This document shows, piece by piece, positions 1-64,000 of a DNA stretch of 64,000 nucleotides. Origin of the DNA: Eubacterium sp. (GTDB lineage Bacteria; Bacillota; Clostridia; Lachnospirales; Lachnospiraceae); NCBI GenBank assembly GCA_017433825.1, contig JAFRGL010000012.1, positions 62,001 through 126,000 of the forward strand. Direction: 5' to 3'. The notes below the pieces were generated by a model. It worked only from the letters and a program-made list of their open reading frames with translations. It was not told the origin of the DNA and ran no database searches. How positions within the stretch are numbered: position 1 is the first letter of the stretch; every line of letters starts with the position of its first letter. The translations under genes were made by a program, and so were the position numbers.

Positions 1-3000
1 GCCCCGAAAGCGGATATACCTACCGTTTCGCGGTATGGAGTGCCGAAAACGGGCAGGATGACCTGCACTGGATAAGCGGTACGGTAAAGGACGGATATTC
101 CGTCTGTTCCGCTGAAATCAGAAACTACAGACATACCGGCAAATATCTTGTTCACTGCTATGCAAGGTCGGATGCCAACGGCAGCATGACCTTTGCAGGC
201 GAGACTTCCTTTATCGTGAATGCAGCTTCCTGCAGCGGGATTTCCGTCAGTGACTGCAACCCGGAAACCGGCGCTTTTACCATCACGGCAGAGGGCCTGA
301 CAAGCGTCAGCGGTTTTTCAGGCCTGCGTGTTGCCGTATGGTGTGCTTCAGATCAGAGCGACCTGAAATGGTATACGCTGGACGGGGATACGGCTTACTG
401 CAACGTGGCAAATCACAGGATGCATACCGGCAATTACATTGCCCATCTCTATGCTACGGACGGCAACGGCTTTACGTACTGCCTGGGAGGGGTTTCGAAG
501 AAACTGAGCATGCCGGAGGGATTCTATGTAAGCCTTTCCGACGGCTCCATCAGGGCGGCTGTGGGCGGCCTTTCATCAGAGGAAAGCTTCAGCTACCTGA
601 ACTTTGCCGTATGGACGGAAGACAAAGGCCAGGATGACCTTCGATGGTACAAAGCGGCGGGTACACCTTCTGTTACCGTCCCGGTCAGCAACCATCCCGG
701 ATACGGGCGAATCTTTGTTCACTGCTACGGCGTCACTGCCACGGGCAAAAGCGTATTTGTGGGAGCGGGCACTGTATCCGTGGAAGCGCCCGGTGCCGGA
801 AGCATGGAAATGGTGACCGATCCGGCTTCCAGTGATTTCACCATTATCATCCGTGACGTATCGGGCGCCGATAATATCAAATCCGTACGTGCGGCGGTCT
901 GGAGCACCGGAAACCAGAGCAATCTGAAATGGTATACCGGCAGCAAAAACGGAGACGGCACCATTACCTTTACCGGGAGCTTTGACAACCACGGAAACCT
1001 GTTCGGTACATACCAGGTACATGTTTATTTCACCGACGGCAGCGACCAGACTGCATTCTTATGCAAGACAACCGCAAAAGCGGAATACAAGGGCGGTACT
1101 GCTTCGGCGCAGATGGATTACGGAACCGGCATCCTGACTGTTACGGTGGACGGCTTTGAAGATTTCGGCGCCTATGAGGAGCTGGATGCAGCCATCTGGA
1201 GCCGCCAGAACAATCAGAAAGACCTGAAATGGGTGGAGCTTACCGGAAACGGCGGCAGCTATTCCGCGCAGGTGGATATGAGAAGCTTTTCAGCTGGCGG
1301 TGATTACCTGGTCCATGTTTACGCTTATGATGCCAAAGGTACTCCTCATTTTGCCTGCAATACAGAGTTTTATATGGGCGGTCTTGTGACCGCTGCAGAA
1401 CCTGCAGGCGGAAATATACCCGTAAGTGTAAGCAATGTGCCGAATGCGGCCTCCGGTACCATGACCCTTAAGGTCTGGACAAAAGACGACGGTTCGGATA
1501 TGAAGGAATACAGTGTTCCTTCCGGTTCTTCATCCTGCACGGTGCAGGTTCCGGTAAAGGATTTCGGTTATGCCCAGACTGTCTATCATATCCGTGCGGT
1601 CCTTAATGTACAGCAGACGGAAACCGTTATGGCAGAGATTACAAGGGATCTTTCCCCGGTAACCGGCAGCTTTACGGTGGAGTCTTCCGAAGATTATACC
1701 GTATATAAGGCGGTAATCGACGGCGCGAACCTGCACGGACTGGAAAGCCGCGTACGTTTCGCCGTATGGAGTGAGGCGGACGGCCAGGATGACATTATAT
1801 GGTACAAGGCTTCGTCCGAAGGCGGGAAATACACGGTTTCCATCCCCATCAGGAATCACAGGGGCATGGGGAAATACCATATCCACGTTTATTACACCGT
1901 GAACGGGAAGGAATTCTTCCTGCAGAAAACCGAATTTTCAGTGGATAATGCTGCTGTGAGCACCGTATCCGTAAAGGATCAGAACAACCAGACAGGCACC
2001 TACAGACTGATGGTATCCTTAGGCATGCTCGATATTGAAATGGATGAACTTAAGGCAGCTGTCTGGAGCAAAGACGACATGAGCAATCTGAAATGGTATA
2101 CCCTGACTGAACAGTCAGACGGCACTTATGCTGTCACTGTCAATATGAAGAACCATGACATGGCAGAGGGTACCTATTACAATGACGTCTATGTCTTTGA
2201 CGAGGATGACAATTTCAGCTTTGTCGGCTCTGCAGAGGCTGTATTCGTGCCTGAGAACTTTATTGTGACAGAAGCTTTGAGCGACAGCGTGGTGAAAGTC
2301 ACGATTATCAATGCCAATATAAACGGCGAAATCCCGGATGAGGTGGCTTTCCCCACCTGGAGCAAGGAAAACGGCCAGGACGACATAGACTGGAACTGGA
2401 CGGAAAGCGACGGCAGCGGTACCTTCTCCGTTACCGTAGACCGGGATGACTACAATGACAGCGGCACCTTCCTCACCCACATTTACGGGGAAAAGAACGG
2501 CGTCCGCACTTTCCTCGGAAACGTCACATATTCCCTGTACAAGACTGGGGAGTTTGATGCCCATGCCAGGGAAGTCATGAGGAAAATCCTTTACGCCGTG
2601 GAAACCGGCGGCCAGGTATACGGCAGATGCCGGTACAATGATTTTACCATGGCCTACACCAACAGCAGTTCCGAGCACGCCATTACCATCGGCGCAGGCT
2701 GCTGGTATGCCACCGAAGCCAAAAACCTGCTCCTCCGCATTCAGGAGGCGGACCCGGAAGGCTTTGCGGCGAATGATACAGCGGGCATTGCCGAGGACCT
2801 GATCAACTGCAACTGGTCCACCTACGGGGCGGAAAACGGCCAGCGGACCATCTTAAAGGGTTCGGAAAAGGCAGTTGCCATCCAGAACATTATTTCCACC
2901 GAAACCGGTATTGCCATCCAGGACCAGCTGATTGACGAGCAGTCGGAGAGATATGTAAGCGAAGCCCGGAATATGGGCATTACCGACCTGAAGGCGGCCA

Positions 3001-3206
3001 TGTTCTGCGCCAACGTGCGTCATCTGGGCGGGCTTTCCGCCATGCGCCGCATCATCAATGATGCCAAGGCGGACGGTGTGGAGCTGACCATGCGCAACAT
3101 CTATGAGTCCATGCGTGCCCATAATACCAGTTCCAACGGTGTCGGGGCTGACAAGTACAATTCCCGCCATGTCAAAGTCATGGAGTGGCTGGATACGTAT
3201 TTATAA
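1..3206 (+). CDS. Large surface protein with GBS-Bsp-like repeats and lysozyme-like C-terminal domain (5' end missing)
   Basis: The reading frame is open from base 3, so the true start lies left of the window and the ATG at 186 is internal. At least nine copies of a ~95-residue repeat are visible, each with an AVWS-x4-GQDDLxWY-like core, then an NH motif and a closing HVY/HCY strand. This is the GBS-Bsp-like repeat pattern of secreted Firmicute wall proteins. The last ~210 residues form a different domain (motifs ETGGQVYG, HAITIGAG, ANVRHLGG) resembling a lysozyme-fold peptidoglycan hydrolase; the Glu of ETGG is a plausible catalytic acid. The repeats probably bind wall or polysaccharide. No sortase motif or membrane anchor is visible at the C-terminus. 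The assignment of repeats is firm, that of the enzymatic domain is inference. Confidence 0.75.
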   Translation, partial: PESGYTYRFAVWSAENGQDDLHWISGTVKDGYSVCSAEIRNYRHTGKYLVHCYARSDANGSMTFAGETSFIVNAASCSGISVSDCNPETGAFTITAEGLTSVSGFSGLRVAVWCASDQSDLKWYTLDGDTAYCNVANHRMHTGNYIAHLYATDGNGFTYCLGGVSKKLSMPEGFYVSLSDGSIRAAVGGLSSEESFSYLNFAVWTEDKGQDDLRWYKAAGTPSVTVPVSNHPGYGRIFVHCYGVTATGKSVFVGAGTVSVEAPGAGSMEMVTDPASSDFTIIIRDVSGADNIKSVRAAVWSTGNQSNLKWYTGSKNGDGTITFTGSFDNHGNLFGTYQVHVYFTDGSDQTAFLCKTTAKAEYKGGTASAQMDYGTGILTVTVDGFEDFGAYEELDAAIWSRQNNQKDLKWVELTGNGGSYSAQVDMRSFSAGGDYLVHVYAYDAKGTPHFACNTEFYMGGLVTAAEPAGGNIPVSVSNVPNAASGTMTLKVWTKDDGSDMKEYSVPSGSSSCTVQVPVKDFGYAQTVYHIRAVLNVQQTETVMAEITRDLSPVTGSFTVESSEDYTVYKAVIDGANLHGLESRVRFAVWSEADGQDDIIWYKASSEGGKYTVSIPIRNHRGMGKYHIHVYYTVNGKEFFLQKTEFSVDNAAVSTVSVKDQNNQTGTYRLMVSLGMLDIEMDELKAAVWSKDDMSNLKWYTLTEQSDGTYAVTVNMKNHDMAEGTYYNDVYVFDEDDNFSFVGSAEAVFVPENFIVTEALSDSVVKVTIINANINGEIPDEVAFPTWSKENGQDDIDWNWTESDGSGTFSVTVDRDDYNDSGTFLTHIYGEKNGVRTFLGNVTYSLYKTGEFDAHAREVMRKILYAVETGGQVYGRCRYNDFTMAYTNSSSEHAITIGAGCWYATEAKNLLLRIQEADPEGFAANDTAGIAEDLINCNWSTYGAENGQRTILKGSEKAVAIQNIISTETGIAIQDQLIDEQSERYVSEARNMGITDLKAAMFCANVRHLGGLSAMRRIINDAKADGVELTMRNIYESMRAHNTSSNGVGADKYNSRHVKVMEWLDTYL

Positions 3207-3272
3207 TGTAAAAATAAAATGTTAATACCGGCAGACGCCTGCATGTATTCTGAAGGGGACATCCGCAGCCCC

Positions 3273-3345
3273 GGCACTTTGCGATTCGTGAACGAATGTG
3301 AACGGGAGCATTAGTGCCGCTGGAGCGAGGACTAAGCGAGAGCGG
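3273..3345. repeat. Structured intergenic element with nested inverted repeats
   Basis: Between the surface protein and rfbB lie three inverted pairs: GGCACT (3273-3278) with AGTGCC (3313-3318), ATTCG (3284-3288) with CGAAT (3293-3297), and CCGCT (3317-3321) with AGCGG (3341-3345). There is no T-run after any of them, so it is not a standard terminator. The remaining gap up to the rfbB promoter shows no gene. It may be a dispersed intergenic repeat or a small RNA; function unknown. Confidence 0.4.
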
Positions 3346-3411
3346 TCCCCGGAAGAAACATGCAGGTGCCTGCCGTTTTACAGCCTTTTTGATTCTCGGG
3401 GTTTAATGTGT

Positions 3412-3440
3412 TTGCATTCTATTCTGCCGGATGATATAAT
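3412..3440 (+). promoter_or_regulatory. Promoter of the rfb/polysaccharide operon
   Basis: TTGCAT (3412-3417), 17 bp, TATAAT (3435-3440), with a TG one base before the -10 box (extended -10). The rfbB ATG is 38 bp downstream behind AAAGGA. No further promoter of this quality is seen until 14.2 kb, so it may drive the whole polysaccharide set. Confidence 0.8.
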
Positions 3441-3478
3441 ACATAGTTGGTTAAAACAAAATCGAAAGGACGGGCATT

Positions 3479-4558
3479 ATGCGCACTTATCTGGTAACAG
3501 GAGGAGCCGGCTTTATCGGTTCCAACTATATCCATTATATGTTCAGGAAATACGGTGACGCCATCCGCATCATCAATGTGGACAAACTCACCTATGCGGG
3601 CAATCTCGAAAACCTGAAAGACGTGGAAGATTACCCCAATTACACCTTTATCAGGGCGGACATCTGCGACGCGGAAACCATCAGCAGAATCTTCGAGGAG
3701 AATGATATCGAGCGGGTGGTGCACTTTGCCGCGGAAAGCCATGTGGACAGAAGCATTAAGAATCCCGATGTTTTCGTAAAAACCAATGTGCTGGGTACGC
3801 TCACCATGCTGAACGCCGCCAAGGCCGCCTGGGAGCTTCCCGACGGCAGCTTTAAACCGGATCACAAATTCCTCCATGTATCCACCGATGAGGTTTACGG
3901 TTCCCTGGAAGAAGAAGGAGAGTATTTCTACGAGACAACTCCCTATGATCCCCACAGCCCCTATTCAGCCAGCAAGGCCAGTTCCGATTTCATGGTGAAG
4001 GCTTACATGGATACTTATAAATTCCCGGCCAATATCACCAACTGCAGCAACAACTACGGCCCCTACCAGGTCCCGGAGAAGCTGATTCCGCTGATGATCA
4101 ACAACGCCCTGAACGGCAAAAGCCTCCCTGTATACGGCGACGGCAAAAACGTCCGCGACTGGCTGTACGTGGAAGATCACTGCAAGGGTATCGACATGGT
4201 GCAGGAAAAAGGCCGCCTTTTTGAAACCTATAACATCGGCGGTCACAATGAGAAACAGAATATCGAGATTATCCATATTATACTGGATACCTTAAGGGAG
4301 AAGCTTCCCGATTCCGATCCGAGGAAAGCCCATATTACCGAAGACCTGATTACCTACGTTACCGACCGGAAAGGCCATGACAGACGTTATGCCATCGCAC
4401 CGGACAAAATCAAGGCGGAAGTGGGCTGGTATCCCGAAACCATGTTCGCCGAAGGTATTAAAAAAACCATCGAATGGTATTTTGATCATGAAGACTGGAT
4501 GAAGAATGTCACCAGCGGCGACTATCAGAAATATTACGAGGAGATGTATAAATCATGA
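3479..4558 (+). CDS. rfbB: dTDP-glucose 4,6-dehydratase
   Basis: Converts dTDP-glucose to dTDP-4-keto-6-deoxyglucose, the second step towards dTDP-L-rhamnose, in the cytoplasm with bound NAD. The 359-residue protein is an extended SDR. It begins with the GGAGFIGSN nucleotide-binding loop and carries STDEVYGS and the YSASK catalytic Tyr/Lys motif (about residues 161-165), with the family's usual length. The start has AAAGGA 8 bp upstream. The stop overlaps the rfbA start by 4 bases (ATGA), indicating coupled translation. The neighbouring rfbA and rfbC confirm the assignment over other sugar dehydratases. Confidence 0.95.
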
Positions 4559-5427
4559 AAGGTATTATTCTGGCCGGAGGAGCCGGCACCAGGCTTTACC
4601 CCCTTACAAAAGCAATTTCAAAGCAGATCATGCCGATTTACGACAAACCGATGATTTATTATCCCCTTTCCACGCTGATGCTGGCCGGCATCCGGGAAAT
4701 CCTCATCATTTCCACCGAAAGGGATCTGCCGGTATTCCAGGACCTGCTGGGCGACGGTACACAGCTGGGCCTGAACTTCTCCTACAAGGTGCAGGAGACC
4801 CCCAGGGGACTGGCTGACGCCTTCATCGTGGGTGAAGAGTTCATCGGCAAGGATTCCGTGGCCCTCGTCCTGGGTGACAATCTTTTCTACGGCCAGAGCT
4901 TTTCAAAGGTCCTGCTGGCAGCCGCTTCCCGTACGGAAGGCGCCACCATTTTCGGTTATTACGTAAAAGACCCCAGGGAGTTCGGCGTTGTTGAATTCGA
5001 TGAGAACGGCAAGGCCATTTCCATTGAAGAGAAACCGGCAAACCCGAAGTCCAATTACGCAGTTCCCGGCCTGTATTTCTATGACAATGACGTGGTGGAA
5101 ATCGCGAAGAACGTGAAGCCTTCCGCCCGCGGCGAGATTGAAATCACCTCCGTCAACAACGAGTATTTAAGAAGGGGAACACTTTACGTGGAAACCCTGG
5201 GCAGGGGCTTTGCATGGCTGGATACCGGAAGCCACGATTCCCTGATTGACGCAGCCAATTTCGTGTCCACATTCCAGAAGCGGCAGGGACTTTACATTTC
5301 CTGCATCGAGGAAATCGCCTATAAGAGGGGCTTCATTGACAGAGACCAGCTGCTTGCGCTGGCACAGCCCCTTTTAAAGACCGCCTACGGCCAGTACCTG
5401 GTGGATGTGGCCAACGGTTTGGGTTAA
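4555..5427 (+). CDS. rfbA: Glucose-1-phosphate thymidylyltransferase
   Basis: Makes dTDP-glucose from dTTP and glucose-1-phosphate, the entry step of dTDP-rhamnose synthesis. At 290 residues it is the standard RmlA length. It opens with [15 protein letters not shown], the nucleotidyltransferase signature, followed by [12 protein letters not shown] and GDNLFYG. EEKP and TGSHDSL motifs are in place. It starts inside the rfbB stop codon and is followed 16 bases later by rfbC, so the three enzymes form one transcription unit. Confidence 0.95.
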
Positions 5428-5443
5428 GGAGGAGAGGACAGAC

Positions 5444-6007
5444 ATGGGAAAGATTACCGTAGAAACCTGTGATATCGAAGGAATCAAGGTCATTACCCCG
5501 ACTGTTTTTCCCGATGAGCGGGGATACTTCATGGAAACCTACCATTACGAAGCTTACAAAGAGGCCGGTATTGACCAGGTTTTCGTCCAGGACAATGAAT
5601 CCGCCTCAAAAAAAGGTGTATTAAGAGGTCTGCATTTCCAGATCAACTACCCGCAGGACAAGCTGGTCCGTGTGCTGTCCGGCGAGGTGTTCGACGTGGC
5701 CGTGGATCTGCGGAAGGGTTCGCCCACATTCGGCAAGTGGTTCGGCGTGGTGCTTTCCGCAGAAAATAAAAAGCAGTTTTTCATTCCGAAGAACTTTGCC
5801 CATGGCTTCCTGGTGCTGTCGGACGCTGCGGTATTCGCGTACAAGTGCACGGATTTCTATCACGGCAATGACGAAGGCGGCATTGCCTTCGACGATCCGG
5901 ACATCGGCATCGACTGGCCGCTTCCGGAAGGCATGACGGCGGACGACCTCATTATTTCCGAAAAGGATAAAAAATGGCCCGGCTTTAAGGATTATTTGAA
6001 AGCGTAA
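5444..6007 (+). CDS. rfbC: dTDP-4-dehydrorhamnose 3,5-epimerase
   Basis: Epimerises dTDP-4-keto-6-deoxyglucose at C3 and C5. The 187-residue protein shows the RmlC cupin motifs PDERGYF, QDNESASKKGVLRGLHFQ and FAHGF, including the catalytic His of LHFQ. I place the start at the ATG at 5444, behind a strong AAGGAGGAGA site. An upstream in-frame codon at 5405 lies inside rfbA and would add residues that do not fit the family. The gene that should complete the pathway, rfbD (4-dehydrorhamnose reductase), is not in this operon or anywhere in the window. Confidence 0.93.
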   Translation: MGKITVETCDIEGIKVITPTVFPDERGYFMETYHYEAYKEAGIDQVFVQDNESASKKGVLRGLHFQINYPQDKLVRVLSGEVFDVAVDLRKGSPTFGKWFGVVLSAENKKQFFIPKNFAHGFLVLSDAAVFAYKCTDFYHGNDEGGIAFDDPDIGIDWPLPEGMTADDLIISEKDKKWPGFKDYLKA

Positions 6008-6036
6008 GATTCCAGAAAGAAAGTAGAGCTGCTTCC

Positions 6037-6813
6037 TTGTCAAGATATATCGAAAACTTTAAAAAATTCATCCCTCTCCTTACCGAACTGGTGGAGAGGG
6101 ATGTAAAAACCAAATACAGGAAATCTGTACTGGGGGTTCTGTGGACACTGCTGAATCCCCTTTTAATGATGGTCATTTTGTCCATCGTTTTCTCAAACCT
6201 CTTCAAATTCGATATTGAAAATTACCCGGTCTACATCTTAAGCGGACAGGTTATTTACAATTTTTATTCGGAATCCACCTCCTCCGCCATGTCGGCGATC
6301 CTCAACAATGCCTCGCTTCTGAAGAAGGTTTACATTCCGAAATATATGTTCGTGCTTTCGCGGATCATGTCCAGCCTTATCAATGTGCTGGCATCCCACT
6401 GTGCGCTTTTAATTGTTATGATTGCTACCGGCGTCGAGATTCACTGGACAATCGTGCTTTTCCCGATCCCTCTGGCGCTGCTTGTCATATTCTGCCTGGG
6501 TCTGGGGCTGGTGCTGGCCACCATCACCGTGAAATTCCGGGATATCATGCATCTGTACGGCGTGTTTACCACAGGCCTGATGTACCTGACCCCCGTAATT
6601 TACGCCTTAAGCCTCCTTCCGTCCTGGCTGTACAAAATCGTGCGGATCAATCCGATTACGAACTACCTGATGATGTACAGGGACGTGATGCTCAACGGCA
6701 CCGTGTTCAAGGCCTCGCATCTTCTGATTGCCCTGGCGGAAAGCGCGGTAATGCTGCTTCTGGGCCTTCTGCTGTTCGCGAAGAAGCAGGATCAGTTCAT
6801 CCTGCACATATAA
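6037..6813 (+). CDS. Polysaccharide ABC transporter, permease (Wzm/TagG type)
   Basis: Integral membrane half of an ABC-2 exporter that flips lipid-linked surface polysaccharide across the cytoplasmic membrane. The 258-residue protein has a cytoplasmic start with VERDVKTKYRKSVLG, the hallmark of the Wzm/TagG family, then about six hydrophobic segments. The start is a TTG at 6037. The frame is closed upstream by a stop at 5986, and no ATG or GTG is available before strongly conserved sequence begins. The RBS (AGAAAG/GTAGAG) is weak. It sits between the rhamnose genes and its ATPase. Confidence 0.88.
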   Translation: MSRYIENFKKFIPLLTELVERDVKTKYRKSVLGVLWTLLNPLLMMVILSIVFSNLFKFDIENYPVYILSGQVIYNFYSESTSSAMSAILNNASLLKKVYIPKYMFVLSRIMSSLINVLASHCALLIVMIATGVEIHWTIVLFPIPLALLVIFCLGLGLVLATITVKFRDIMHLYGVFTTGLMYLTPVIYALSLLPSWLYKIVRINPITNYLMMYRDVMLNGTVFKASHLLIALAESAVMLLLGLLLFAKKQDQFILHI

Positions 6814-6825
6814 GGAGGGAAGACC

Positions 6826-7557
6826 ATGTCGGACTTAATGGTAAAGGTGGAACATGTTTCCATGCAGTTTTCCCTCTCTTCCGAAAAGGTGGACAGCCTG
6901 AAGGAATACATTATCAAATCCATCAAACGCCAGGTGAAGAAGGAAACCTTCTATGCCTTAAATGACGTCAGCTTCGAGGTGGAAAGAGGAGAATCCGTAG
7001 GCCTCATCGGCTTGAACGGCAGCGGCAAAAGCACCATGCTGAAGATTATCGCCGGTGTGATGAAGCCCACGAAGGGAAGTGTTACGGTATACGGCACCAT
7101 GGCGCCTCTGATTGAGTTAGGCGCCGGCTTTGACTTTGACCTGACCGCCCGGGAAAACGTGTTCTTAAACGGTGCTATCCTGGGTCATTCCAGAAAGGAA
7201 ATGGAAAGCTTCTACGAGGATATCGTGGAATTTTCCGAGCTGGGACCCTTTATGAACAGCCAGGTGAAGAATTTCTCCTCCGGCATGATTTCCCGGCTGG
7301 CATTTGCCATCGCCACCATCGGCCAGCCCGATATACTGATCGTGGACGAGGTGCTGTCGGTAGGCGACTTCCGTTTCCAGGAAAAATGCGAGAGACGAAT
7401 CAAAAACATGCTGGACAACGGCACAACCCTTCTGTTCGTGTCCCACAGCATTGAGCAGGTGAAAAGCCTGTGCAGTAAGGTGGTCTGGCTTGAGCGCGGC
7501 AACATGCGCGCCTTCGGCGATTCCGCCATCTACTGTGAAGAATACAATCACATGTGA
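6826..7557 (+). CDS. Polysaccharide ABC transporter, ATP-binding protein (Wzt/TagH type)
   Basis: Energises the preceding permease. It has a Walker A GLNGSGKST (about residues 65-73), an abbreviated signature NFSSGM, and Walker B ILIVDEVLSVGD, typical of the polysaccharide/teichoic acid exporters. At 243 residues it is only the nucleotide-binding domain. It lacks the C-terminal carbohydrate-binding domain found in Wzt proteins that recognise a modified chain end, so export probably does not depend on terminal capping. It starts 12 bases after the permease behind AAGGAGGG. Confidence 0.9.
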   Translation: MSDLMVKVEHVSMQFSLSSEKVDSLKEYIIKSIKRQVKKETFYALNDVSFEVERGESVGLIGLNGSGKSTMLKIIAGVMKPTKGSVTVYGTMAPLIELGAGFDFDLTARENVFLNGAILGHSRKEMESFYEDIVEFSELGPFMNSQVKNFSSGMISRLAFAIATIGQPDILIVDEVLSVGDFRFQEKCERRIKNMLDNGTTLLFVSHSIEQVKSLCSKVVWLERGNMRAFGDSAIYCEEYNHM

Positions 7558-7574
7558 CAGGGGCTTTTTTAAGT

Positions 7575-8186
7575 ATGAAGAAAAAAATACCGGTGATCCT
7601 GGGGGTCATAGGCACAGTGCTTCTGGCCTGGTTCCTGGCGAACACCTATAAAGCCCACAGGCTTTATGACAACAATGTGAATACGGCCAATTACACGGCG
7701 CTGCCGGTCCTGACCGAAGGGCAGTTCCTGTCCCAGACCTTTACGGCGGAGGAGGACACCATAGACGCCATAGGCCTGAAGGCCAACCTGAACGGTAATT
7801 ATTCCGCCGCGCAGGTAACCGTAACGCTGAAAGATACTTCCACCGGCGAGATACTGGCGGGGATGACGGAAAGCGCCGCGGACATCAAGCCGCGGAAAGT
7901 GCATGATTTCTTCCTCGGGCCGGTTGCGGACTGCAAAGGCAGGACCCTTACCCTGGAGGTGACCCAGACCGGGAGCACGCCTTCGGACGGTGCGGTGTTT
8001 TATTTCCAGGGCGGCGCAGGTGATAAGGAGCGCCTTCAGGTATCCGGCACGGAGTACGACGCCGTGCTGGTGATGCGGACACAGACCTACCGTTTCGACG
8101 TGGAACGGTTCATCAGTGTGCTGCTGGCGGTCTGGTTTATCTGGATCTTCATGTGGGCCCTGTACAGGCTGTTTTCCAGTAAATAA
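7575..8186 (+). CDS. Small membrane protein with one extracytoplasmic domain, unknown function
   Basis: I do not recognise the family. The product has an N-terminal membrane segment (about residues 4-22), roughly 140 residues of extracytoplasmic beta-rich sequence, and a second membrane segment near the C-terminus (FISVLLAVWFIWIFMW) ending in a short basic tail. I use the ATG at 7575, which gives a clean MKKK start; an alternative GTG at 7554 overlaps the Wzt stop. It lies between the exporter ATPase and the glycosyltransferase, so a role in assembly or export of the polysaccharide is likely but only inferred. Confidence 0.7.
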   Translation: MKKKIPVILGVIGTVLLAWFLANTYKAHRLYDNNVNTANYTALPVLTEGQFLSQTFTAEEDTIDAIGLKANLNGNYSAAQVTVTLKDTSTGEILAGMTESAADIKPRKVHDFFLGPVADCKGRTLTLEVTQTGSTPSDGAVFYFQGGAGDKERLQVSGTEYDAVLVMRTQTYRFDVERFISVLLAVWFIWIFMWALYRLFSSK

Positions 8187-8209
8187 AGAATTAAAGGAAT
8201 GTAAATAGA

Positions 8210-10657
8210 ATGGCAAATGTGAAACCCGAAGTACAGAAGGACAGGTTTAATCTGGCAAATCCGCGGGAGTATCTGCTGTACGGCATCTGGAAAAAGGATG
8301 CGAAAGTGCAGGCGGAGATTGGCGGGGTCCCGCTTTCCGCATCCCTGGAAGAATCCGAAGAGCTGTTCTCCCAGGACCGTTTTGAGATGGCGGAGCATTC
8401 CGAACTGATGAATGTCCTCATCCGGGTGAATATGCCGGAAAGCCTTCCCTCTTCCGGCTCGCTGGTTGTGGAAATGGTGAAAGACGGCGAGAAGGAACGC
8501 TGGTTCAGATGCCCGGTATCCGCCATGAAAGCCAAGGCTGTGGATCCGCAGTACTTCATTGAACAGACCATCCGCAAGGACAGGCATACGCTGACGCTCA
8601 CCGGCTGGGTGGCGTCTCCTTCCCATACGGAGATTAAAGCCTATACCCCCAAAGGCGCAGAACTGAACATGACCCAGTGCCGCCGCTTCAAAAGAGGCGA
8701 TGTGGAACTGGCCTATCCGGAAACACCCATTGATGAGAAATGCGGTTTTTCCCTTCTGATAAATGACATTCATTCCGCATCGGTCCTCATCCGTTTCCAG
8801 ACGGATTCCGGAAGGTGTGAAGAGCTTTCCGTGCCCATGTCCACGGGCGTGGTGCGGACTGCAAAGCTTCGGGAAACCATCGGCAAAACCTTAAGGTTTG
8901 TCCGGCAGAACGGTCTGGCGGCCCTCCCGAAGAAGGTAATGCGCAAGCTTTCCGGCAAGGATGACCCGGTGCCTTACATGGAGTGGCGTACCCACAATAT
9001 GCCCACGCCGGAAGATCTGGAAATACAGAAGAAGACGCATTTCGAATACGAACCGCTGATTTCCGTGGTGGTTCCCCTGTATAAGACGCCGGAGGTATTC
9101 CTGAACAAACTGGTGGATTCGGTGAAAAGCCAGACCTACAAAAGATGGGAACTGGTGCTGGCGGACGGCAGCGGTGAGAATTCCCCGCTGGAGGGCATCT
9201 TAAAGACCCTTTGCGGTTCCGATGAGCGGATCAAAGCCGTATGTCCCGGTGTGCAAATGCGAATCGTGCCGAATACAAACCAGGGAATTGCGGCGGCATC
9301 CGGTGAGTTTATCGCTTTTGCCGACCATGACGACGAGCTGTCCCCGGACGCTCTTTTCGAAGTGGTCAAGGCGCTGAACAAAGACAGGCTGGGCGATGTG
9401 ATTTACAGCGACGAAGACAAGACGGACATGAATACCATCGATTTCTTCGAGCCCCACATGCAGCCGGATTTCAATATCGACCTGCTGCGGACGGTAAACT
9501 ACATCAGCCATCTGTCCGTTATCCGCAAAACCCTCCTGGACAAGGTGGGGGGCTTAAGGGAAGAGTTCGAAGGCGCCCAGGATTATGACCTGATCTTAAG
9601 GTGCGTTGAGCAGACGGAGCATATCCTGCACATACCGAAGGTGCTGTATCACTGGCGCACCCATTCCGGGTCAACCAGTGACAACCCGGAAAGCAAGGAA
9701 TACGCTTTCGAGACCGGCAGGAAGGCCGTGCAGGCCCACTATGACCGGGTAGGTATTGACGCAGAAGTGATGAAGGGCGAATACCCCGGCCTTTACCGGA
9801 CCAGGTATCACCGCGCTTATGATCCGCTGATTTCCATTATCATCCCGAACAAGGACCATACGGACGATCTGAAGCGCTGCATTGACAGCATTGAGAACAA
9901 ATCCACCTATAAGAATTACGAGTACATTATCGTGGAGAACAACTCCGACAAGGAGGAAACCTTCGAATTCTATAAGCAGCTGGAAGCGGAAAATTCGAAG
10001 GTGCATATGGTGTACTACAAAGGCAGCTTCAATTTCTCCGCCATCAACAATTTCGGCGCGCAGTATGCCAAAGGCGAATACCTGCTGCTTCTGAACAATG
10101 ATACCGAAATCATCAATCCGGATTGTCTGGAGGAGCTTTTGGGCTACTGTATGCGTGACGACGTCGGAGCGGTAGGCGCCAGGCTGTATTACGCGGACGG
10201 CAGCATCCAGCACGCCGGCGTGGTGGTGGGCTTCGGCGGTATTGCCGGCCATTGTTTCGTCATGCACCCAAAGGGCACCACGGGCTATTTCCACCGTATT
10301 ATTTCCGCCCAGGATTACAGTGCGGTGACCGCCGCCTGCGTGCTGGTGAAGCGGAAAGTATTCGACGAGGTGGGCGGTCTGTCCGAAGAACTGGCCGTAG
10401 CCTTCAATGACATCGACATGTGCATGAAGATCCGGCAGAAGGGTTACTTAATCGTCTACAATCCTTATGCGGAGCTGTATCATTACGAATCCAAGTCCAG
10501 GGGGCTGGAGGATACGCCGGAGAAGGTGGCCCGGTTCAATCACGAAATCGAAACCTTCGCGGACCGCTGGCCGGATATCTTAAGGGACGGCGACCCGTAT
10601 TACAACCCGAACCTGACGCTGGACAGCCAGGATTTCTCCCTGAAGAAGAATTACTGA
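8210..10657 (+). CDS. Two-domain family 2 glycosyltransferase
   Basis: An 815-residue cytoplasmic enzyme with two GT-A domains in tandem. Domain 1 starts about residue 282 (LISVVVPLYKTPE) and has the metal-binding DHDDE near 371. Domain 2 starts about residue 539 (LISIIIPNKDHTDD) and has NNDTE near 629 plus an ND-ID motif for acceptor binding. The first ~260 residues are a separate domain I do not recognise. Dual GT2 proteins of this type polymerise surface glycans. With rfbBAC upstream, a rhamnosyl or mixed-linkage activity is a reasonable inference. It ends the polysaccharide gene group. Confidence 0.88.
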   Translation: MANVKPEVQKDRFNLANPREYLLYGIWKKDAKVQAEIGGVPLSASLEESEELFSQDRFEMAEHSELMNVLIRVNMPESLPSSGSLVVEMVKDGEKERWFRCPVSAMKAKAVDPQYFIEQTIRKDRHTLTLTGWVASPSHTEIKAYTPKGAELNMTQCRRFKRGDVELAYPETPIDEKCGFSLLINDIHSASVLIRFQTDSGRCEELSVPMSTGVVRTAKLRETIGKTLRFVRQNGLAALPKKVMRKLSGKDDPVPYMEWRTHNMPTPEDLEIQKKTHFEYEPLISVVVPLYKTPEVFLNKLVDSVKSQTYKRWELVLADGSGENSPLEGILKTLCGSDERIKAVCPGVQMRIVPNTNQGIAAASGEFIAFADHDDELSPDALFEVVKALNKDRLGDVIYSDEDKTDMNTIDFFEPHMQPDFNIDLLRTVNYISHLSVIRKTLLDKVGGLREEFEGAQDYDLILRCVEQTEHILHIPKVLYHWRTHSGSTSDNPESKEYAFETGRKAVQAHYDRVGIDAEVMKGEYPGLYRTRYHRAYDPLISIIIPNKDHTDDLKRCIDSIENKSTYKNYEYIIVENNSDKEETFEFYKQLEAENSKVHMVYYKGSFNFSAINNFGAQYAKGEYLLLLNNDTEIINPDCLEELLGYCMRDDVGAVGARLYYADGSIQHAGVVVGFGGIAGHCFVMHPKGTTGYFHRIISAQDYSAVTAACVLVKRKVFDEVGGLSEELAVAFNDIDMCMKIRQKGYLIVYNPYAELYHYESKSRGLEDTPEKVARFNHEIETFADRWPDILRDGDPYYNPNLTLDSQDFSLKKNY

Positions 10658-10750
10658 CGCGCAAAGCCGGGACATATTTGCAGTATAAGGCGGAATTCAA
10701 ATTTACTTGCATTTATTGACACAGAATGAACACATTTCGCCATTATTATC

Positions 10751-10812
10751 TTTCATGGAAATAAGGAAAACGGACAGTCCGTGTCCAAAACGGCCGTCAC
10801 GCTTCCATGAAA
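10751..10812 (+). promoter_or_regulatory. Leader inverted repeat overlapping the htrA ribosome binding site
   Basis: TTTCATGGAA (10751-10760) is perfectly complementary to TTCCATGAAA (10803-10812). The 3' arm shares its last bases with the AAAGGGG ribosome binding site of htrA. Inside, CGGAC-A-GTCCG forms a further small palindrome. If transcribed together, the stem would mask the ribosome binding site. A TTGACA lies at 10716-10721 but I find no convincing -10 box at the right distance. Confidence 0.55.
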
Positions 10813-10826
10813 GGGGACAACATATA

Positions 10827-12236
10827 ATGCAGGAACAATTTGACTACGACATTGTAAAAGAAGAAGGACAGGAAGATGCACCGCGGCAGAATACGGAGAT
10901 GAATCCGCGGCCTGTCAGGAAAAAGAGACGTACAAGGGCCGGGACACTGGCATTTACGATTGCCTGCGCCCTGGTATTCGGTGTGATTGCCGGCGGTGTG
11001 AGCTTCGGTGTGAATTACCTCGGAAACAAGGCCGTACAGTCCACTGTCCAGGCAGTGGAAGAGATGAAAAAGCAGGACAGCCCCACCATCCAGCAGCAGA
11101 TTCTCGCGCCGAAGGGCACTGATTCCGCTGCACAGACGGAAGAAGCTGGCGCGGAAGAAAAAAGCTCCGGTGATACCACTGTGTCCGAAACCGCTTTGAC
11201 GCCCATCCAGGTGGTGGAAAAATCCAAATCCGCCATGGTGACCATCAGTACGGTATCCGTGCAGGAAATGCGGGATTTCTTCTACGGTACAAGAAGCTAT
11301 GAAGTGGAAGGGGCCGGTACGGGTGTTATCGTCGGCACAAACGAAACCGAACTTCTGATTGCGACCAACTACCATGTGGTGGAAGGCGCCACCAAGGTAT
11401 CCGTGGGCTTTATCGATGAATCCGTCTGCGAAGCCTATGTCAAGGGCACCGATTACCAGAACGACCTTGCAGTGGTAGGCGTGAAGCTTGAAAGCCTTCC
11501 TTCCGAGACCGCATCCCAGATCAGCGTGATCACGATGGGCGATTCCGAAAAGCTGCAGCTGGGCGAGCAGGTGGTGGCCATCGGCAATGCCTTAGGTTAC
11601 GGCCAGTCCGTCACCGTGGGTTATATCAGCGCCTTCAACAGGGAACTGAACCTGACATACGCCAGCGGCCAGTCATTTACCTCTTCGGGCCTTATCCAGA
11701 CCGACGCAGCCATCAATTCCGGCAACTCCGGCGGCGCGCTGCTGAACATGAAAGGCGAGCTGGTGGGCATTAACGAAGCGAAGAGCTCCTATACATCCAG
11801 CGGCGTGACGGTGGACAGCGTGGGCTACGCGATTCCGATTTCCAAGGCGGAGCCTATCCTGGAAGAACTGATGGCCATGACCACCAGGGATATTGTCCCG
11901 GCAGAACAGGCCGGCTATCTGGGCGTTAACTGCGCGGATGTGACGGAAGATATTGCCGAGATGTACAACATGCCCGTTGGCGTTGCCTTTACGAATGTAA
12001 TAGAGGGTTCACCCGCGGAGGCGGCGGGCATCAAGAAGGGCGACGTCCTGGTGGAGATGGAAGGCAGGACCATCAGGGCTTATCAGGATTTGAAAAATGT
12101 GCTGCAGTATTACGCCGCAGGAGATACCGTGGAGCTAAAGGTAATGCGTTCCGATGACGGCGAATACATAGAGCAGACAGTACAGGTAACACTGGCAGGC
12201 AAGAGCGAGATAGACGCCTTGCAGACACAGCACTAG
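10827..12236 (+). CDS. htrA: HtrA/DegP-family membrane-anchored serine protease
   Basis: A trypsin-fold protease that degrades or refolds damaged exported proteins outside the membrane. The 469-residue product has ~40 cytoplasmic residues with a basic KKRRTR stretch, one membrane segment (about 41-65), a low-complexity linker, and the protease domain. The triad is His183 (NYHVV), Asp213 (NDLAVV) and Ser301 (GNSGG). A PDZ domain follows (GVAFTNVIEGSPAEAAGI). I take the ATG at 10827, 10 bases after AAAGGGG; an upstream in-frame codon at 10707 has no ribosome binding site. The leader hairpin suggests translational control. Confidence 0.93.
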   Translation: MQEQFDYDIVKEEGQEDAPRQNTEMNPRPVRKKRRTRAGTLAFTIACALVFGVIAGGVSFGVNYLGNKAVQSTVQAVEEMKKQDSPTIQQQILAPKGTDSAAQTEEAGAEEKSSGDTTVSETALTPIQVVEKSKSAMVTISTVSVQEMRDFFYGTRSYEVEGAGTGVIVGTNETELLIATNYHVVEGATKVSVGFIDESVCEAYVKGTDYQNDLAVVGVKLESLPSETASQISVITMGDSEKLQLGEQVVAIGNALGYGQSVTVGYISAFNRELNLTYASGQSFTSSGLIQTDAAINSGNSGGALLNMKGELVGINEAKSSYTSSGVTVDSVGYAIPISKAEPILEELMAMTTRDIVPAEQAGYLGVNCADVTEDIAEMYNMPVGVAFTNVIEGSPAEAAGIKKGDVLVEMEGRTIRAYQDLKNVLQYYAAGDTVELKVMRSDDGEYIEQTVQVTLAGKSEIDALQTQH

Positions 12237-12258
12237 AAATAAATACGGGGGAAGTGCA

Positions 12259-13053
12259 ATGAAAACAGGTTTTATCGGCTGCGGCAACATGGCAAAAGCC
12301 ATTATTTCGGGCATTTTAAAGAGCGGTTTCGCCGGAAATGAAGATGTCCTGGTCTATGACATTTCACCGGAGGCCAGGGCCTATGCGGAAAATGAGCTGA
12401 TGCTGGACGTCCGGGACGGCAATATCAGTGTGGCGCTGGATTCGGACATCCTGGTGCTTGCCATAAAACCTGTATATATGGCGGAAGTAATCGCTGAAAT
12501 CAGGGATTCGGTTCCCGAAGACGCCCTGGTGATTACCCTGGCCCCCGGCAAGACCCACGAATGGCTGGCCCGGCAGTTTGAGCGGCCGGTCAGGCTGGTG
12601 CGGATTATGCCGAATACCCCGGCCATGGCGGGAGAGGGTATTACCGCCCTTTGCCCGAATGAGCTGGTAAGCGATGAAGAGCTGGCAAAAGCCGTCGCCC
12701 TCTGCGAAAGCTTCGGACAGACGGAAATTGTACCTGAAAAGCTCATCGACGTGGTAAGTGCCGTAAGCGGGAGTTCGCCCGCCTTTGTCTTCATGTTCAT
12801 TGAAGCGCTGGCGGACGGCGCTGTGGCCGAAGGCATGTCCAGGCAGGCTGCCTATAAGTTCGCGGCCCAGACGGTCCTGGGAAGCGCAAAGCTGATGCAG
12901 GTTACCGGGAAGCATCCCGGCGAGCTCAAAGACATGGTCTGTTCCCCCGGCGGCACCACCATTGAGGGTGTGGAAGTTCTGGAAGAAATGTCCTTCCGCG
13001 GCGCTGTGGCCGGTGCGGTCAGGGCCTGTGTGGAGAAATCCAAAAATCTGTAA
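12259..13053 (+). CDS. proC: Pyrroline-5-carboxylate reductase
   Basis: Last step of proline synthesis: NAD(P)H-dependent reduction of pyrroline-5-carboxylate. The 264-residue protein begins MKTGFIGCGNMAKAI, the Rossmann loop of the family, and has the conserved VRIMPNTPA and the substrate loop around VSGSSPAFVFMFIEAL and SPGGTTIEGV. Length is normal. It lies 22 bases after htrA with GGGGGAAG as ribosome binding site and is probably cotranscribed, though the two functions are unrelated. Confidence 0.95.
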   Translation: MKTGFIGCGNMAKAIISGILKSGFAGNEDVLVYDISPEARAYAENELMLDVRDGNISVALDSDILVLAIKPVYMAEVIAEIRDSVPEDALVITLAPGKTHEWLARQFERPVRLVRIMPNTPAMAGEGITALCPNELVSDEELAKAVALCESFGQTEIVPEKLIDVVSAVSGSSPAFVFMFIEALADGAVAEGMSRQAAYKFAAQTVLGSAKLMQVTGKHPGELKDMVCSPGGTTIEGVEVLEEMSFRGAVAGAVRACVEKSKNL

Positions 13054-13107
13054 AATACGGATAACACGTCCGGAAGATAAAAAAACAAAAACGGGAGACG
13101 AAGACGA

Positions 13108-14121
13108 ATGCAGATCCTTGTAACCGGCGGGGCCGGCTATATCGGAAGCCATACCTGCGTGGAGCTTATCAAATGCGGGATGGACGTAGTCATCGTGGAC
13201 AATTTCAGCAATTCAAAGCCGGTCGTTTGCGACCGGCTTGAACTGATCACCGGGAAAAGACCGAAGCTTTATACCGGCGATGTCCGCGACAGTGAATTAA
13301 TGGACAAAGTGTTTGCGGAAAATGAAATATCGGCAGTCATTCATTTTGCCGGGCTGAAGGCCGTGGGAGAGTCTGTGGAAAAGCCCCTTTTATACTACAG
13401 CTGCAATCTGGACAGCACGTTCAGCCTGCTGGCTGCCATGAAAAAAGCAGGGGTCGGAAAACTGATATTCAGTTCTTCCGCTTCAGTCTATTCCGATGAA
13501 GACGAAAGCCCCTATTCCGAAGAGAGCATGACCGGATGCACCAACCCATACAGCCGGACCAAGCTGATGATCGAGTATATCCTGAAAGACATGTATATCT
13601 CGGATCCTTCATGGCAGTTTGTAATTCTGCGGTATTTCAATCCCATCGGTGCCCACAAAAGCGGCCTTATTGGTGAAGATCCCCAGGGCATCCCGAACAA
13701 CCTGCTTCCGTATGTGGCGCAGGTGGCGGTGGGCAGAAGGGCCTTTCTGGGCGTATTCGGCAATGATTACGATACGCCGGACGGCACGGGTGTAAGGGAT
13801 TACATCCATGTCTGCGATCTGGCCCGCGGCCATGTGCTTGCGCTGCAGAAAATGGACGGCTTTGAAGGCGTGGAAACCATTAACCTGGGTACAGGCAGGG
13901 GAAGCAGTGTGCTGGACGTCGTAAAGGCTTTTGAAAAGGCCTGCGGAAAGCCGGTTCCTTACGAGATTAAGCCCAGACGCGCCGGGGACAAGGCTGTCTG
14001 CTACTGCAACCCGGACAAGGCGAAAAAACTGCTTGGTTTCGAGACAGAGTATGACCTGGACGACATGTGCCGGGATACCTGGAACTGGCAGAGCAGAAAT
14101 CCGGAAGGATACGGAGACTGA
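13108..14121 (+). CDS. galE: UDP-glucose 4-epimerase
   Basis: Interconverts UDP-glucose and UDP-galactose, feeding galactose into surface polysaccharide. The 337-residue extended SDR starts MQILVTGGAGYIGSHTCVEL and contains SSSASVYS and the NPYSRTK motif with catalytic Tyr and Lys. RYFNPIGAH is the family signature. A GGGAG site precedes the start and a strong terminator follows 10 bases after the stop, so it closes the first transcription unit. Confidence 0.95.
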   Translation: MQILVTGGAGYIGSHTCVELIKCGMDVVIVDNFSNSKPVVCDRLELITGKRPKLYTGDVRDSELMDKVFAENEISAVIHFAGLKAVGESVEKPLLYYSCNLDSTFSLLAAMKKAGVGKLIFSSSASVYSDEDESPYSEESMTGCTNPYSRTKLMIEYILKDMYISDPSWQFVILRYFNPIGAHKSGLIGEDPQGIPNNLLPYVAQVAVGRRAFLGVFGNDYDTPDGTGVRDYIHVCDLARGHVLALQKMDGFEGVETINLGTGRGSSVLDVVKAFEKACGKPVPYEIKPRRAGDKAVCYCNPDKAKKLLGFETEYDLDDMCRDTWNWQSRNPEGYGD

Positions 14122-14130
14122 CTGACATAT

Positions 14131-14165
14131 AAAAAGAGGCTGTCGAAACGGCAGCCTCTTTTTAT
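14131..14165 (+). terminator. Rho-independent terminator after galE
   Basis: AAAGAGGCTG pairs with CAGCCTCTTT around a 9-base loop, followed by a T-rich tract. Confidence 0.9.
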
Positions 14166-14202
14166 ATGTTAAAAAAATGTTAATTTAATAAGGAAAACCC
14201 TC

Positions 14203-14231
14203 TTCACAGAATAGAAATAGTATGATATAAT
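14203..14231 (+). promoter_or_regulatory. Promoter of the acidic surface protein gene
   Basis: TTCACA (14203-14208), 17 bp, TATAAT (14226-14231), with a TG in extended -10 position. The A+T-rich leader to the start codon is about 85 bases and shows no obvious structure. Confidence 0.7.
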
Positions 14232-14322
14232 CCGAAATGCAATTATTTTGTAATAATTATGTCACAAATAATTGACATATATATTACATTTATCATATCG
14301 GTTTATTCTGTGAGGCGAAATC

Positions 14323-15573
14323 ATGAGCAGCAAAAACAAAAGAACCTGGGCAGTGAGGATTATCTGCATTATTATTGCCGCTGTAATGATACTTGGCATC
14401 TGTGCCAGTGTCCGCGGCGGGTCCGCAAGACTCGGAGAGATTCTGGAAGAAGAGACTTATGCGGAAGTTTCCGGGGAGAATACGAATGAGTATGATGCCG
14501 GAGAAGAAGACGAAAACGGTTCCGGAACGGAAGATGAAGACGCTTTAGCCGAAGAAGGCAGCTATGACGAAAAGGCCGATGCCGAAGAGCCGGACGCCGA
14601 AGACCCGGAAGAAGCCGGTGATGAAGAGCCTGACGCTTCAGCTGAAGACGGCGGGGAGGAAGAAGACGCCGGAGAAGACGCTGCGGCAGATAATGAAAAT
14701 GCCGAAGATGCGGATACTGCGGATACCGGGGATGCGGTTCCTTCGGAGAATACGGAAGAAGAACCGGCCGGTGAACCGGATGCTGCTGCCGGCTCGGAAG
14801 ATGCGGACGTGAATACGGAAGACGCAGCTGCCCTCCGGGAGGATGGCGCAGAGGATGCGGATGAACAGGAAGCTTCTGCTGAAGCTGCTTCCGGCGGGGA
14901 CGAAATCACCCCGGGCGCGCTGGAAACGACGGAAGAAGAAAAACCGGCGGAAGATGTGGATGCGGCGGTCACAGAGGAGCCTGCAGATGAGGCCTTTGTA
15001 CCGGAAGAGACTGCTGAAACGGCAGCCGAAGCGGAAGACGTTCCGGCAGAAGAAGAGCCGGTTCTGATGCTTAGGGCCATGGCCGCACCGAAAATGCTGA
15101 CATCGTCAGAAGAAATGAGCGCAGCGGTCTCCCTTGCGGAATCAGCGCCGGTCTCCCTGGCAGAGGCGGAACAGGCCCCGCAGGCCCTGGCGGAAGCCGC
15201 GCAGATGATGGAAGAACAGGAAAACAGCCAGGTTCTTCTGGCCCCGGGTATTGATATCATAGGCGGCGGCACCACGAAGGAAGAAGAAAGCCAGGATGTT
15301 CCCGGCGGCGACAATACAGACGGTTCCGGCCAGGACGCACAGCCTTCAGGCGGCGGAAGCCCTTCAGATACACCCTCAGGCGGCGGGCAGGCACCCTCCG
15401 GCAAGAACATCGTGGATACCTCTGATTCCACCGAAATCAATTTGTATATCTTCTGCATGACGGCAGCGGGCATGGTGCTCGTATTTGCGGGCTACATCCT
15501 CCTTCTGGTAAGGCGCAGGGACAGCCGCATCCGTTACAGACAGGAAAGGGAAGCTTTCCGGAATTCTTTATAA
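14323..15573 (+). CDS. Extremely acidic membrane-anchored surface protein, unknown function
   Basis: I recognise no family. A signal/membrane segment (about residues 8-27) is followed by some 200 residues made almost only of Glu, Asp, Ala and Gly, then an Ala/Glu-rich stretch, a Gly/Ser/Pro-rich linker, and a C-terminal membrane segment (about 370-393) with the basic tail VRRRDSRIRYR. This is the layout of a wall-spanning stalk, but no LPxTG sortase motif is visible, so it is probably held by the two hydrophobic ends. The codon and residue composition differ sharply from its neighbours. It could bind cations or act as a negatively charged spacer. Confidence 0.75.
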   Translation: MSSKNKRTWAVRIICIIIAAVMILGICASVRGGSARLGEILEEETYAEVSGENTNEYDAGEEDENGSGTEDEDALAEEGSYDEKADAEEPDAEDPEEAGDEEPDASAEDGGEEEDAGEDAAADNENAEDADTADTGDAVPSENTEEEPAGEPDAAAGSEDADVNTEDAAALREDGAEDADEQEASAEAASGGDEITPGALETTEEEKPAEDVDAAVTEEPADEAFVPEETAETAAEAEDVPAEEEPVLMLRAMAAPKMLTSSEEMSAAVSLAESAPVSLAEAEQAPQALAEAAQMMEEQENSQVLLAPGIDIIGGGTTKEEESQDVPGGDNTDGSGQDAQPSGGGSPSDTPSGGGQAPSGKNIVDTSDSTEINLYIFCMTAAGMVLVFAGYILLLVRRRDSRIRYRQEREAFRNSL

Positions 15574-15604
15574 TTAACCGGAACGAGTTGTAATATTGCA
15601 CAAA

Positions 15605-15637
15605 CAAAGGACATGGCTTCGGCCATGTCCTTTGTTG
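15605..15637 (+). terminator. Terminator after the acidic protein
   Basis: A perfect 13-bp stem (CAAAGGACATGGC / GCCATGTCCTTTG) closed by a TTCG tetraloop. The T-rich tail is short (TTGT). Confidence 0.75.
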
Positions 15638-15663
15638 TATTCGCATAAAAAGTAGGCTATAGT
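15635..15663 (+). promoter_or_regulatory. Probable recJ promoter
   Basis: TTGTAT (15635-15640), 17 bp, TATAGT (15658-15663). The -35 box abuts the preceding terminator stem. Confidence 0.55.
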
Positions 15664-15699
15664 TAAACAAAAGGATTTTTCCTTAAACAGGAGAATCAT

Positions 15700-17415
15700 A
15701 TGAAAAAATGGATGGTTGCCGCCAAAAAGGCGGATTTCAATGAAATAGCGAAGCAGTTCGGCATCAGCCCGATTACCGCCAGGCTTATCCGCAACAGGGA
15801 TATTATCGGGGACGAAAATATCGGCCTGTACCTGAACGGCGGCATTAAGGACCTGCATGACCCGCTGCTTATGAAGGATATGGATAAAGCCTGCGGCATC
15901 CTGACGGAGAAGATCCGGTCCGGAAGGAAAATACGTATTATCGGTGACTATGACGCAGATGGCATTATGTCAACCTTTATCCTTGTCAAAGGCCTGAAAC
16001 GGCTGGGCGTTGACGTTTCCTGGCAGATTCCCGACCGTATGGCGGACGGATACGGCATGAATGAAGCGATGATCCGCAAAGCGGCTGCCGACGGCTGTGA
16101 CACCGTTATTACCTGCGACAACGGCATTACCGCCTTTGACGCGGTAAACCTGGCGGAAACGCTGGGCATGACGGTGATTGTTACGGACCATCACAATATT
16201 ACTTACGAGGAGCAGGAGGACGGCAGCAGACGCTATATACTTCCGGATGCAGCTGCGGTCATTGACCCGAAGAGGGAAGACTGCGCCTATCCCTGCAGGC
16301 ATCTGTGCGGCGCTTCCGTAGCCTGGAAGCTGGTAACAGCCCTTTATGACCGGTTCGGCGCAGGCTTTGGCGAAGCCATGGAGTTTATCCAGTATGCCGC
16401 TGCTGCGACGGTGACGGACGTCTGTGAGTTGAAAGGCGAAAACAGGATTATCGTCAGGGAGGGCCTGAAGATGCTGCAGAACACCGGCAATACCGGCCTT
16501 TCTGCCCTGATCGACATTACCGGTATCGACAGAAGCAGGCTGGACGTGTACCATATCGGTTTTATACTGGGGCCCTGCATCAATGCCAGCGGCCGCCTGA
16601 AAGACGCAGATCTTTCGCTGAAGCTGCTTCTTGCGGAAGAAAAAGACGAGGCGGAGAAAATCGCCCGGCAGCTGGTCGAACTGAATGAAAGCCGGAAATA
16701 CATGACTGTGACGGGCCTGGAGCAGGCGGTAAAAACCATCGGGGACGAGAGTCTGTCAGCTGACCGGATTCTGGTGGTATACCTGCCCGGCTGTCACGAA
16801 AGCCTGGCGGGCATTATCGCCGGCAGGCTGCGGGAGAAATACAGCCGTCCCGCTTTTGTGCTGACGGATACGGCGGAAGGCCTGAAAGGTTCCGGCCGCT
16901 CGGTGGAAGCCTATTCCATGTATGACGGGCTTGTGAAGACAAAAGACCTGCTTATCCGGTTCGGGGGACACCCGATGGCAGCAGGTGTCACCCTGCCGAA
17001 AGAGAACCTGTCCGCCTTCCGGAAGAAGATAAACGAAGACTGCCCGCTGACCCTGGATGAGATGGCCGACAAGCTTTCCATCGACATGCTTCTTCCCTTA
17101 TCCTATGTGTCAGAGGAACTGATCCGGGAAATTGACCTGTTAAAGCCCTTCGGTACCGGAAATGAACGGCCGGCTTTTGCCCTTAAGGATGCGGATATTA
17201 TCACCCCTTCCGTTGTCGGCGCGCGGAAAAATGCCGTGCGGATGCAGATAAAGGATGACAGGGGAACGGAGATGCCCGGGGTCTATTTCGGGGATGCGCC
17301 GGAATTCTGCAGGCAGGCAGTCCGGAAAGGGAAGCTGTCCCTTGTCTTTTATCCGGATATCAACAGCTTCCGCGGGGTAAATTCCCTGCAGCTAAAGGTA
17401 ACGGATTATCAATGA
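15700..17415 (+). CDS. recJ: Single-stranded-DNA-specific exonuclease RecJ
   Basis: A 5'-3' exonuclease on single-stranded DNA used in recombination and mismatch repair. The 571-residue protein has the DHH phosphoesterase motifs IIGDYDADGI (about residues 84-93) and VTDHHNI, the metal-binding heart of the family. A DHHA1-type domain follows with GRSVEAYSMYDGL and GGHPMAAG, then a C-terminal OB-like part (FGTGNERPAF). The length fits bacterial RecJ. CAGGAG lies upstream of the ATG and it appears to be transcribed alone. Confidence 0.95.
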   Translation: MKKWMVAAKKADFNEIAKQFGISPITARLIRNRDIIGDENIGLYLNGGIKDLHDPLLMKDMDKACGILTEKIRSGRKIRIIGDYDADGIMSTFILVKGLKRLGVDVSWQIPDRMADGYGMNEAMIRKAAADGCDTVITCDNGITAFDAVNLAETLGMTVIVTDHHNITYEEQEDGSRRYILPDAAAVIDPKREDCAYPCRHLCGASVAWKLVTALYDRFGAGFGEAMEFIQYAAAATVTDVCELKGENRIIVREGLKMLQNTGNTGLSALIDITGIDRSRLDVYHIGFILGPCINASGRLKDADLSLKLLLAEEKDEAEKIARQLVELNESRKYMTVTGLEQAVKTIGDESLSADRILVVYLPGCHESLAGIIAGRLREKYSRPAFVLTDTAEGLKGSGRSVEAYSMYDGLVKTKDLLIRFGGHPMAAGVTLPKENLSAFRKKINEDCPLTLDEMADKLSIDMLLPLSYVSEELIREIDLLKPFGTGNERPAFALKDADIITPSVVGARKNAVRMQIKDDRGTEMPGVYFGDAPEFCRQAVRKGKLSLVFYPDINSFRGVNSLQLKVTDYQ

Positions 17416-17525
17416 CTGGACAAGCAGTCAATATTGTGTTATTATCATTCATTAAGAATTGAGCGATGCGCAGTGTGAAAGTGAAACATACTGTTATTTT
17501 AGAGTGATGAAGGAGGAAATTTTTA

Positions 17526-20500
17526 ATGTCCAGACAGATGAAAACCATGGACGGCAACCATGCAGCAGCCCACGCTTCTTATGCTTTTACCGATGTTGCT
17601 GCGATTTATCCCATCACACCGTCTTCTCCCATGGCGGAGGCAACGGATGAATGGGCAACTGCCGGGCTGAAGAATATCTTCGGCAGGGAAGTTCAGATTA
17701 CCGAGATGCAGTCGGAGGCAGGTGCCGCCGGTGCTGTACACGGTTCTCTTTCCGCAGGCGCCCTTACCAGCACCTACACGGCTTCCCAGGGTTTGCTTCT
17801 GATGATTCCGAACCTTTACAAGATCGCGGGTGAGCGTCTTCCCGGTGTGTTCAACGTATCCGCCAGGGCCATTGCTTCCCACGCCCTTTCGATTTTCGGC
17901 GATCATTCCGATATCTATGCCTGCCGCCAGACCGGCGTTGCCATGCTCTGCGAGTCTTCCGTACAGGAAGTCATGGATTTGACCCCCGTTGCCTACTGTG
18001 CGGCCATTGAGGGAAAAAATCCGTTTATCAACTTCTTCGACGGTTTCCGCACCTCCCATGAGATTCAGAAGATCGAGCAGTGGGATTATGAGGATCTGAA
18101 GGAAATGGCCCCCATGGACGCCATCGACGAGTTCCGGAAAAACGCCCTGAATCCCAACCATCCCTGCCAGATGGGTTCTGCCCAGAACCCGGATGTATTC
18201 TTCCAGTACAGGGAGACCATCAACCAGGCTTATGCGGCCCTTCCCGCCATCGTTCAGAAATACATGGACAAGGTTAACGCGAAGATCGGCACAGACTACC
18301 GCCTGTTCAACTACTACGGCGCACCGGACGCGGACCATGTTATCATCGCCATGGGCAGCGTATGCGATACCATCGAGGAGACGGTTGACTTCCTGAATTC
18401 CCAGGGAAGGAAGACCGGCGTGGTTAAGGTAAGGCTGTACCGCCCGTTCTGCGCGGACGCCCTGATTGCCGAAATCCCCGAAACCGTAAAACAGATTTCC
18501 GTTCTGGACAGGACCAAAGAGCCCGGCGCCCTCGGCGAGCCGCTTTACATGGACGTGCTTGCTGCGCTGAAGTTCTCCAAATTCGACCAGGTTCCGGTAT
18601 ATTCCGGCCGTTACGGCCTGGGTTCCAAGGATACCACCCCGACCCAGATCATTGCCGTTTTCAACAATACAGAAAAGAAGGAGTTCACCATCGGCATCGT
18701 GGATGACGTAACCAATCTCTCCCTGGAAGAAGGCGAGCAGGTTGTTACCACCCCCGAAGGCACCATCAACTGCAAGTTCTGGGGCCTCGGCGCGGACGGT
18801 ACCGTAGGCGCGAACAAGAACTCCATTAAGATTATCGGCGACAATACCGACATGTACGCGCAGGCGTATTTTGATTACGACTCCAAGAAATCCGGCGGCG
18901 TAACCATGTCCCACCTGCGTTTCGGCAGAAAACCGATCAAATCCACCTACCTGATTCACAAGGCGAATTTCGTAGCCTGCCACAACCCGGCCTACATCGA
19001 CAAGTACAATATGGTGCAGGAGCTGGTGGACGGCGGCACCTTCCTCTTAAACTGCGCCTGGGATATGGAAGGCCTGGAGAAGCATCTTCCCGGCCAGGTA
19101 AAGGCGTTTATTGCCAACCACAATATCAACTTCTACACCATCGACGGCGTGAAGATCGGTATTGAAACCGGTATGGGCCCCACCAGGATCAACACCATCC
19201 TGCAGGCTGCTTTCTTCAAGCTTGCTGATATTATCCCGATTGAGCATGCGGTTGAACTGATGAAGAAGGCCGCGGAAGCCACCTATAAGCGTAAAGGCGA
19301 AGACGTGGTTAAGATGAACTGGGATGCCATCGACGCAGGCGTGGACAAGGCTGTGAAGATTGACGTTCCCGAAAGCTGGAAAGACGCGGAAGACGAAGGC
19401 CTGAACATGATTCATGCCGAGAAGGGCAGACCGGACGTTGTTGCCTTCGTAAATGACATCCAGAGCAAGGTCAGCGCCCAGGAAGGCAATACCATCCCGG
19501 TTTCCGTATTCATGCCTTATTCCAACGGCATGACCCCGTCCGGCGCGGCTGCCTATGAGAAGAGAGGCATCGCCGTCAATGTTCCGGTATGGGATTTCAA
19601 TAAGTGTGTGGAGTGCAACCGCTGCGCCTTTGTTTGCCCGCATGCCGCCATCCGTGCATTTGCCCTGACCGACGAAGAAGTCGCCGCGGCGCCGGAAGGC
19701 ATGAATGTGAAGCCCCTGAACCTGATGGACAATTACAAATTCGCCATTACCGTTTCCAGCCTGGACTGCACAGGCTGCGGTTCCTGTGCGAATGTCTGCC
19801 CGGTGAAGGCCCTTACCATGACGCCCATCGAAGACGCCATGTACCAGCAGGAAATCTTCAATTACGCGGTGGAAACCCCGGTGAAGAACGACGTGGTGGA
19901 GAAGTTCAAAGAGAATACCGTAAAGGGCAGCCAGTTCAAGCAGCCTCTGCTTGAGTTCTCCGGCGCCTGTGCGGGCTGCGGTGAATCACCCTATGCGAAG
20001 CTGATTACCCAGCTCTTCGGTGACCATATGTATATCGCCAATGCCACAGGCTGTACCTCCATCTGGGGCAACTCCTCACCCTCCACGCCTTATACGGTTA
20101 ATAAAGCCGGCAGGGGCCCGGCCTGGTCCAACTCCCTGTTCGAGGACAATGCGGAGTTCGGTTACGGCATGCTCCTGGCCCAGCGTGCCATCCGTGACGC
20201 TTTAAAGGAGAAGGTGGAAAACCTCCTGGCCTGCGAAACTGTATCACCTGCCGTTAAGAAAGCCGGCCAGAAGTGGCTGGATACCTTCTCAAACGGTGTG
20301 GAAAATATTGCTGCTACAGACGAATTTGTAGCTGAGATGGAAGCCTGCGGCTGCAGCAATCCCATCAAGCTGGATATTCTTAAACAGAAGGATTTCCTTT
20401 CCAAGAAATCCCAGTGGATCTTCGGCGGCGACGGCTGGGGCTATGACATCGGCTTCGGCGGCGTGGACCATGTGCTTGCCAGCGGCAAGGACCTGAACAT

Positions 20501-21068
20501 TATGGTATTTGATACCGAGGTGTATTCCAATACCGGCGGACAGTCCTCCAAGTCCACACCCACCGGCGCGGTTGCCCAGTTCGCTGCAGGCGGCAAGGAT
20601 GTGAAGAAGAAAGACCTGGCCTCCATCGCCATGAGCTACGGCTACGTCTATGTTGCGCAGATCGCCATGGGCGCCGACATGCAGCAGACCGTAAAGGCCA
20701 TCACCGAGGCGGAAGCCTATCCGGGCCCGTCACTCATCATTGCCTACGCTCCCTGCATCAACCACGGCATCAAGAAGGGCATGAGCAAGGCCATGACCGA
20801 AGAAGAGCTGGCTGTGAAGTCCGGCTACTGGCACCTGTTCCGCTACAATCCGGCACTGAAGGCCGAAGGCAAGGCTGCATTCTCACTGGATTCCAAGGCT
20901 CCGACCGAGTCCTATCAGGACTTCCTGGACGGCGAGGTTCGTTACAACTCCCTGAAGCTGGCTAATCCGGAGAAGGCCAAAGTGCTCTTTGCCAAGTCCG
21001 AAGAGGAAGCAAAAAACAGATACGCTTACCTTAACAAACTCATCACGCTGTACGGCGCGGAAGAATAA
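17526..21068 (+). CDS. nifJ: Pyruvate:ferredoxin (flavodoxin) oxidoreductase
   Basis: Oxidises pyruvate to acetyl-CoA and CO2 while reducing ferredoxin, the central step of anaerobic pyruvate catabolism. The 1180-residue single chain carries all domains in order. The first is the N-terminal pyrimidine-binding domain (AAHASYAFTDVAAIYPITPSSP), then transketolase-like and gamma domains. Two ferredoxin-type 4Fe-4S motifs follow (CVECNRCAFVCP and CTGCGSCANVCP, about residues 695-765), and the TPP-binding domain has CAGCGE and GDGWGYDIG. The start has AAGGAGG 10 bases upstream. The codon use looks highly optimised, as expected for an abundant enzyme. Confidence 0.97.
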   Translation: MSRQMKTMDGNHAAAHASYAFTDVAAIYPITPSSPMAEATDEWATAGLKNIFGREVQITEMQSEAGAAGAVHGSLSAGALTSTYTASQGLLLMIPNLYKIAGERLPGVFNVSARAIASHALSIFGDHSDIYACRQTGVAMLCESSVQEVMDLTPVAYCAAIEGKNPFINFFDGFRTSHEIQKIEQWDYEDLKEMAPMDAIDEFRKNALNPNHPCQMGSAQNPDVFFQYRETINQAYAALPAIVQKYMDKVNAKIGTDYRLFNYYGAPDADHVIIAMGSVCDTIEETVDFLNSQGRKTGVVKVRLYRPFCADALIAEIPETVKQISVLDRTKEPGALGEPLYMDVLAALKFSKFDQVPVYSGRYGLGSKDTTPTQIIAVFNNTEKKEFTIGIVDDVTNLSLEEGEQVVTTPEGTINCKFWGLGADGTVGANKNSIKIIGDNTDMYAQAYFDYDSKKSGGVTMSHLRFGRKPIKSTYLIHKANFVACHNPAYIDKYNMVQELVDGGTFLLNCAWDMEGLEKHLPGQVKAFIANHNINFYTIDGVKIGIETGMGPTRINTILQAAFFKLADIIPIEHAVELMKKAAEATYKRKGEDVVKMNWDAIDAGVDKAVKIDVPESWKDAEDEGLNMIHAEKGRPDVVAFVNDIQSKVSAQEGNTIPVSVFMPYSNGMTPSGAAAYEKRGIAVNVPVWDFNKCVECNRCAFVCPHAAIRAFALTDEEVAAAPEGMNVKPLNLMDNYKFAITVSSLDCTGCGSCANVCPVKALTMTPIEDAMYQQEIFNYAVETPVKNDVVEKFKENTVKGSQFKQPLLEFSGACAGCGESPYAKLITQLFGDHMYIANATGCTSIWGNSSPSTPYTVNKAGRGPAWSNSLFEDNAEFGYGMLLAQRAIRDALKEKVENLLACETVSPAVKKAGQKWLDTFSNGVENIAATDEFVAEMEACGCSNPIKLDILKQKDFLSKKSQWIFGGDGWGYDIGFGGVDHVLASGKDLNIMVFDTEVYSNTGGQSSKSTPTGAVAQFAAGGKDVKKKDLASIAMSYGYVYVAQIAMGADMQQTVKAITEAEAYPGPSLIIAYAPCINHGIKKGMSKAMTEEELAVKSGYWHLFRYNPALKAEGKAAFSLDSKAPTESYQDFLDGEVRYNSLKLANPEKAKVLFAKSEEEAKNRYAYLNKLITLYGAEE

Positions 21069-21083
21069 AACCGATAAACTAAG

Positions 21084-21124
21084 AAATCAGCCGGAAGACT
21101 CAAATCTTCCGGCTGATTTTTTTA
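21084..21124. terminator. Terminator between nifJ and the convergent small genes
   Basis: A 15-bp perfect stem (AAATCAGCCGGAAGA and its complement) with a 6-base loop and seven T residues on the + side. On the opposite strand it lies just past the end of the minus-strand pair. Confidence 0.88.
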
Positions 21125-21137
21125 ATTGCCATGTGGT

Positions 21138-21320
21138 TTATTTCTCAGCGGGCTCCCATTTGCACCTTACGGGGGACACGATGGAACCGTCTTTTTTCAT
21201 GGCGGCAAAAGCTTTGTCCACAACCTTCCGGTCAAGACCGGTCAGTTCGGCGACCTTGCCTGCGTTTAAGGGAATGCCTGCCTTGCGCATGGCTTCCAGA
21301 ATCACTTCTTTTTCGTTCAT
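21138..21320 (-). CDS. Small winged-helix-like protein
   Basis: A 60-residue basic protein. Its sequence (EVILEAMRKAGIPLNAGKVA, then GLDRKVVDKAFAAMKKDG) has the look of a helix-turn-helix with a short wing, ending in a Trp-containing tail. Its ATG overlaps the stop of the DUF1292 gene by 3 bases, so the two are translated together. A role in gene regulation is a guess from the fold. Despite its size I consider it real because of the coupling, its codon pattern and the terminator just beyond. Confidence 0.7.
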   Translation of the reverse strand: MNEKEVILEAMRKAGIPLNAGKVAELTGLDRKVVDKAFAAMKKDGSIVSPVRCKWEPAEK

Positions 21321-21664
21321 TCCTCAAACTCCTCGTCTTCGAAATCTTCGTCGTCAAGGTCCATCAGGGCGTCGAAGGCCGCAGCTGCCTTGTCGTATTC
21401 TTCGTCAGTTTCAATGTTGTCGATGTGAGGTTCACCCTCTTCATCCTCGAAGAAACGGTAAATATACACGTCCGTGTTGTCCGGGTCGTCGGATTCCGGC
21501 AGGAGGGCAATGTATTCCTGCTCGTCATTTTCATTAATTTTGAAAATGTCCAGAATCTCGCAGACCACTTCGGAGTCGTCATCCATGGTGAGGATAACGG
21601 TCGGGGCGGTATATTCTTCTTCATCAAATTCTTCTGTCGTTACGATATCTTTCTCGTCGCTCAT
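21317..21664 (-). CDS. DUF1292 (YrzB-like) acidic protein
   Basis: A 115-residue very acidic cytoplasmic protein. The core VILTMDDDSEVVCEILDIF, EYIALLP and VYIYRF matches DUF1292, widespread in Firmicutes and of unknown function. The C-terminus is a run of Asp and Glu. It is the first gene of a minus-strand pair with its own promoter. The leader carries two small hairpins (one with CCGGAT/ATCCGG arms) just before the start. Confidence 0.88.
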   Translation of the reverse strand: MSDEKDIVTTEEFDEEEYTAPTVILTMDDDSEVVCEILDIFKINENDEQEYIALLPESDDPDNTDVYIYRFFEDEEGEPHIDNIETDEEYDKAAAAFDALMDLDDEDFEDEEFEE

Positions 21665-21737
21665 CTTTTTCCTCTTTCCAAACGGCCGGATGGTTTATCC
21701 GGCTTCTGCCGGCGCCGCCCGTTATTTCCTTACGGGA

Positions 21738-21766
21738 ATCATAACAAAGAAACGGACTTTTGACAA
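21738..21766 (-). promoter_or_regulatory. Promoter of the DUF1292 operon
   Basis: On the minus strand: TTGTCA (21766-21761), 17 bp, TATGAT (21743-21738), with TG in extended -10 position. It diverges from the transporter promoter a few bases away. Confidence 0.7.
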
Positions 21767-21772
21767 CCACCC

Positions 21773-21801
21773 TTGCATTTTTATTTTATCTGTGTTATGC
21801 T
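21773..21801 (+). promoter_or_regulatory. Promoter of the queuosine-precursor transporter
   Basis: TTGCAT (21773-21778), 17 bp, TATGCT (21796-21801), extended by TGT. A second possible -35 box, TTGACA, lies at 21760-21765. Transcription would begin around 21808, shortly before the riboswitch. Confidence 0.65.
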
Positions 21802-21825
21802 TTGCCGGCCGGTTAAAGGCAAATA

Positions 21826-21863
21826 CAGGTGTCTCTTGAAAACCACCTTAAAAAAACAAGGAG
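21826..21863 (+). ncRNA. preQ1-I riboswitch candidate (translational)
   Basis: An H-type pseudoknot can be drawn exactly as in preQ1 class I. P1 is AGGTG (21827-21831) with CACCT (21844-21848). Loop 1 is TCT. P2 is CTTG (21835-21838) with CAAG (21857-21860). An unpaired C (21843) directly before the 3' arm of P1 corresponds to the preQ1-pairing C, and an A-rich loop (T then seven A) joins P1 to P2. The 3' arm of P2 lies within the AAGGAG ribosome binding site of the following gene, so ligand binding would block translation. The downstream transporter family fits the ligand. Confidence 0.83.
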
Positions 21864-21872
21864 CAACCGAAT

Positions 21873-22583
21873 ATGAAAAATGCAGTTTCCGAATTCCGCA
21901 GCATGATGCGTACAGTACCGCCGATCCTTGTCGCCCTCTCGATTATGGCAATCGTGGGGATGAACCTGCTCGCCAACAAGAGCATAAACACCGGCGTCGA
22001 ATGGCTGGCGCTGGACTGCGGTATTTTGTTTTCCTGGCTGTGCTTTTTAAGCTTTGATATCCTGACCCAGTGCTACGGCCCGGGCGCTTCCACCGTGTTT
22101 TCCTTCCTGGTGCTGGGCCTGAACCTTTTCATGTCCCTGATGTTTTTCATTGCAAGCCGCATTCCCGGTGTCTGGGGAGAGAGTTTTGTGGAGGGCAGTG
22201 AGGAGGTCATCAACGGCGCGCTGAACAATACCTTCGGGGGCACCTGGTTCATCATCCTGGGAAGTTCCGTCGCCTTTGCCGTTTCCGCCGTTGTCAACAA
22301 TTACGTAAATGCCGGCATCGGAAAGCTTGTGGCAAAAAAAGGGGGGTTCGGCGCTTTTGCCCTGCGGTCCTACGTATCCACCTTCGTGGGACAGTTCGTG
22401 GACAATATGGTCTTCGCCCTTCTGGTAAGCCGTGTTTTCTTCGGATGGACGATGCTTCAGTGTACCACCTGTGCCCTGACAGGCGCGATTCTGGAACTGG
22501 TGTTTGAAATCGTATTCTCGCCCTTCGGCTTCCGTGTTGCCTTAAGAATCCGCAGACGGAATGAAGAAGCGGGGGCGGCTTAA
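21873..22583 (+). CDS. VUT-family (YhhQ/QPTR-type) queuosine precursor transporter
   Basis: A 236-residue integral membrane protein with about six hydrophobic segments. Features of the VUT/DUF165 family are the segment around DILTQCYGPGAS, the conserved polar LRSYVSTFVGQFVDN near residues 163-178, and a basic C-terminus. The family imports preQ0, preQ1 or queuine for tRNA modification. The preQ1-I riboswitch candidate in its leader, overlapping the AAGGAG site 9 bases before the ATG, supports that substrate independently. Confidence 0.87.
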   Translation: MKNAVSEFRSMMRTVPPILVALSIMAIVGMNLLANKSINTGVEWLALDCGILFSWLCFLSFDILTQCYGPGASTVFSFLVLGLNLFMSLMFFIASRIPGVWGESFVEGSEEVINGALNNTFGGTWFIILGSSVAFAVSAVVNNYVNAGIGKLVAKKGGFGAFALRSYVSTFVGQFVDNMVFALLVSRVFFGWTMLQCTTCALTGAILELVFEIVFSPFGFRVALRIRRRNEEAGAA

Positions 22584-22602
22584 GAAAAGGAGCTGTAATC
22601 TT

Positions 22603-23250
22603 ATGAATATCGTTATTACCGGTACATCCAGCGGCATAGGCAGGGCCGCAGCTGAGAAGTTCCTGCGGGAAGGCCATACGGTCTGCGGGATTGATATTAT
22701 GCCTTCTGCCGTAACGCATCCTTCCTACCGGCATATTCAGGAGGATATCCGCACTGTGGATGCGGCATTCATGCCGGACCCGGAAATCCTGATTCACAGC
22801 GCAGGTACCCTGGAAGAAAAAGATGCCATCGAAATAAACCTTGTCGGCACCATGCGTTTCCATGAACTTCTGGCTGGAAGCGCTGCTTTGAAATCCGTGC
22901 TTTTCATAGCTTCAGCCTCCGCGAGGAACGGCGCGGAGTTCCCGGTCTATGCCGCCAGCAAGGCAGGTATCGTGGGCTATATGAAGAACCAGGCCCTTCT
23001 TCTGGCAAAGAGGGGAATTACCTGCAACAGCATATCCCCCGGAGGTGTCATCACGCCGGCCAATGACCACATCCTTAAAGATCCTTCCCTGTATGAAGCT
23101 GTTCTGGCTGAAACTCTGCTGGGAAAATGGGCGGAAGCATCGGAAATCGCTGACCTGGCTTATTTCCTGACGGTTTCGAACCGTTCCATAACCGGGGAAG
23201 ATATCCTCATCGACAATGGTGAAATGCTGAAATCGAATTTTATCTGGTGA
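22603..23250 (+). CDS. Short-chain dehydrogenase/reductase
   Basis: A 215-residue classical SDR with the nucleotide-binding loop GTSSGIGRAAAE, an IHSAG strand, a catalytic Ser in the SASA region and the YAASK motif (Tyr/Lys). It is shorter than FabG (about 245 residues), because the segment between the second and fourth strands is reduced. The substrate cannot be read from the sequence. I use the ATG at 22603 behind AAAAGGAG rather than the codon at 22561, which overlaps the transporter. It is cotranscribed with the transporter and ended by a terminator. Confidence 0.85.
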   Translation: MNIVITGTSSGIGRAAAEKFLREGHTVCGIDIMPSAVTHPSYRHIQEDIRTVDAAFMPDPEILIHSAGTLEEKDAIEINLVGTMRFHELLAGSAALKSVLFIASASARNGAEFPVYAASKAGIVGYMKNQALLLAKRGITCNSISPGGVITPANDHILKDPSLYEAVLAETLLGKWAEASEIADLAYFLTVSNRSITGEDILIDNGEMLKSNFIW

Positions 23251-23256
23251 TTTTTG

Positions 23257-23287
23257 ACGGGCAGGGAGAAATCCCTGCCGTTTTTTT
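23257..23287 (+). terminator. Terminator after the SDR gene
   Basis: CGGGCAGGGA / TCCCTGCCG stem, GAAA loop, seven T residues. Confidence 0.9.
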
Positions 23288-23298
23288 GCATAAAAAAC

Positions 23299-23326
23299 TT
23301 GAAATGATGAATGAATGTAGTATAAT
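23299..23326 (+). promoter_or_regulatory. ilvE promoter
   Basis: TTGAAA (23299-23304), 16 bp, TATAAT (23321-23326). The ~75-base leader contains only a small TTCGGA/TCCGAA hairpin and no T-box. Confidence 0.75.
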
Positions 23327-23409
23327 GCTTTTTTAATAATAGTAAAAATGCAGTTCGGAGCATTCCTTTCCGAATGACCGAAGGATAAAGCAATAACGGA
23401 GGGTATACC

Positions 23410-24438
23410 ATGGAAAAGAAAAACATCGACTGGGGAAACTTAAGTTTCGGGTATTATCAGACAGACTACCGGTTTATCGCGAATTACGAGAACGGTGCCT
23501 GGGATGAGGGTACTTTTTCCACCGACCCGAATGTGGTCATCAATGAATGCGCCGGCGTGCTGCAGTACTGCCAGGCCTGTTTCGAGGGCCTGAAGGCTTA
23601 CACTACAGAAGACGGCCGTACTGTGATGTTCCGGCCTGATCTTAACGCTGACAGGATGGCCGGCTCCTGCGAGCGGCTGGTAATGCCGGTATTCCCGAAA
23701 GACAGATACATTGACGCGCTGAAAGGCCTGGTAAAGAAGAATTTCGCCTATGTGCCTCCCTACGGCTCCGGCGCCACCCTTTATCTGAGACCCTATATGT
23801 TCGCGAGCTCACCCGTGCTGGGTGTACATTCCGCCGAAAACTTCCAGTTCCGTATCCTGGCAAGCCCGGTAGGACCGTATTTCAAAAACGGCATCAAGCC
23901 CTTAACCATCCGCATCACGGATTTCGACCGTGCGGCACCCCACGGCACCGGACATATCAAAGCGGGTCTGAACTACGCCATGAGCCTGTACGCCATCACG
24001 GACGCCCATGAACAGGGCTTCGACGAGAACATGTTCCTGGATTCCGCCACCAGAACCAAGGTGGAGGAGACCGGCGGCGCGAACTTCATCTTTGTCACCA
24101 AAGAGGGCAGCCTTGTAACACCCAAGTCCTCATCCATCCTTCCTTCCGTGACCAGAAGATCCCTTCTGTACGTTGCTGAGCATTACCTCGGCCTCAAGGT
24201 GGAAGAGAGGGAAGTATATGTAACGGAGCTCGACGATTTTGCAGAGTGCGGCGTATGCGGTACTGCCGCGGTTATCTGCCCGGTAGGCAAGATCGTGGAC
24301 CACGGACGCGAGATCTGCTTCCCCTCCGGCATGACCGACATGGGCCCTGTTACAAAGAAACTGTATGAAACCTTAACCGGCATCCAGATGGGCAGAATCG
24401 AAGCGCCTGAAGGTTGGATTTACGAGGTGGAAGTTTAA
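23410..24438 (+). CDS. ilvE: Branched-chain amino acid aminotransferase
   Basis: PLP-dependent class IV aminotransferase that exchanges amino groups between glutamate and valine, leucine or isoleucine keto acids. The 342-residue protein has the group II layout: QYCQACFEGLKAY near the start, RMAGSCERLVMP, LRPYMFAS, then the region HIKAGLNYA with the PLP lysine, EETGGANFIFV, and the C-terminal CGTAAVICPVG. The length fits. GGAGGG lies 9 bases upstream of the ATG, and the gene is a single unit between a promoter and a terminator. Confidence 0.93.
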   Translation: MEKKNIDWGNLSFGYYQTDYRFIANYENGAWDEGTFSTDPNVVINECAGVLQYCQACFEGLKAYTTEDGRTVMFRPDLNADRMAGSCERLVMPVFPKDRYIDALKGLVKKNFAYVPPYGSGATLYLRPYMFASSPVLGVHSAENFQFRILASPVGPYFKNGIKPLTIRITDFDRAAPHGTGHIKAGLNYAMSLYAITDAHEQGFDENMFLDSATRTKVEETGGANFIFVTKEGSLVTPKSSSILPSVTRRSLLYVAEHYLGLKVEEREVYVTELDDFAECGVCGTAAVICPVGKIVDHGREICFPSGMTDMGPVTKKLYETLTGIQMGRIEAPEGWIYEVEV

Positions 24439-24502
24439 AGAGGAAGGCCTTACCGGCCCTCCCGTTTGAAGACAGCAAATCATTTCAGACGGAAATGCGA
24501 AA

Positions 24503-24544
24503 CTGCCGCAGGAAAATTTATATTTCTCCTGCGGCAGATTTTAT
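24503..24544 (+). terminator. Terminator after ilvE
   Basis: 11-bp perfect stem CTGCCGCAGGA / TCCTGCGGCAG, 13-base loop, followed by ATTTTAT. Confidence 0.85.
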
Positions 24545-24597
24545 GTTATTATGCAAGGAAGAAGCATGGGCAAAGACTGTAAAAGGAGAATTGTGCA

Positions 24598-25350
24598 ATG
24601 AAATTCGTTTCCTGGAACGTTAACGGACTGCGCGCCTGCATGGGCAAGGGCTTTGAAGAATCTTTCCGGACGCTGGACGCGGATATTTTCTGCATTCAGG
24701 AAAGCAAAATGCAGGAGGGCCAGCTGACCGTCGATTTTCCCGGCTATGAACAGTACTGGAATTTCGCGGAAAAGAAAGGCTATTCCGGTACGGCTGTATT
24801 TACAAAAATAAAGCCGCTTTCCGTAAGGTGCGGCATCGGCATTCCCGAGCACGACCATGAAGGCCGGGTGATAACCCTGGAATTTGACAGGTTTTTCTTT
24901 GTGGACGTGTATACCCCGAACAGCCAGGATGGACTGAAGCGCCTGGACTACCGCTGTGCCTGGGAGGATGCCTTCCGCGGCTATCTGACAGGCCTGGCAG
25001 AGACAAAGCCGGTGGTGGTCTGCGGGGACATGAACGTTGCCCATGAGGAAATCGACCTGAAGAACCCGAAATCCAACCGGAAAAACGCCGGCTTTACGGA
25101 CGAGGAGAGGGCGAAGATGACCGAGCTTCTGGCAGCGGGCTTTACCGACACCTACCGGTACCTGTATCCGGATAAAGTGGAATATTCCTGGTGGTCCTAC
25201 CGTTTTTCCGCCAGGGAGAAGAACGCAGGGTGGCGTATCGACTATTTCCTGGTGTCTGAAGCCTTAAAGGGCAGTATCCGCGAAGCGGTGATCCACACGG
25301 AGGTTTTCGGATCGGATCACTGTCCGGTGGAACTGGTTCTGGATATCTGA
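24598..25350 (+). CDS. xth: Exodeoxyribonuclease III / AP endonuclease
   Basis: Cuts DNA at abasic sites and removes 3' blocking groups in base excision repair. At 250 residues it matches ExoA/XthA. It starts [14 protein letters not shown] and shows the metal-binding Glu of CIQESK (about residue 36), the active-site VDVYTPN and [13 protein letters not shown], and the C-terminal [10 protein letters not shown] and GSDHCPVEL with the catalytic His. The ATG follows AAAGGAG. No clear promoter was found between it and the preceding terminator. Confidence 0.95.
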
Positions 25351-25419
25351 AAATAAAAAGGCCGATCATGCACCGGCTTTGGAAAGACTATATGAATCCT
25401 TGACTTAAGGAGAAAACAG

Positions 25420-27186
25420 ATGAAAGCATTGATTAAAACAGTTGCCGATGAAACCGCGAAAGCTTTTGCGGCAGCCGGCTATGATGAAAGCTTCGGCAAG
25501 GTAACCGTGTCCAACAGGCCGGATTTGTGCGAATACCAGTGCAACGGCGCCATGGCTGCAAAGAAAACCTACGGCAAAAATCCCAGGGAAATTGCGGAGG
25601 ACGTGGCTGGCGCGCTGGCCGACAGCACCATTATTTCCTCGGCGGAGGTGGCCGGTCCCGGTTTCTTAAACCTCAAGGTTTCCCCGGCATTTCTGGCTGA
25701 CTATGCGCAGAAAATGGCGGATTCGGACCGCCTGGCGGTGGATCCTGCCGAAAACCCGATGACCATTATTCTGGATTACGGCGGACCGAACGTGGCCAAG
25801 CCTTTGCACGTGGGTCATCTGCGCTCCGCCATTATCGGAGAAAGCCTCAAGAGAATCGGCCGGTTTGCCGGCCATAAGGTGACAGGCGACGTGCATTTGG
25901 GCGACTGGGGCCTGCAGATGGGCCTGATTATCGCGGAACTGCATGAACGCAAACCGGATCTGGTGTATTATGACGAATCCTATACAGGGGAATACCCCGA
26001 AGAGGCGCCTTTTACCATCAGCGAGCTGGAGGAGATCTATCCGGCGGCAAGCGCGAAATCCAAAACAGACGAAGATTTCCGCAACGAAGCGCTGGAAGCT
26101 ACAAAGCAGCTGCAGCAGGGAAGGCGGGGATACCGTGCGATCTGGCAGCATATCATCAATGTTTCCGTTTCGGACCTGAAGAAAAACTACGCGAAGCTTT
26201 CGGTGGATTTTGACCTGTGGAAGAGCGAATCCGACGCCCAGCCCTATATCCCCGATATGATTGAGAAAATGAAGGAGGACGGCGTGGCGGTATATGACCA
26301 GGGCGCCCTCATCGTGGATGTGAAGGAAGAAGGGGATTCCAAGGAAATTCCTCCCTGCATCCTTTTAAAATCCGACGGCGCTTCCCTGTACGCCACCACG
26401 GACCTTGCCACCATCGTGGAACGCATGAAGCTGTTCAACCCGGACAAGATGCTTTACGTGGTGGACAAACGGCAGGAAATGCACTTTACCCAGGTTTTCC
26501 GTACCGCCCGCAAGGCAGGCCTGGTACGGCCGGAAACGCAGTTCCAGTTTCTGGGCTTCGGCACCATGAACGGAAAGGACGGCAAGCCCTTCAAGACCAG
26601 GAGCGGCGGCGTTATGCGGCTGGAGGAACTGATAGGCGATATCAATGCCGAGATGCTGAAGAAGATCGTGGAAAACAAAGGCTACCGGGATTCCGAAGCA
26701 GAAGAGACCGCGAAGATTGTAGGCCTTTCCGCCATCAAATACGGCGACCTTTCCAACCAGGCCACCAAGGACTACGTGTTCGACGTGGATCGTTTTACTT
26801 CGTTTGAAGGCAATACCGGCCCGTATATCCTGTACACCATCGTCCGGATTAAATCCATCCTGGAACGATTCAGGAAAGACGGCGGCAATGCGGAAGACTG
26901 CCGTATTGCGCCGGCTGTATCCGAAAGCGAGAAAACCCTGATGCTGCATACGGCAGGCTTTGCTTCAGCGGTGGAGACGGCATGGAATGAAACCGCACCG
27001 CATAAACTCTGCAGCTATATTTATGAGCTTTCCAATGATTTGAATCATTTTTATCATGAAACCAGGATTCTGGCGGAGACGGATGAAGAGCAGAAGAAGA
27101 GCTGGATTGCGCTCTTAAACCTGGTAAAGCGTGTGCTGGAACAGTCCATTGACCTTCTGGGCTTTTCAGCTCCGGAGAGGATGTAA
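25420..27186 (+). CDS. argS: Arginyl-tRNA synthetase
   Basis: Charges tRNA-Arg with arginine. The 588-residue class I synthetase begins with an additional N-terminal domain (Add-1 region, to about residue 110), then the HIGH motif as HVGH within PNVAKPLHVGHLRSA. There is no canonical KMSKS; the loop is GKPFKTRSGG, as is common in ArgRS. The C-terminal helical anticodon-binding domain ends with LVKRVLEQSIDLLG. It is followed after 3 bases by the HAD phosphatase gene. Confidence 0.96.
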   Translation: MKALIKTVADETAKAFAAAGYDESFGKVTVSNRPDLCEYQCNGAMAAKKTYGKNPREIAEDVAGALADSTIISSAEVAGPGFLNLKVSPAFLADYAQKMADSDRLAVDPAENPMTIILDYGGPNVAKPLHVGHLRSAIIGESLKRIGRFAGHKVTGDVHLGDWGLQMGLIIAELHERKPDLVYYDESYTGEYPEEAPFTISELEEIYPAASAKSKTDEDFRNEALEATKQLQQGRRGYRAIWQHIINVSVSDLKKNYAKLSVDFDLWKSESDAQPYIPDMIEKMKEDGVAVYDQGALIVDVKEEGDSKEIPPCILLKSDGASLYATTDLATIVERMKLFNPDKMLYVVDKRQEMHFTQVFRTARKAGLVRPETQFQFLGFGTMNGKDGKPFKTRSGGVMRLEELIGDINAEMLKKIVENKGYRDSEAEETAKIVGLSAIKYGDLSNQATKDYVFDVDRFTSFEGNTGPYILYTIVRIKSILERFRKDGGNAEDCRIAPAVSESEKTLMLHTAGFASAVETAWNETAPHKLCSYIYELSNDLNHFYHETRILAETDEEQKKSWIALLNLVKRVLEQSIDLLGFSAPERM

Positions 27187-27189
27187 TAA

Positions 27190-27846
27190 ATGAAATACGA
27201 TACCGTATTTTTTGACCTGGACGGCACCATCGACGATTCCGCCCCGGGTATTGTGGCGAGTGTGCGCCATGCCCTTGCGAAAATGGGAGAGCCGGACCGT
27301 GCCCCGGAAGAGCTGTTATGCTTTATCGGACCGCCCCTTATCCCGCAGTTCATGGCATTCTGCGGCTATACGAAGGAAAAGGCGGAGGAAGCGGTAAAAT
27401 TTTACCGGGAGATTTATTCGGAAAAAGAGATTTACAATGTGCGGATTTATCCGGGCATCGAAGATTTGCTTAAGGCTTTAAAAAAAGCCGGGCTGCGCAC
27501 GGCGGTGACCACTTCCAAGCCGGAGCATTTCGCCAGAAGAATTCTGGAGCATTACGGCCTGGACGTGTATTTTGACGCGATTGTCGGGCCCCATTCCGAT
27601 AATATCAGCGAGGACAAAAGGGAAGTCCTTGCGGAAGCCTGCAGGATAATGGATGTTAAGCCGCAGGATGGCCGCACCGTGCTGGTAGGGGACAGGAAAT
27701 ACGACGTCCGCGGCGCGAAAATCACCGGCCTGGACTTTATCGGCGTTTCTTACGGCTACGCCCCGGAAGGGGAATTTGAAGCAGAGGGCGTTGCCTGCGT
27801 TGCTGATTCGCCGGCTGAACTGGAAGAGATTCTTATCGGAGGATAA
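27190..27846 (+). CDS. HAD-superfamily phosphatase (phosphoglycolate phosphatase-like)
   Basis: A 218-residue haloacid dehalogenase hydrolase. Motif I is FFDLDGTI (nucleophile Asp plus acid/base Asp at about residues 9 and 11), motif II is TTSKP, and motif III/IV is GDRKYDVRGA. A helical cap of about 70 residues lies between motifs I and II, as in Gph-type enzymes. The substrate is open: phosphoglycolate, pyrophosphate and nucleotides are all known for this group. It is in a tight operon with argS upstream and the CPBP protein downstream. Confidence 0.85.
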   Translation: MKYDTVFFDLDGTIDDSAPGIVASVRHALAKMGEPDRAPEELLCFIGPPLIPQFMAFCGYTKEKAEEAVKFYREIYSEKEIYNVRIYPGIEDLLKALKKAGLRTAVTTSKPEHFARRILEHYGLDVYFDAIVGPHSDNISEDKREVLAEACRIMDVKPQDGRTVLVGDRKYDVRGAKITGLDFIGVSYGYAPEGEFEAEGVACVADSPAELEEILIGG

Positions 27847-27855
27847 AGAAAAAAA

Positions 27856-28554
27856 GTGGAACAGAAAAAGCGGAAGATAACAGGTGCCGTTATCTGGGAT
27901 ATCCTGAATCCGTTTATTATAGCCGTGGTGTTTTTATACCTGCTGTCGGCGATATTTACCATGATTTCCGCCCAGGTGACCGGCAATCCCGACTACAGCG
28001 AAGCGCTGAAGGAATTCGCGGTGTCTCCCCTGGTAGTGAACATCATTTTCTACGGCATTTCTCTTTTCGTATTCGGCCGGGCTTACCGGAAGGACAATCT
28101 GCGCTTCGGCGAACAGAAGCTGGCTGTCAGTAAGGGAAAGGCTTTTCTGTATATTGTTATTGCGGCTGCGGTTCTTTATGCCGTAAACCTCCTGATATCC
28201 TACAGCCCGCTTACCCGGATTTTTCCCGCCTATACCGACAGCGCTGCGGCTTCCTTCCTGAACCAGCCTTTGCCGCTTCTGATACTGTCCAATGTGGTCC
28301 TAGGCCCTGCGGCGGAGGAACTGATTTTCAGAGGACTGACCTTCCGGCGGATGGATTTCCGCATCGGAATGAAATTTGCGCTGATCGTATCCTCCCTGCT
28401 GTTCGGCATCTACCACGCCAACATGCTGCAGCTGATTTACGCATTCATTACCGGCATCATCTGCGCGCTGTGCTATAAGAAATGCAACAGCCTGTACGTC
28501 AGCATCATTATCCATATGGCCGTCAATGCGCTGGCCGTACCATATTATCTCTGA
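27856..28554 (+). CDS. CPBP-family intramembrane metalloprotease
   Basis: A 232-residue membrane protein with about six hydrophobic segments, of the CAAX protease/bacteriocin-processing type. The signature motifs are EELIFRGL (about residues 155-162) and FGIYHANMLQ, with a final histidine in a segment near SIIIHMAVNA. Family members cleave prenylated or bacteriocin-like peptides or act in self-immunity; the target here is unknown. It begins with GTG at 27856, with GGAGG some 12 bases upstream overlapping the end of the HAD gene. Confidence 0.85.
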   Translation: MEQKKRKITGAVIWDILNPFIIAVVFLYLLSAIFTMISAQVTGNPDYSEALKEFAVSPLVVNIIFYGISLFVFGRAYRKDNLRFGEQKLAVSKGKAFLYIVIAAAVLYAVNLLISYSPLTRIFPAYTDSAAASFLNQPLPLLILSNVVLGPAAEELIFRGLTFRRMDFRIGMKFALIVSSLLFGIYHANMLQLIYAFITGIICALCYKKCNSLYVSIIIHMAVNALAVPYYL

Positions 28555-28569
28555 ATACAGAAACGACAG

Positions 28570-28605
28570 AACCCCGGAGACTTTTAAAGACTCCGGGGTT
28601 CTTTA
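28570..28605. terminator. Terminator between convergent CPBP and aldo/keto reductase genes
   Basis: AACCCCGGAG / CTCCGGGGTT, a 10-bp perfect stem with an 11-base loop and TTCTTTAT after it on the + strand. Confidence 0.8.
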
Positions 28606-28626
28606 TCATACGGGATAATCTTAAAA

Positions 28627-29745
28627 TCAGCGTTTGAATCTTGCCATGACCTCGGCCATTTCCTTCATGGCTGCAGGTACGTCGATTTCCTGCGGGCAGT
28701 GACGCGTGCAGGAACCGCAGCCGATGCAGGCTGAAGGCTGTTTTTCTGCAGGCAGGGAAGCAAGCCTCATCAGTGAGAAGGGGCCGCCGATCTTGAATGC
28801 ATTGTAAGCCACAAGAAGTTCGGGGATATCCAGCTGCTGCGGGCAGTCCGGGCAGCAGTAGTGGCATGCGGTGCACGGCAGGGTAACTGTTGCCTTCTGG
28901 GTTTTGGCCGCATCTTCAGCTGCAGCCAGTTCCGCTTCGGTGAAGGGCTCACCTTCACTGAAGGTTTTGACGTTGTCGATTACCTGCTCCAGCTCGGACA
29001 TACCGCTTAATACCACCTGTACGTTCGGCAGGGATTTGACGAAACGCATGGCAAAGGATGCAAGGGAGCCTTCAGGCTGTACGGCCCTGACCTTGGCTGC
29101 GGCGGGCTCGGACAGGTTGGCCAGCATGCCGCCGTGGGCGGGCTCCATGACCACTACGGGAATACCCGCTTCCGTCAGTACGTCGTACTGGCCTTTTGCG
29201 GTCTCCAGATACCAGTCATAGTAGTTCAGCTGAATCTGCACGAAATCCCATTTGTTTAAAGAAAGAAGCTTCTTTAAGCCGTCCACCGTGCCGTGGAAGG
29301 AGAAACCGAAGTAGCGGATTTTGCCTTCTTCCTTCTGCTTGTTGAAATAATCGATGGCGCCGATATTGACCATGGTGTCAATCAGCTCGTCCCTGAGGCC
29401 GTGGAGCAGATAGAAGTCCACATGGTCCATCTGCAGTTTTTCAAGCTGTTTGCTGAATTCGTCCACCGGGTCCGGATTGGCCATGTAGTTGTATTTCGTC
29501 GCTACATAGAAGCTGTCCCTGGGATATCTCGCCAGCGCCTTGCCCACGAATATCTCGGACATGCCGTTGTGGTAGTTGAACGCGGTATCGAAGTAGTTGA
29601 CGCCGCTGTTATAGCATTCGTCGATAATGGCAAGTGCCTTTTCTTCATCTATCTTTCCCTGGTCGCCGTCGATAACCGGCAGACGCATATTGCCCATGCC
29701 GAGCCTGGAAAGCCTGATGCCGTCTTTGTAATCCTTGTACTGCAT
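28627..29745 (-). CDS. Aldo/keto reductase with C-terminal ferredoxin-like 4Fe-4S domain
   Basis: The first ~270 of 372 residues are an AKR barrel (GMGNMRLP, the catalytic-site FDTAFNYHNG with Asp/Tyr, and YLLHGL). The C-terminus adds two cysteine clusters, CTACHYCCPDCP and CIGCGSCTRHCP, that can carry 4Fe-4S clusters. Such fusions are frequent in anaerobes and couple carbonyl or unsaturated-substrate reduction to low-potential electrons; the substrate is unknown. A paralogue with the same architecture lies at 59.3-60.3 kb. It has its own promoter, divergent from the N-acetyltransferase. Confidence 0.88.
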   Translation of the reverse strand: MQYKDYKDGIRLSRLGMGNMRLPVIDGDQGKIDEEKALAIIDECYNSGVNYFDTAFNYHNGMSEIFVGKALARYPRDSFYVATKYNYMANPDPVDEFSKQLEKLQMDHVDFYLLHGLRDELIDTMVNIGAIDYFNKQKEEGKIRYFGFSFHGTVDGLKKLLSLNKWDFVQIQLNYYDWYLETAKGQYDVLTEAGIPVVVMEPAHGGMLANLSEPAAAKVRAVQPEGSLASFAMRFVKSLPNVQVVLSGMSELEQVIDNVKTFSEGEPFTEAELAAAEDAAKTQKATVTLPCTACHYCCPDCPQQLDIPELLVAYNAFKIGGPFSLMRLASLPAEKQPSACIGCGSCTRHCPQEIDVPAAMKEMAEVMARFKR

Positions 29746-29802
29746 ATGCTTCTCCTTCTTCCATAGTCTTTCAGTATTTGTACTGCTTAATCTGATTAAT
29801 TA

Positions 29803-29832
29803 ATTATACAACAAAACCGTATTATCATTCAA
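29803..29832 (-). promoter_or_regulatory. Promoter of the aldo/keto reductase
   Basis: On the minus strand: TTGAAT (29832-29827), 18 bp, TATAAT (29808-29803). Confidence 0.7.
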
Positions 29833-29852
29833 TCGTTTTGTGGAAAATATGA

Positions 29853-29881
29853 TTCCCATAAGGACTTTTCCCTGCTATAAT
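29853..29881 (+). promoter_or_regulatory. Promoter of the arylamine N-acetyltransferase
   Basis: TTCCCA (29853-29858), 17 bp, TATAAT (29876-29881) preceded by TGC (extended -10). Confidence 0.65.
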
Positions 29882-29910
29882 CAGAATGCAACAGCTTTTG
29901 GAGGTGTACC

Positions 29911-30702
29911 ATGGAAAGAACAAACCCCTTTGCCGGCCTGTATGAGCCGATTCCGGATGCAAATGCCTATCTGGACAGAATCGAAGTAAAAAAAGAAGAA
30001 CCGTCCCCTGCATTCCTTTCAAAAATCATGTGGGGGCATCTGTCGCATATTCCTTTTGAGGATCTGGAAGTGTATGAGGATAAAAGGACGCCTTCCTTAA
30101 ATACCGCGGATCTTTTCGACAAACTGGTGACAAGGAAAAGAGGAGGCTACTGCTTCGAGCAGAACGGCCTTCTGGTTAAGGCCCTGGCTGCCCTTGGCTT
30201 CGACGCATTCTGCGTGGGTGTGCGGATTACCTACGGCGCGCCTTTCCTGATGCCCATCCGCCACAGGGGCATAGTGGTGACCCTGGAGGGGAAAAGATAC
30301 TATGTGGATGTGGGCTTCGGCGGACCGTCCCCGGTTTCCCCGGTCCTTATCGATGAGAAAGCAGGCTGGCAGCAGTCAGGAGAGCGGCAGTACCGGGCAG
30401 AGGTGAAAGAAGGAGAGGTGTTCATCTATGCCAGGACGAAGGATTTTGAAGGAATCCTTTTCCGGTTTGACGACAAGGCCGCCGACGAGGTGGATTTCAC
30501 CTCCTGGAACCTTTCCACATCCGTGCCCGGGTCGCATTTCGCGGATATGCGTATCCTGAATCTGTATACTGACACCGGTTACCGGAAGATTGAAGGTGAC
30601 ATGTACGAGGAGAAGGACGGGGACGAAGTCATTAAAACCGAACTGAAGACTCCTGAAGAAATCACCGCGTGCCTGAAAGACAAATTCGGCGTAGTAAAAT
30701 AA
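29911..30702 (+). CDS. Arylamine N-acetyltransferase
   Basis: Transfers acetyl from acetyl-CoA to arylamines, hydrazines or hydroxyarylamines. The 263-residue protein has the NAT triad clearly: Cys81 in RGGYCFEQN, His118 in RHRGIVV and Asp133 in YVDVGFGG. The N-terminal helical bundle with IPFEDLEVY is typical. In gut anaerobes such enzymes modify aromatic drugs and amines. It is a single gene with its own promoter and GGAGG site, and a terminator after it. Confidence 0.93.
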   Translation: MERTNPFAGLYEPIPDANAYLDRIEVKKEEPSPAFLSKIMWGHLSHIPFEDLEVYEDKRTPSLNTADLFDKLVTRKRGGYCFEQNGLLVKALAALGFDAFCVGVRITYGAPFLMPIRHRGIVVTLEGKRYYVDVGFGGPSPVSPVLIDEKAGWQQSGERQYRAEVKEGEVFIYARTKDFEGILFRFDDKAADEVDFTSWNLSTSVPGSHFADMRILNLYTDTGYRKIEGDMYEEKDGDEVIKTELKTPEEITACLKDKFGVVK

Positions 30703-30728
30703 AAAGCCGGCGGAACCTGCCGTGAAAG

Positions 30729-30766
30729 AAAAACGGATTGCTGCATCTTACAGCAATCCGTTTTTC
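30729..30766. terminator. Bidirectional terminator between NAT and the lipoprotein pair
   Basis: AAAACGGATTGCTG / CAGCAATCCGTTTT with a 7-base loop. An A-run on the left and a T-run on the right make it functional in both directions. Confidence 0.9.
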
Positions 30767-30785
30767 CTGCATTCGGTCTTTGATT

Positions 30786-32510
30786 TTACTTAACGGTAAT
30801 GGCCGAATCCAGCAGGTTTTTCATGAATCCGGAAGCTTCCGGCGCGAAGACGCCGTTTCTGAGGTCATACAGGTTCTGGCTGCCGCCGGTCTGAAGATCC
30901 AGAAGCTTCTGCTCGTCCACGTCCTTCATGGTCTTGTAGTAATCCGGACATGCGCCTGGGTCATTGATCTCCGAGTAGAAGATGAAGGAGTAACCCGGAG
31001 CCCAGACCTCCACGCGCTTGCCGGTGGAGGTGTCCCCATGCCATACGCAGTGGTAGAGCGGGTCGCCGCTGGCGTATTCCGAAGAAGCGTCTTCCACATA
31101 GATGACGGCTACTTCCTCTCCGGGCGGATCGTTTGAGTTGATATACAGCACGTCGTATTTCGCCACGCAGGTGACCTTGTCCTTCCAGAAATCCGGGCAG
31201 ACGAAGGTGTAGTCCTTCATGTTGAAGGTGAGGAAGTCCTCGGTAATGGGTGCGCTGCCGCCGGAGCTTCCGGAACTGCCGCCGGCCCGTTCCGCCTCCA
31301 CGGCGAGAATGGTCTCGATGTTTTTCTTTTCGGTGTCATTTAAGACACCGGACATGCTGTCAAATACATCCGGTGCGTATTCCGGATTGTACCAGGTAAA
31401 TACGCCGAAACGGATTGCCCAGGAAATATTGCTGAATTTACGTCCGTGGCGGGCGTAGATTTCATTCCTGGCCTGGGCCAGCTCTTCATCCGTATAGTAT
31501 TTGAAATCATCCTTGGAATAAACCACCTTGTCGGAATCCGGAAGGACAAAGCCGTATTCGTCAAATACTTCGGACGCCTTCGCGTCTTCCTTCATGCCGC
31601 TTAACAGGAAGAAGACGGCTTCGTCGTAGGACATTTCACAGTTTTCCTTTGTGTTGATGAGTTCCTTGATCTCATCCGTCTGCCAGGTCGGCGTGTTGAA
31701 CTGGAGCACCTTGCCCATCCGTTTCATCAGGTCGTTTTTCGCGCTGTTGAATTCGCTCATGCTCGCGGGCGAATCGTCAACCTTGAAGTTGTAGACCATG
31801 TTTCCTTCTTCATCCGGACAGGAAATCTGTTCGAAGCTGCCGTAGGGCACCAGGATGTCGGAATCGCCCAGTCCGTAATACTCGTAGGAATCGGTCCATC
31901 TTTCGTCGCCCGAGCTGACGTAGAAGCAGATTCTGCCCATTTCATCGTCTTCAGGCAGCAGGAGCGCGTATTCCATGCCGCCTCCGACCTGGACATCCCA
32001 CATTCTGGAGAACAGGCAGACTGCCCGGCCCTGGGTGTAGGTGAATACATGGAGGGAGGAAACCTCGGCGGGCATTTCACTGTCGTCGCCGGGAATCTTC
32101 CTGATAAAGATCAGTTCCGGGGTATCGTCGCCAAGGATATTCTGTACGGCAACCGGCTTGTTGTACTGGTCTGCGGGATCTTCATAGCCGCACTGCCAGT
32201 CATAGCCTTTTATTTCCTCCTCGTGGGCTTCAAGGATGGAAAGGTAGGTGGCAAAGGCATCGGAATAGAGGGTATCGGTTTCTGCCGGATTGTCACTTTC
32301 AGCGGACGATGGTTCGGTTTCGGAAGCAGAGGTGAAAGATGTGGCGGGATCGGGGGCTTCCGGGTGAAGAACCGAAATCTCCTCCGCTCCGGCTTCGGTA
32401 CCGCCGCTTTCGGCTGCACCGCCGCCGCTGCCGCCGCCGCAGGCGCCGAGAACCATGGCTGCTGCAAGCAGAAGGCTTATCATGGCGCCGAAAAGGGTTT
32501 TCTTTTTCAT
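30786..32510 (-). CDS. YARHG-domain lipoprotein, downstream copy of a tandem pair
   Basis: A 574-residue secreted lipoprotein. The signal peptide ends in the lipobox LGAC (Cys at about residue 24), followed by a Gly/Ser linker and an SVLHPE-PDPATSF segment. A YARHG domain lies in the second half (TDEELAQARNEIYARHGRKF, then FTWYNPEY and LNDTEKKNIETI). The ~130 C-terminal residues (HCVWH, STGKRVEVW, KDVDEQKLLDL) form a further domain that I do not recognise. YARHG domains are extracellular in Firmicutes and of unknown function. It closely resembles the gene upstream. Confidence 0.82.
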   Translation of the reverse strand: MKKKTLFGAMISLLLAAAMVLGACGGGSGGGAAESGGTEAGAEEISVLHPEAPDPATSFTSASETEPSSAESDNPAETDTLYSDAFATYLSILEAHEEEIKGYDWQCGYEDPADQYNKPVAVQNILGDDTPELIFIRKIPGDDSEMPAEVSSLHVFTYTQGRAVCLFSRMWDVQVGGGMEYALLLPEDDEMGRICFYVSSGDERWTDSYEYYGLGDSDILVPYGSFEQISCPDEEGNMVYNFKVDDSPASMSEFNSAKNDLMKRMGKVLQFNTPTWQTDEIKELINTKENCEMSYDEAVFFLLSGMKEDAKASEVFDEYGFVLPDSDKVVYSKDDFKYYTDEELAQARNEIYARHGRKFSNISWAIRFGVFTWYNPEYAPDVFDSMSGVLNDTEKKNIETILAVEAERAGGSSGSSGGSAPITEDFLTFNMKDYTFVCPDFWKDKVTCVAKYDVLYINSNDPPGEEVAVIYVEDASSEYASGDPLYHCVWHGDTSTGKRVEVWAPGYSFIFYSEINDPGACPDYYKTMKDVDEQKLLDLQTGGSQNLYDLRNGVFAPEASGFMKNLLDSAITVK

Positions 32511-32578
32511 TTAAGAACTCCTTTCCTTAAGGACAGGAGGGCGGCCGCATGCCGTCCCCCGCCTTACAGTGTAGTGTG

Positions 32579-34390
32579 TTATTTTACAAATACGGATTCG
32601 TTAAGGAGATTGCGAAGGTAATTCTGACCGTCGCTGGAGAAGCTGCCGTTCCTTACATCATACAGGTTCATGTATTTTGTGGTCAGGTCGAGAAGCTTCT
32701 GCTGATCCACGTCCTTCATGGTTTTGTACTGATCCGGACAGGAGTCGGGCTCATTGATCTCACAGTAAAGGATGTAGGAATAACTGGTTGTCCAGACCTC
32801 AACCCTCTTACCTGTGGAGGTGTCCTCGTGCCAGACGCAGTGGTGCATCGGGTCCCCGCTGGCATAGGGGATGGAGGCGTCCACGACGTAAATGGTGATG
32901 ATTTCATAGCCGGCGGGATCGTTTGATTTGACGTAAAGGGTATCCCCGTCGGTGGTAACCGTCGTATTTGCCCACCAGTCACTGGGATGGAAATAGTTGT
33001 AGTGGGTCATATAATAGGAATTCATGATCATGCCGTTGTCGGGACGGGTATTCATGCCCTGACCGGAATTGTCGCCGGAGTTGTCGCCGGAACCCTCCGG
33101 AGGATTGCTCTGGGGAGGAGCCTGCGGGGGATTTTCCTGCGTATTGCCGGAATTATCCGCCGAGTTCCCGCCGTTTCTTTCATTCTGCAGTCCCAGGATG
33201 GTTTCGAGATTCTTCTTTTCGGTATCGTTCAGGATATCGTCCCGGCTGTCGAATTCAAGGGGGTCGTATTCCGGGCTGTACCAGGTAAATACCCCGAATC
33301 TGTACGGCCAGGGACTTTCGTCGAAGATCCGCCCGTGACGGGCAAGGATTTCCTTGGCGGCCTGGCTCAGTTCCTCATCGGTGAGAGACTCCAACTCTTC
33401 TTTGGTATATTCCTTTGTGTCGGAATCGGGAAGCAGGAAGCCATATTCATCGATGATTTCCGGTGTCTTTTCCCCGGACTTGATGCCGCCCTTTAAGAAA
33501 GCGATGGCTTCCTCGTAGGACATTTCAACCACATTTCCTTTTTCGAACAGGTCCTTCATTTCATCCGTCTGCCATTCAGGGTCATTGAAGAGGAGCACCT
33601 GTCCGGTTTTGGAAAGCACTTCATTCTTCCGTTTATTGTACTGGTCCATGGAAACGGAGCTGCCGTCCTCCTTGAACAGGTAAACCGACTGGCCGTCCTC
33701 ATCCGGTGCGTTTATCTGTTCAAAGTTTCCGTAATCCACCAGGCGGTCCGTGTCGCCCAGCCCGAGGAAATGCCATTTGAGTTTCCAGGTTTCGTCGCCG
33801 GAACTGGTGTACAGGCAGATACGGTCGATATCGTCTTCTTCAAGGTTCAGCAGTACGTAGTACAGTCCGCCGCCCACCTGGACGTCCAGCATGTCGGAAT
33901 AGAGGCAGACCGCCTTGCCGCCGGTAAACGTGAAGACATGCAGGGAAGCCGCGTCAACCCCGCTTTCCTCCGGAAGACCGGGCACCTTCCGCATGAAAAT
34001 CAGTTCAGGCGTGTCGTCCATTACGATGTCCTGCACGGCTATGGGTTTGTTGTAAAGGCCGGGATCCCCGTTGTAGCCGCACTGCCAGTTGTAGCCGAGA
34101 ATTTCGTCCTTGTGGTCTTCCAGTATTTTCAGATAGGCGGCAAAGGCCTCTGAATAAATACCGGAACCGGAGCCCGAGCCGGATGAATCGGCAGGCTTTT
34201 TCCCGGAATCCTCATCTTCGGCGGTAAAGGAAGTCGCCGGATCCGGATCTTCAGGGTGAAGAACCGAGAAATCATTCTCCTTGCTGTCACTTCCGCCGCT
34301 TCCGCCGCTTCCGCCGCCGCAGGCGGCAAGAACCATGGACAGTGCCAGCACAAGGCTTAAGCATACCGTCAACAGTGTCTTCTTTTTCAT
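32579..34390 (-). CDS. YARHG-domain lipoprotein, upstream copy of a tandem pair
   Basis: A 603-residue paralogue of the next gene with the same order: lipobox LAAC, linker, SVLHPE-PDPATSF segment, a central domain, YARHG variant EILARHGR, and the HCVWH...STGKRVEVW C-terminal domain. It differs by an inserted Pro/Asn/Gly-rich linker (about residues 428-470) between the YARHG and C-terminal domains. The C-terminal part is the most conserved between copies, suggesting it is the functional end. Both copies sit 68 bases apart and are probably cotranscribed from the promoter near 34.46 kb. Confidence 0.82.
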   Translation of the reverse strand: MKKKTLLTVCLSLVLALSMVLAACGGGSGGSGGSDSKENDFSVLHPEDPDPATSFTAEDEDSGKKPADSSGSGSGSGIYSEAFAAYLKILEDHKDEILGYNWQCGYNGDPGLYNKPIAVQDIVMDDTPELIFMRKVPGLPEESGVDAASLHVFTFTGGKAVCLYSDMLDVQVGGGLYYVLLNLEEDDIDRICLYTSSGDETWKLKWHFLGLGDTDRLVDYGNFEQINAPDEDGQSVYLFKEDGSSVSMDQYNKRKNEVLSKTGQVLLFNDPEWQTDEMKDLFEKGNVVEMSYEEAIAFLKGGIKSGEKTPEIIDEYGFLLPDSDTKEYTKEELESLTDEELSQAAKEILARHGRIFDESPWPYRFGVFTWYSPEYDPLEFDSRDDILNDTEKKNLETILGLQNERNGGNSADNSGNTQENPPQAPPQSNPPEGSGDNSGDNSGQGMNTRPDNGMIMNSYYMTHYNYFHPSDWWANTTVTTDGDTLYVKSNDPAGYEIITIYVVDASIPYASGDPMHHCVWHEDTSTGKRVEVWTTSYSYILYCEINEPDSCPDQYKTMKDVDQQKLLDLTTKYMNLYDVRNGSFSSDGQNYLRNLLNESVFVK

Positions 34391-34443
34391 TTTCTCCTCC
34401 TTTGATTGGTTTATCTGAACTCTTCAGTAATACTTCTGTCTAT

Positions 34444-34472
34444 ATTTTACCATATTAAAGGGCTGAAGAATA
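34444..34472 (-). promoter_or_regulatory. Possible promoter of the lipoprotein pair
   Basis: On the minus strand: TATTCT (34472-34467), 17 bp, TAAAAT (34449-34444) with TGG in extended -10 position. The -35 box is poor. Confidence 0.4.
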
Positions 34473-34515
34473 CTGTTTTTTCTCTGTTATTATATATGGA
34501 AATTGAATAATAATG

Positions 34516-34524
34516 TGTTATACT
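34516..34524 (+). promoter_or_regulatory. Extended -10 promoter of the MATE gene
   Basis: TGT-TATACT at 34516-34524. No good -35 box lies at 16-18 bp, so the extended -10 would have to carry recognition. Confidence 0.4.
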
Positions 34525-34597
34525 GATTTACAACTGGAAAGAATCGTTAAGATCCGGGATACAGGAATGCCCGGTATGGGAAGGGAAGTGGACTTCA

Positions 34598-35977
34598 TTG
34601 GAGAAACAGAAATTCCGGCTTTTTGTCAGGGACAAGCATTTCTATCTGATGCTTCTGGCTTTTGCCCTGCCGATCTGCATCCAGCAGGTAATCAATGTCG
34701 GCGTGAATATGGCCGACAATATCATGCTGGGACAGCTGGGCGAAATCCAGATGAGCGGCGCAACGCTGGGAAACAATTTCATTAACATCTATCACGCCAT
34801 GTGCATGGGCATGGGCATGGGGGCAGGCGTGCTGACCAGCCGGTTTTACGGCATGGGGGACCAGTACAGCATGAAAAAGGCCGTGGTCATCATGTACCGC
34901 CTGGAGTTCCTCATCGCCACGGGCTTTGCGCTGGCTGTCGCCTTTAACGCCTCCGGAATCATGGGCATGTATACGACGGACCCCGCCATCAAGGCCGCCG
35001 GCACGGGGTATCTGATGATATCGATCGGCACATTCTACCTGAACGGCTATGCCGTCACCTCCAGCGTGGTCTTAAGGAGCGTGGGCAAGGCCAAGGTGCC
35101 GATGATTTCCAGTATATGCTCTTTCGGCGTAAATATCTTTTTCAACTGGGTATTTATCTTCGGTCACCTGAGCGCGCCCAGGATGGAGGCCCGGGGTGCC
35201 GCGCTGGGAACGCTGCTGGCACGGTGTGTGGAATTTATAGTTACCGTGGGCTATGTCATTTTCAAGGATACGAACATCGGGCTGCGGGTCAAAGACCTGA
35301 CCATGAAGACCGGGAACCTGATAAAGGAATACATCCGGATTTCCATACCGGTGCTGGTCAGCGATACGCTGCTGGGCTTCGGCAACAGCGCGGTGGCCAT
35401 GGTTATGGGCCATATCGGGCCTTCCTTTGTGGCAGCCAATGCCATCACCATGGTGGTCATGCAGGTGTCCACGGTAATCAACCAGGGCATCAGCCAGGCC
35501 AGCTGTACGATTACCGGCATCACGCTGGGCAAGGGCGAAATCGAAAAAGCCCAGCAGCAGGGCATTACATTTGCCGCCCTGGGCTTCCTGATAGGCGCCA
35601 TAGGCTGCACGATCATCAATATCATTTCACCCTTCGTCATCAGTGTATACAACATTACGCCGGAGACGGAGGCGCTGGCGTACCAGCTGATGAGGGCGGT
35701 AAGCATCACGGTATTCTTTACGGCCTCGAACAGCATCCTGACCAAGGGCGTCTTAAGGGGCGGCGGCGACACCAGGTTCCTTATGGTGGCCGACATCCTC
35801 TTCCTGTGGGTGTGCAGCATCCCCTTAGGCTACGCGGCCGGCCTGGTATGGCATCTGTCCGGCTTCTGGATTTACCTGTGCCTGCGTATCGACCAGTTCA
35901 TCAAGTCCATCTGGTGCCTGTTCCGCTTAAGGAGCCGGAAATGGATTAAGAAGATCAAGAATGCCCAGCGGGAATAA
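34598..35977 (+). CDS. MATE-family efflux transporter
   Basis: A 459-residue exporter with about 12 membrane segments in two similar halves, using an Na+ or H+ gradient to expel cationic drugs or metabolites. Family features are ALPICIQQVINVGVNMADNIMLGQLG at the N-terminus and SQASCTITG at the start of the second half. It is closest in style to the NorM/DinF-like clostridial group. The start is a TTG at 34598 with GGGAAG about 9 bases before it. No ATG or GTG is available in frame between that codon and the upstream stop at 34511. Confidence 0.9.
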   Translation: MEKQKFRLFVRDKHFYLMLLAFALPICIQQVINVGVNMADNIMLGQLGEIQMSGATLGNNFINIYHAMCMGMGMGAGVLTSRFYGMGDQYSMKKAVVIMYRLEFLIATGFALAVAFNASGIMGMYTTDPAIKAAGTGYLMISIGTFYLNGYAVTSSVVLRSVGKAKVPMISSICSFGVNIFFNWVFIFGHLSAPRMEARGAALGTLLARCVEFIVTVGYVIFKDTNIGLRVKDLTMKTGNLIKEYIRISIPVLVSDTLLGFGNSAVAMVMGHIGPSFVAANAITMVVMQVSTVINQGISQASCTITGITLGKGEIEKAQQQGITFAALGFLIGAIGCTIINIISPFVISVYNITPETEALAYQLMRAVSITVFFTASNSILTKGVLRGGGDTRFLMVADILFLWVCSIPLGYAAGLVWHLSGFWIYLCLRIDQFIKSIWCLFRLRSRKWIKKIKNAQRE

Positions 35978-36026
35978 TCCCGGCAGGACTTCGGCTGACG
36001 TATAACGGACATACAAAGACTGAAAT

Positions 36027-36077
36027 GAAGAAGACCTTTCCCCCTTCAGGAAGAGCCGGAGGAAGGTCTTCTTTTTT
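36027..36077 (+). terminator. Terminator after the MATE gene
   Basis: GAAGACCTTTCC pairs with GGAAGGTCTTC (one bulge) and is followed by TTTTTTG. Confidence 0.85.
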
Positions 36078-36116
36078 GTGAAAAATCACATTATTCCTTT
36101 AGTGATTTAAAAATTT

Positions 36117-36154
36117 AAACCATAAAAATGTTGCATTCTTTTCAATCATGGTTT
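36117..36154. promoter_or_regulatory. Candidate operator in front of the peptide operon
   Basis: AAACCAT (36117-36123) and its exact complement ATGGTTT (36148-36154) flank the -35 box and touch the -10 box. The half-sites are 31 bp centre to centre, about three helical turns. This fits a dimeric regulator but is only a 7-base match. Confidence 0.35.
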
Positions 36155-36159
36155 AGTAT
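36131..36159 (+). promoter_or_regulatory. Promoter of the peptide-utilisation operon
   Basis: TTGCAT (36131-36136), 17 bp, TAGTAT (36154-36159) in an A+T-rich stretch. It is the only good promoter found before 47.6 kb and probably serves nine genes. Confidence 0.7.
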
Positions 36160-36254
36160 ATTTTAAATAATATACAGTAATAAATTATATGGATTTTAAG
36201 AATACCGGCCCCGTGTTTCCCGCAGGAGACGGGCTAAAAGGAAAGGCGGTTTTT

Positions 36255-37337
36255 ATGAAGATTACGAAGGTAACCATAGACAAATTCAATGTGCCCCTGG
36301 CGGAGCCCTTCGAGGTGGCCTTCGGCGTCATCGAAGGAGCGGATTCCTGGATTGTGAAAATCGAAACGGACGAAGGGCTTTACGGACTGGGAAGCGCCAG
36401 CCCCCTGGCCTTTGTGACCGGTGAAACAAGCGAAACCTGCCGCCTGGTGATGGACATGTTCGCGAAGGCGTTTATCGGCTTCGATCCTCTGGATATCGCC
36501 GGTGCCCACGCGCTGATGGAAAGCCTGATCTACAGCAACGGTTCCGCAAAATGCGCTTTTGACGTTGCCCTTTACGACATCATCGGCAAAGCGCAGAACC
36601 TTCCGGTGTACAAGGTGCTTGGCGGCACCGACCCGGTGGTGCACAACGACATTACCATCGGCATCAATACGCCTGAAGTGATGGCGGAGCATGCGCACAG
36701 ATATGTGCATGAAAAGGGCTTTGACATCCTGAAGGTCAAGGTGGGCAAAGACCTGGAGAAAGACCTTTACGCACTTGAGCTTATCCGCAAGGAGGCGGGG
36801 GAGAACGTCCGCATCCGTATCGATGCCAACCAGGGCTACGACGTGGAAACCGCCCTTGCCGCCCTGGCAGCCTATGAGAAAATCGGCATCGACGCCGCGG
36901 AGCAGTTCCTGCCCTGGTGGGATTTCGACGGCGCGGCGGAGCTGATGCGCAGGAATACAACTTCCGTCAAGCTCATGCTGGACGAATCCATCCACACGGT
37001 TTACGACGCCAGGCGGGCAGTCAGCATGAAATGCTGTGATTTCTACAACATCAAGCTGATGAAGTGCGGCGGCCTTTACACCGGCGCCCAGATAGCGGAT
37101 GTAGCGGAAGAAAACGGCATCGGCTGCATGGTAGGCTGCATGGAGGAGAACAAGATTTCCCTGACCGCGGGCATCTCCCTGGTGGCGGCAAAGAAGGCCG
37201 TGGTGGAAGCGGACTGCGACAGCTTCATGTTCTTCAAGAACGACGATGACGGTATCCGGGGCGGCTTTGACCGCAGGGGCGACATCTTCACGCTGCTGGA
37301 GAAACCGGGCCTGGGCATCCTGGAAGAAGACCTGTAA
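36255..37337 (+). CDS. Dipeptide epimerase, L-Ala-D/L-Glu type (enolase superfamily)
   Basis: Predicted to interconvert L-Ala-D-Glu, a murein fragment, with L-Ala-L-Glu. The 360-residue protein shows the complete active-site set: Lys160 and Lys162 (KVKVG), metal ligands Asp190 (DANQGY), Glu216 and Asp243 (LDES), Lys267 (NIKLMKCGG), and the Asp320-x-Asp322 motif that binds the substrate amino group. The positions agree closely with characterised Ala-Glu epimerases. I use the ATG at 36255 behind AAGGAAAGG rather than an earlier in-frame codon at 36189. It is the first gene of an operon with three hydrolases and a dipeptide importer. Confidence 0.88.
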   Translation: MKITKVTIDKFNVPLAEPFEVAFGVIEGADSWIVKIETDEGLYGLGSASPLAFVTGETSETCRLVMDMFAKAFIGFDPLDIAGAHALMESLIYSNGSAKCAFDVALYDIIGKAQNLPVYKVLGGTDPVVHNDITIGINTPEVMAEHAHRYVHEKGFDILKVKVGKDLEKDLYALELIRKEAGENVRIRIDANQGYDVETALAALAAYEKIGIDAAEQFLPWWDFDGAAELMRRNTTSVKLMLDESIHTVYDARRAVSMKCCDFYNIKLMKCGGLYTGAQIADVAEENGIGCMVGCMEENKISLTAGISLVAAKKAVVEADCDSFMFFKNDDDGIRGGFDRRGDIFTLLEKPGLGILEEDL

Positions 37338-37404
37338 AGCAAATAATATCCGAATGTGAATATACCGAACCATAAAACCTGCAGGAAATAAAAGGAGAAG
37401 TAAA

Positions 37405-38898
37405 ATGGCAGATATGGAAAAAATCCGCAAAATGATAAATGAGGAGCTTGCAAACTGGGATCTTCCCTCCATTGGTGTGGGAATCGTCAAAGACGGTGAA
37501 GTTGTACTGGCCGAAGGCTTCGGCATGGCGAATATAGAGAAAAACCTGGCGTCCAACCCGGATGCGCTGTACCAGATCGGTTCCTGCTCCAAGGCATTCA
37601 CCGCGGCTGCCTGCGCGAAGCTGGTGGATATGGGGAAGCTGGAGTGGGACAAACCCATCCACAATTATATGCCCTGGGTGGAATTCAAGGATACCTTCAC
37701 CACCATGAACGTGACCGTGCGCGACCTCCTCTGTCACAGAACGGGCCTTCCCCGGCATGACGCCTACTGGATCAACGGCCCCCAGAGCAGGTATGAGTGC
37801 GTTTATAATTTAAGAAACATGACCCCCGCATGGTCCTTCCGTTCCCACTGGTGCTACCAGAACACCTGCTTCGTGCTGGCCGGCATGCTGGTGGAAACCC
37901 TGTCCGGCAAAAGCTGGGAGGATTTTGTGCAGGAAGAAATCTTCAATCCTTTAGGCATGACCAGATCCTTCTTCTATGTGGATGATATCGCGAATGACGG
38001 CAATGCTTCCGTCGGCTACGGCAGGGTGATGCCCACCGACCTTACCGGCTGGAAAAGGGTTGATTTCCTGAAGAGCGACCGGGAAGACAAGGCTGCCGGC
38101 GTCGGCGCGCCTTACGGCCCCGCAGGCTCCATTGTTTCCACTGTCAACGATATGCTTAAATGGGTGCAGTTCAACCTGAACAACGGCAAGGTAGGAGAGG
38201 AGCAGGTTATTTCCGAGGAAAATATGAAGGAGCTGCACAAGCCCCAGATGCTGATGAGCGCTGCCCTGCTGGTTCCCTTCCCTGAGGAAGACATGTATTC
38301 CTACGGCATGGGCTGGTTCACCGAGATGTTCCGGGGACACTTAAGGGTGCAGCACGGCGGCAACATCAACGGGTATTCCGCCCTGGTCACCATGGTACCG
38401 GATCAGAACCTGGGCATCGTAACTTTGGTGAACTTCGACAACGGCTTCATGACCTACGGCGCTTCCTACCAGATCACCGACGAGTTTTTGGGCGTGGAAG
38501 ACGGCGACTGGAACAACCGCTGGCGTGAAATCGTAAAACAGGTGTTCGCGTCCGCGCCGGAGCAGATGAAGATGCTCAGGGGAGAGAAGATTGAAGGAAC
38601 TTCTCCCAGCCATGACCTGGATGCATTCACAGGAACCTTCCGCAATGCCACTTATGGCGATGTTGTCATCGGAAAAGACGAAAACGGCCTGACATTTACT
38701 TATAACAAGGCTTCATCTCCCATGGAACATTTCCATTATGATACCTTTACCATTACAGATGTCCATCATCTGCTGTCCGGCATGAACGTGCTCTTCAAAA
38801 CGGACAAAGCCGGTACGGTAAATGAACTGGATATCGGCATCACCCTCGAGCCTACGCTGCCGGATGAGGCATTTATCCGCATAAAGGAAGAAGCCTGA
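37405..38898 (+). CDS. Cytoplasmic serine hydrolase, beta-lactamase/D-aminopeptidase (S12) fold, copy 1
   Basis: A 497-residue S12-type hydrolase. The nucleophile motif is Ser60-Cys-Ser-Lys63, the second motif is Tyr-Gln-Asn in HWCYQNTCF, and the third is HGG in VQHGGNING. The C-terminal ~120 residues form a beta-barrel-like domain as in D-aminopeptidases. The protein begins MADMEKIRKMINEEL with no signal peptide, so unlike penicillin-binding proteins it should act in the cytoplasm. Its place between the epimerase and the Dpp importer suggests hydrolysis of imported peptides, perhaps at D-residues. Esterase activity is the alternative. Confidence 0.85.
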   Translation: MADMEKIRKMINEELANWDLPSIGVGIVKDGEVVLAEGFGMANIEKNLASNPDALYQIGSCSKAFTAAACAKLVDMGKLEWDKPIHNYMPWVEFKDTFTTMNVTVRDLLCHRTGLPRHDAYWINGPQSRYECVYNLRNMTPAWSFRSHWCYQNTCFVLAGMLVETLSGKSWEDFVQEEIFNPLGMTRSFFYVDDIANDGNASVGYGRVMPTDLTGWKRVDFLKSDREDKAAGVGAPYGPAGSIVSTVNDMLKWVQFNLNNGKVGEEQVISEENMKELHKPQMLMSAALLVPFPEEDMYSYGMGWFTEMFRGHLRVQHGGNINGYSALVTMVPDQNLGIVTLVNFDNGFMTYGASYQITDEFLGVEDGDWNNRWREIVKQVFASAPEQMKMLRGEKIEGTSPSHDLDAFTGTFRNATYGDVVIGKDENGLTFTYNKASSPMEHFHYDTFTITDVHHLLSGMNVLFKTDKAGTVNELDIGITLEPTLPDEAFIRIKEEA

Positions 38899-38943
38899 AG
38901 CACGGATCGTGTATGATACAGAAATGAAGAGAGGTTACGTCAG

Positions 38944-40458
38944 ATGAGCAAAGTAAATCTGGATAAAATAACCGCGAAAATAGAAGAGCAGCTGAAGCGC
39001 TGGGATGTACCAGGTTTAAGCCTTGCCGTGGTGCAGGACGGTGAGACCGTCTTTGCCGGCGGCGTGGGCTTAAGGGACAATGAAAGCCTTCCCTTTACCG
39101 GGGATACCCTGGTACAGATCGGTTCCTGCTCGAAAGCCTTTACGGCAACGCTGATTGCCCGTCTGGCCACAGACGGACTTCTGGATATGGACAAACCTGT
39201 TGCGGAATACATACCGGGCTTTAAGCTTTCGGATGACTATGCCACGTTGCATCTGACCATCCGGGATTTCTTAAGCCACAGAAGCGGCCTTCCCCGGCAT
39301 GAATATGCCTGGTACGGTTCCGGCTACAGCCGGAACGAACTGGTATACAACCTGCGGTTCCTGCAGATGAACCAGCCGGTGCGTTACAAATACCAGTATT
39401 CCAACTTCAACTACCTGATTGCCGGGGCCCTGGTGGAAGCGGTGACGGGGATGAAGTTTGAAGACGCCATGACGGAGAAGCTGATAAAGCCCCTGGGCCT
39501 TAAGCATACCTTCGTTTACCTGGACCAGGTGGAGTCGGAAGAAGACCATGCGCTGCCCTTCGATCACAGCGAGGAATATACCATGACCGGCATCCGGCGG
39601 GTGGATTACTACGAATCCCCCGCGGAATTTCGTTCGGAAAACGCAAAAGAAAGGGTAGGAGACCCCACAGGCCCTGCGGGATGCATTGTAAGCAATGCGA
39701 AGGATATGGCTGTCTGGATTAATTTCAATCTGGCCGGCGGGAAAACGGCGGACGGCGTGCAGCTGGTGCGTCCGGACCTGATGCAGCTTATCTATACGTC
39801 CCACATTACTACCGGCGATGACCCGGCCATGCTCCCCGAGAGGAGTATGAACAGCTACGCCCTGGGCTGGAGCATCATAAATTACCGGGGGCATAAGCTC
39901 GTGGAGCACGGCGGTTCCCTTCCGGGATTCATTGCATCCACATCTTTCATGCCGGATCTGAACCTGGGTGTTTTCGTCTGCGCCAACATGAACGTCTGCC
40001 TGATTACGGAAGCAATATTCTGTGAAATTATCGACGATGTCCTTGGCGCGCCGGACGGAAACTGGTACGACCGCATGTATGCTTATAATGACGCCATGTT
40101 CAGGCAGGTGGTGGATTATTTCAAATCCTTCGGCGGCGAACCGCTGCCGGATACAAAACCCGCCCATCCGCTGGCCGACTATGCGGGAGAGTACCGGGCA
40201 CCGGGCTACAACCGCTTTATTATCACGGAAAAGGAAGGACAGCTTACAGCGGATTTCAACACCTGGAAGCCGGCTTTGCGGCACCACCACTATGAATCCT
40301 TTGCAACCTGCGGGTCCATCGGCGAGCTGCCGGCAGGCCTGATTCTGACCTTCGGCACCGACGGTACCGGTAAAGTCAGTACGCTTACCGTGACGCTGGG
40401 CAGTGAAGCAAATCTCAACCCCATTGTATTCGTTAAAGTGAAGGAGGATGCGTCATGA
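38944..40458 (+). CDS. Cytoplasmic serine hydrolase, S12 fold, copy 2
   Basis: A 504-residue paralogue of the preceding gene, same layout. Motifs are Ser61-Cys-Ser-Lys64, Tyr-Ser-Asn (QYSNFNYLIAG) and HGG (VEHGGSLPGF). No signal peptide. The substrate-facing segments differ from copy 1 (for example RHEYAWYGSGYSRNE against RHDAYWINGPQSRYE), implying a different peptide preference rather than recent duplication. A GAGAGG site precedes the ATG. The stop overlaps the next start by 4 bases. Confidence 0.85.
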   Translation: MSKVNLDKITAKIEEQLKRWDVPGLSLAVVQDGETVFAGGVGLRDNESLPFTGDTLVQIGSCSKAFTATLIARLATDGLLDMDKPVAEYIPGFKLSDDYATLHLTIRDFLSHRSGLPRHEYAWYGSGYSRNELVYNLRFLQMNQPVRYKYQYSNFNYLIAGALVEAVTGMKFEDAMTEKLIKPLGLKHTFVYLDQVESEEDHALPFDHSEEYTMTGIRRVDYYESPAEFRSENAKERVGDPTGPAGCIVSNAKDMAVWINFNLAGGKTADGVQLVRPDLMQLIYTSHITTGDDPAMLPERSMNSYALGWSIINYRGHKLVEHGGSLPGFIASTSFMPDLNLGVFVCANMNVCLITEAIFCEIIDDVLGAPDGNWYDRMYAYNDAMFRQVVDYFKSFGGEPLPDTKPAHPLADYAGEYRAPGYNRFIITEKEGQLTADFNTWKPALRHHHYESFATCGSIGELPAGLILTFGTDGTGKVSTLTVTLGSEANLNPIVFVKVKEDAS

Positions 40459-41957
40459 AGACAGATGAACAGTTCTGGGCGGAGTTCCCCGACATTGCGG
40501 AAGCAGCATTGAAAACATGGGATGCGCCTTCCGTAGGCATCGGCGTCATTAAGGACGGGAAAGTCGTTTTCAGCGGCGGTTTCGGCCTTCGCGACGTTGA
40601 AAACCGGCTGAAATCCGACGGACAGACCCTGTACATGATCGGTTCCTGCACCAAATCCTTTACCGCGGCCCTGTGCGGTATCTTCGCAGACAAAGGGCTC
40701 GTGGATCTGGAAACCCCCATCCGGAAATATGTGCCGGAAGTGGAGCTGATGGATCCCCTGGCCAACAGGGAATGCACTTTAAAAGACCTGCTGAGCCACA
40801 GAACCGGGCTTCCCAGACATGAATATTCCTGGTACGGCACGGATTATACCAGGGAGCAGATGGCGGACCATATGCGGTACTTTGAACCGTCCCAGCCTTT
40901 CCGGCAGACCTTCCAGTACTGTAACTACGGCTATATCCTGGCGGGCTATATTCTGGAGAAGATTTCCGGCAAAACCTGGGAACAGCTGATTTCCGAATAT
41001 ATTTTCGAACCGCTGGATATGAAACGCTCCACATATTATCTGGAGACCATGAAGGAAGACGGAAACCACGCGGAGCCTTATGCCCATGAAAAGGCAGGCG
41101 GCGGCCAGACGGGCATGGAACGGATTCCGTTCTTTGTTTCTCCCGTGGAAGACCGGGAAAAGGGCATCGGTACACCCTTGGGCCCGGCCGGTTCCATTTA
41201 TTCCGACGCGGAGGATATGCTCAACTATGTGAACATGTTCCTGAACAGGGGTAAGGCAGGTGAGACGCAGGTGATTTCCGAAGCGATGGTCACGGAACTG
41301 ACCAAAGGCCAGATTATGCGGAACAATCCGCTGGACCTGCCGAATCCCGAAACGGAGATGATGACCTACGCCTGCGGCTGGTTTGCGGAATTCTTCCGGG
41401 GACACAAGCTTCTGCAGCACGGGGGCAACATCAACGGCTTCTCCGGCTTTACCAGCTTTATGCCGGACCTGAACCTTGGTATTGTGGCCTACACCAACAT
41501 GGACAGCTGTTTTGTGCATTTCGCCCTGGCCAGAACCATTTACGACCATTATCTTGGGGCGGAAGGCGGCAACTGGGTGAACCGGTATCATGATTTTGTG
41601 AAGGAAAGCCATGACCAGCTTCCGGTGCTGTTAAAGGCCTTTACCGGGGAGCAGGTGCCTTATACCGCGCCTTCGCATCCGATAGAGGAGTACACCGGCA
41701 CCTACAGGAGGGACGGCTATTCGGATATGGCCATCCGTCTTGAGGAAGGCCGCCTGGTGATGGATTTCATCGGTGCGGTGATTAAACTGGACCACTATCA
41801 TTATGACACCTTCGTCACTGCAGATATCGTCGGTGAACTGCCGGGCGGCATGCCGGTGCATTTTTCCGCAGCTTACGTGGGCGGTAAAATCGAAACCTTA
41901 CGGATGCCCCTGGTTACCGAAGCGGGCGGCGAACTGGTCTGCTTTAAGAAGGTCTGA
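40455..41957 (+). CDS. Cytoplasmic serine hydrolase, S12 fold, copy 3
   Basis: The third tandem S12 hydrolase, 500 residues, translationally coupled to copy 2 (ATGA). Motifs are Ser64-Cys-Thr-Lys67, Tyr-Cys-Asn (FQYCNYGYILAG) and HGG (LQHGGNINGF). It shares RHEYSWYG with copy 2 and the HGGNINGF third motif with copy 1. It too lacks a signal peptide. It ends 40 bases before the permease gene, so hydrolysis and import are likely expressed together. Confidence 0.85.
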   Translation: MKTDEQFWAEFPDIAEAALKTWDAPSVGIGVIKDGKVVFSGGFGLRDVENRLKSDGQTLYMIGSCTKSFTAALCGIFADKGLVDLETPIRKYVPEVELMDPLANRECTLKDLLSHRTGLPRHEYSWYGTDYTREQMADHMRYFEPSQPFRQTFQYCNYGYILAGYILEKISGKTWEQLISEYIFEPLDMKRSTYYLETMKEDGNHAEPYAHEKAGGGQTGMERIPFFVSPVEDREKGIGTPLGPAGSIYSDAEDMLNYVNMFLNRGKAGETQVISEAMVTELTKGQIMRNNPLDLPNPETEMMTYACGWFAEFFRGHKLLQHGGNINGFSGFTSFMPDLNLGIVAYTNMDSCFVHFALARTIYDHYLGAEGGNWVNRYHDFVKESHDQLPVLLKAFTGEQVPYTAPSHPIEEYTGTYRRDGYSDMAIRLEEGRLVMDFIGAVIKLDHYHYDTFVTADIVGELPGGMPVHFSAAYVGGKIETLRMPLVTEAGGELVCFKKV

Positions 41958-41997
41958 ACAGAGAAGGAAAAAATACAGTTAAGAAGGGATTGACTGC

Positions 41998-42924
41998 ATG
42001 GGTAAATATATCATTAAAAGAATATTGTATATGATACCGATGCTGTTCTGCGTTATCCTCGTTATTTACCTGATAATGAGCCTGACGCCGGGCGATCCGG
42101 CGTCGAACATACTGCCGCTTACCACGCCGCAGTCGGTAAAGGATGCCTACAATATTTCCGTGGGCTACACCGGGTCTTTGGGTGCCCGTTTCCTGGGTTA
42201 TCTGAAAGGCCTGTTCTCCATGAACATCCTTTCCTATACCACGCAGGAGAATATATTCGGCGAACTGGCCCAGCGGTTTCCCATTACTTTTGTGCTCGGC
42301 CTGATTTCTTTCCTGCTGGCAGCCGTTATCGGCATTTCCTTAGGGATTCTAAGCGCGGTGAAGCAGTATTCCTTCATCGATACCACCCTGACGGTGATCG
42401 CGGTGTTTTTCGGTTCGGTGCCGGCCTTCCTGCTGGCCTCTCTGGGCGTGCTTCTTTTCGCCGTGCGGCTGGGGGTGCTTCCCAGTTTCGGGCTGAATGA
42501 CGGCCTGAAATCCTTTGTGCTGCCGGTGGCGGCATTGACCATTTCCGCCATACCGGTGCTTTCCAGGATGACCAGATCCAGTATGCTTTCCGCTTTGAAC
42601 CAGGATTATATCCGGACCGCCAGGGCGAAGGGCTGCAGCGAAAAACTGGTTATCTGGAAGCATGCCTTAAAAAACGCCAGCCTGCCCATTATCACGCTTT
42701 TAGTGACCGGCTTTGCCGGCATCCTGGGCGGCTCCGTTATCATTGAACAGATATTTTCCATTCCCGGTATCGGCATGTATATGCTGCAGGCCATTAATTA
42801 TAAAAATGTGCCTGTGGTCATGACCTGCGCGCTGATTCTGGCCTTCATCTTCATGGTGGCCATGGTGCTGCTGGACATCTTTTTCGCCCTTATCGACCCG
42901 AAAATCCGAGCGAGGTACAAGTGA
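41998..42924 (+). CDS. dppB: Peptide ABC transporter permease (DppB-like)
   Basis: The first permease of a dipeptide/oligopeptide importer. At 308 residues it has one N-terminal membrane segment (KYIIKRILYMIPML), a periplasmic-side loop with TPGDPAS, and five further segments. The EAA-type loop DYIRTARAKGCSEKLVIWKHALKNA contacts the ATPases. The start follows AAGAAGGGA. Its stop overlaps the next gene (TGATG). Confidence 0.92.
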   Translation: MGKYIIKRILYMIPMLFCVILVIYLIMSLTPGDPASNILPLTTPQSVKDAYNISVGYTGSLGARFLGYLKGLFSMNILSYTTQENIFGELAQRFPITFVLGLISFLLAAVIGISLGILSAVKQYSFIDTTLTVIAVFFGSVPAFLLASLGVLLFAVRLGVLPSFGLNDGLKSFVLPVAALTISAIPVLSRMTRSSMLSALNQDYIRTARAKGCSEKLVIWKHALKNASLPIITLLVTGFAGILGGSVIIEQIFSIPGIGMYMLQAINYKNVPVVMTCALILAFIFMVAMVLLDIFFALIDPKIRARYK

Positions 42925-43808
42925 TGAGAGAGAAGAAGCTGAAATCCACCATACAGGCCAACCGCACCAAAAGCATGGCGTCTGATGTCGCAAAGCGCTT
43001 TTTCCGCAATAAGGCGGCTGTCATCGGGCTGATTATTATCTGTGTTGTATTATTCCTGATCATTTTCGCAAACGTGCTGATCCCGAAGGAAATGGTCACT
43101 TCCTACGATGTCCGGGCCAGAATGTCAGGTCCTTCCGCGGCCCACTGGTTCGGCACGGACAACATCGGGCGGGATACCTTCGCCCGGATTGTCTACGGTA
43201 CCCGGATCACCGTCGGCATCGGTGTCGGCGCAACCCTGATAAGCCTCCTGTTCGGTGCAATCCTGGCAGCAATCTGCGCCTTGTTCCGAAAGGCGGACAT
43301 GGTCATCATGCGTATCATCGACGTATGGAACTGTATCCCCGCCATCCTGCTCGCCCTGGTTTTCCTGGCTGTCTTCGGCGGGAGTGTCTCCAATATGGTC
43401 CTGACCCTGGCTTTGGTGAATATGCCCGGCTTTACCGCCCGGATACGAAGCGTGCTTCTGTCCATCGTGGAGCAGGATTATGTGAAAGCAGCCCGCATCA
43501 GCGGTACAGGCAACCTGAAGCTGGTATTCCGGCACATTCTGCCCAACGCGGTGAATACCATTATCGTGGACGCGACCATGACCATCTCGGCCATGATGCT
43601 TTCCGCGGCCGGCTTAAGCTTCATCGGCATGGGCGTTGCACCGCCTTCGCCGGAGTGGGGCGCCATGCTGAACTATGCCACGGCGTATTACCGTACTGCG
43701 CCGCTGCTCCTGATTTTTCCCGGTGCGGCAGTGGTGATTACCGCACTGGCCATCAACCTTTTCGGCGACGGGCTGCGTGATGCCCTGGACCCGAAGAGCA
43801 TGAAATAA
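42924..43808 (+). CDS. dppC: Peptide ABC transporter permease (DppC-like)
   Basis: The second permease, 294 residues, six membrane segments. The loop HWFGTDNIGRDTFARIVYGTR and the EAA motif DYVKAARISGTGNLKLVFRHILPN are diagnostic for DppC/OppC. I choose the ATG at 42924, overlapping the dppB stop; a GTG one codon earlier is equally possible and adds one residue. Confidence 0.92.
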   Translation: MREKKLKSTIQANRTKSMASDVAKRFFRNKAAVIGLIIICVVLFLIIFANVLIPKEMVTSYDVRARMSGPSAAHWFGTDNIGRDTFARIVYGTRITVGIGVGATLISLLFGAILAAICALFRKADMVIMRIIDVWNCIPAILLALVFLAVFGGSVSNMVLTLALVNMPGFTARIRSVLLSIVEQDYVKAARISGTGNLKLVFRHILPNAVNTIIVDATMTISAMMLSAAGLSFIGMGVAPPSPEWGAMLNYATAYYRTAPLLLIFPGAAVVITALAINLFGDGLRDALDPKSMK

Positions 43809-43826
43809 GGTAGCGGAGGTATCTAT

Positions 43827-44840
43827 ATGGACAGAAGTAAACCTCTGCTTTCGGTCAATGATTTAAGTGTTGATTTCCGGATTGACAGAAAAACCACACT
43901 GCATGCGGTACGGCATGTGAGTTTTGAAATCTATCCCGAGGAAACCCTGGGGATCCTGGGGGAATCCGGCTGCGGCAAATCCGTTACCTGCATGTCGATC
44001 CTGCAGCTGAACCCGGCGCGGACCACCACCTATCCCACCGGCTCCATCCTGTTTGAGGGAGAAGATCTGCTCACGCTGAACGGGAAGCAGATGCAGCATA
44101 TCCGGGGCAATAAAATCTCCATGATTTTTCAGGAGCCCATGACGGCGCTGAATCCTCTGTACACCATCGGCAACCAGCTGTTGGAGGCCATCCGCATCCA
44201 CAACCCGAACATGGAGAGGGCGGACGCGAAGGATATGGTGCTGGAGGCTTTGAATTCCGTACGGATTCCGAATCCGGACCTGATTTTTGACTCCTATCCC
44301 TTTACCTTAAGCGGCGGCATGCTGCAGCGGAGCATGATTGCCATGGCCATGCTGGCAAAGCCGAAGCTTCTTATCTGCGACGAGCCCACCACAGCGCTGG
44401 ACGTAACCATCCAGGCCCAGGTGTTGGAGCTGATGAATGATCTGAAGGAAAAAGAGAAGACATCGATTATCTTTGTCACCCACGACCTTGGTGTTATCAA
44501 TGAGATGTCGGACCGCGTCATGGTCATGTACGGCGGCAGAAAATGCGAGGAAGGGGATGCGGTCGAAGTGTTCCTGCACCCGGCGCGTCCGTATACAAAG
44601 GGGCTCATCGCTTCCCATCCTTCACCGGATTATACCGGAAGGCGCCTGCCGACCATACCGGGCAACGTGCCTTCCCTGCGGGATATGCCGAAAGGCTGCC
44701 CGTTCAACAACCGGTGCAGCAAGGCATCTGACCGCTGTCAGGATGAATTTCCGGCTTATGAAACCGTAGGAGGCAACCACTGTGCAGCCTGTTTTGCACC
44801 GGAAAGCGTAAAGGAGGCGGCAGAAGATGGAACCGTTTAA
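43827..44840 (+). CDS. dppD: Peptide ABC transporter ATP-binding protein (DppD-like)
   Basis: The first ATPase, 337 residues: Walker A GESGCGKS, Q-loop MIFQEPMTALNP, Walker B LLICDEPTTALD. The signature appears as LSGGMLQRSM, with Met where many have Gln. The C-terminal oligopeptide-transporter extension contains CPFNNRC and further Cys residues (CSKASDRC), the expected site for a 4Fe-4S cluster in this subfamily. It overlaps dppF by 14 bases. Confidence 0.93.
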   Translation: MDRSKPLLSVNDLSVDFRIDRKTTLHAVRHVSFEIYPEETLGILGESGCGKSVTCMSILQLNPARTTTYPTGSILFEGEDLLTLNGKQMQHIRGNKISMIFQEPMTALNPLYTIGNQLLEAIRIHNPNMERADAKDMVLEALNSVRIPNPDLIFDSYPFTLSGGMLQRSMIAMAMLAKPKLLICDEPTTALDVTIQAQVLELMNDLKEKEKTSIIFVTHDLGVINEMSDRVMVMYGGRKCEEGDAVEVFLHPARPYTKGLIASHPSPDYTGRRLPTIPGNVPSLRDMPKGCPFNNRCSKASDRCQDEFPAYETVGGNHCAACFAPESVKEAAEDGTV

Positions 44841-45822
44841 ATACGAATACCATGAACAGTTTTTCCTGGAAGCGGATGATTTGTGCATGCATTTCCCGGC
44901 AAAAACCGACAGCTTCGGCCGTCCGGTCAGCTGGATCCATGCAGCGGATCATGTCACCTTCAAGGTGCCGAAGGGAAAGACGCTGGGCATCGTCGGCGAG
45001 TCCGGCTGCGGCAAATCCACCGTGGGCAAGATGCTGATCAACCTGTACCAGCCCACATCCGGCAGAATCCTGTATGACGGGGTGGACATTACCCATTTAA
45101 AGGGCAGCAGGCGCAAACCGTATATTAAGAAGATGCAGCTGGTCTGGCAGGACCCCTATTCCTCTCTGGACCCCCGCATGCGGGCGGGAGCGATTATTGA
45201 GGAAGGCATGAAGAATTTCCTGCCGGAACTGTCCGCCGAAGCGCGCAGGACGCGCATGCTGGAAATCCTGCACATGTGCGGGCTTTACGAGGAACATGCC
45301 GATTTCTACCCGCATCAGTTTTCCGGCGGCCAGAGACAGCGGGTCTGCATTGCCAGGGCCCTGTCCACCGACCCGGAGCTTATCATCTGCGACGAGGCGG
45401 TTTCAGCCCTGGACGTATCCATCCAGGCCCAGATTATCAACCTGCTGATGGATCTGCAGGAGCAGATGCAGCTCACCTACCTGTTCATCAGCCACGATTT
45501 GAACATCGTACGGTTCATTTCCGATGAAATCATCGTCATGTACCTGGGAGAAATCGTGGAGCGGGGCACCATGGAAAAGGTATACCTGAACCGTGCGCAC
45601 CCCTATACAAAGGCCCTTTTTGCCGCCACGCCCTCTTTTACACCGGGAAAGAAACCGGAAAAAAGAACCCTGCTGCAGGGGGATGTCATCTCCCCGGTTG
45701 ACCCGCCGGCAGGCTGCCGGTTTGCCAGCAGATGCCCCTGCGCCACTGCGAAATGCAAAGAGGAACCGCAGTGGACCCAGGTGGAAGAGGATCACTACGT
45801 CAGATGTCATCTGTTTGGCTGA
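44827..45822 (+). CDS. dppF: Peptide ABC transporter ATP-binding protein (DppF-like)
   Basis: The second ATPase, 331 residues: Walker A GESGCGKST, Q-loop WQDPYSSLDPRM, signature FSGGQRQRVCIARAL, Walker B LIICDEAVSALD. The C-terminal cysteine-rich extension (CRFASRCPCATAKC) resembles that of DppD. The pair of different ATPases is standard for dipeptide importers. Confidence 0.93.
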   Translation: MEPFKYEYHEQFFLEADDLCMHFPAKTDSFGRPVSWIHAADHVTFKVPKGKTLGIVGESGCGKSTVGKMLINLYQPTSGRILYDGVDITHLKGSRRKPYIKKMQLVWQDPYSSLDPRMRAGAIIEEGMKNFLPELSAEARRTRMLEILHMCGLYEEHADFYPHQFSGGQRQRVCIARALSTDPELIICDEAVSALDVSIQAQIINLLMDLQEQMQLTYLFISHDLNIVRFISDEIIVMYLGEIVERGTMEKVYLNRAHPYTKALFAATPSFTPGKKPEKRTLLQGDVISPVDPPAGCRFASRCPCATAKCKEEPQWTQVEEDHYVRCHLFG

Positions 45823-45840
45823 TAGTTAAGTCAGATGATA

Positions 45841-45877
45841 ACGGCAGCTGTTATTGTTTCGCAGAAGCTGCTGCCGT
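45841..45877 (+). other. Intercistronic hairpin between dppF and dppA
   Basis: ACGGCAGC (45841-45848) pairs with GCTGCCGT (45870-45877). No T-run follows, so it is more likely an mRNA-stabilising or processing structure than a terminator. That would help dppA reach the higher level usual for binding proteins. Confidence 0.5.
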
Positions 45878-45948
45878 ATCATATATAAATTGCCGTAACG
45901 GGCGGAAAGCCCCGGCAGGAAAAAGATTATTATTTTTGGAGGTAGATT

Positions 45949-47535
45949 ATGAAAAAGAAAACAATCCTTGCGCTGCTTCTGGCAGGCGTGATGGCGGTTT
46001 CCATGCTTTCCGGCTGTTCCGGTTCCGGTTCAGGCGGCTCCGGCGGCGGAAGCACCGAAGCGTCTTCTGAAAGCGGCGGCAAAACCAGCGGCCTTACCAG
46101 GCCCACCACCAAGGGTAAAGAAGAAAATGCACTGTATCTTTCCATTGTACAGGCGCCGAACACGCTGGATCCCGCGCACTTTGCTCTTCAGGCAGAAGAC
46201 TGGATTCTGATGCAGATTTACGAGCCGCTGTTTTTCGAAGACAATGACGGCAATCCGGTCTATGTGCTGATTGACGACATGGTAGTTGCCGAAGATGACT
46301 CGAAGGTGGAATTCACCTTGAAAGAAGGCGTGAAATTCCATTCCGGAGACGTCCTGACGGCTTCTGACGTCGCCTATTCCCTGGCCAGATCTGAGAATTC
46401 GACTTTACTGGCGGCTGTGTGGCCATACATTGAATGTGAAGTGATCGATGATACGCACTTCAATTTCAACTTCCCCTATGCGGATCAGGGCGCCGGTTTT
46501 TCCGCAGTGGCACCCTATATGGCCGGTTTCTGCATCGTGAACGAATCTTATTGTGAAGGCGTTCTGGCTGACAAAAATGACGACCTGAAGTTCAACTGCG
46601 ACGGTACCGGCGCTTATAAGTTTGAGAGCATGAGCAGCACCGGCGATACCGTTCTGACCAGATTTGAGGACTATTACGGGGAAGCTTCCATTGATACACT
46701 TTATTTCTCGGTTATCACCGGCAACCAGGAGCTGGCTTTTGAGGCAGGCGATATCGACTATGCCATGTATACCGGTTCCACCTATAAAGTCATCAAGGAA
46801 TATGATAATGTTTATGCCTATGCGCAGCCTGTAAACGGGGTTATCTTCCTGGTTACCAATATGACGGAAAATGCCGTTACGCATGATCCCAACGTCCGCG
46901 AAGCCATTGTCCATCTGCTGAACAAAGAGGATATTACCATTGCCGCCACAGACGACTCCGGTACGCCGGCAGATAACCTGGCTTCCCAGATGGTACAGTA
47001 CTGGGAAGACTGCTGCACCCATTTTGAACTGGATGTGAACAAGGCCAATGAACTGATGAGCGCGGCCGGCTACAGTGAGTCGAAGAAAGCGGAACTGACG
47101 CTTATCGTTATGAGCGCTTACCCCGCCTGGGTATCCGCCTGCAGTATCGTCAAGGAAAACCTGGAACAGTCCTACTTCACCGTGAATATTGAAGAAGTGG
47201 CAGACACCAGCAGATATTTCACCCAGGACTTTGATCTGGCCTTTATTTCCATCGGCCTGACCACCAGCTTTACATCCTACAGCATGATCTTTGACAGCAC
47301 CACCGGCATGAACCTGTCCGGCGTTTCCGAAGAGGATGCAAAGCCCGTACTGGATGCCTTTGCAGCAATTAAGGACGAAGAGACCACCCATGAAGCCATG
47401 AAAGCTGTCGTGGACAGCATGATTTATATCCCGTTAAGCTACATGAACACCTTCCTGGCTTATGACGGAGACCTGAACACTGCCCCGTTCTATACCGCCA
47501 GCGGTATTGTTTTCTACCGGGAGTTCTCCTGGTAA
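45949..47535 (+). CDS. dppA: Peptide-binding lipoprotein (DppA-like, SBP family 5)
   Basis: A 528-residue extracytoplasmic solute-binding protein. It has a lipoprotein signal with lipobox LSGC, a Gly/Ser tether, then the family 5 pattern: NTLDPAH near the start, VPFxLKEGVKFHSGDVLTASDV-like signature as FTLKEGVKFHSGD, and YIPLSYMNT near the end. It delivers peptides to DppBC. The strong GGAGG site and the preceding hairpin suggest high expression. It is the last gene of the operon. Confidence 0.92.
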   Translation: MKKKTILALLLAGVMAVSMLSGCSGSGSGGSGGGSTEASSESGGKTSGLTRPTTKGKEENALYLSIVQAPNTLDPAHFALQAEDWILMQIYEPLFFEDNDGNPVYVLIDDMVVAEDDSKVEFTLKEGVKFHSGDVLTASDVAYSLARSENSTLLAAVWPYIECEVIDDTHFNFNFPYADQGAGFSAVAPYMAGFCIVNESYCEGVLADKNDDLKFNCDGTGAYKFESMSSTGDTVLTRFEDYYGEASIDTLYFSVITGNQELAFEAGDIDYAMYTGSTYKVIKEYDNVYAYAQPVNGVIFLVTNMTENAVTHDPNVREAIVHLLNKEDITIAATDDSGTPADNLASQMVQYWEDCCTHFELDVNKANELMSAAGYSESKKAELTLIVMSAYPAWVSACSIVKENLEQSYFTVNIEEVADTSRYFTQDFDLAFISIGLTTSFTSYSMIFDSTTGMNLSGVSEEDAKPVLDAFAAIKDEETTHEAMKAVVDSMIYIPLSYMNTFLAYDGDLNTAPFYTASGIVFYREFSW

Positions 47536-47550
47536 TAAGTTTTAAGGTTA

Positions 47551-47581
47551 AGGGCCGGCTTTTATGCCGGCTCTTTTTTTG
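47551..47581 (+). terminator. Terminator of the peptide operon
   Basis: GGGCCGGC / GCCGGCTC stem with a TTTTAT loop, followed by TTTTTTTG. Confidence 0.9.
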
Positions 47582-47610
47582 TGGAAAATGTCTGCACTAT
47601 GTGATAAAAT
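47582..47610 (+). promoter_or_regulatory. Possible promoter of the hydrolase/reductase pair
   Basis: TAAAAT (47605-47610) preceded by TGA (extended -10). The -35 region (TGGAAA, 17 bp upstream) is weak. Confidence 0.4.
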
Positions 47611-47709
47611 AACAGTTAATCATAGGAAGTCTGCCCAAAAAAGGAGCGTTCTCCTTTTGCGGCATTTGTAAACAGACAGAAGACATACGCAAACCGAAAG
47701 GAGAAGAAA

Positions 47710-48645
47710 ATGGAAGTCAGAGAATGGACCTGGTTTGATATCCCGGAATACGAAGGAACCCCGGAAGGCGCTGAGAGGATTACTCCGAATCCCGGTGATG
47801 AAGTCGGCGTCATGTATATTCCCGACGTGGAATACGCCGAAGTGGACGGCATTCACTTAAAGCTTCAGATTTTAAGGCCGATGAACAGAAGAGACCCCAT
47901 GCGCACTTTCCCCTGTATCTGTTACGTTCCCGGCAGCGCCTGGCAGAAGCAGGAGATGTATATGAACCTGCCTGAGCTGGCGGCCCTGGCCAAGAGGGGC
48001 TATGTGGTGGCTGCCATCCAGTACAGGCATTCCCGCCAGGCCACTTTCCCGGCCCAGATCCAGGATATGAAGAACGCCATCCGGTTTATGAAATTCAACG
48101 CAATGATGTACGGCGCGGATCCCTCTAAGTTCTTTGTAGCCGGTTCATCCTCAGGCGGCCATACCGCCATGTTCAATCCGATTATCTATGACTGGCATAT
48201 TGACGACAGGAACATGTTCGGCATGTTCGGCGTCAACGCGAAGGTAAAGGGCATTATCAATTATTTCGGTTCCGTTTCCTGCATTATGCCCGACGGCAAC
48301 CCCACCACCATCAACCACAAGCTGCCCTGGAGCCCGGAAGGCATGTTCTTAGGCTGCAACCTGTACGACAACTGGGAACTGGCCAAAAAGGCCACCGTGG
48401 TGGAAAACATCACCCCTGAGCTTCCCATGCCTCCCGTATGCATTTTCCACGGCACCAAGGATACCGTTGTGAATACGAAACAGAGCGTTGAACTGTATGA
48501 AAAGCTGAAAGAATGCGGCAAGGACGTGCGTCTGTACCTGGTGGAAGGCGCGGATCACGGCGGCGGCGAATTCTCATCCGACAAGGTGCTGGACAAGGTG
48601 GATGAATTCATCCGCTACTGTCTGGAAAAGAACGAAGAAGCATAA
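47710..48645 (+). CDS. Alpha/beta hydrolase (esterase, BD-FAE-like)
   Basis: A 311-residue cytoplasmic hydrolase. The nucleophile elbow is GSSSGG (about residues 142-147), the acid is probably the Asp of TKDTVVN and the base His is in ADHGGGEF. It has no classical HGG oxyanion motif; the equivalent stretch is YVPGSAWQ. The BD-FAE/acetyl-esterase group cleaves esters of sugars or small acids. Followed after 58 bases by the OYE-family reductase, so the two may act on the same compound; the substrate is unknown. Confidence 0.82.
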   Translation: MEVREWTWFDIPEYEGTPEGAERITPNPGDEVGVMYIPDVEYAEVDGIHLKLQILRPMNRRDPMRTFPCICYVPGSAWQKQEMYMNLPELAALAKRGYVVAAIQYRHSRQATFPAQIQDMKNAIRFMKFNAMMYGADPSKFFVAGSSSGGHTAMFNPIIYDWHIDDRNMFGMFGVNAKVKGIINYFGSVSCIMPDGNPTTINHKLPWSPEGMFLGCNLYDNWELAKKATVVENITPELPMPPVCIFHGTKDTVVNTKQSVELYEKLKECGKDVRLYLVEGADHGGGEFSSDKVLDKVDEFIRYCLEKNEEA

Positions 48646-48703
48646 TCATAAGTGACCTGAAACAGTACCCGGTAAGTTAATAAAGACATGGGAGGAAAAT
48701 CAA

Positions 48704-50596
48704 ATGAAGAGCTATGAGCACATTTTCCAGCCGATCAAAATCGGCCCCTTTACCGCAAGAAACCGTATTGAGGTTTCCCCGGCAGAGCCTTTCCTGTGCA
48801 CCAGGGACGGCCTGGTAACCGATGAATTTGTCACCTTCACCGCGCAGTTTGCCAAAGGCGGCGCCGGTATCGTGACCGTGGGCGACAGTACCGTAAACCA
48901 GGAATACGCCAATGAAAACCATTTCGTTGTCAACCTGGCTGACCCCTATGTGGTGCACGGCATGGTCAAGGTGGTGGATGCCATTCACCGTTACGGCGCG
49001 CTGGCTTCCATCGAGCTGAACTTAAGGAACCATCAGCTGCCCGCGGATATGACCGTGGAGGAGATTAAACAGATTATCGCGGACTTTACCCTTTCCGCAG
49101 AGCGCTGCGCCAAGGCAGGCTTCGATATCATCATGCTGCACGGCGGCCACGGCCATACCGTAGCCCAGTTCTATTCGCCCCAGCTGAACAAGCGTACCGA
49201 CGAATACGGCTGCGGCACCTTCGAAAACCGCTGCCGGTTTGCCATGGAGCTGATTGACTCCGTACGCGCGGTTATCGGCCCGAACAAGGCCATTGACTAC
49301 CGTATCAGCGGCGACGACCTGACCCCAGGCGGCGTAGGCGTGGAAGACTCCCTGGCATTTGCCAAAGCCATCCAGGACAAGATTGATATCATCCATGTGT
49401 CCGCAGGCAACCTGTATTACCTGCCCTCCATGGCTTATACCATTCAGTCCACCTATCTGCCCCTTGCGACCAACGTGCGCTTTGCGAAAAGATTCAAGGA
49501 AGAGCTGCATATCCCGGTTACCACCGTCGGCTCCTTCAATATGGACCTGGCGGAAGACGCAATAGCCGAAGGAAAGGCCGATGTGGTGGCCATGATCCGG
49601 CAGTTCATCGCGGACCCGGACTGCGTCAACAAGGCGAAATTCGGCAAGGGCGACGAAATCCGGCCGTGCCTGCGCTGCAACATGTGCACCGGCTCCGACC
49701 CCCACGGCTGTCCGAAGCCCTTAAGATGTTCGGTCAACCCCGTCCAGGGACGCCAGCCCATCTTTGATAACATTCCTCCCGTGAAAGAAGGCACCAAGGT
49801 GGTGATTATCGGCGGCGGCTGCGCCGGTCTGGAAGCGGCTAGGCAGCTGGATGCCAGAGGCGCGAAAGTTGTGCTCTTCGAGCAGGATGACCATCTGGGC
49901 GGCTCCCTTATCCCCGCCGGCGCCAATGCCTTAAAGGGCGATGTGAAGCGCTATGCCGAGTGGTCCGTACGTACCGCGCAGAGACTGAAAAATGTGGAAA
50001 TCCGCCTGAATACGAAGGCTACGCCGGAGCTGGTAACTCTGGAAAAACCGGATACGGTTATCGTTGCCGTGGGCAGCAAACCCTTTATCCCGGAGATTCC
50101 GGGCATTCACGGTGAAAATGTGGTTCTGGCCTCCGACGTGGATATGGGCCTTGCCCAAACCGGTGATAAGGTCGTCTGCATCGGCGCGGGCCTTACCGGA
50201 ACGGAAACCGCGGTTGCCCTGGCAAAGGAAGGCAAGGACGTCACACTTATTGATAAACTTTCCACCGAAGAAATCGATGCCAACGGCCTGGGTTCCCGGT
50301 CTGTGGCGGCGGGCCTGAGAGGTATCGGGGCTGCGGCAGGCGTCAAGGTTATCACCGGCCTTGCTGCGAAACAGTTCTTCGACAACCTTCTTGTTGCGGA
50401 AAACGAAAAAGGCGAGAGAGTGGAGCTTCCCTTTGATACGGCCGTGCTCTCCATGGGCGTCCGCGGACTTGCCGATGAGGCGCGCAAATTCGACCGCCTG
50501 GCACCGAACGTGGTTTATGTAGGCGACTGCATGGTGAAAGCCGGCAATATCATGAGCGCCGTTCTGGACGGCTTCTACGCCGCGGTAAATATCTGA
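48704..50596 (+). CDS. NADH:flavin oxidoreductase, OYE family with Fe-S and FAD domains
   Basis: A 630-residue enzyme built like 2,4-dienoyl-CoA reductase and bile-acid or enoate reductases. Its parts are an N-terminal FMN barrel (RNRIEVSP, the catalytic-region HGGHGHTVAQFYSPQLNKRTDEYG), a 4Fe-4S cluster motif CLRCNMCTGSDPHGC...C near residue 325, and a C-terminal FAD/NAD domain (VVIIGGGCAGLEAARQLDARG and VVCIGAGLTGTE). It reduces a carbon-carbon double bond of an activated substrate. Which substrate cannot be told from the sequence. Confidence 0.9.
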   Translation: MKSYEHIFQPIKIGPFTARNRIEVSPAEPFLCTRDGLVTDEFVTFTAQFAKGGAGIVTVGDSTVNQEYANENHFVVNLADPYVVHGMVKVVDAIHRYGALASIELNLRNHQLPADMTVEEIKQIIADFTLSAERCAKAGFDIIMLHGGHGHTVAQFYSPQLNKRTDEYGCGTFENRCRFAMELIDSVRAVIGPNKAIDYRISGDDLTPGGVGVEDSLAFAKAIQDKIDIIHVSAGNLYYLPSMAYTIQSTYLPLATNVRFAKRFKEELHIPVTTVGSFNMDLAEDAIAEGKADVVAMIRQFIADPDCVNKAKFGKGDEIRPCLRCNMCTGSDPHGCPKPLRCSVNPVQGRQPIFDNIPPVKEGTKVVIIGGGCAGLEAARQLDARGAKVVLFEQDDHLGGSLIPAGANALKGDVKRYAEWSVRTAQRLKNVEIRLNTKATPELVTLEKPDTVIVAVGSKPFIPEIPGIHGENVVLASDVDMGLAQTGDKVVCIGAGLTGTETAVALAKEGKDVTLIDKLSTEEIDANGLGSRSVAAGLRGIGAAAGVKVITGLAAKQFFDNLLVAENEKGERVELPFDTAVLSMGVRGLADEARKFDRLAPNVVYVGDCMVKAGNIMSAVLDGFYAAVNI

Positions 50597-50613
50597 TCCT
50601 AAGGAAAATGACC

Positions 50614-50838
50614 ATGGATTTCAACGACGACAACAAAACGAAAGGCCGCATGGTATTTGACCGGCTGAGCGAAGATGCGCAGAAGTTCTTCCTTGCGTCC
50701 GATGCGCTTTCCGTTTGGGAGTACGGAGACGGGGAGGAGAAGAAATACGCTTTCCGGATGCGTGGCTGCCATATCGAATCCGATCTGACCCTGTCCGAAC
50801 TGGACAAGGCCTTTTCCGAACTGTCATCAGAAACATAA
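50614..50838 (+). CDS. Small hypothetical protein
   Basis: A 74-residue acidic protein of unknown family, with two short predicted helices (residues 12-28 and 58-72) around a small beta segment. The ATG at 50614 stands 7 bases after AAGGAA; an ATG two codons earlier is too close to that site. It follows the reductase by 17 bases and precedes a strong terminator, so it is probably the last gene of that unit. Confidence 0.6.
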   Translation: MDFNDDNKTKGRMVFDRLSEDAQKFFLASDALSVWEYGDGEEKKYAFRMRGCHIESDLTLSELDKAFSELSSET

Positions 50839-50846
50839 AACCATTT

Positions 50847-50886
50847 CTGCCGCCCGGGGTTCCGGGCGGCAGCCTTTATTTTCCGG
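50847..50886 (+). terminator. Terminator after the small hypothetical gene
   Basis: An 11-bp G+C-rich perfect stem CTGCCGCCCGG / CCGGGCGGCAG with a 4-base loop and CCTTTATTTT after it. Confidence 0.88.
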
Positions 50887-50915
50887 TTGACAGCACATAA
50901 GTGTTATGTTATATA
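50887..50915 (+). promoter_or_regulatory. Promoter of the CDF transporter
   Basis: TTGACA (50887-50892), 17 bp, TATATA (50910-50915). Transcription would start near 50922, giving a leader of about 210 bases before the CDF gene, which holds the riboswitch candidate. Confidence 0.75.
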
Positions 50916-50977
50916 TACTTTCAAACTCTTTGCACTGCAAAAGACGTAAACCCTTTACACCTATTTACAGTACAAAC

Positions 50978-51083
50978 TGAACAGGCGATGATTTTTGTCA
51001 TGAAGCCGGGCCCTTTAACGGGCAGCAGAATGAGGTTAAGCACATCTGCGGGACAGTAGTATGTCCGGGGGATGTGTTTTTTT
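50978..51083 (+). ncRNA. Candidate Ni/Co (czcD-type) riboswitch with transcription terminator
   Basis: The leader holds the purine-rich blocks ACAGGC (50981-50986), GGGCAGC (51020-51026) and GGGACAG (51050-51056). They are spaced by small stems: ATGA/TCAT (50988-50991 with 50998-51001) and GCCC/GGGC (51010-51013 with 51020-51023). A last stem, CACATC (51041-51046) with GATGTG (51071-51076) and inner GGACA/TGTCC, is followed by seven T residues, so it is an intrinsic terminator inside the leader. This resembles what I know of the NiCo (czcD) riboswitch, in which metal binding competes with a terminator stem. The downstream metal exporter fits. Confidence 0.6.
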
Positions 51084-51132
51084 ATTTCCCCGGTAAGCTT
51101 TGCAGGGTATAACTCATTTTCAGGAGGAATTC

Positions 51133-52020
51133 ATGACAAACAGGGAAATTACCAAAAGACTTTCCGCCGTCGGAATCGGCGGCAACGTACTTCTCTCGGC
51201 ATTCAAGCTTATCGCCGGTATCTTCGGCAGATCCGGTGCCATGGTATCGGATGCCGTCCATTCCTTATCGGATGTTTTTGCCACCATAATTGCTTTCCTC
51301 GGCGTAAAACTGTCTGAAAAACAGGCGGATGAAAGCCATCCGTACGGCCATGAGCGGTTTGAGTGCGTGGCTTCCATGGTTCTGGGCGTTATCCTGGGCG
51401 TAACCGGCGTCGGCATCGGTTATACAGGCGTCAGAAATATCTTCAGCGGGGATTTTAAGAATCTGCAGGTGCCCACCATCCTGCCCCTTGTCGCAGCCAT
51501 TGTTTCCATTGTTGCAAAGGAAATCATGTACCGCTACACCATGCACTACGCGAAAATGATGAATTCCGCAGCCTTCGAGGCGGATGCCTGGCATCACCGG
51601 TCGGACGCTTTCTCCTCCATCGGTTCCCTTATCGGCATTGTCGGTGCAAGGCTGGGACTTCCGGTGATGGACCCCATTGCCAGCGTGGTTATTGCCGCCT
51701 TTATCCTGAAAGTGGCATATGAGATTATCAGGGACGCGCTGGATCAGATGATGGACAGTACGGCAGGCGCGGATTATGAAGAAAAGCTGAAAAACTTCAT
51801 CGAAGGCAGCGAAGGTGTGGAGGGCATTGACCTTCTGCACACCAGGAAGTTTTCCAGCAGGATTTACGTGGATGTGGAGATTGCGGTGGACAGGAACAGT
51901 TCGCTGATTGCCGCCCATGAAATAGCGGAAAGGGTACACGACGGCATTGAAGAGAACTTCCCGGAAGTCAAGCATGTGATGGTGCATGTCAATCCCGGGA
52001 AGGAGAAGCCGGCGGACTGA
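51133..52020 (+). CDS. Cation diffusion facilitator (CDF) metal exporter
   Basis: A 295-residue inner-membrane exporter with six membrane segments and a ~90-residue cytoplasmic C-terminal domain. The transport site is read as His43-x3-Asp47 (DAVHSLSD, segment 2) and His154-x3-Asp158 (WHHRSD, segment 5), the HxxxD pair of Zn/Co/Ni-type members. A cytoplasmic loop ESHPYGHERFE may add a metal site. The C-terminal domain has HxxRKFSSRIYVDVEI. The ATG at 51133 follows AGGAGG; an earlier in-frame codon at 51100 lacks a site. The leader riboswitch would switch it on by metal excess. Confidence 0.92.
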   Translation: MTNREITKRLSAVGIGGNVLLSAFKLIAGIFGRSGAMVSDAVHSLSDVFATIIAFLGVKLSEKQADESHPYGHERFECVASMVLGVILGVTGVGIGYTGVRNIFSGDFKNLQVPTILPLVAAIVSIVAKEIMYRYTMHYAKMMNSAAFEADAWHHRSDAFSSIGSLIGIVGARLGLPVMDPIASVVIAAFILKVAYEIIRDALDQMMDSTAGADYEEKLKNFIEGSEGVEGIDLLHTRKFSSRIYVDVEIAVDRNSSLIAAHEIAERVHDGIEENFPEVKHVMVHVNPGKEKPAD

Positions 52021-52049
52021 CGTGAGTATATAAAAATGAGGGTTAGTTT

Positions 52050-52086
52050 ACGCGGAAATGTTAGGCATTTCCGCGTTTGTTTTTCC
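52050..52086 (+). terminator. Terminator after the CDF gene
   Basis: CGCGGAAATG / CATTTCCGCG, 10-bp perfect stem, TTAGG loop, then TTTGTTTTT. Confidence 0.88.
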
Positions 52087-52105
52087 AAAAGGTGAATGAT
52101 ACAAT
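52077..52105 (+). promoter_or_regulatory. Promoter of the URO-D family gene
   Basis: TTGTTT (52077-52082), 17 bp, TACAAT (52100-52105) preceded by TGA (extended -10). The -35 box lies in the T-tail of the preceding terminator. Confidence 0.6.
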
Positions 52106-52157
52106 TTAAACATAAGAATCATTTACATTGCAGGAAAGACAAAGGAGAAGCAGAACA

Positions 52158-53186
52158 ATGGCAAAGATTACACCGAAGGAAAACTGGCTGCGCCTGGGAA
52201 GAGGCGAGATGCCGGCTTATGTTCCCCGCTTTACCATGATGGGAGACGAATATCTGGGCGAAGCGGCGGTTAAGATGCTGATGCCCAGGATTTTTGAGCA
52301 GAATCATTTCACCGACGGCGGCTATGATATGTGGGGCGTGCGTTATGTGGCGGATGCCAATACCGGAGCTACCCTTCCCGAGCCCGGCAATTTCATACTG
52401 CAGGATATCGAGGACTGGGAGAAGGTCATCAAATTCCCGAAACAGCCCGAGGGCATTGACTATGAGAAAATGTACGAGCAGGACCTTATCGCCATGAAGG
52501 TGGACAGGGAGAAATCCGCTGTTATGGCCGGCCCGGGATTGATGCCCTTCCAGCAGCTGGTGGCTTTCATGGGCTTTACCGAAGGCCTGATGGCCCTGCT
52601 TACCGATCCTGATTCCGTCAAGGATATGCTGAACGCCATGGTGGACTTCCTGGAGCCTACCATGTATGCGACGGTGGAGTATTACAAACCGGACATCTGG
52701 TACCTTCTGGATGACTCGGCGGCAAAAGAGACGCCCTTCTTCTCCATGGAAGTTTACAGGGACGTGTTCAAGCCGATTTACGCCCGCCTGGCGAAGCCTG
52801 CCACGGACAGGGGCATTCCGGTGGAATTCCACAACTGCGGCCGCTGCGAGGATCAGATCCAGGATATGATCGATTTCGGCGTGAAATACTGGGATCCTGC
52901 CCAGGAGACCAATGACCTTCTGGCGGTCAAGGAGAAATACAAAGGCAAAATCTGCATCTGCGGCGGCTGGGACTGGGATCACCACATCCCGAAGAACTGG
53001 CCCGACTTCGACGAAGAGGAAATCCGCCAGGGAGTGCGGGATTCCATTGACAAATATTCGGAAGGCGGCGGTTATGCCTTCGGCGGCGGCGTGCCCGGAC
53101 TGAATCCGGCTGCGAAGCGCGTCAATGAAATCGTCCGGGACGAAGTACACTGGTACGGCCGGAAGGTTTACGGTTATACCGATTGA
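52158..53186 (+). CDS. Uroporphyrinogen decarboxylase-family protein (methyltransferase-like)
   Basis: A 342-residue URO-D fold protein of the kind that includes corrinoid-dependent methyltransferases (MtaA/MtbA/CmuA). The conserved late motif is VEFHNCGRCEDQIQDM, followed by CICGGWDWD. The His and Cys there could hold zinc as in methylcobamide:thiol methyltransferases. The N-terminal arginine pattern of true heme-pathway HemE is not evident, and no other heme gene is nearby, so I think it is not HemE. The ATG at 52158 has AAAGGAG 10 bases upstream. Its substrate is unknown. Confidence 0.78.
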   Translation: MAKITPKENWLRLGRGEMPAYVPRFTMMGDEYLGEAAVKMLMPRIFEQNHFTDGGYDMWGVRYVADANTGATLPEPGNFILQDIEDWEKVIKFPKQPEGIDYEKMYEQDLIAMKVDREKSAVMAGPGLMPFQQLVAFMGFTEGLMALLTDPDSVKDMLNAMVDFLEPTMYATVEYYKPDIWYLLDDSAAKETPFFSMEVYRDVFKPIYARLAKPATDRGIPVEFHNCGRCEDQIQDMIDFGVKYWDPAQETNDLLAVKEKYKGKICICGGWDWDHHIPKNWPDFDEEEIRQGVRDSIDKYSEGGGYAFGGGVPGLNPAAKRVNEIVRDEVHWYGRKVYGYTD

Positions 53187-53218
53187 TTTGCGGACATTTC
53201 CGCGGCATATTTTTCTTA

Positions 53219-53254
53219 AAAAATCCGGCCTGCTTCTTGTTGCAGGCCGGATTC
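53219..53254 (+). terminator. Strong hairpin after the URO-D gene
   Basis: AATCCGGCCTGC / GCAGGCCGGATT, 12-bp perfect stem with an 8-base loop. There is no T-run after it, so termination may be weak or the structure may protect the mRNA end. It overlaps the next promoter. Confidence 0.6.
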
Positions 53255-53265
53255 AGCGTTATAAT
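53237..53265 (+). promoter_or_regulatory. Promoter of the CobW/His-rich pair
   Basis: TTGTTG (53237-53242), 17 bp, TATAAT (53260-53265). The -35 box falls in the loop of the preceding hairpin. Confidence 0.65.
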
Positions 53266-53331
53266 AGATACAGTTGTAAGGCATTTATTTAGAACTTTGT
53301 CCGGCAGGCGTGCCGGAGGGAGGAGAAGAAT

Positions 53332-53928
53332 ATGAAAATACTGTTGGTAGGAGGATTCCTGGGGTCGGGAAAGACCAGCTTTATCATCAAACTGGCGCAT
53401 CATATGATTGACGACCTGGGCATCTCCAATATCTGTATCCTGGAAAATGAAATCGGTGAGATCAGCGTGGACGACAAGGTCCTGGCGGGTTCCGGCTACC
53501 AGGTAAGGGGGCTTTTCGCCGGCTGCGTATGCTGCACCCTGGCGGGAGAACTGCCCACCAGCATCCGGGCCATTGAAAAAGACATCAATCCCGACTGGAT
53601 TATCATGGAGGCGACGGGTGTTGCCTTCCCCTACAGCATCGCGGAGAATTTAAAGGGTTCCCTGGGCATGGAGTGCCGTATCGTAACCCTGGCGGACGCC
53701 CAGAGGTGGAACCGGCTGGTAAAGGCGATGTCGCATCTTTTTGTCTACCAGATGAAGGACGCGGATGTGGTGCTGGCCAACAAGGCAGACCTGGTGGATG
53801 CCGATACCTTAAACGAAGTCATAGCTTCCATCAAGGAAGTGTCCGGCTGCGAAGAAGTGGTGCCCACCTGCGCCAACGAAGGAATCGATTCAAAGCTGCT
53901 TGACCGGATTATCACCGGGGAAGCGTAA
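53332..53928 (+). CDS. Minimal CobW/HypB-like P-loop GTPase
   Basis: A 198-residue G3E-family GTPase. It has the P-loop GGFLGSGKTSF at the N-terminus, ENEIGEISVD, the metal-binding Cys65-Val-Cys67-Cys68 motif characteristic of CobW/COG0523 metallochaperones, and NKADLVD for guanine specificity. It stops after the G domain and lacks the ~100-residue C-terminal domain of most CobW proteins, so it is a minimal form. It is followed 53 bases later by the histidine-rich protein, a pairing that suggests nucleotide-driven metal delivery. The client enzyme is unknown. Confidence 0.88.
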   Translation: MKILLVGGFLGSGKTSFIIKLAHHMIDDLGISNICILENEIGEISVDDKVLAGSGYQVRGLFAGCVCCTLAGELPTSIRAIEKDINPDWIIMEATGVAFPYSIAENLKGSLGMECRIVTLADAQRWNRLVKAMSHLFVYQMKDADVVLANKADLVDADTLNEVIASIKEVSGCEEVVPTCANEGIDSKLLDRIITGEA

Positions 53929-53981
53929 ATGCGGGCGGCCTGCAGCGGATTTATCCGCCGGCGGGAAAGAAGGAGAAGAAC

Positions 53982-54623
53982 ATGGAAGAGAAAGATAAAG
54001 AATTAAAAGAGAAGGAAGAATGCGGCTGCGGCTGTGAGGAAGAGCACGGGCATCATCACCATGATCATGAGCATCATCATGACCATGATCACGAACACCA
54101 TCACCATGACCATGATCACGAACATGAGCATCACCATCACCACCATGATGAGGACTGTGACTGCCATGAGCACCATCATCATGACCATGATCATGAGCAC
54201 CATCATCACGATGATGAATGCGAATGCGACGACCCCAACTGCACGGATCCCAGCCATCACCACCACCATCATCACGAGGGCTCGGTGAGTATTTCCCACC
54301 ATGAGACTTCCGTTATCGGCGCGGTGAAGGGTATCATGAAGGAGAAGGATTTTGAGAAGGCGGAAGCTGCCCTGGCGGAGCAGATGAAGGAATGCGGCCG
54401 GCTGGTCACCGATGCAGGAGGCATCATCGGCCATATCAAATTCGTGCTTTCCGGTCCCGGAAAATGCAGCCAGATTTCCGTGACGGATGTGGATGAGAAC
54501 ATCCGCCGCTTCGACGGTACCGATTCTGCGCTGGAAGGCGTGGCGATAGTCTTTATGGTGGAGGATGAAGCCCTGACGGATATTTTGAATAAAACCATCT
54601 GCACGCTGATTGAAGAGCAGTAA
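53982..54623 (+). CDS. Histidine-rich putative metal-binding protein
   Basis: A 213-residue cytoplasmic protein. Residues ~15-107 contain more than 40 His in HHHHDH-type runs with Asp, Glu and paired Cys (CGCGC, CDC, CEC), a strong nickel, cobalt or zinc sponge. The remaining ~105 residues form an ordinary domain (VKGIMKEKDFEKAE, VTDAGGIIGHIKFVLSG, VAIVFMVEDEAL) that I do not recognise. It resembles His-rich metallochaperones such as HypB or SlyD tails only in composition. It is the partner of the CobW-type GTPase just upstream and is followed by a terminator. Confidence 0.85.
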   Translation: MEEKDKELKEKEECGCGCEEEHGHHHHDHEHHHDHDHEHHHHDHDHEHEHHHHHHDEDCDCHEHHHHDHDHEHHHHDDECECDDPNCTDPSHHHHHHHEGSVSISHHETSVIGAVKGIMKEKDFEKAEAALAEQMKECGRLVTDAGGIIGHIKFVLSGPGKCSQISVTDVDENIRRFDGTDSALEGVAIVFMVEDEALTDILNKTICTLIEEQ

Positions 54624-54658
54624 GGAAGCATGCAGACTGCATAAAGGATAATAGGGAC

Positions 54659-54702
54659 GCGCTGTACTTGCCCCGGTTTCGGACAGGTACAGCGCTTTTT
54701 TG
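54659..54702 (+). terminator. Terminator after the His-rich gene
   Basis: GCGCTGTAC / GTACAGCGC with a long partly paired loop, then TTTTTTG. Confidence 0.85.
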
Positions 54703-54848
54703 TACGATTCCGGCAGATTTTCGGAAAATTCCGGAGCGCTTTTCCGGATGTGAACGAAAAAATTTTATCAATTTCTGACAAGCCGGGACAATTCCGGATT
54801 TTTATTATCTAATGAGTGTAACAGAAAGCCCGGACTTGCCAAAATCTT

Positions 54849-55397
54849 ATGGAAGGGAGGGAGTGCAGAACGTCAGAAGCAGAAATTATCAGTCAGAATG
54901 AACTGGTCTTAAGGGCGAAAGATAGAGAAGAAGCCGCTTTTTCACTGCTCATGAAAAACTGTGCCAGGGACATGTACAGGGTCGCCATATCGATTCTGTT
55001 AAATGATGAGGACGCGGCGGATGCCATTCAGGAGACCATGCTTACCTGCTGGAAGGAACTGAAGAAACTTCGCGAACCCCGGTATTTTAAAACCTGGATG
55101 ACCAGAATTCTGATAAATAAAAGCTATGCCATCCTGAATACCCGGAAGAACATGGTCCCGCTGGAGGAAGCAATGCTTAAAGACAGGCCTTATGAGGAAC
55201 CTAACCGGGAATTGAAGGAGATGCTTTCCCTTTTGGAAGAGACCTACCGGGTGCCGATGATGCTGTATTACGGAGAAGGCTACAAGTCGGCGGAGATAGC
55301 GGAAATACTGAACATATCGGAAAGCGCGGTAAGAACCCGCCTGCAAAGGGGCCGGGAGAAACTGAAAACAGCATTGGAAGCGGAGGAAGCGATATGA
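54849..55397 (+). CDS. ECF-type RNA polymerase sigma factor
   Basis: A 182-residue group 4 sigma factor. Region 2 is recognisable from NELVLRAKDREEAAFSLL through DEDAADAIQETMLTCWKELKKLREPRYFKTWMTRI. Region 4 is a helix-turn-helix, YKSAEIAEILNISESAVRTRLQRGREKL. The start is uncertain: the ATG at 54849 has no ribosome binding site, while a strong GGAAGGGAGGG lies directly after it. No in-frame ATG, GTG or TTG follows until well inside region 2. The stop overlaps the next gene by 4 bases, the usual layout with an anti-sigma factor. Confidence 0.88.
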   Translation: MEGRECRTSEAEIISQNELVLRAKDREEAAFSLLMKNCARDMYRVAISILLNDEDAADAIQETMLTCWKELKKLREPRYFKTWMTRILINKSYAILNTRKNMVPLEEAMLKDRPYEEPNRELKEMLSLLEETYRVPMMLYYGEGYKSAEIAEILNISESAVRTRLQRGREKLKTALEAEEAI

Positions 55398-56230
55398 AAC
55401 CTGAAGAAATATTCGGCCAGGAAATTGAGGTGCCGGAAATTGTCAGCAGCAAAATGGATAACGCTATGAAGGCAATAAAGGAGGATACGATGTATAAAAA
55501 AACAGGAATGAAATGGTTTTCAAGAATTGCAGTGGCAGCTGCAGCATGTTTTGCGCTGATTGCGGTAAGCGGAGCAGTGAAAACGCCGGTGACCAATCAG
55601 CTGAACCTTACCGTAATGGGCAGTGAACTGAAAGCGGGCGTACCGGTTTATGTCACCAATACCGGGTACGGAGATTTCCACAGTTACGGTATTACAGGCG
55701 GAGATAACGGTACGCTCTGCTATGTTGTCGATACCGGTTTTTTCGTGGAAGGGGAAGATGTGCAGTCTGTGACCTACAGCATTAATGAAGGCGCTTTCCA
55801 GGTGGTAGAGCCTGCAGATGGAAGCATCATTGTTTCCGGAACGGAATATCCGGGAGAATTGAATGTTCCCCAAATGGGGGGCATCGAGGATGAGAACGGG
55901 AATTTTATTTCCAAGACCCGTTATTATACTTCCTTCACGGTTGCCGGCAATGGCCAGACTGCTGCGGATACCTGGATCAGTGTCTGCGGCGTGAAGAATT
56001 CGGATTATGTCTTCACGTTCACGGAATCAGCAGAAGAACTCGCGGCCTTTTATCAGAGCCTGGTGGGCGATGTTGTCATAACCTGCACGGTGGAATATAC
56101 GGACGGAAGCACGCAGACAGCGGACATCGGACTGGGTGTGCGTACCGCCACCTACGGTGAGCTGGGAATCGCGGAGACCGCTGAGTGGGAGAACTACGAA
56201 GATGCCTTCATCGTCTTTGAGATGAAGTAA
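55394..56230 (+). CDS. Probable anti-sigma factor / membrane-anchored sensor
   Basis: A 278-residue protein with a ~40-residue cytoplasmic N-terminus (EIVSSKMDNAMKAIKED), one membrane segment (about residues 44-62) and a ~210-residue beta-rich extracytoplasmic domain. I do not recognise the outer domain. Translational coupling to the sigma gene, the topology and the short helical cytoplasmic part make a transmembrane anti-sigma factor the natural reading, but no zinc-binding HxxxCxxC motif is present. The signal it senses is unknown. Confidence 0.75.
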   Translation: MKPEEIFGQEIEVPEIVSSKMDNAMKAIKEDTMYKKTGMKWFSRIAVAAAACFALIAVSGAVKTPVTNQLNLTVMGSELKAGVPVYVTNTGYGDFHSYGITGGDNGTLCYVVDTGFFVEGEDVQSVTYSINEGAFQVVEPADGSIIVSGTEYPGELNVPQMGGIEDENGNFISKTRYYTSFTVAGNGQTAADTWISVCGVKNSDYVFTFTESAEELAAFYQSLVGDVVITCTVEYTDGSTQTADIGLGVRTATYGELGIAETAEWENYEDAFIVFEMK

Positions 56231-56247
56231 ATTAAAACACAAACTGT

Positions 56248-56296
56248 CAAAAGAGGCTGACGCACTAAAGTATTTATTGCGTCAGCCTCTTTTTGA
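56248..56296 (+). terminator. Terminator after the sigma/anti-sigma pair
   Basis: CAAAAGAGGCTGACGCA pairs with TGCGTCAGCCTCTTTTTG across a 15-base loop. Confidence 0.9.
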
Positions 56297-56321
56297 CTTG
56301 TGTCAGAACGTAAGGTATAAT
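56293..56321 (+). promoter_or_regulatory. Promoter of the fourth S12 hydrolase
   Basis: TTGACT (56293-56298), 17 bp, TATAAT (56316-56321), next to the preceding terminator. Confidence 0.8.
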
Positions 56322-56367
56322 CAATCCGGAAACAGTTTTGTCTTGCTGTACAGGAGGAACGTTAAAG

Positions 56368-57882
56368 ATGAAAACTTTTGATTGGATTGAGAATACAACC
56401 CCGGAGGCGGAAGGCATTCCTTCCTCAGCCGTCCTGCGGTTTCTGGACGCCGTGGAAGAAGAAGGCCTGCAGCTTCACAGCCTGCATATTATCCGGAACG
56501 GAAAGCTGGCGGCGGCAGGTGTGGCTGCGCCGTTTACGGAAGACAGCATCCACCGGATTTATTCCGCGGCGAAAGGCATTGTGTCGGCTGCCGTGCTTTT
56601 TGCCATAAGCGAAGGATATTTTGATTTTGATACGAAGGTGGTGCCGCTGCTTAAGGCACATATGCCCGAAAATTTGGATCCGCGGTTTGAGGCGCTTACC
56701 GTATACCATCTGCTGACCATGACCACCGGCCATAACGCGGAAACCTTCTCGAAGATGCAGCACAGTGACGACTGGGTGCGCACTTTCTTCGAACTGCCGC
56801 CGGTGTATGAGCCCGGAACCGTCTTTTTCTACGATATCGGCGCCCAGTATATACTGAATTTCCTGATTCTGCAGGAAACCGGCCTGAACGTGGAAGAGTA
56901 TCTGAAACCGAGGCTTCTGGACCCGCTGGGCATTGAACTGAAAGCTCTGCACGGCGCGCAGGAAATCTTCAATTCCTCTACCATTCATCTGCGGCCGGCG
57001 GACATGGCAAAGCTGGCTCTCTTTTACCTGAATGAAGGAAGCTGGAACGGCAGGCAGCTGCTGGATAAAAAGCTGGCAAAAGAAGCCGGCCGTTTCCATG
57101 TGTCCAATTACGATCCAAAGCGGGGATTTACGAATTCCACTGCAGGTTATGCGCTGCATATGTGGCGCAATGCCGTGGGAGGATTCCGGCTGGACGGCGG
57201 ACAGGGACAGTTCGGCCTGGTGTACCCGGAAGCGGGCATGGCTGTGGGCATGATGTCCTGTGAGCAGAACATGCACCGCATTCTGGAGCTTTTCCAGGAG
57301 CACGTGTACCTTGCCTGCCGGTTAAGGCCCCTGCCTGATGACAGGTGTGCGCAGAAAACACTTGAGGACAGACTGGAGAACTGGACGCTGGCGCCGGAGA
57401 CCTTCCGGTTTTATTCGTCTGATGAGCGGAAGCTGGACGGTACTGTCTGGAAATTTTCGTCAAACAAACCCGGCATAGATACGGTATCCTTCCGGTTCGG
57501 GAAAGAAACCACCGTATCCGTAACCTTCGAAGACGGTTCAATGCGCTCTGCAGTGTGCGGAAGAGAAGGAAAATGGCTGCCCGGACGGGGCTTCCTCTTT
57601 GCCCGGCAGGAAGAGCTGGAAATCGGCGATCTGGGCCGCATCCTTTTCAGGGACAAGGCGGAAAGCCTGTCAAGTGCCGGCTGGAGAGCGGACGGAAGCT
57701 TTGAAATACAGTTCCGAAGCCCTTCCATGCTGAATTATGTATCCGCAAACTTCTTCTTTACCGGTGACGAAGCAAGGCTTACCCTTTCGCCGGAGTTTGC
57801 CGCGGAACCCGGCTCGGCCGCACTACCCGGTATCTTCCCGGCACCGCCGAAGCCTGTTGTAATCCCGGGAAGAAAGTGCTGA
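56368..57882 (+). CDS. Serine hydrolase, beta-lactamase fold (S12), separate copy
   Basis: A 504-residue protein with Ser66-Ala-Ala-Lys69 as the nucleophile motif and no signal peptide. The second motif is probably within VFFYDIGAQYILN; the third is less clear than in the 37-42 kb copies (GGQGQFGLVYPE in place of HGG). The C-terminal 150 residues form a beta domain unlike the other three. It belongs to the esterase/6-aminohexanoate-hydrolase-like branch rather than to the peptide set. I take the ATG at 56368, 10 bases after AGGAGG. Confidence 0.85.
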   Translation: MKTFDWIENTTPEAEGIPSSAVLRFLDAVEEEGLQLHSLHIIRNGKLAAAGVAAPFTEDSIHRIYSAAKGIVSAAVLFAISEGYFDFDTKVVPLLKAHMPENLDPRFEALTVYHLLTMTTGHNAETFSKMQHSDDWVRTFFELPPVYEPGTVFFYDIGAQYILNFLILQETGLNVEEYLKPRLLDPLGIELKALHGAQEIFNSSTIHLRPADMAKLALFYLNEGSWNGRQLLDKKLAKEAGRFHVSNYDPKRGFTNSTAGYALHMWRNAVGGFRLDGGQGQFGLVYPEAGMAVGMMSCEQNMHRILELFQEHVYLACRLRPLPDDRCAQKTLEDRLENWTLAPETFRFYSSDERKLDGTVWKFSSNKPGIDTVSFRFGKETTVSVTFEDGSMRSAVCGREGKWLPGRGFLFARQEELEIGDLGRILFRDKAESLSSAGWRADGSFEIQFRSPSMLNYVSANFFFTGDEARLTLSPEFAAEPGSAALPGIFPAPPKPVVIPGRKC

Positions 57883-57908
57883 ATATAACAGCAGGACATA
57901 AAGAACGA

Positions 57909-57938
57909 CCGGAGTTAATCTCCGGCCGCGCTTTTATT
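57909..57938. terminator. Terminator between convergent hydrolase and aminopeptidase genes
   Basis: CCGGAG / CTCCGG with a TTAAT loop, then CCGCGCTTTTATTAT on the + strand. Short stem, moderate support. Confidence 0.6.
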
Positions 57939-57976
57939 ATGCGGGCAGGGGCTTGTCTCCTGCCGTCATTTTCGTT

Positions 57977-59269
57977 TCAGACCAGCTCGCAGCTGCCGTC
58001 CGCGTGGGTGCTGATGGATTTGGAATAGAAGACACGGCTTGCTTTGATGAGGTATTCCATATCTTTTACGCCGGCGGTCTCGAAGGCGGAATGCATGGCC
58101 AGCTGGGGCAGGCCGATATCCGCGGTGTTGACGGAGACGTGGGCCTCGGAAATATTGCCGAGGGTTCCGCCGCCTTTCAAATCCGGACGGTTGGCGTAAC
58201 GCTGGAAGGGAACGCCCGCTTCTTCACAGACCAGGCGGAAAAGCGCTGCGGAAATGCCGTCGGTGGCATACCGCTGGGTGGCATTGTATTTGAGTACAAT
58301 GCCCTCATTCATGTAAACGCTGTGGTTCACATCCCTGACTTCGCCGTGGTTGGGATGTACGGCGTGGGCATTGTCGCAGGAAAGCATGGAGCTTGCGGCA
58401 TAAAGCTGGTGCTTTTTCTCCGCATCGGCGCCGTACTGTTCTGCGATACGGTCCAGCACGTCCGCCAGGAATGTGGAATCCGCACCCTGCCTTGTGAGGC
58501 TTCCCACCTCTTCATTGTCGAAGAGGGCGTATACCGGAATACTGGCAGAATCCGCGGAAGCCAGGAATCCTTCCAGGCAGGCGAAGGAGCACTGCATATT
58601 ATCGAGCCTGGGGGAAGAGATATAGTCTCCCCAGCGTATGCCCCTGTCGGTATTGTACAGGAACAGATCAGAGGCAAGAACATTTTCGGGGGCTGTCCCT
58701 GCAAGGGCAGCGGCCCTTTCATTTACTGACAGGCCTTCGGTCAGGCTGTAAACCGGCACCATATCCACCGCGGGGTTGTATTTCTGCCCGTCATTTGCGC
58801 TGCGGTTCATGTGGATGGCCAGGTTCGGAATCATGGCGCAGGGCTCTTTAAAGTCCACCAGACGGGTTTCAAAGCCGTTCCCCGTGGAGACAATCACCCT
58901 TCCCGCGATGGAAAGAGGGCGGTCCATCCAGGTGGACATGATCATCCCGCCGTAGCCTTCTGTGGAAAGCTTTGTATAATGAGCGTCCGCATACTGGGCG
59001 TTTTCCTTGATTTTAAAGGTAGGGCTGTCGCAGTGGGCTGCAGTCATCATAAAGCCGGTGGGCATCTTATCGGGAAGCCGGAAGGCAATCAGGGAAGAAT
59101 TGTTCCGGGTGGTGTAGTATCTGCCGCCTTTGACAAGATCCCAGGCCGATGCCTCCGCAAGCCGGGTGTAGCCCGCTTCACTCAAAAGCTTTGCCGCGGT
59201 ATTTACCCCGTGGAAAGCCGTGGGGGATGCGCTGATGAAATCGAACAGTCTGTCCGTCAGGTCGTGCAT
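57977..59269 (-). CDS. M18-family aminopeptidase
   Basis: A zinc aminopeptidase of about 430 residues, cutting N-terminal (often acidic) residues from peptides in the cytoplasm. The motifs are HCDSPTFKIK (zinc His/Asp), DNEEVGSLTRQGADS (catalytic Glu and zinc ligand) and SCDNAHAVHPNH, as in aspartyl aminopeptidases. I start it at 59269, 4 bases after the stop of the upstream gene; nine extra residues upstream overlap that gene. The close spacing indicates an operon with the aldo/keto reductase. Confidence 0.92.
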   Translation of the reverse strand: MHDLTDRLFDFISASPTAFHGVNTAAKLLSEAGYTRLAEASAWDLVKGGRYYTTRNNSSLIAFRLPDKMPTGFMMTAAHCDSPTFKIKENAQYADAHYTKLSTEGYGGMIMSTWMDRPLSIAGRVIVSTGNGFETRLVDFKEPCAMIPNLAIHMNRSANDGQKYNPAVDMVPVYSLTEGLSVNERAAALAGTAPENVLASDLFLYNTDRGIRWGDYISSPRLDNMQCSFACLEGFLASADSASIPVYALFDNEEVGSLTRQGADSTFLADVLDRIAEQYGADAEKKHQLYAASSMLSCDNAHAVHPNHGEVRDVNHSVYMNEGIVLKYNATQRYATDGISAALFRLVCEEAGVPFQRYANRPDLKGGGTLGNISEAHVSVNTADIGLPQLAMHSAFETAGVKDMEYLIKASRVFYSKSISTHADGSCELV

Positions 59270-59273
59270 GTCT

Positions 59274-60299
59274 TTATACCTGTACCTTTCCGGCAAGGAT
59301 GTCTTTGTAATCCGCCAGGTTTTTCTTTAAAAGCTCGGGAATATTCAGATGATACGGGCAGCGTGACAGGCAGGCGCCGCATTCCACGCAATTCTCGATT
59401 TTCATCATTTCCGCCTGCATTTCCGGTGTCAGCCAGGCATCGGAAGGCGCGCGGCGGATCATCTGGCTCATCCTGGCGCACTGATTGATCATGATGCCCA
59501 CGGTACAAGGCGCACAGTAGCCGCAGCCCCGGCAGAAGTTGCCGGCCAGTTCTTTCTTGTCCGCCTCGATAAGAGCCCGCATTTCGTCATCCAGCACCGG
59601 CATTTCATCGAAGAAGGACAGCCATTCCTCCAGTTCAGACTCCCTCTGGATGCCCCAGATGGGAAGCACGTTGTCAAACTGGGTCATGAAGGCCATGCAG
59701 GCTTTTGAATTGGTTAAAAGCCCGCCGGAAAGGCCTTTCATGGCGATGAAGCCCATATTTTTCTCCTTACAGGCATTTACCAGGGCAATATCTTCTTCGC
59801 TGGCCAGGTAGCTGAAGGGGAACTGCAGGGTTTCATACAGTCCGCTTTCCACGATTTCCCTGGCCACGCCGATCTTATGGGCAGTGATGCCGATGTGCCT
59901 TATCATGCCTTTTGCCTTGGCTTCCACCAGGCATTCGTACAGGCCGGTGCCGTCACCGGGACGGTAGCACTGGGGCACGCAGTGAAGCTGATAGATATCC
60001 AGATAATCGGTTTTCAGGTTGGTCAGGGTGGTGTTCAGCTGCTCCCAGAACTGTTCAGGGGTTTTCGCCTGGGTTTTTGAGGCGATAAAGATTTTATCGC
60101 GCATGCCTTCGAAGGCTGCGCCGAGTTTGATTTCGCTGTCTGTATAGCCCCTGGCGGTATCGAAAAAGCGCATGCCGCCGTCATAGGCCTTTCTTAAAAT
60201 CCTTACCGCGGTGTCCAGATCCACCCGCTGGATGGGGAGTGCGCCGAAGGCGTTCTGGGGAACGGTGATGCCGGTCATTCCGAGGGTTACTGTTTTCAT
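59274..60299 (-). CDS. Aldo/keto reductase with C-terminal 4Fe-4S domain, second copy
   Basis: A 341-residue protein with the same build as the gene at 28.6-29.7 kb: an AKR barrel (FDTARGYTDSE with catalytic Asp and Tyr, YQLHCVP) followed by cysteine clusters CRGCGYCAPC and CVECGACLSRCP that can bind 4Fe-4S. It is shorter by about 30 residues and clearly diverged, so it is an old paralogue. It is the first gene of the minus-strand unit, driven from the promoter at 60.4 kb. Confidence 0.88.
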   Translation of the reverse strand: MKTVTLGMTGITVPQNAFGALPIQRVDLDTAVRILRKAYDGGMRFFDTARGYTDSEIKLGAAFEGMRDKIFIASKTQAKTPEQFWEQLNTTLTNLKTDYLDIYQLHCVPQCYRPGDGTGLYECLVEAKAKGMIRHIGITAHKIGVAREIVESGLYETLQFPFSYLASEEDIALVNACKEKNMGFIAMKGLSGGLLTNSKACMAFMTQFDNVLPIWGIQRESELEEWLSFFDEMPVLDDEMRALIEADKKELAGNFCRGCGYCAPCTVGIMINQCARMSQMIRRAPSDAWLTPEMQAEMMKIENCVECGACLSRCPYHLNIPELLKKNLADYKDILAGKVQV

Positions 60300-60325
60300 A
60301 AAAATCTCCTTGCTTTAAGTGCTTT

Positions 60326-60357
60326 GCCGGTCCGGTTTTCTTTCGGAACCGGACGGC
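60326..60357 (-). other. Hairpin in the leader of the aldo/keto reductase
   Basis: GCCGGTCCGGTT pairs with AACCGGACGGC (one bulge) between promoter and start codon on the minus strand. No T-run follows in the direction of transcription. Apart from this, the two divergent promoters and a small GCGGCA/TGCCGC hairpin near 60560, the ~300-base gap holds nothing else I can see. Confidence 0.4.
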
Positions 60358-60380
60358 GTCTTTCGTGCTGTAACAGTAAC

Positions 60381-60409
60381 ATTATAGTATGACAGGCCGG
60401 AAAAGACAA
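60381..60409 (-). promoter_or_regulatory. Promoter of the aldo/keto reductase-aminopeptidase operon
   Basis: On the minus strand: TTGTCT (60409-60404), 17 bp, TATAAT (60386-60381). Confidence 0.75.
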
Positions 60410-60466
60410 GTGCGCAGGTTGTGCAGAAAGACGAACCGCAGGCCGGTTTCAGCCCTCCCTTTTTCC

Positions 60467-60495
60467 TTGCTTATGGAAAGAAAATAAGATATAAT
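60467..60495 (+). promoter_or_regulatory. Promoter of the dehydratase-activase gene
   Basis: TTGCTT (60467-60472), 17 bp, TATAAT (60490-60495), giving a leader of about 105 bases. Confidence 0.75.
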
Positions 60496-60605
60496 ACTAT
60501 TTTGGATAATAATGCGGGAGAATACCCTCACACCCGGAAATCCGGACTTCAGCGGCATTTGCTGCCGCATTTACGATAAATAACTGTAATTACAAGGCAG
60601 GAAAC

Positions 60606-63600
60606 ATGAGCAGTATCGAAACAAAAGAAACAAAATGCACCTACCGGGCCGGTATCGATATCGGCTCCACAACCGTAAAAATCATCGTTTCCGACGGGGA
60701 ACGAATCGTTTATCAGAATTATAAAAGGCACAATGCAGACGTCAGGAAAACCGTAACGGAGATGCTTGCGAAAGTGCAGGAAGCCCTGGGGGATATTTCC
60801 TGTACCATCGCGGTAACCGGCAGCGGCGGCATGAATCTGGCCAAGGTGCTGGACATCGAATTTGTCCAGGAAGTAATTGCCGTGGCATCAGAAGTCAAAG
60901 CCGTTTCTGAGGGCGTGGACGTGGTCATCGAACTGGGCGGCGAGGACGCGAAGATTATCTTCCTGTCCGGCGGCATCGAACAGAGAATGAACGGTATCTG
61001 CGCGGGCGGAACCGGCGCCTTTATCGACCAGATGGCGGCCCTCATCCAGACAGATGCGGAAGGCCTGAATGAACTTGCAAAGCATTACAGGGATATTTAT
61101 CCTATTGCAGCCCGCTGCGGCGTATTTGCCAAAAGCGATATCCAGCCACTTATCAATGACGGCGTCCCCAGGGAGGACCTGGCGGCGTCCATCTTCCAGG
61201 CAGTGGTTAACCAGACCATTTCCGGCCTGGCATGCGGCCGAAAGATTAAAGGCAAGGTAGCTTTCTTAGGCGGTCCTTTGTATTTCCTTTCCGAGCTGAG
61301 AGAAGCTTTTATCCGCACATTGAAGCTTACGGATGAAACGGCGGTCGTTCCGGAAAACGCCCATCTTTTTGCCGCCCGCGGCGCGGCCAGGAGGGAAAGC
61401 ACAGGGAAAGAAAGGTCTTTAAGCTCCCTGATAGATATACTGGAGCATACGGACCGGATTGTCACCGAGATGCATACCATGCCGCCCCTTTTCGAATCGG
61501 AGGAGGATTACCGGGCATTTAAGGAAAGACAGTCCGCCTATGTGGTGAAAAAGAGAAGCTTTTCCGACTATACAGGCGACTGCTTCTTAGGGATGGACGC
61601 GGGTTCCACCACCATGAAGCTGGCGGTGATTTCCGCGGAAGGGGAACTTTTGTATTTCTGGTACGGCAACAACTTCGGCGATCCCTTAAAGGTTGCAAAA
61701 GAAGCCCTGCTGGACATGTACGCAAAGAAAAACCCGGAAGCGCATATCCGCTACAGCTGCAGCTCGGGCTACGGCGAGGAACTGGTAAAGAACGCGTTTA
61801 TGCTGGATGAAGGGGAAGTGGAAACCGTTTCCCACTATTATGCCGCCCGCTTTTTCGAACCGGATGTGGACAGCATCCTGGACATAGGCGGCCAGGATAT
61901 GAAGTTTATCCGCATCAAGGACGGAAGCGTGGACTCCATTGTTTTAAATGAAGCCTGCTCCTCCGGCTGCGGCTCCTTTATTGAAAACTTCGCGAATTCC
62001 CTGGGCTATTCCGCAGCGGAATTTGCCGCGCTGGCCGTAAAAGGCAGGAATCCCGTGGATCTGGGCACACGGTGTACCGTATTCATGAATTCCAATGTGA
62101 AACAGGCCCAGAAGGAAGGCGCGCCGGTGGAGGATATCGCCGCCGGGCTTTCCTATTCCGTTATTAAAAATGCGCTTTTCAAGGTTATCAAGCTCAACGA
62201 CGTCACCGGCCTCGGCGAAAAGGTGGTGGTGCAGGGCGGTACCTTTTACAATGACGCGGTTTTGAGAGGCTTTGAACTGATTGCGGGGCATGAGGCTGTC
62301 CGGCCGGATATCGCCGGTATCATGGGCGCCTTCGGCAGTGCCCTGGTGGCAAGGGAAAGATATACAGGCCAGGCTACGGGCATGGCATCCCGAGAAGAGG
62401 TAGAAGGCTTTACCTACGAGACCGCCTCCGCCCGCTGCGGCGGCTGCACCAACAACTGCCGCCTGACGGTCAATCATTTCTCCAACGGCAAACGGTATAT
62501 TTCCGGCAACCGGTGCGAGAAGGGGCTTGGCAGGAGTAAGGCATCGGAAGAAGTGCCCAACCTGTACGAATATAAGAAGAAAAGGCTGTTCGATTATCAG
62601 CGGGTGACCCCGGAAACCGCCAAAGCAACGGTGGGTATCCCCCGGGTACTGAACATGTATGAGAACTTCCCCTTCTGGATTGCGTTTTTTACCAACCTGC
62701 AGATTTGCGTGGAGCTGTCCCCGTTCTCGGATACACTGATCTACGAAAAAGGTATGGACAGTATTCCCAGCGAGTCGGAATGCTATCCTGCCAAGCTGGC
62801 CCACGGCCATATCGAATGGCTGATTGAAAAAGGCGTGAAGACTATTTTCTACCCCTGCGTCATGTATGAGCGCAAGGAAGTGGAGAGCGCCAAGAACCAG
62901 TACAACTGCCCGATGGTCATTTCCTATCCGGAAAACATCAAGAACAACGTGGAAAACCTGAATGAGCAGGGCGTGCGGTTCCTGAATCCGTTTATTTCCT
63001 TTGCGGACAAGAAGGTGCTGGCAGAGTGCCTGACAGATTTCATGAGGAAAGAGTTCGGCGTCAACAAGTCCGAAGTGTTCTGGGCGGTGGAAGCCGGCTG
63101 GACCGAGATGACAAAGGCCAGAGAGGATATCGCCCTGGAAGGTTTAAGGGCCATCCAGTGGATGAAGGACAAAGGCCGGCAGGGGATCGTACTTGCGGGC
63201 AGGCCTTACCATATCGACCCCGGCGTCAACCACGGTATCCCGGAAATGATAGCAGGCTATGGCTATGCGGTGCTGACGGAGGATTCCGTTTCCTCCATGA
63301 ACCTGAATGAAGTGGCATTGCGGTCCACAAACCAGTGGACCTATCATGCGCGGCTGTATTCCGCAGCCCAGTATGTGGCGAAGCGGAAGGATATGGAGCT
63401 GATCCAGCTGAATTCCTTCGGCTGCGGCGTGGACGCGGTAACCATTGACCAGGTGCAGGAGCTGCTGCAGTCCGCCGGACGGATGTACACCCTCCTGAAA
63501 ATTGACGAGGTCAACAATCTCGGCGCAGCCCGTATCCGGGTTCGTTCCCTGATTGCCGCGATGAAAATGCGGGAAGCCGAACCGGCCGTAAAAGGCGCGG

Positions 63601-64000
63601 AAGACTACCACCGCCTGGAATTTACAAAGGAAATGTACAAATCCGGCGAGTATACGATTCTGTGCACGGACATGATCCAGCCGCATTTTGATTTCTTCGA
63701 GGCGGCCATGCGGGTCTGCGGCTACCGGCTCATAAACATGAAGAATGAAGGCACGTCCGTACTGGACATGGGCCTGAAATATGTAAACAACGACGCCTGT
63801 TACCCCACCATGATCGTAACCGGCCAGATTCTGGATGCCGTGAAATCCGGCAAATACGATACGGACCGGCTGGCGGTCTTTATGGTGCAGACCGGCGGCG
63901 GCTGCCGCGCCTCCAACTACGTGGCATTTATCAGGAAGGCCCTGAAGGATATGGGCTGTCCGCAGATTCCGGTCATTTCCATCAGCCCGAATATGATGGA
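60606..64000 (+). CDS. Giant 2-hydroxyacyl-CoA dehydratase activase fusion (3' end missing)
   Basis: The frame stays open to the window edge, giving more than 1130 residues. It contains two ASKHA ATPase domains of the BadF/BadG/HgdC type: the first with GIDIGSTTVK (about residue 16) and CAGGTGAFIDQM, the second with GMDAGSTTMK (about 330), DIGGQDMKFI and CSSGCGSFIE. A cysteine motif CGGCTNNC follows near 611. The rest resembles the HgdB-like/DUF2229 portion (CYPAKLAHGH, GRPYHIDPGVNHGIPEM, NNDACYPTM). Related activators use ATP to push an electron into a 2-hydroxyacyl-CoA dehydratase. Here activator and dehydratase-like parts share one chain, so the target is unclear. Confidence 0.9.
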   Translation, partial: MSSIETKETKCTYRAGIDIGSTTVKIIVSDGERIVYQNYKRHNADVRKTVTEMLAKVQEALGDISCTIAVTGSGGMNLAKVLDIEFVQEVIAVASEVKAVSEGVDVVIELGGEDAKIIFLSGGIEQRMNGICAGGTGAFIDQMAALIQTDAEGLNELAKHYRDIYPIAARCGVFAKSDIQPLINDGVPREDLAASIFQAVVNQTISGLACGRKIKGKVAFLGGPLYFLSELREAFIRTLKLTDETAVVPENAHLFAARGAARRESTGKERSLSSLIDILEHTDRIVTEMHTMPPLFESEEDYRAFKERQSAYVVKKRSFSDYTGDCFLGMDAGSTTMKLAVISAEGELLYFWYGNNFGDPLKVAKEALLDMYAKKNPEAHIRYSCSSGYGEELVKNAFMLDEGEVETVSHYYAARFFEPDVDSILDIGGQDMKFIRIKDGSVDSIVLNEACSSGCGSFIENFANSLGYSAAEFAALAVKGRNPVDLGTRCTVFMNSNVKQAQKEGAPVEDIAAGLSYSVIKNALFKVIKLNDVTGLGEKVVVQGGTFYNDAVLRGFELIAGHEAVRPDIAGIMGAFGSALVARERYTGQATGMASREEVEGFTYETASARCGGCTNNCRLTVNHFSNGKRYISGNRCEKGLGRSKASEEVPNLYEYKKKRLFDYQRVTPETAKATVGIPRVLNMYENFPFWIAFFTNLQICVELSPFSDTLIYEKGMDSIPSESECYPAKLAHGHIEWLIEKGVKTIFYPCVMYERKEVESAKNQYNCPMVISYPENIKNNVENLNEQGVRFLNPFISFADKKVLAECLTDFMRKEFGVNKSEVFWAVEAGWTEMTKAREDIALEGLRAIQWMKDKGRQGIVLAGRPYHIDPGVNHGIPEMIAGYGYAVLTEDSVSSMNLNEVALRSTNQWTYHARLYSAAQYVAKRKDMELIQLNSFGCGVDAVTIDQVQELLQSAGRMYTLLKIDEVNNLGAARIRVRSLIAAMKMREAEPAVKGAEDYHRLEFTKEMYKSGEYTILCTDMIQPHFDFFEAAMRVCGYRLINMKNEGTSVLDMGLKYVNNDACYPTMIVTGQILDAVKSGKYDTDRLAVFMVQTGGGCRASNYVAFIRKALKDMGCPQIPVISISPNMM

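Follow-up and report, generated by a model that had tools for sequence, protein, structure and literature searches.

Nine consecutive genes of Eubacterium sp., encoding a dipeptide epimerase, three S12-family hydrolases, and a Dpp/Opp-type importer, most likely form a single pathway for peptides that contain D-residues. All nine lie on the + strand, head to tail, between positions 36255 and 47535 of the window (the whole 64,000-nucleotide stretch of DNA that was analyzed), in the order epimerase, S12a, S12b, S12c, DppB, DppC, DppD, DppF, and DppA. The initial annotation had described nine genes in one direction with overlaps or short gaps, and these are indeed present, with the following features.

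36255..37337, + strand: dipeptide epimerase, enolase superfamily, MLE subgroup (Pfam MR_MLE_N/C)
37405..38898, + strand: S12a, predicted cytoplasmic S12 hydrolase with DUF3471 (Pfam Beta-lactamase and DUF3471; SCSK, YQN, HGG)
38944..40458, + strand: S12b, predicted cytoplasmic S12 hydrolase with DUF3471 (Pfam Beta-lactamase and DUF3471; SCSK, YSN, HGG)
40455..41957, + strand: S12c, predicted cytoplasmic S12 hydrolase with DUF3471 (Pfam Beta-lactamase and DUF3471; SCTK, YCN, HGG)
41998..42924, + strand: DppB-like permease (Pfam BPD_transp_1)
42921..43808, + strand: DppC-like permease (Pfam BPD_transp_1)
43827..44840, + strand: DppD/OppD-like ATPase (Pfam ABC_tran and oligo_HPY)
44827..45822, + strand: DppF/OppF-like ATPase (Pfam ABC_tran and oligo_HPY)
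45823..45900, + strand: RNA hairpin between DppF and DppA (-24.4 kcal/mol, z -3.5, without a T-run)
45949..47535, + strand: DppA, substrate-binding lipoprotein (Pfam SBP_bac_5; aspartate missing from the D-(Y/N)-x-(D/E)-P motif)
47550..47575, + strand: intrinsic terminator (strong, z -4.2)

The spacings calculated from these coordinates are, in gene order, 67, 45, -4, 40, -4, 18, -14, and 126 bases, the negative values being overlaps of 4 bases for S12b/S12c, 4 for DppB/DppC, and 14 for DppD/DppF. Where genes do not overlap, the gaps measure 18 to 67 bases except for the 126 bases between DppF and DppA; this largest gap holds the strong hairpin, and DppA may thus be regulated separately from the rest of the operon. 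Of the two transcription signals proposed earlier, the terminator at the end was recovered. The single promoter at the front was not: a sigma-70 consensus scan found no + strand promoter before the epimerase, and its nine promoter-like matches in the region, compared with 10.3 expected by shuffling, are not above chance. The operon does not continue to the alpha/beta hydrolase (47710) and flavin oxidoreductase (48704) genes, since the terminator lies between and the hydrolase adjoins the operon in only 1 of 17 compared loci, that of the sister genome (L064). A fourth S12 gene in the window, with just 21% identity to S12a, was also rejected as a part of the operon. Measured against the sister species, dN/dS was 0.06 for the epimerase, 0.12 to 0.15 for S12a to S12c, and 0.09 to 0.22 for DppA, DppB, DppC, and DppD; the eight genes compared are under purifying selection.

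The epimerase, several S12 genes, and a Dpp-type importer had been proposed to belong together as a unit that should recur in other genomes, and their linkage is conserved. When the S12 alignment was used to scan genomes of named species, the best 80 of 512 candidates resolved into 74 distinct loci. Of these, 19 are of the operon type (L064 to L080, L083, and L088), and their records name several bacterial families. Among these best 80 candidates, 16 of the 19 operon-type loci carry an epimerase 64 to 92% identical to ours, of which only the last 91 residues lie on the contig in L065. No epimerase was found in L069 and L071, where the contig stops within S12a or just ahead of it, or at L068, which has S12abc-Dpp and whose genome encodes a 59% identical epimerase on another contig. 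A DppB of at least 56% identity follows in 13 of the 19 loci. The S12a-b-c order is kept in 10 (L064 to L068, L070, L071, L072, L075, and L080), with S12c cut by the contig end in L071 and an extra b-like copy in L066 and L070. Shorter or altered versions include S12b-c (L073 and L074), S12a-b followed by DppB (L069), S12a-c-a, whose only Dpp-type genes are DppD- and DppF-like and lie kilobases upstream (L076), S12c with two epimerases (L079), and S12a followed by the contig end (L083). The three loci assigned to Atopobiaceae by record title (L077, L078, and L088) have the epimerase and S12c alone, with no close Dpp genes in the flanks examined and with an ABC ATPase of another type after S12c (Pfam was run on L078 only). 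Chance co-location of epimerase and S12 genes was rejected, since against these 16 of 19 loci only 1 of the 55 others (L131) has an epimerase of at least 40% identity; the best S12 segments of those 55 loci are 33 to 37% identical, and three more have an enolase-superfamily relative at 23 to 28%. No further gene family is common to more than 3 of 17 compared loci, few of whose neighboring genes could be given an identity; conservation is therefore confined to the block.

This block is rare and patchy. In the genus, a close epimerase occurs in two of seven genomes, our own included; of the five others, four are 77 to 82% complete and one is 97% complete. The sister genome, G202 (L064), has the whole operon at 78 to 92% identity. 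Across the family, S12 proteins at E values of 1e-70 or better occur in 6 of 397 genomes, and three copies were found in our genome only, with at most three candidates scored per genome. Among 391 genomes of the class, searched at a threshold of 1e-120, our epimerase scored 678 bits and four others scored 411 to 478 bits, none of them near. Among 344 genomes of the order to which G781 (the genome carrying L067) belongs, five epimerases matched at 1e-140: three already known, a 73% identical epimerase at a contig end in G949, and a fifth of 547 bits that apparently represents the same place as that of G028. Most of the sampled genomes are metagenome assemblies, and where such an assembly is incomplete, a missing gene is weak evidence.

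Epimerase and S12 genes appear to have become associated on more than one occasion. Beyond ours, the family yielded 23 epimerase matches; in 3 of the 19 neighborhoods examined (L044, L045, and L046) a distant S12 gene (26 to 34%) adjoins the epimerase, two of them together with Dpp genes, compared with about 0.08 S12 genes expected by chance per 20 kb (10 S12 genes in our 2.6-Mb genome). More distant S12 genes stand beside other epimerases and Dpp genes in L045, L046, and L131. Around the closest other epimerases of the family (50 to 57%; L037 to L043), none of the seven stretches examined contained an S12 or Dpp permease gene; the neighbors of the L041 epimerase are genes for an S15 X-Pro dipeptidyl-peptidase and a DUF819 protein. 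The epimerase is the constant element, paired with different peptidases.

The SxxK, YxN, and HxG catalytic motifs are kept in all 54 S12 rows, and PF00144 and DUF3471 are present in all 47 proteins of the S12 alignment, placing the three hydrolases in peptidase family S12 (SxxK, YxN, H/KxG, and PF00144). In a maximum-likelihood tree of the 54 proteins, the a (15), b (15), and c (18) lines each formed a clade in 100% of 200 bootstrap trees; the labels were given by best match to the window proteins, and monophyly is a result of the tree. Identity is 43 to 88% within lines and 30 to 47% between them across 43 rows, with L131, the outgroup rows, and four outliers resembling a or b set aside. In the same 43 rows, ten alignment columns show a residue that varies from line to line but is at least 85% uniform inside each; one of them is the middle residue of YxN, typically Q in a, S in b, and N in c. 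Together, the three clades, intact motifs, and low dN/dS identify S12a, S12b, and S12c, as far as their sequences go, as three intact, non-redundant enzymes under selection, and their separate retention fits different specificities. We note that the placement of one long row, L131, in clade c is unsure.

The S12 enzymes had also been called signal-less, a description that holds on the 19-residue Kyte-Doolittle scale: the largest mean for the three hydrolases and the epimerase is 1.15 to 1.77, and no more than 1.11 near the N terminus, compared with 2.13 for the DppA signal peptide used as the reference. None of the four has a signal peptide or membrane segment by this measure, and the S12 enzymes look cytoplasmic. 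Pab87 (2qmi) was the first solved match both for S12a alone and for the 47-row S12 profile. It is reported to be a D-stereospecific amino- and carboxypeptidase, D-specific at both termini, and is proposed to process environmental peptides with D-residues (PMC2651629). It was followed in the profile search by Flp, IS11, ClbP, a carboxylesterase, alkaline D-peptidase, and D-amino acid amidase, and class C beta-lactamases are also among the S12 matches; with esterases and beta-lactamases in this company, activity cannot be read from sequence, and the link of S12a, S12b, and S12c to D-specific Pab87 is one of sequence relationship. The profile aligned with the catalytic domain of Pab87 only, leaving the C-terminal domain unaligned, so a Pab87-like octameric chamber cannot be assumed.

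The operon epimerase keeps the KxK motif, D190, E216, D243, K267 (the second-base lysine), and a DxD on the last strand; it has Gly24 and Ser47. Catalytic lysines, three metal-binding acids, and DxD are what characterizes a dipeptide epimerase, and the two catalytic lysines are described for YkfB (PMC5808125). The solved structures nearest to the operon enzyme, 3jva (236 bits), 3q45, 2p88, 1jpm, and 3rit, are dipeptide epimerases or members without assigned function, with the Bacillus subtilis Ala-Glu enzyme fourth in rank. The DxD presumably binds the amino end of the dipeptide. An Ala-Glu epimerase, the identity given in the initial annotation, is now less convincing: the NCBIfam Ala-Glu model is the best match, yet its score of 188.8 bits does not reach the 500-bit cut-off, and position 24 is Gly instead of the Arg that we take to bind the Glu side chain. 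Of 17 operon-type epimerases compared, a set without the L065 fragment, 16 have Gly at residue 24 and 1 has Ala, as compared with Arg in the B. subtilis Ala-Glu enzyme and nine distinct epimerases of the same family (L049 to L054, L029, L030, and L032), among which that of L051 adjoins NlpC/P60 and transglutaminase-like genes. Gly24 is also found in 3jva, 3q45, and 2p88. At position 47, all 17 operon-type epimerases have Ser or Ala, and the 33 other rows, representing 27 distinct genes, all have Glu; since 3rit combines Arg24 with Ala47, neither mark by itself sets specificity. A range of specificities is known among dipeptide epimerases (PMC13338154). Because Gly replaces Arg24 and the score falls far short of the Ala-Glu cut-off, the substrate is probably other than L-Ala-D-Glu, which also weakens the link to murein.

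Two permeases, two oligo_HPY ATPases, and an SBP_bac_5 protein with a lipoprotein signal (DppA) make up a Dpp/Opp importer by Pfam. The earlier reading of a dipeptide importer therefore stands for the gene set and is weakened in its strict dipeptide sense, since the binding protein lacks an aspartate characteristic of canonical dipeptide-binding proteins. This residue, E. coli DppA D436 (precursor numbering; mature 408), presumably anchors the peptide amino end. It is absent at the aligned position, which adjoins a two-residue gap relative to E. coli DppA, from 12 of 12 operon binding proteins, and is present in E. coli DppA, OppA, and MppA and in five of five binding proteins beside other epimerases. 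It is also absent in NikA, GsiB, and at least three of six other binding proteins of our genome, so its loss is a lead and not diagnostic. In a fourth own-genome protein, L148, an Asp stands one column off in the alignment. The nearest solved relative of the operon binding protein is Listeria Lmo0135, or CtaP, described as a cysteine transport system linked to peptide import (PMC10269559).

We put at about an even chance the proposal that the operon works as a module dedicated to taking up and breaking down short D-residue peptides. The lipoprotein and DppBCDF would import such peptides, and the three cytoplasmic S12 serine hydrolases, with different specificities, would cut bonds beside D-residues. 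The epimerase would turn the remaining L-Xaa-D-Yaa dipeptides, probably not L-Ala-D-Glu, into L,L-dipeptides, allowing ordinary dipeptidases to complete the breakdown. Conserved linkage and order, the three S12 clades, kept motifs, purifying selection, the Pab87 match, and the epimerase residues argue for this module; the esterases and beta-lactamases among the S12 matches, the binding protein without the aspartate of E. coli DppA, OppA, and MppA, the lack of Dpp near the Atopobiaceae loci and of an epimerase at L068, and the patchiness of the block argue against it. Two further points favor the module: a search of our genome (92.7% complete) gave no match to an M55 D-aminopeptidase, with a positive B. 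subtilis control, and distant S12 genes accompany other epimerases and Dpp genes in L045, L046, and L131.

The missing aspartate can be read in another way, in which the ligand has no free alpha-amino group, as in cyclic dipeptides or N-acylated or capped peptides, and the S12 enzymes open or uncap it to release the free dipeptide for the epimerase. Its absence beside a two-residue gap in all 12 operons, its retention in E. coli DppA, OppA, and MppA and next to all five other epimerases, the DxD retained by the epimerase, and the presence among the top S12 matches of ClbP, which cuts an acyl-D-Asn amide, make this a possible, if minor, contender; losses in NikA, GsiB, and at least three of six own-genome paralogues speak against reading too much into the residue. 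An elaborated form, in which the S12 paralogues, perhaps as one hetero-oligomer, act in turn on D-residue peptides without a free amino end and hand the free dipeptide from this cyclic- or capped-peptide route to an epimerase of new specificity, is as a whole rather unlikely.

Recycling of murein, with cell-wall peptides imported and cut and L-Ala-D-Glu epimerized, appears improbable. For murein peptides, Bacillus has an epimerase together with peptidases and a transporter ATPase (PMC3305447), and both the best NCBIfam model, though below cut-off, and the fourth solved relative are of the Ala-Glu type; however, Gly24 (Ala in one case) in place of Arg24 and a score far under 500 bits weigh against that substrate, and since no other family occurs in more than 3 of 17 loci, there is no recurring NlpC/P60 or LD-carboxypeptidase partner. 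It is similarly improbable that the transporter carries a metal chelate or other non-peptide, the hydrolases being esterases or amidases of another pathway. The best NCBIfam models for DppB and the binding protein are nickel-type and those for DppC, DppD, and DppF are oligo- or dipeptide-type, all of them below cut-off; a NiCo riboswitch 3.4 kb downstream precedes a cation-efflux gene and lies outside the conserved block, and the epimerase, with its DxD, is of the dipeptide type. D-stereospecific peptidases acting on peptide antibiotics with D-residues can belong to family S12. Hydrolysis of gramicidin A by a D-stereospecific peptidase has been reported (PMC9541196). Detoxification by import and destruction of such antibiotics is nevertheless the least credible reading, and a very doubtful one, as the S12 enzymes look cytoplasmic, the importer would bring the poison in, and a dipeptide epimerase points to complete breakdown.

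The recurrence of the gene block in other gut bacteria suggests a dedicated route for feeding on unusual peptides. To our knowledge, feeding on D-residue peptides other than those of murein is hardly described for gut or rumen bacteria. Word searches of the open-licence literature, a scope outside which most subscription papers fall, found no paper on this gene combination. A conserved nine-gene block with three separately kept S12 enzymes poses a directly testable question, the answer to which would assign functions to three S12/DUF3471 lines and one class of dipeptide epimerase.

Among known systems, the solved epimerases 3jva, 3q45, 2p88, 1jpm, and 3rit share the fold family, catalytic lysines, and metal ligands of the operon enzyme; four of the five have DxD (2p88 has E-L-T there), and 3jva, 3q45, and 2p88 have Gly24. 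The operon type differs in joining Gly24 with Ser or Ala at position 47, the Ala47 being shared by 3rit. Pab87/CubicO S12 peptidases resemble the operon hydrolases in the S12 catalytic domain, the SxxK-YxN-HxG motifs, and an extra C-terminal domain, which is a lipocalin in Pab87 and DUF3471 here, and the two did not align; the operon also differs in having three paralogues together with an importer and epimerase. In Bacillus, the dpp genes, which include the M55 D-aminopeptidase DppA, lie beside ykf. Like our operon, dpp-ykf combines a dipeptide epimerase, peptidases, and transport genes, but its peptidases are of the M55, NlpC/P60, or LdcA type in place of three S12 paralogues, and our epimerase lacks Arg24 and our binding protein the E. 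coli DppA aspartate. There, ykfABCD encodes the Ala-Glu epimerase YkfB, peptidases (the putative LD-carboxypeptidase YkfA and the endopeptidase YkfC), and the transporter ATPase YkfD, serving murein peptides (PMC3305447). With the gene classes and linkage of the dpp-ykf type (importer, dipeptide epimerase, and candidate D-active peptidases) present, the operon is best read as a variant of the Bacillus dpp-ykf scheme in which S12 enzymes with putative D-activity would take the peptidase role.

Two loci around other epimerase matches in the family (L046:8488-16628 and L045:6770-11648) place epimerase and Dpp genes next to a different S12 gene, and this arrangement is a second S12-epimerase-Dpp pairing; in the Pfam search of L045, its S12 protein gave no DUF3471 match. 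At L041:6445-10855, a related epimerase adjoins genes for an S15 X-Pro dipeptidyl-peptidase and a DUF819 protein, as assigned by Pfam at this locus only, and L038, L039 and L043 have the same setting as judged by gene lengths. The epimerases of these four loci are related to that of the operon (52-55%). The S15 X-Pro dipeptidyl-peptidase is another peptidase partner of this epimerase class.

Among operon-type loci of other genomes, two carry two epimerase genes each, adjacent or nearly so (L079:7441-9965 and L076:5364-8455). In two further genomes, proteins akin to each other are encoded 3' of the operon (L066:18853-20091 and L070:17148-18091), for which Pfam at 1e-5 gave no match.

Outside the operon, the window contains the following features.

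186-3206, + strand: gene for a protein of 1006 aa, in which the GBS Bsp-like repeat (PF08481) matches seven times
30786-34390, - strand: two adjoining genes with YARHG domains (products of 574 and 603 aa)
50967-51058, + strand: NiCo riboswitch (RF02683, 74.2 bits)
51100-52020: cation-efflux gene, directly 3' of the riboswitch
56338-57882, + strand: fourth S12-type gene

The start of the second YARHG protein resembles that of a lipoprotein, and comparison of the operon-type loci placed the window YARHG proteins in the same group as one protein of the sister genome's locus, L064. The fourth S12-type gene was rejected as an operon member; its product is only 21% identical to S12a, the first operon hydrolase, and a search of it for DUF3471 gave no match. 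The riboswitch and cation-efflux gene represent ordinary nickel/cobalt efflux control.
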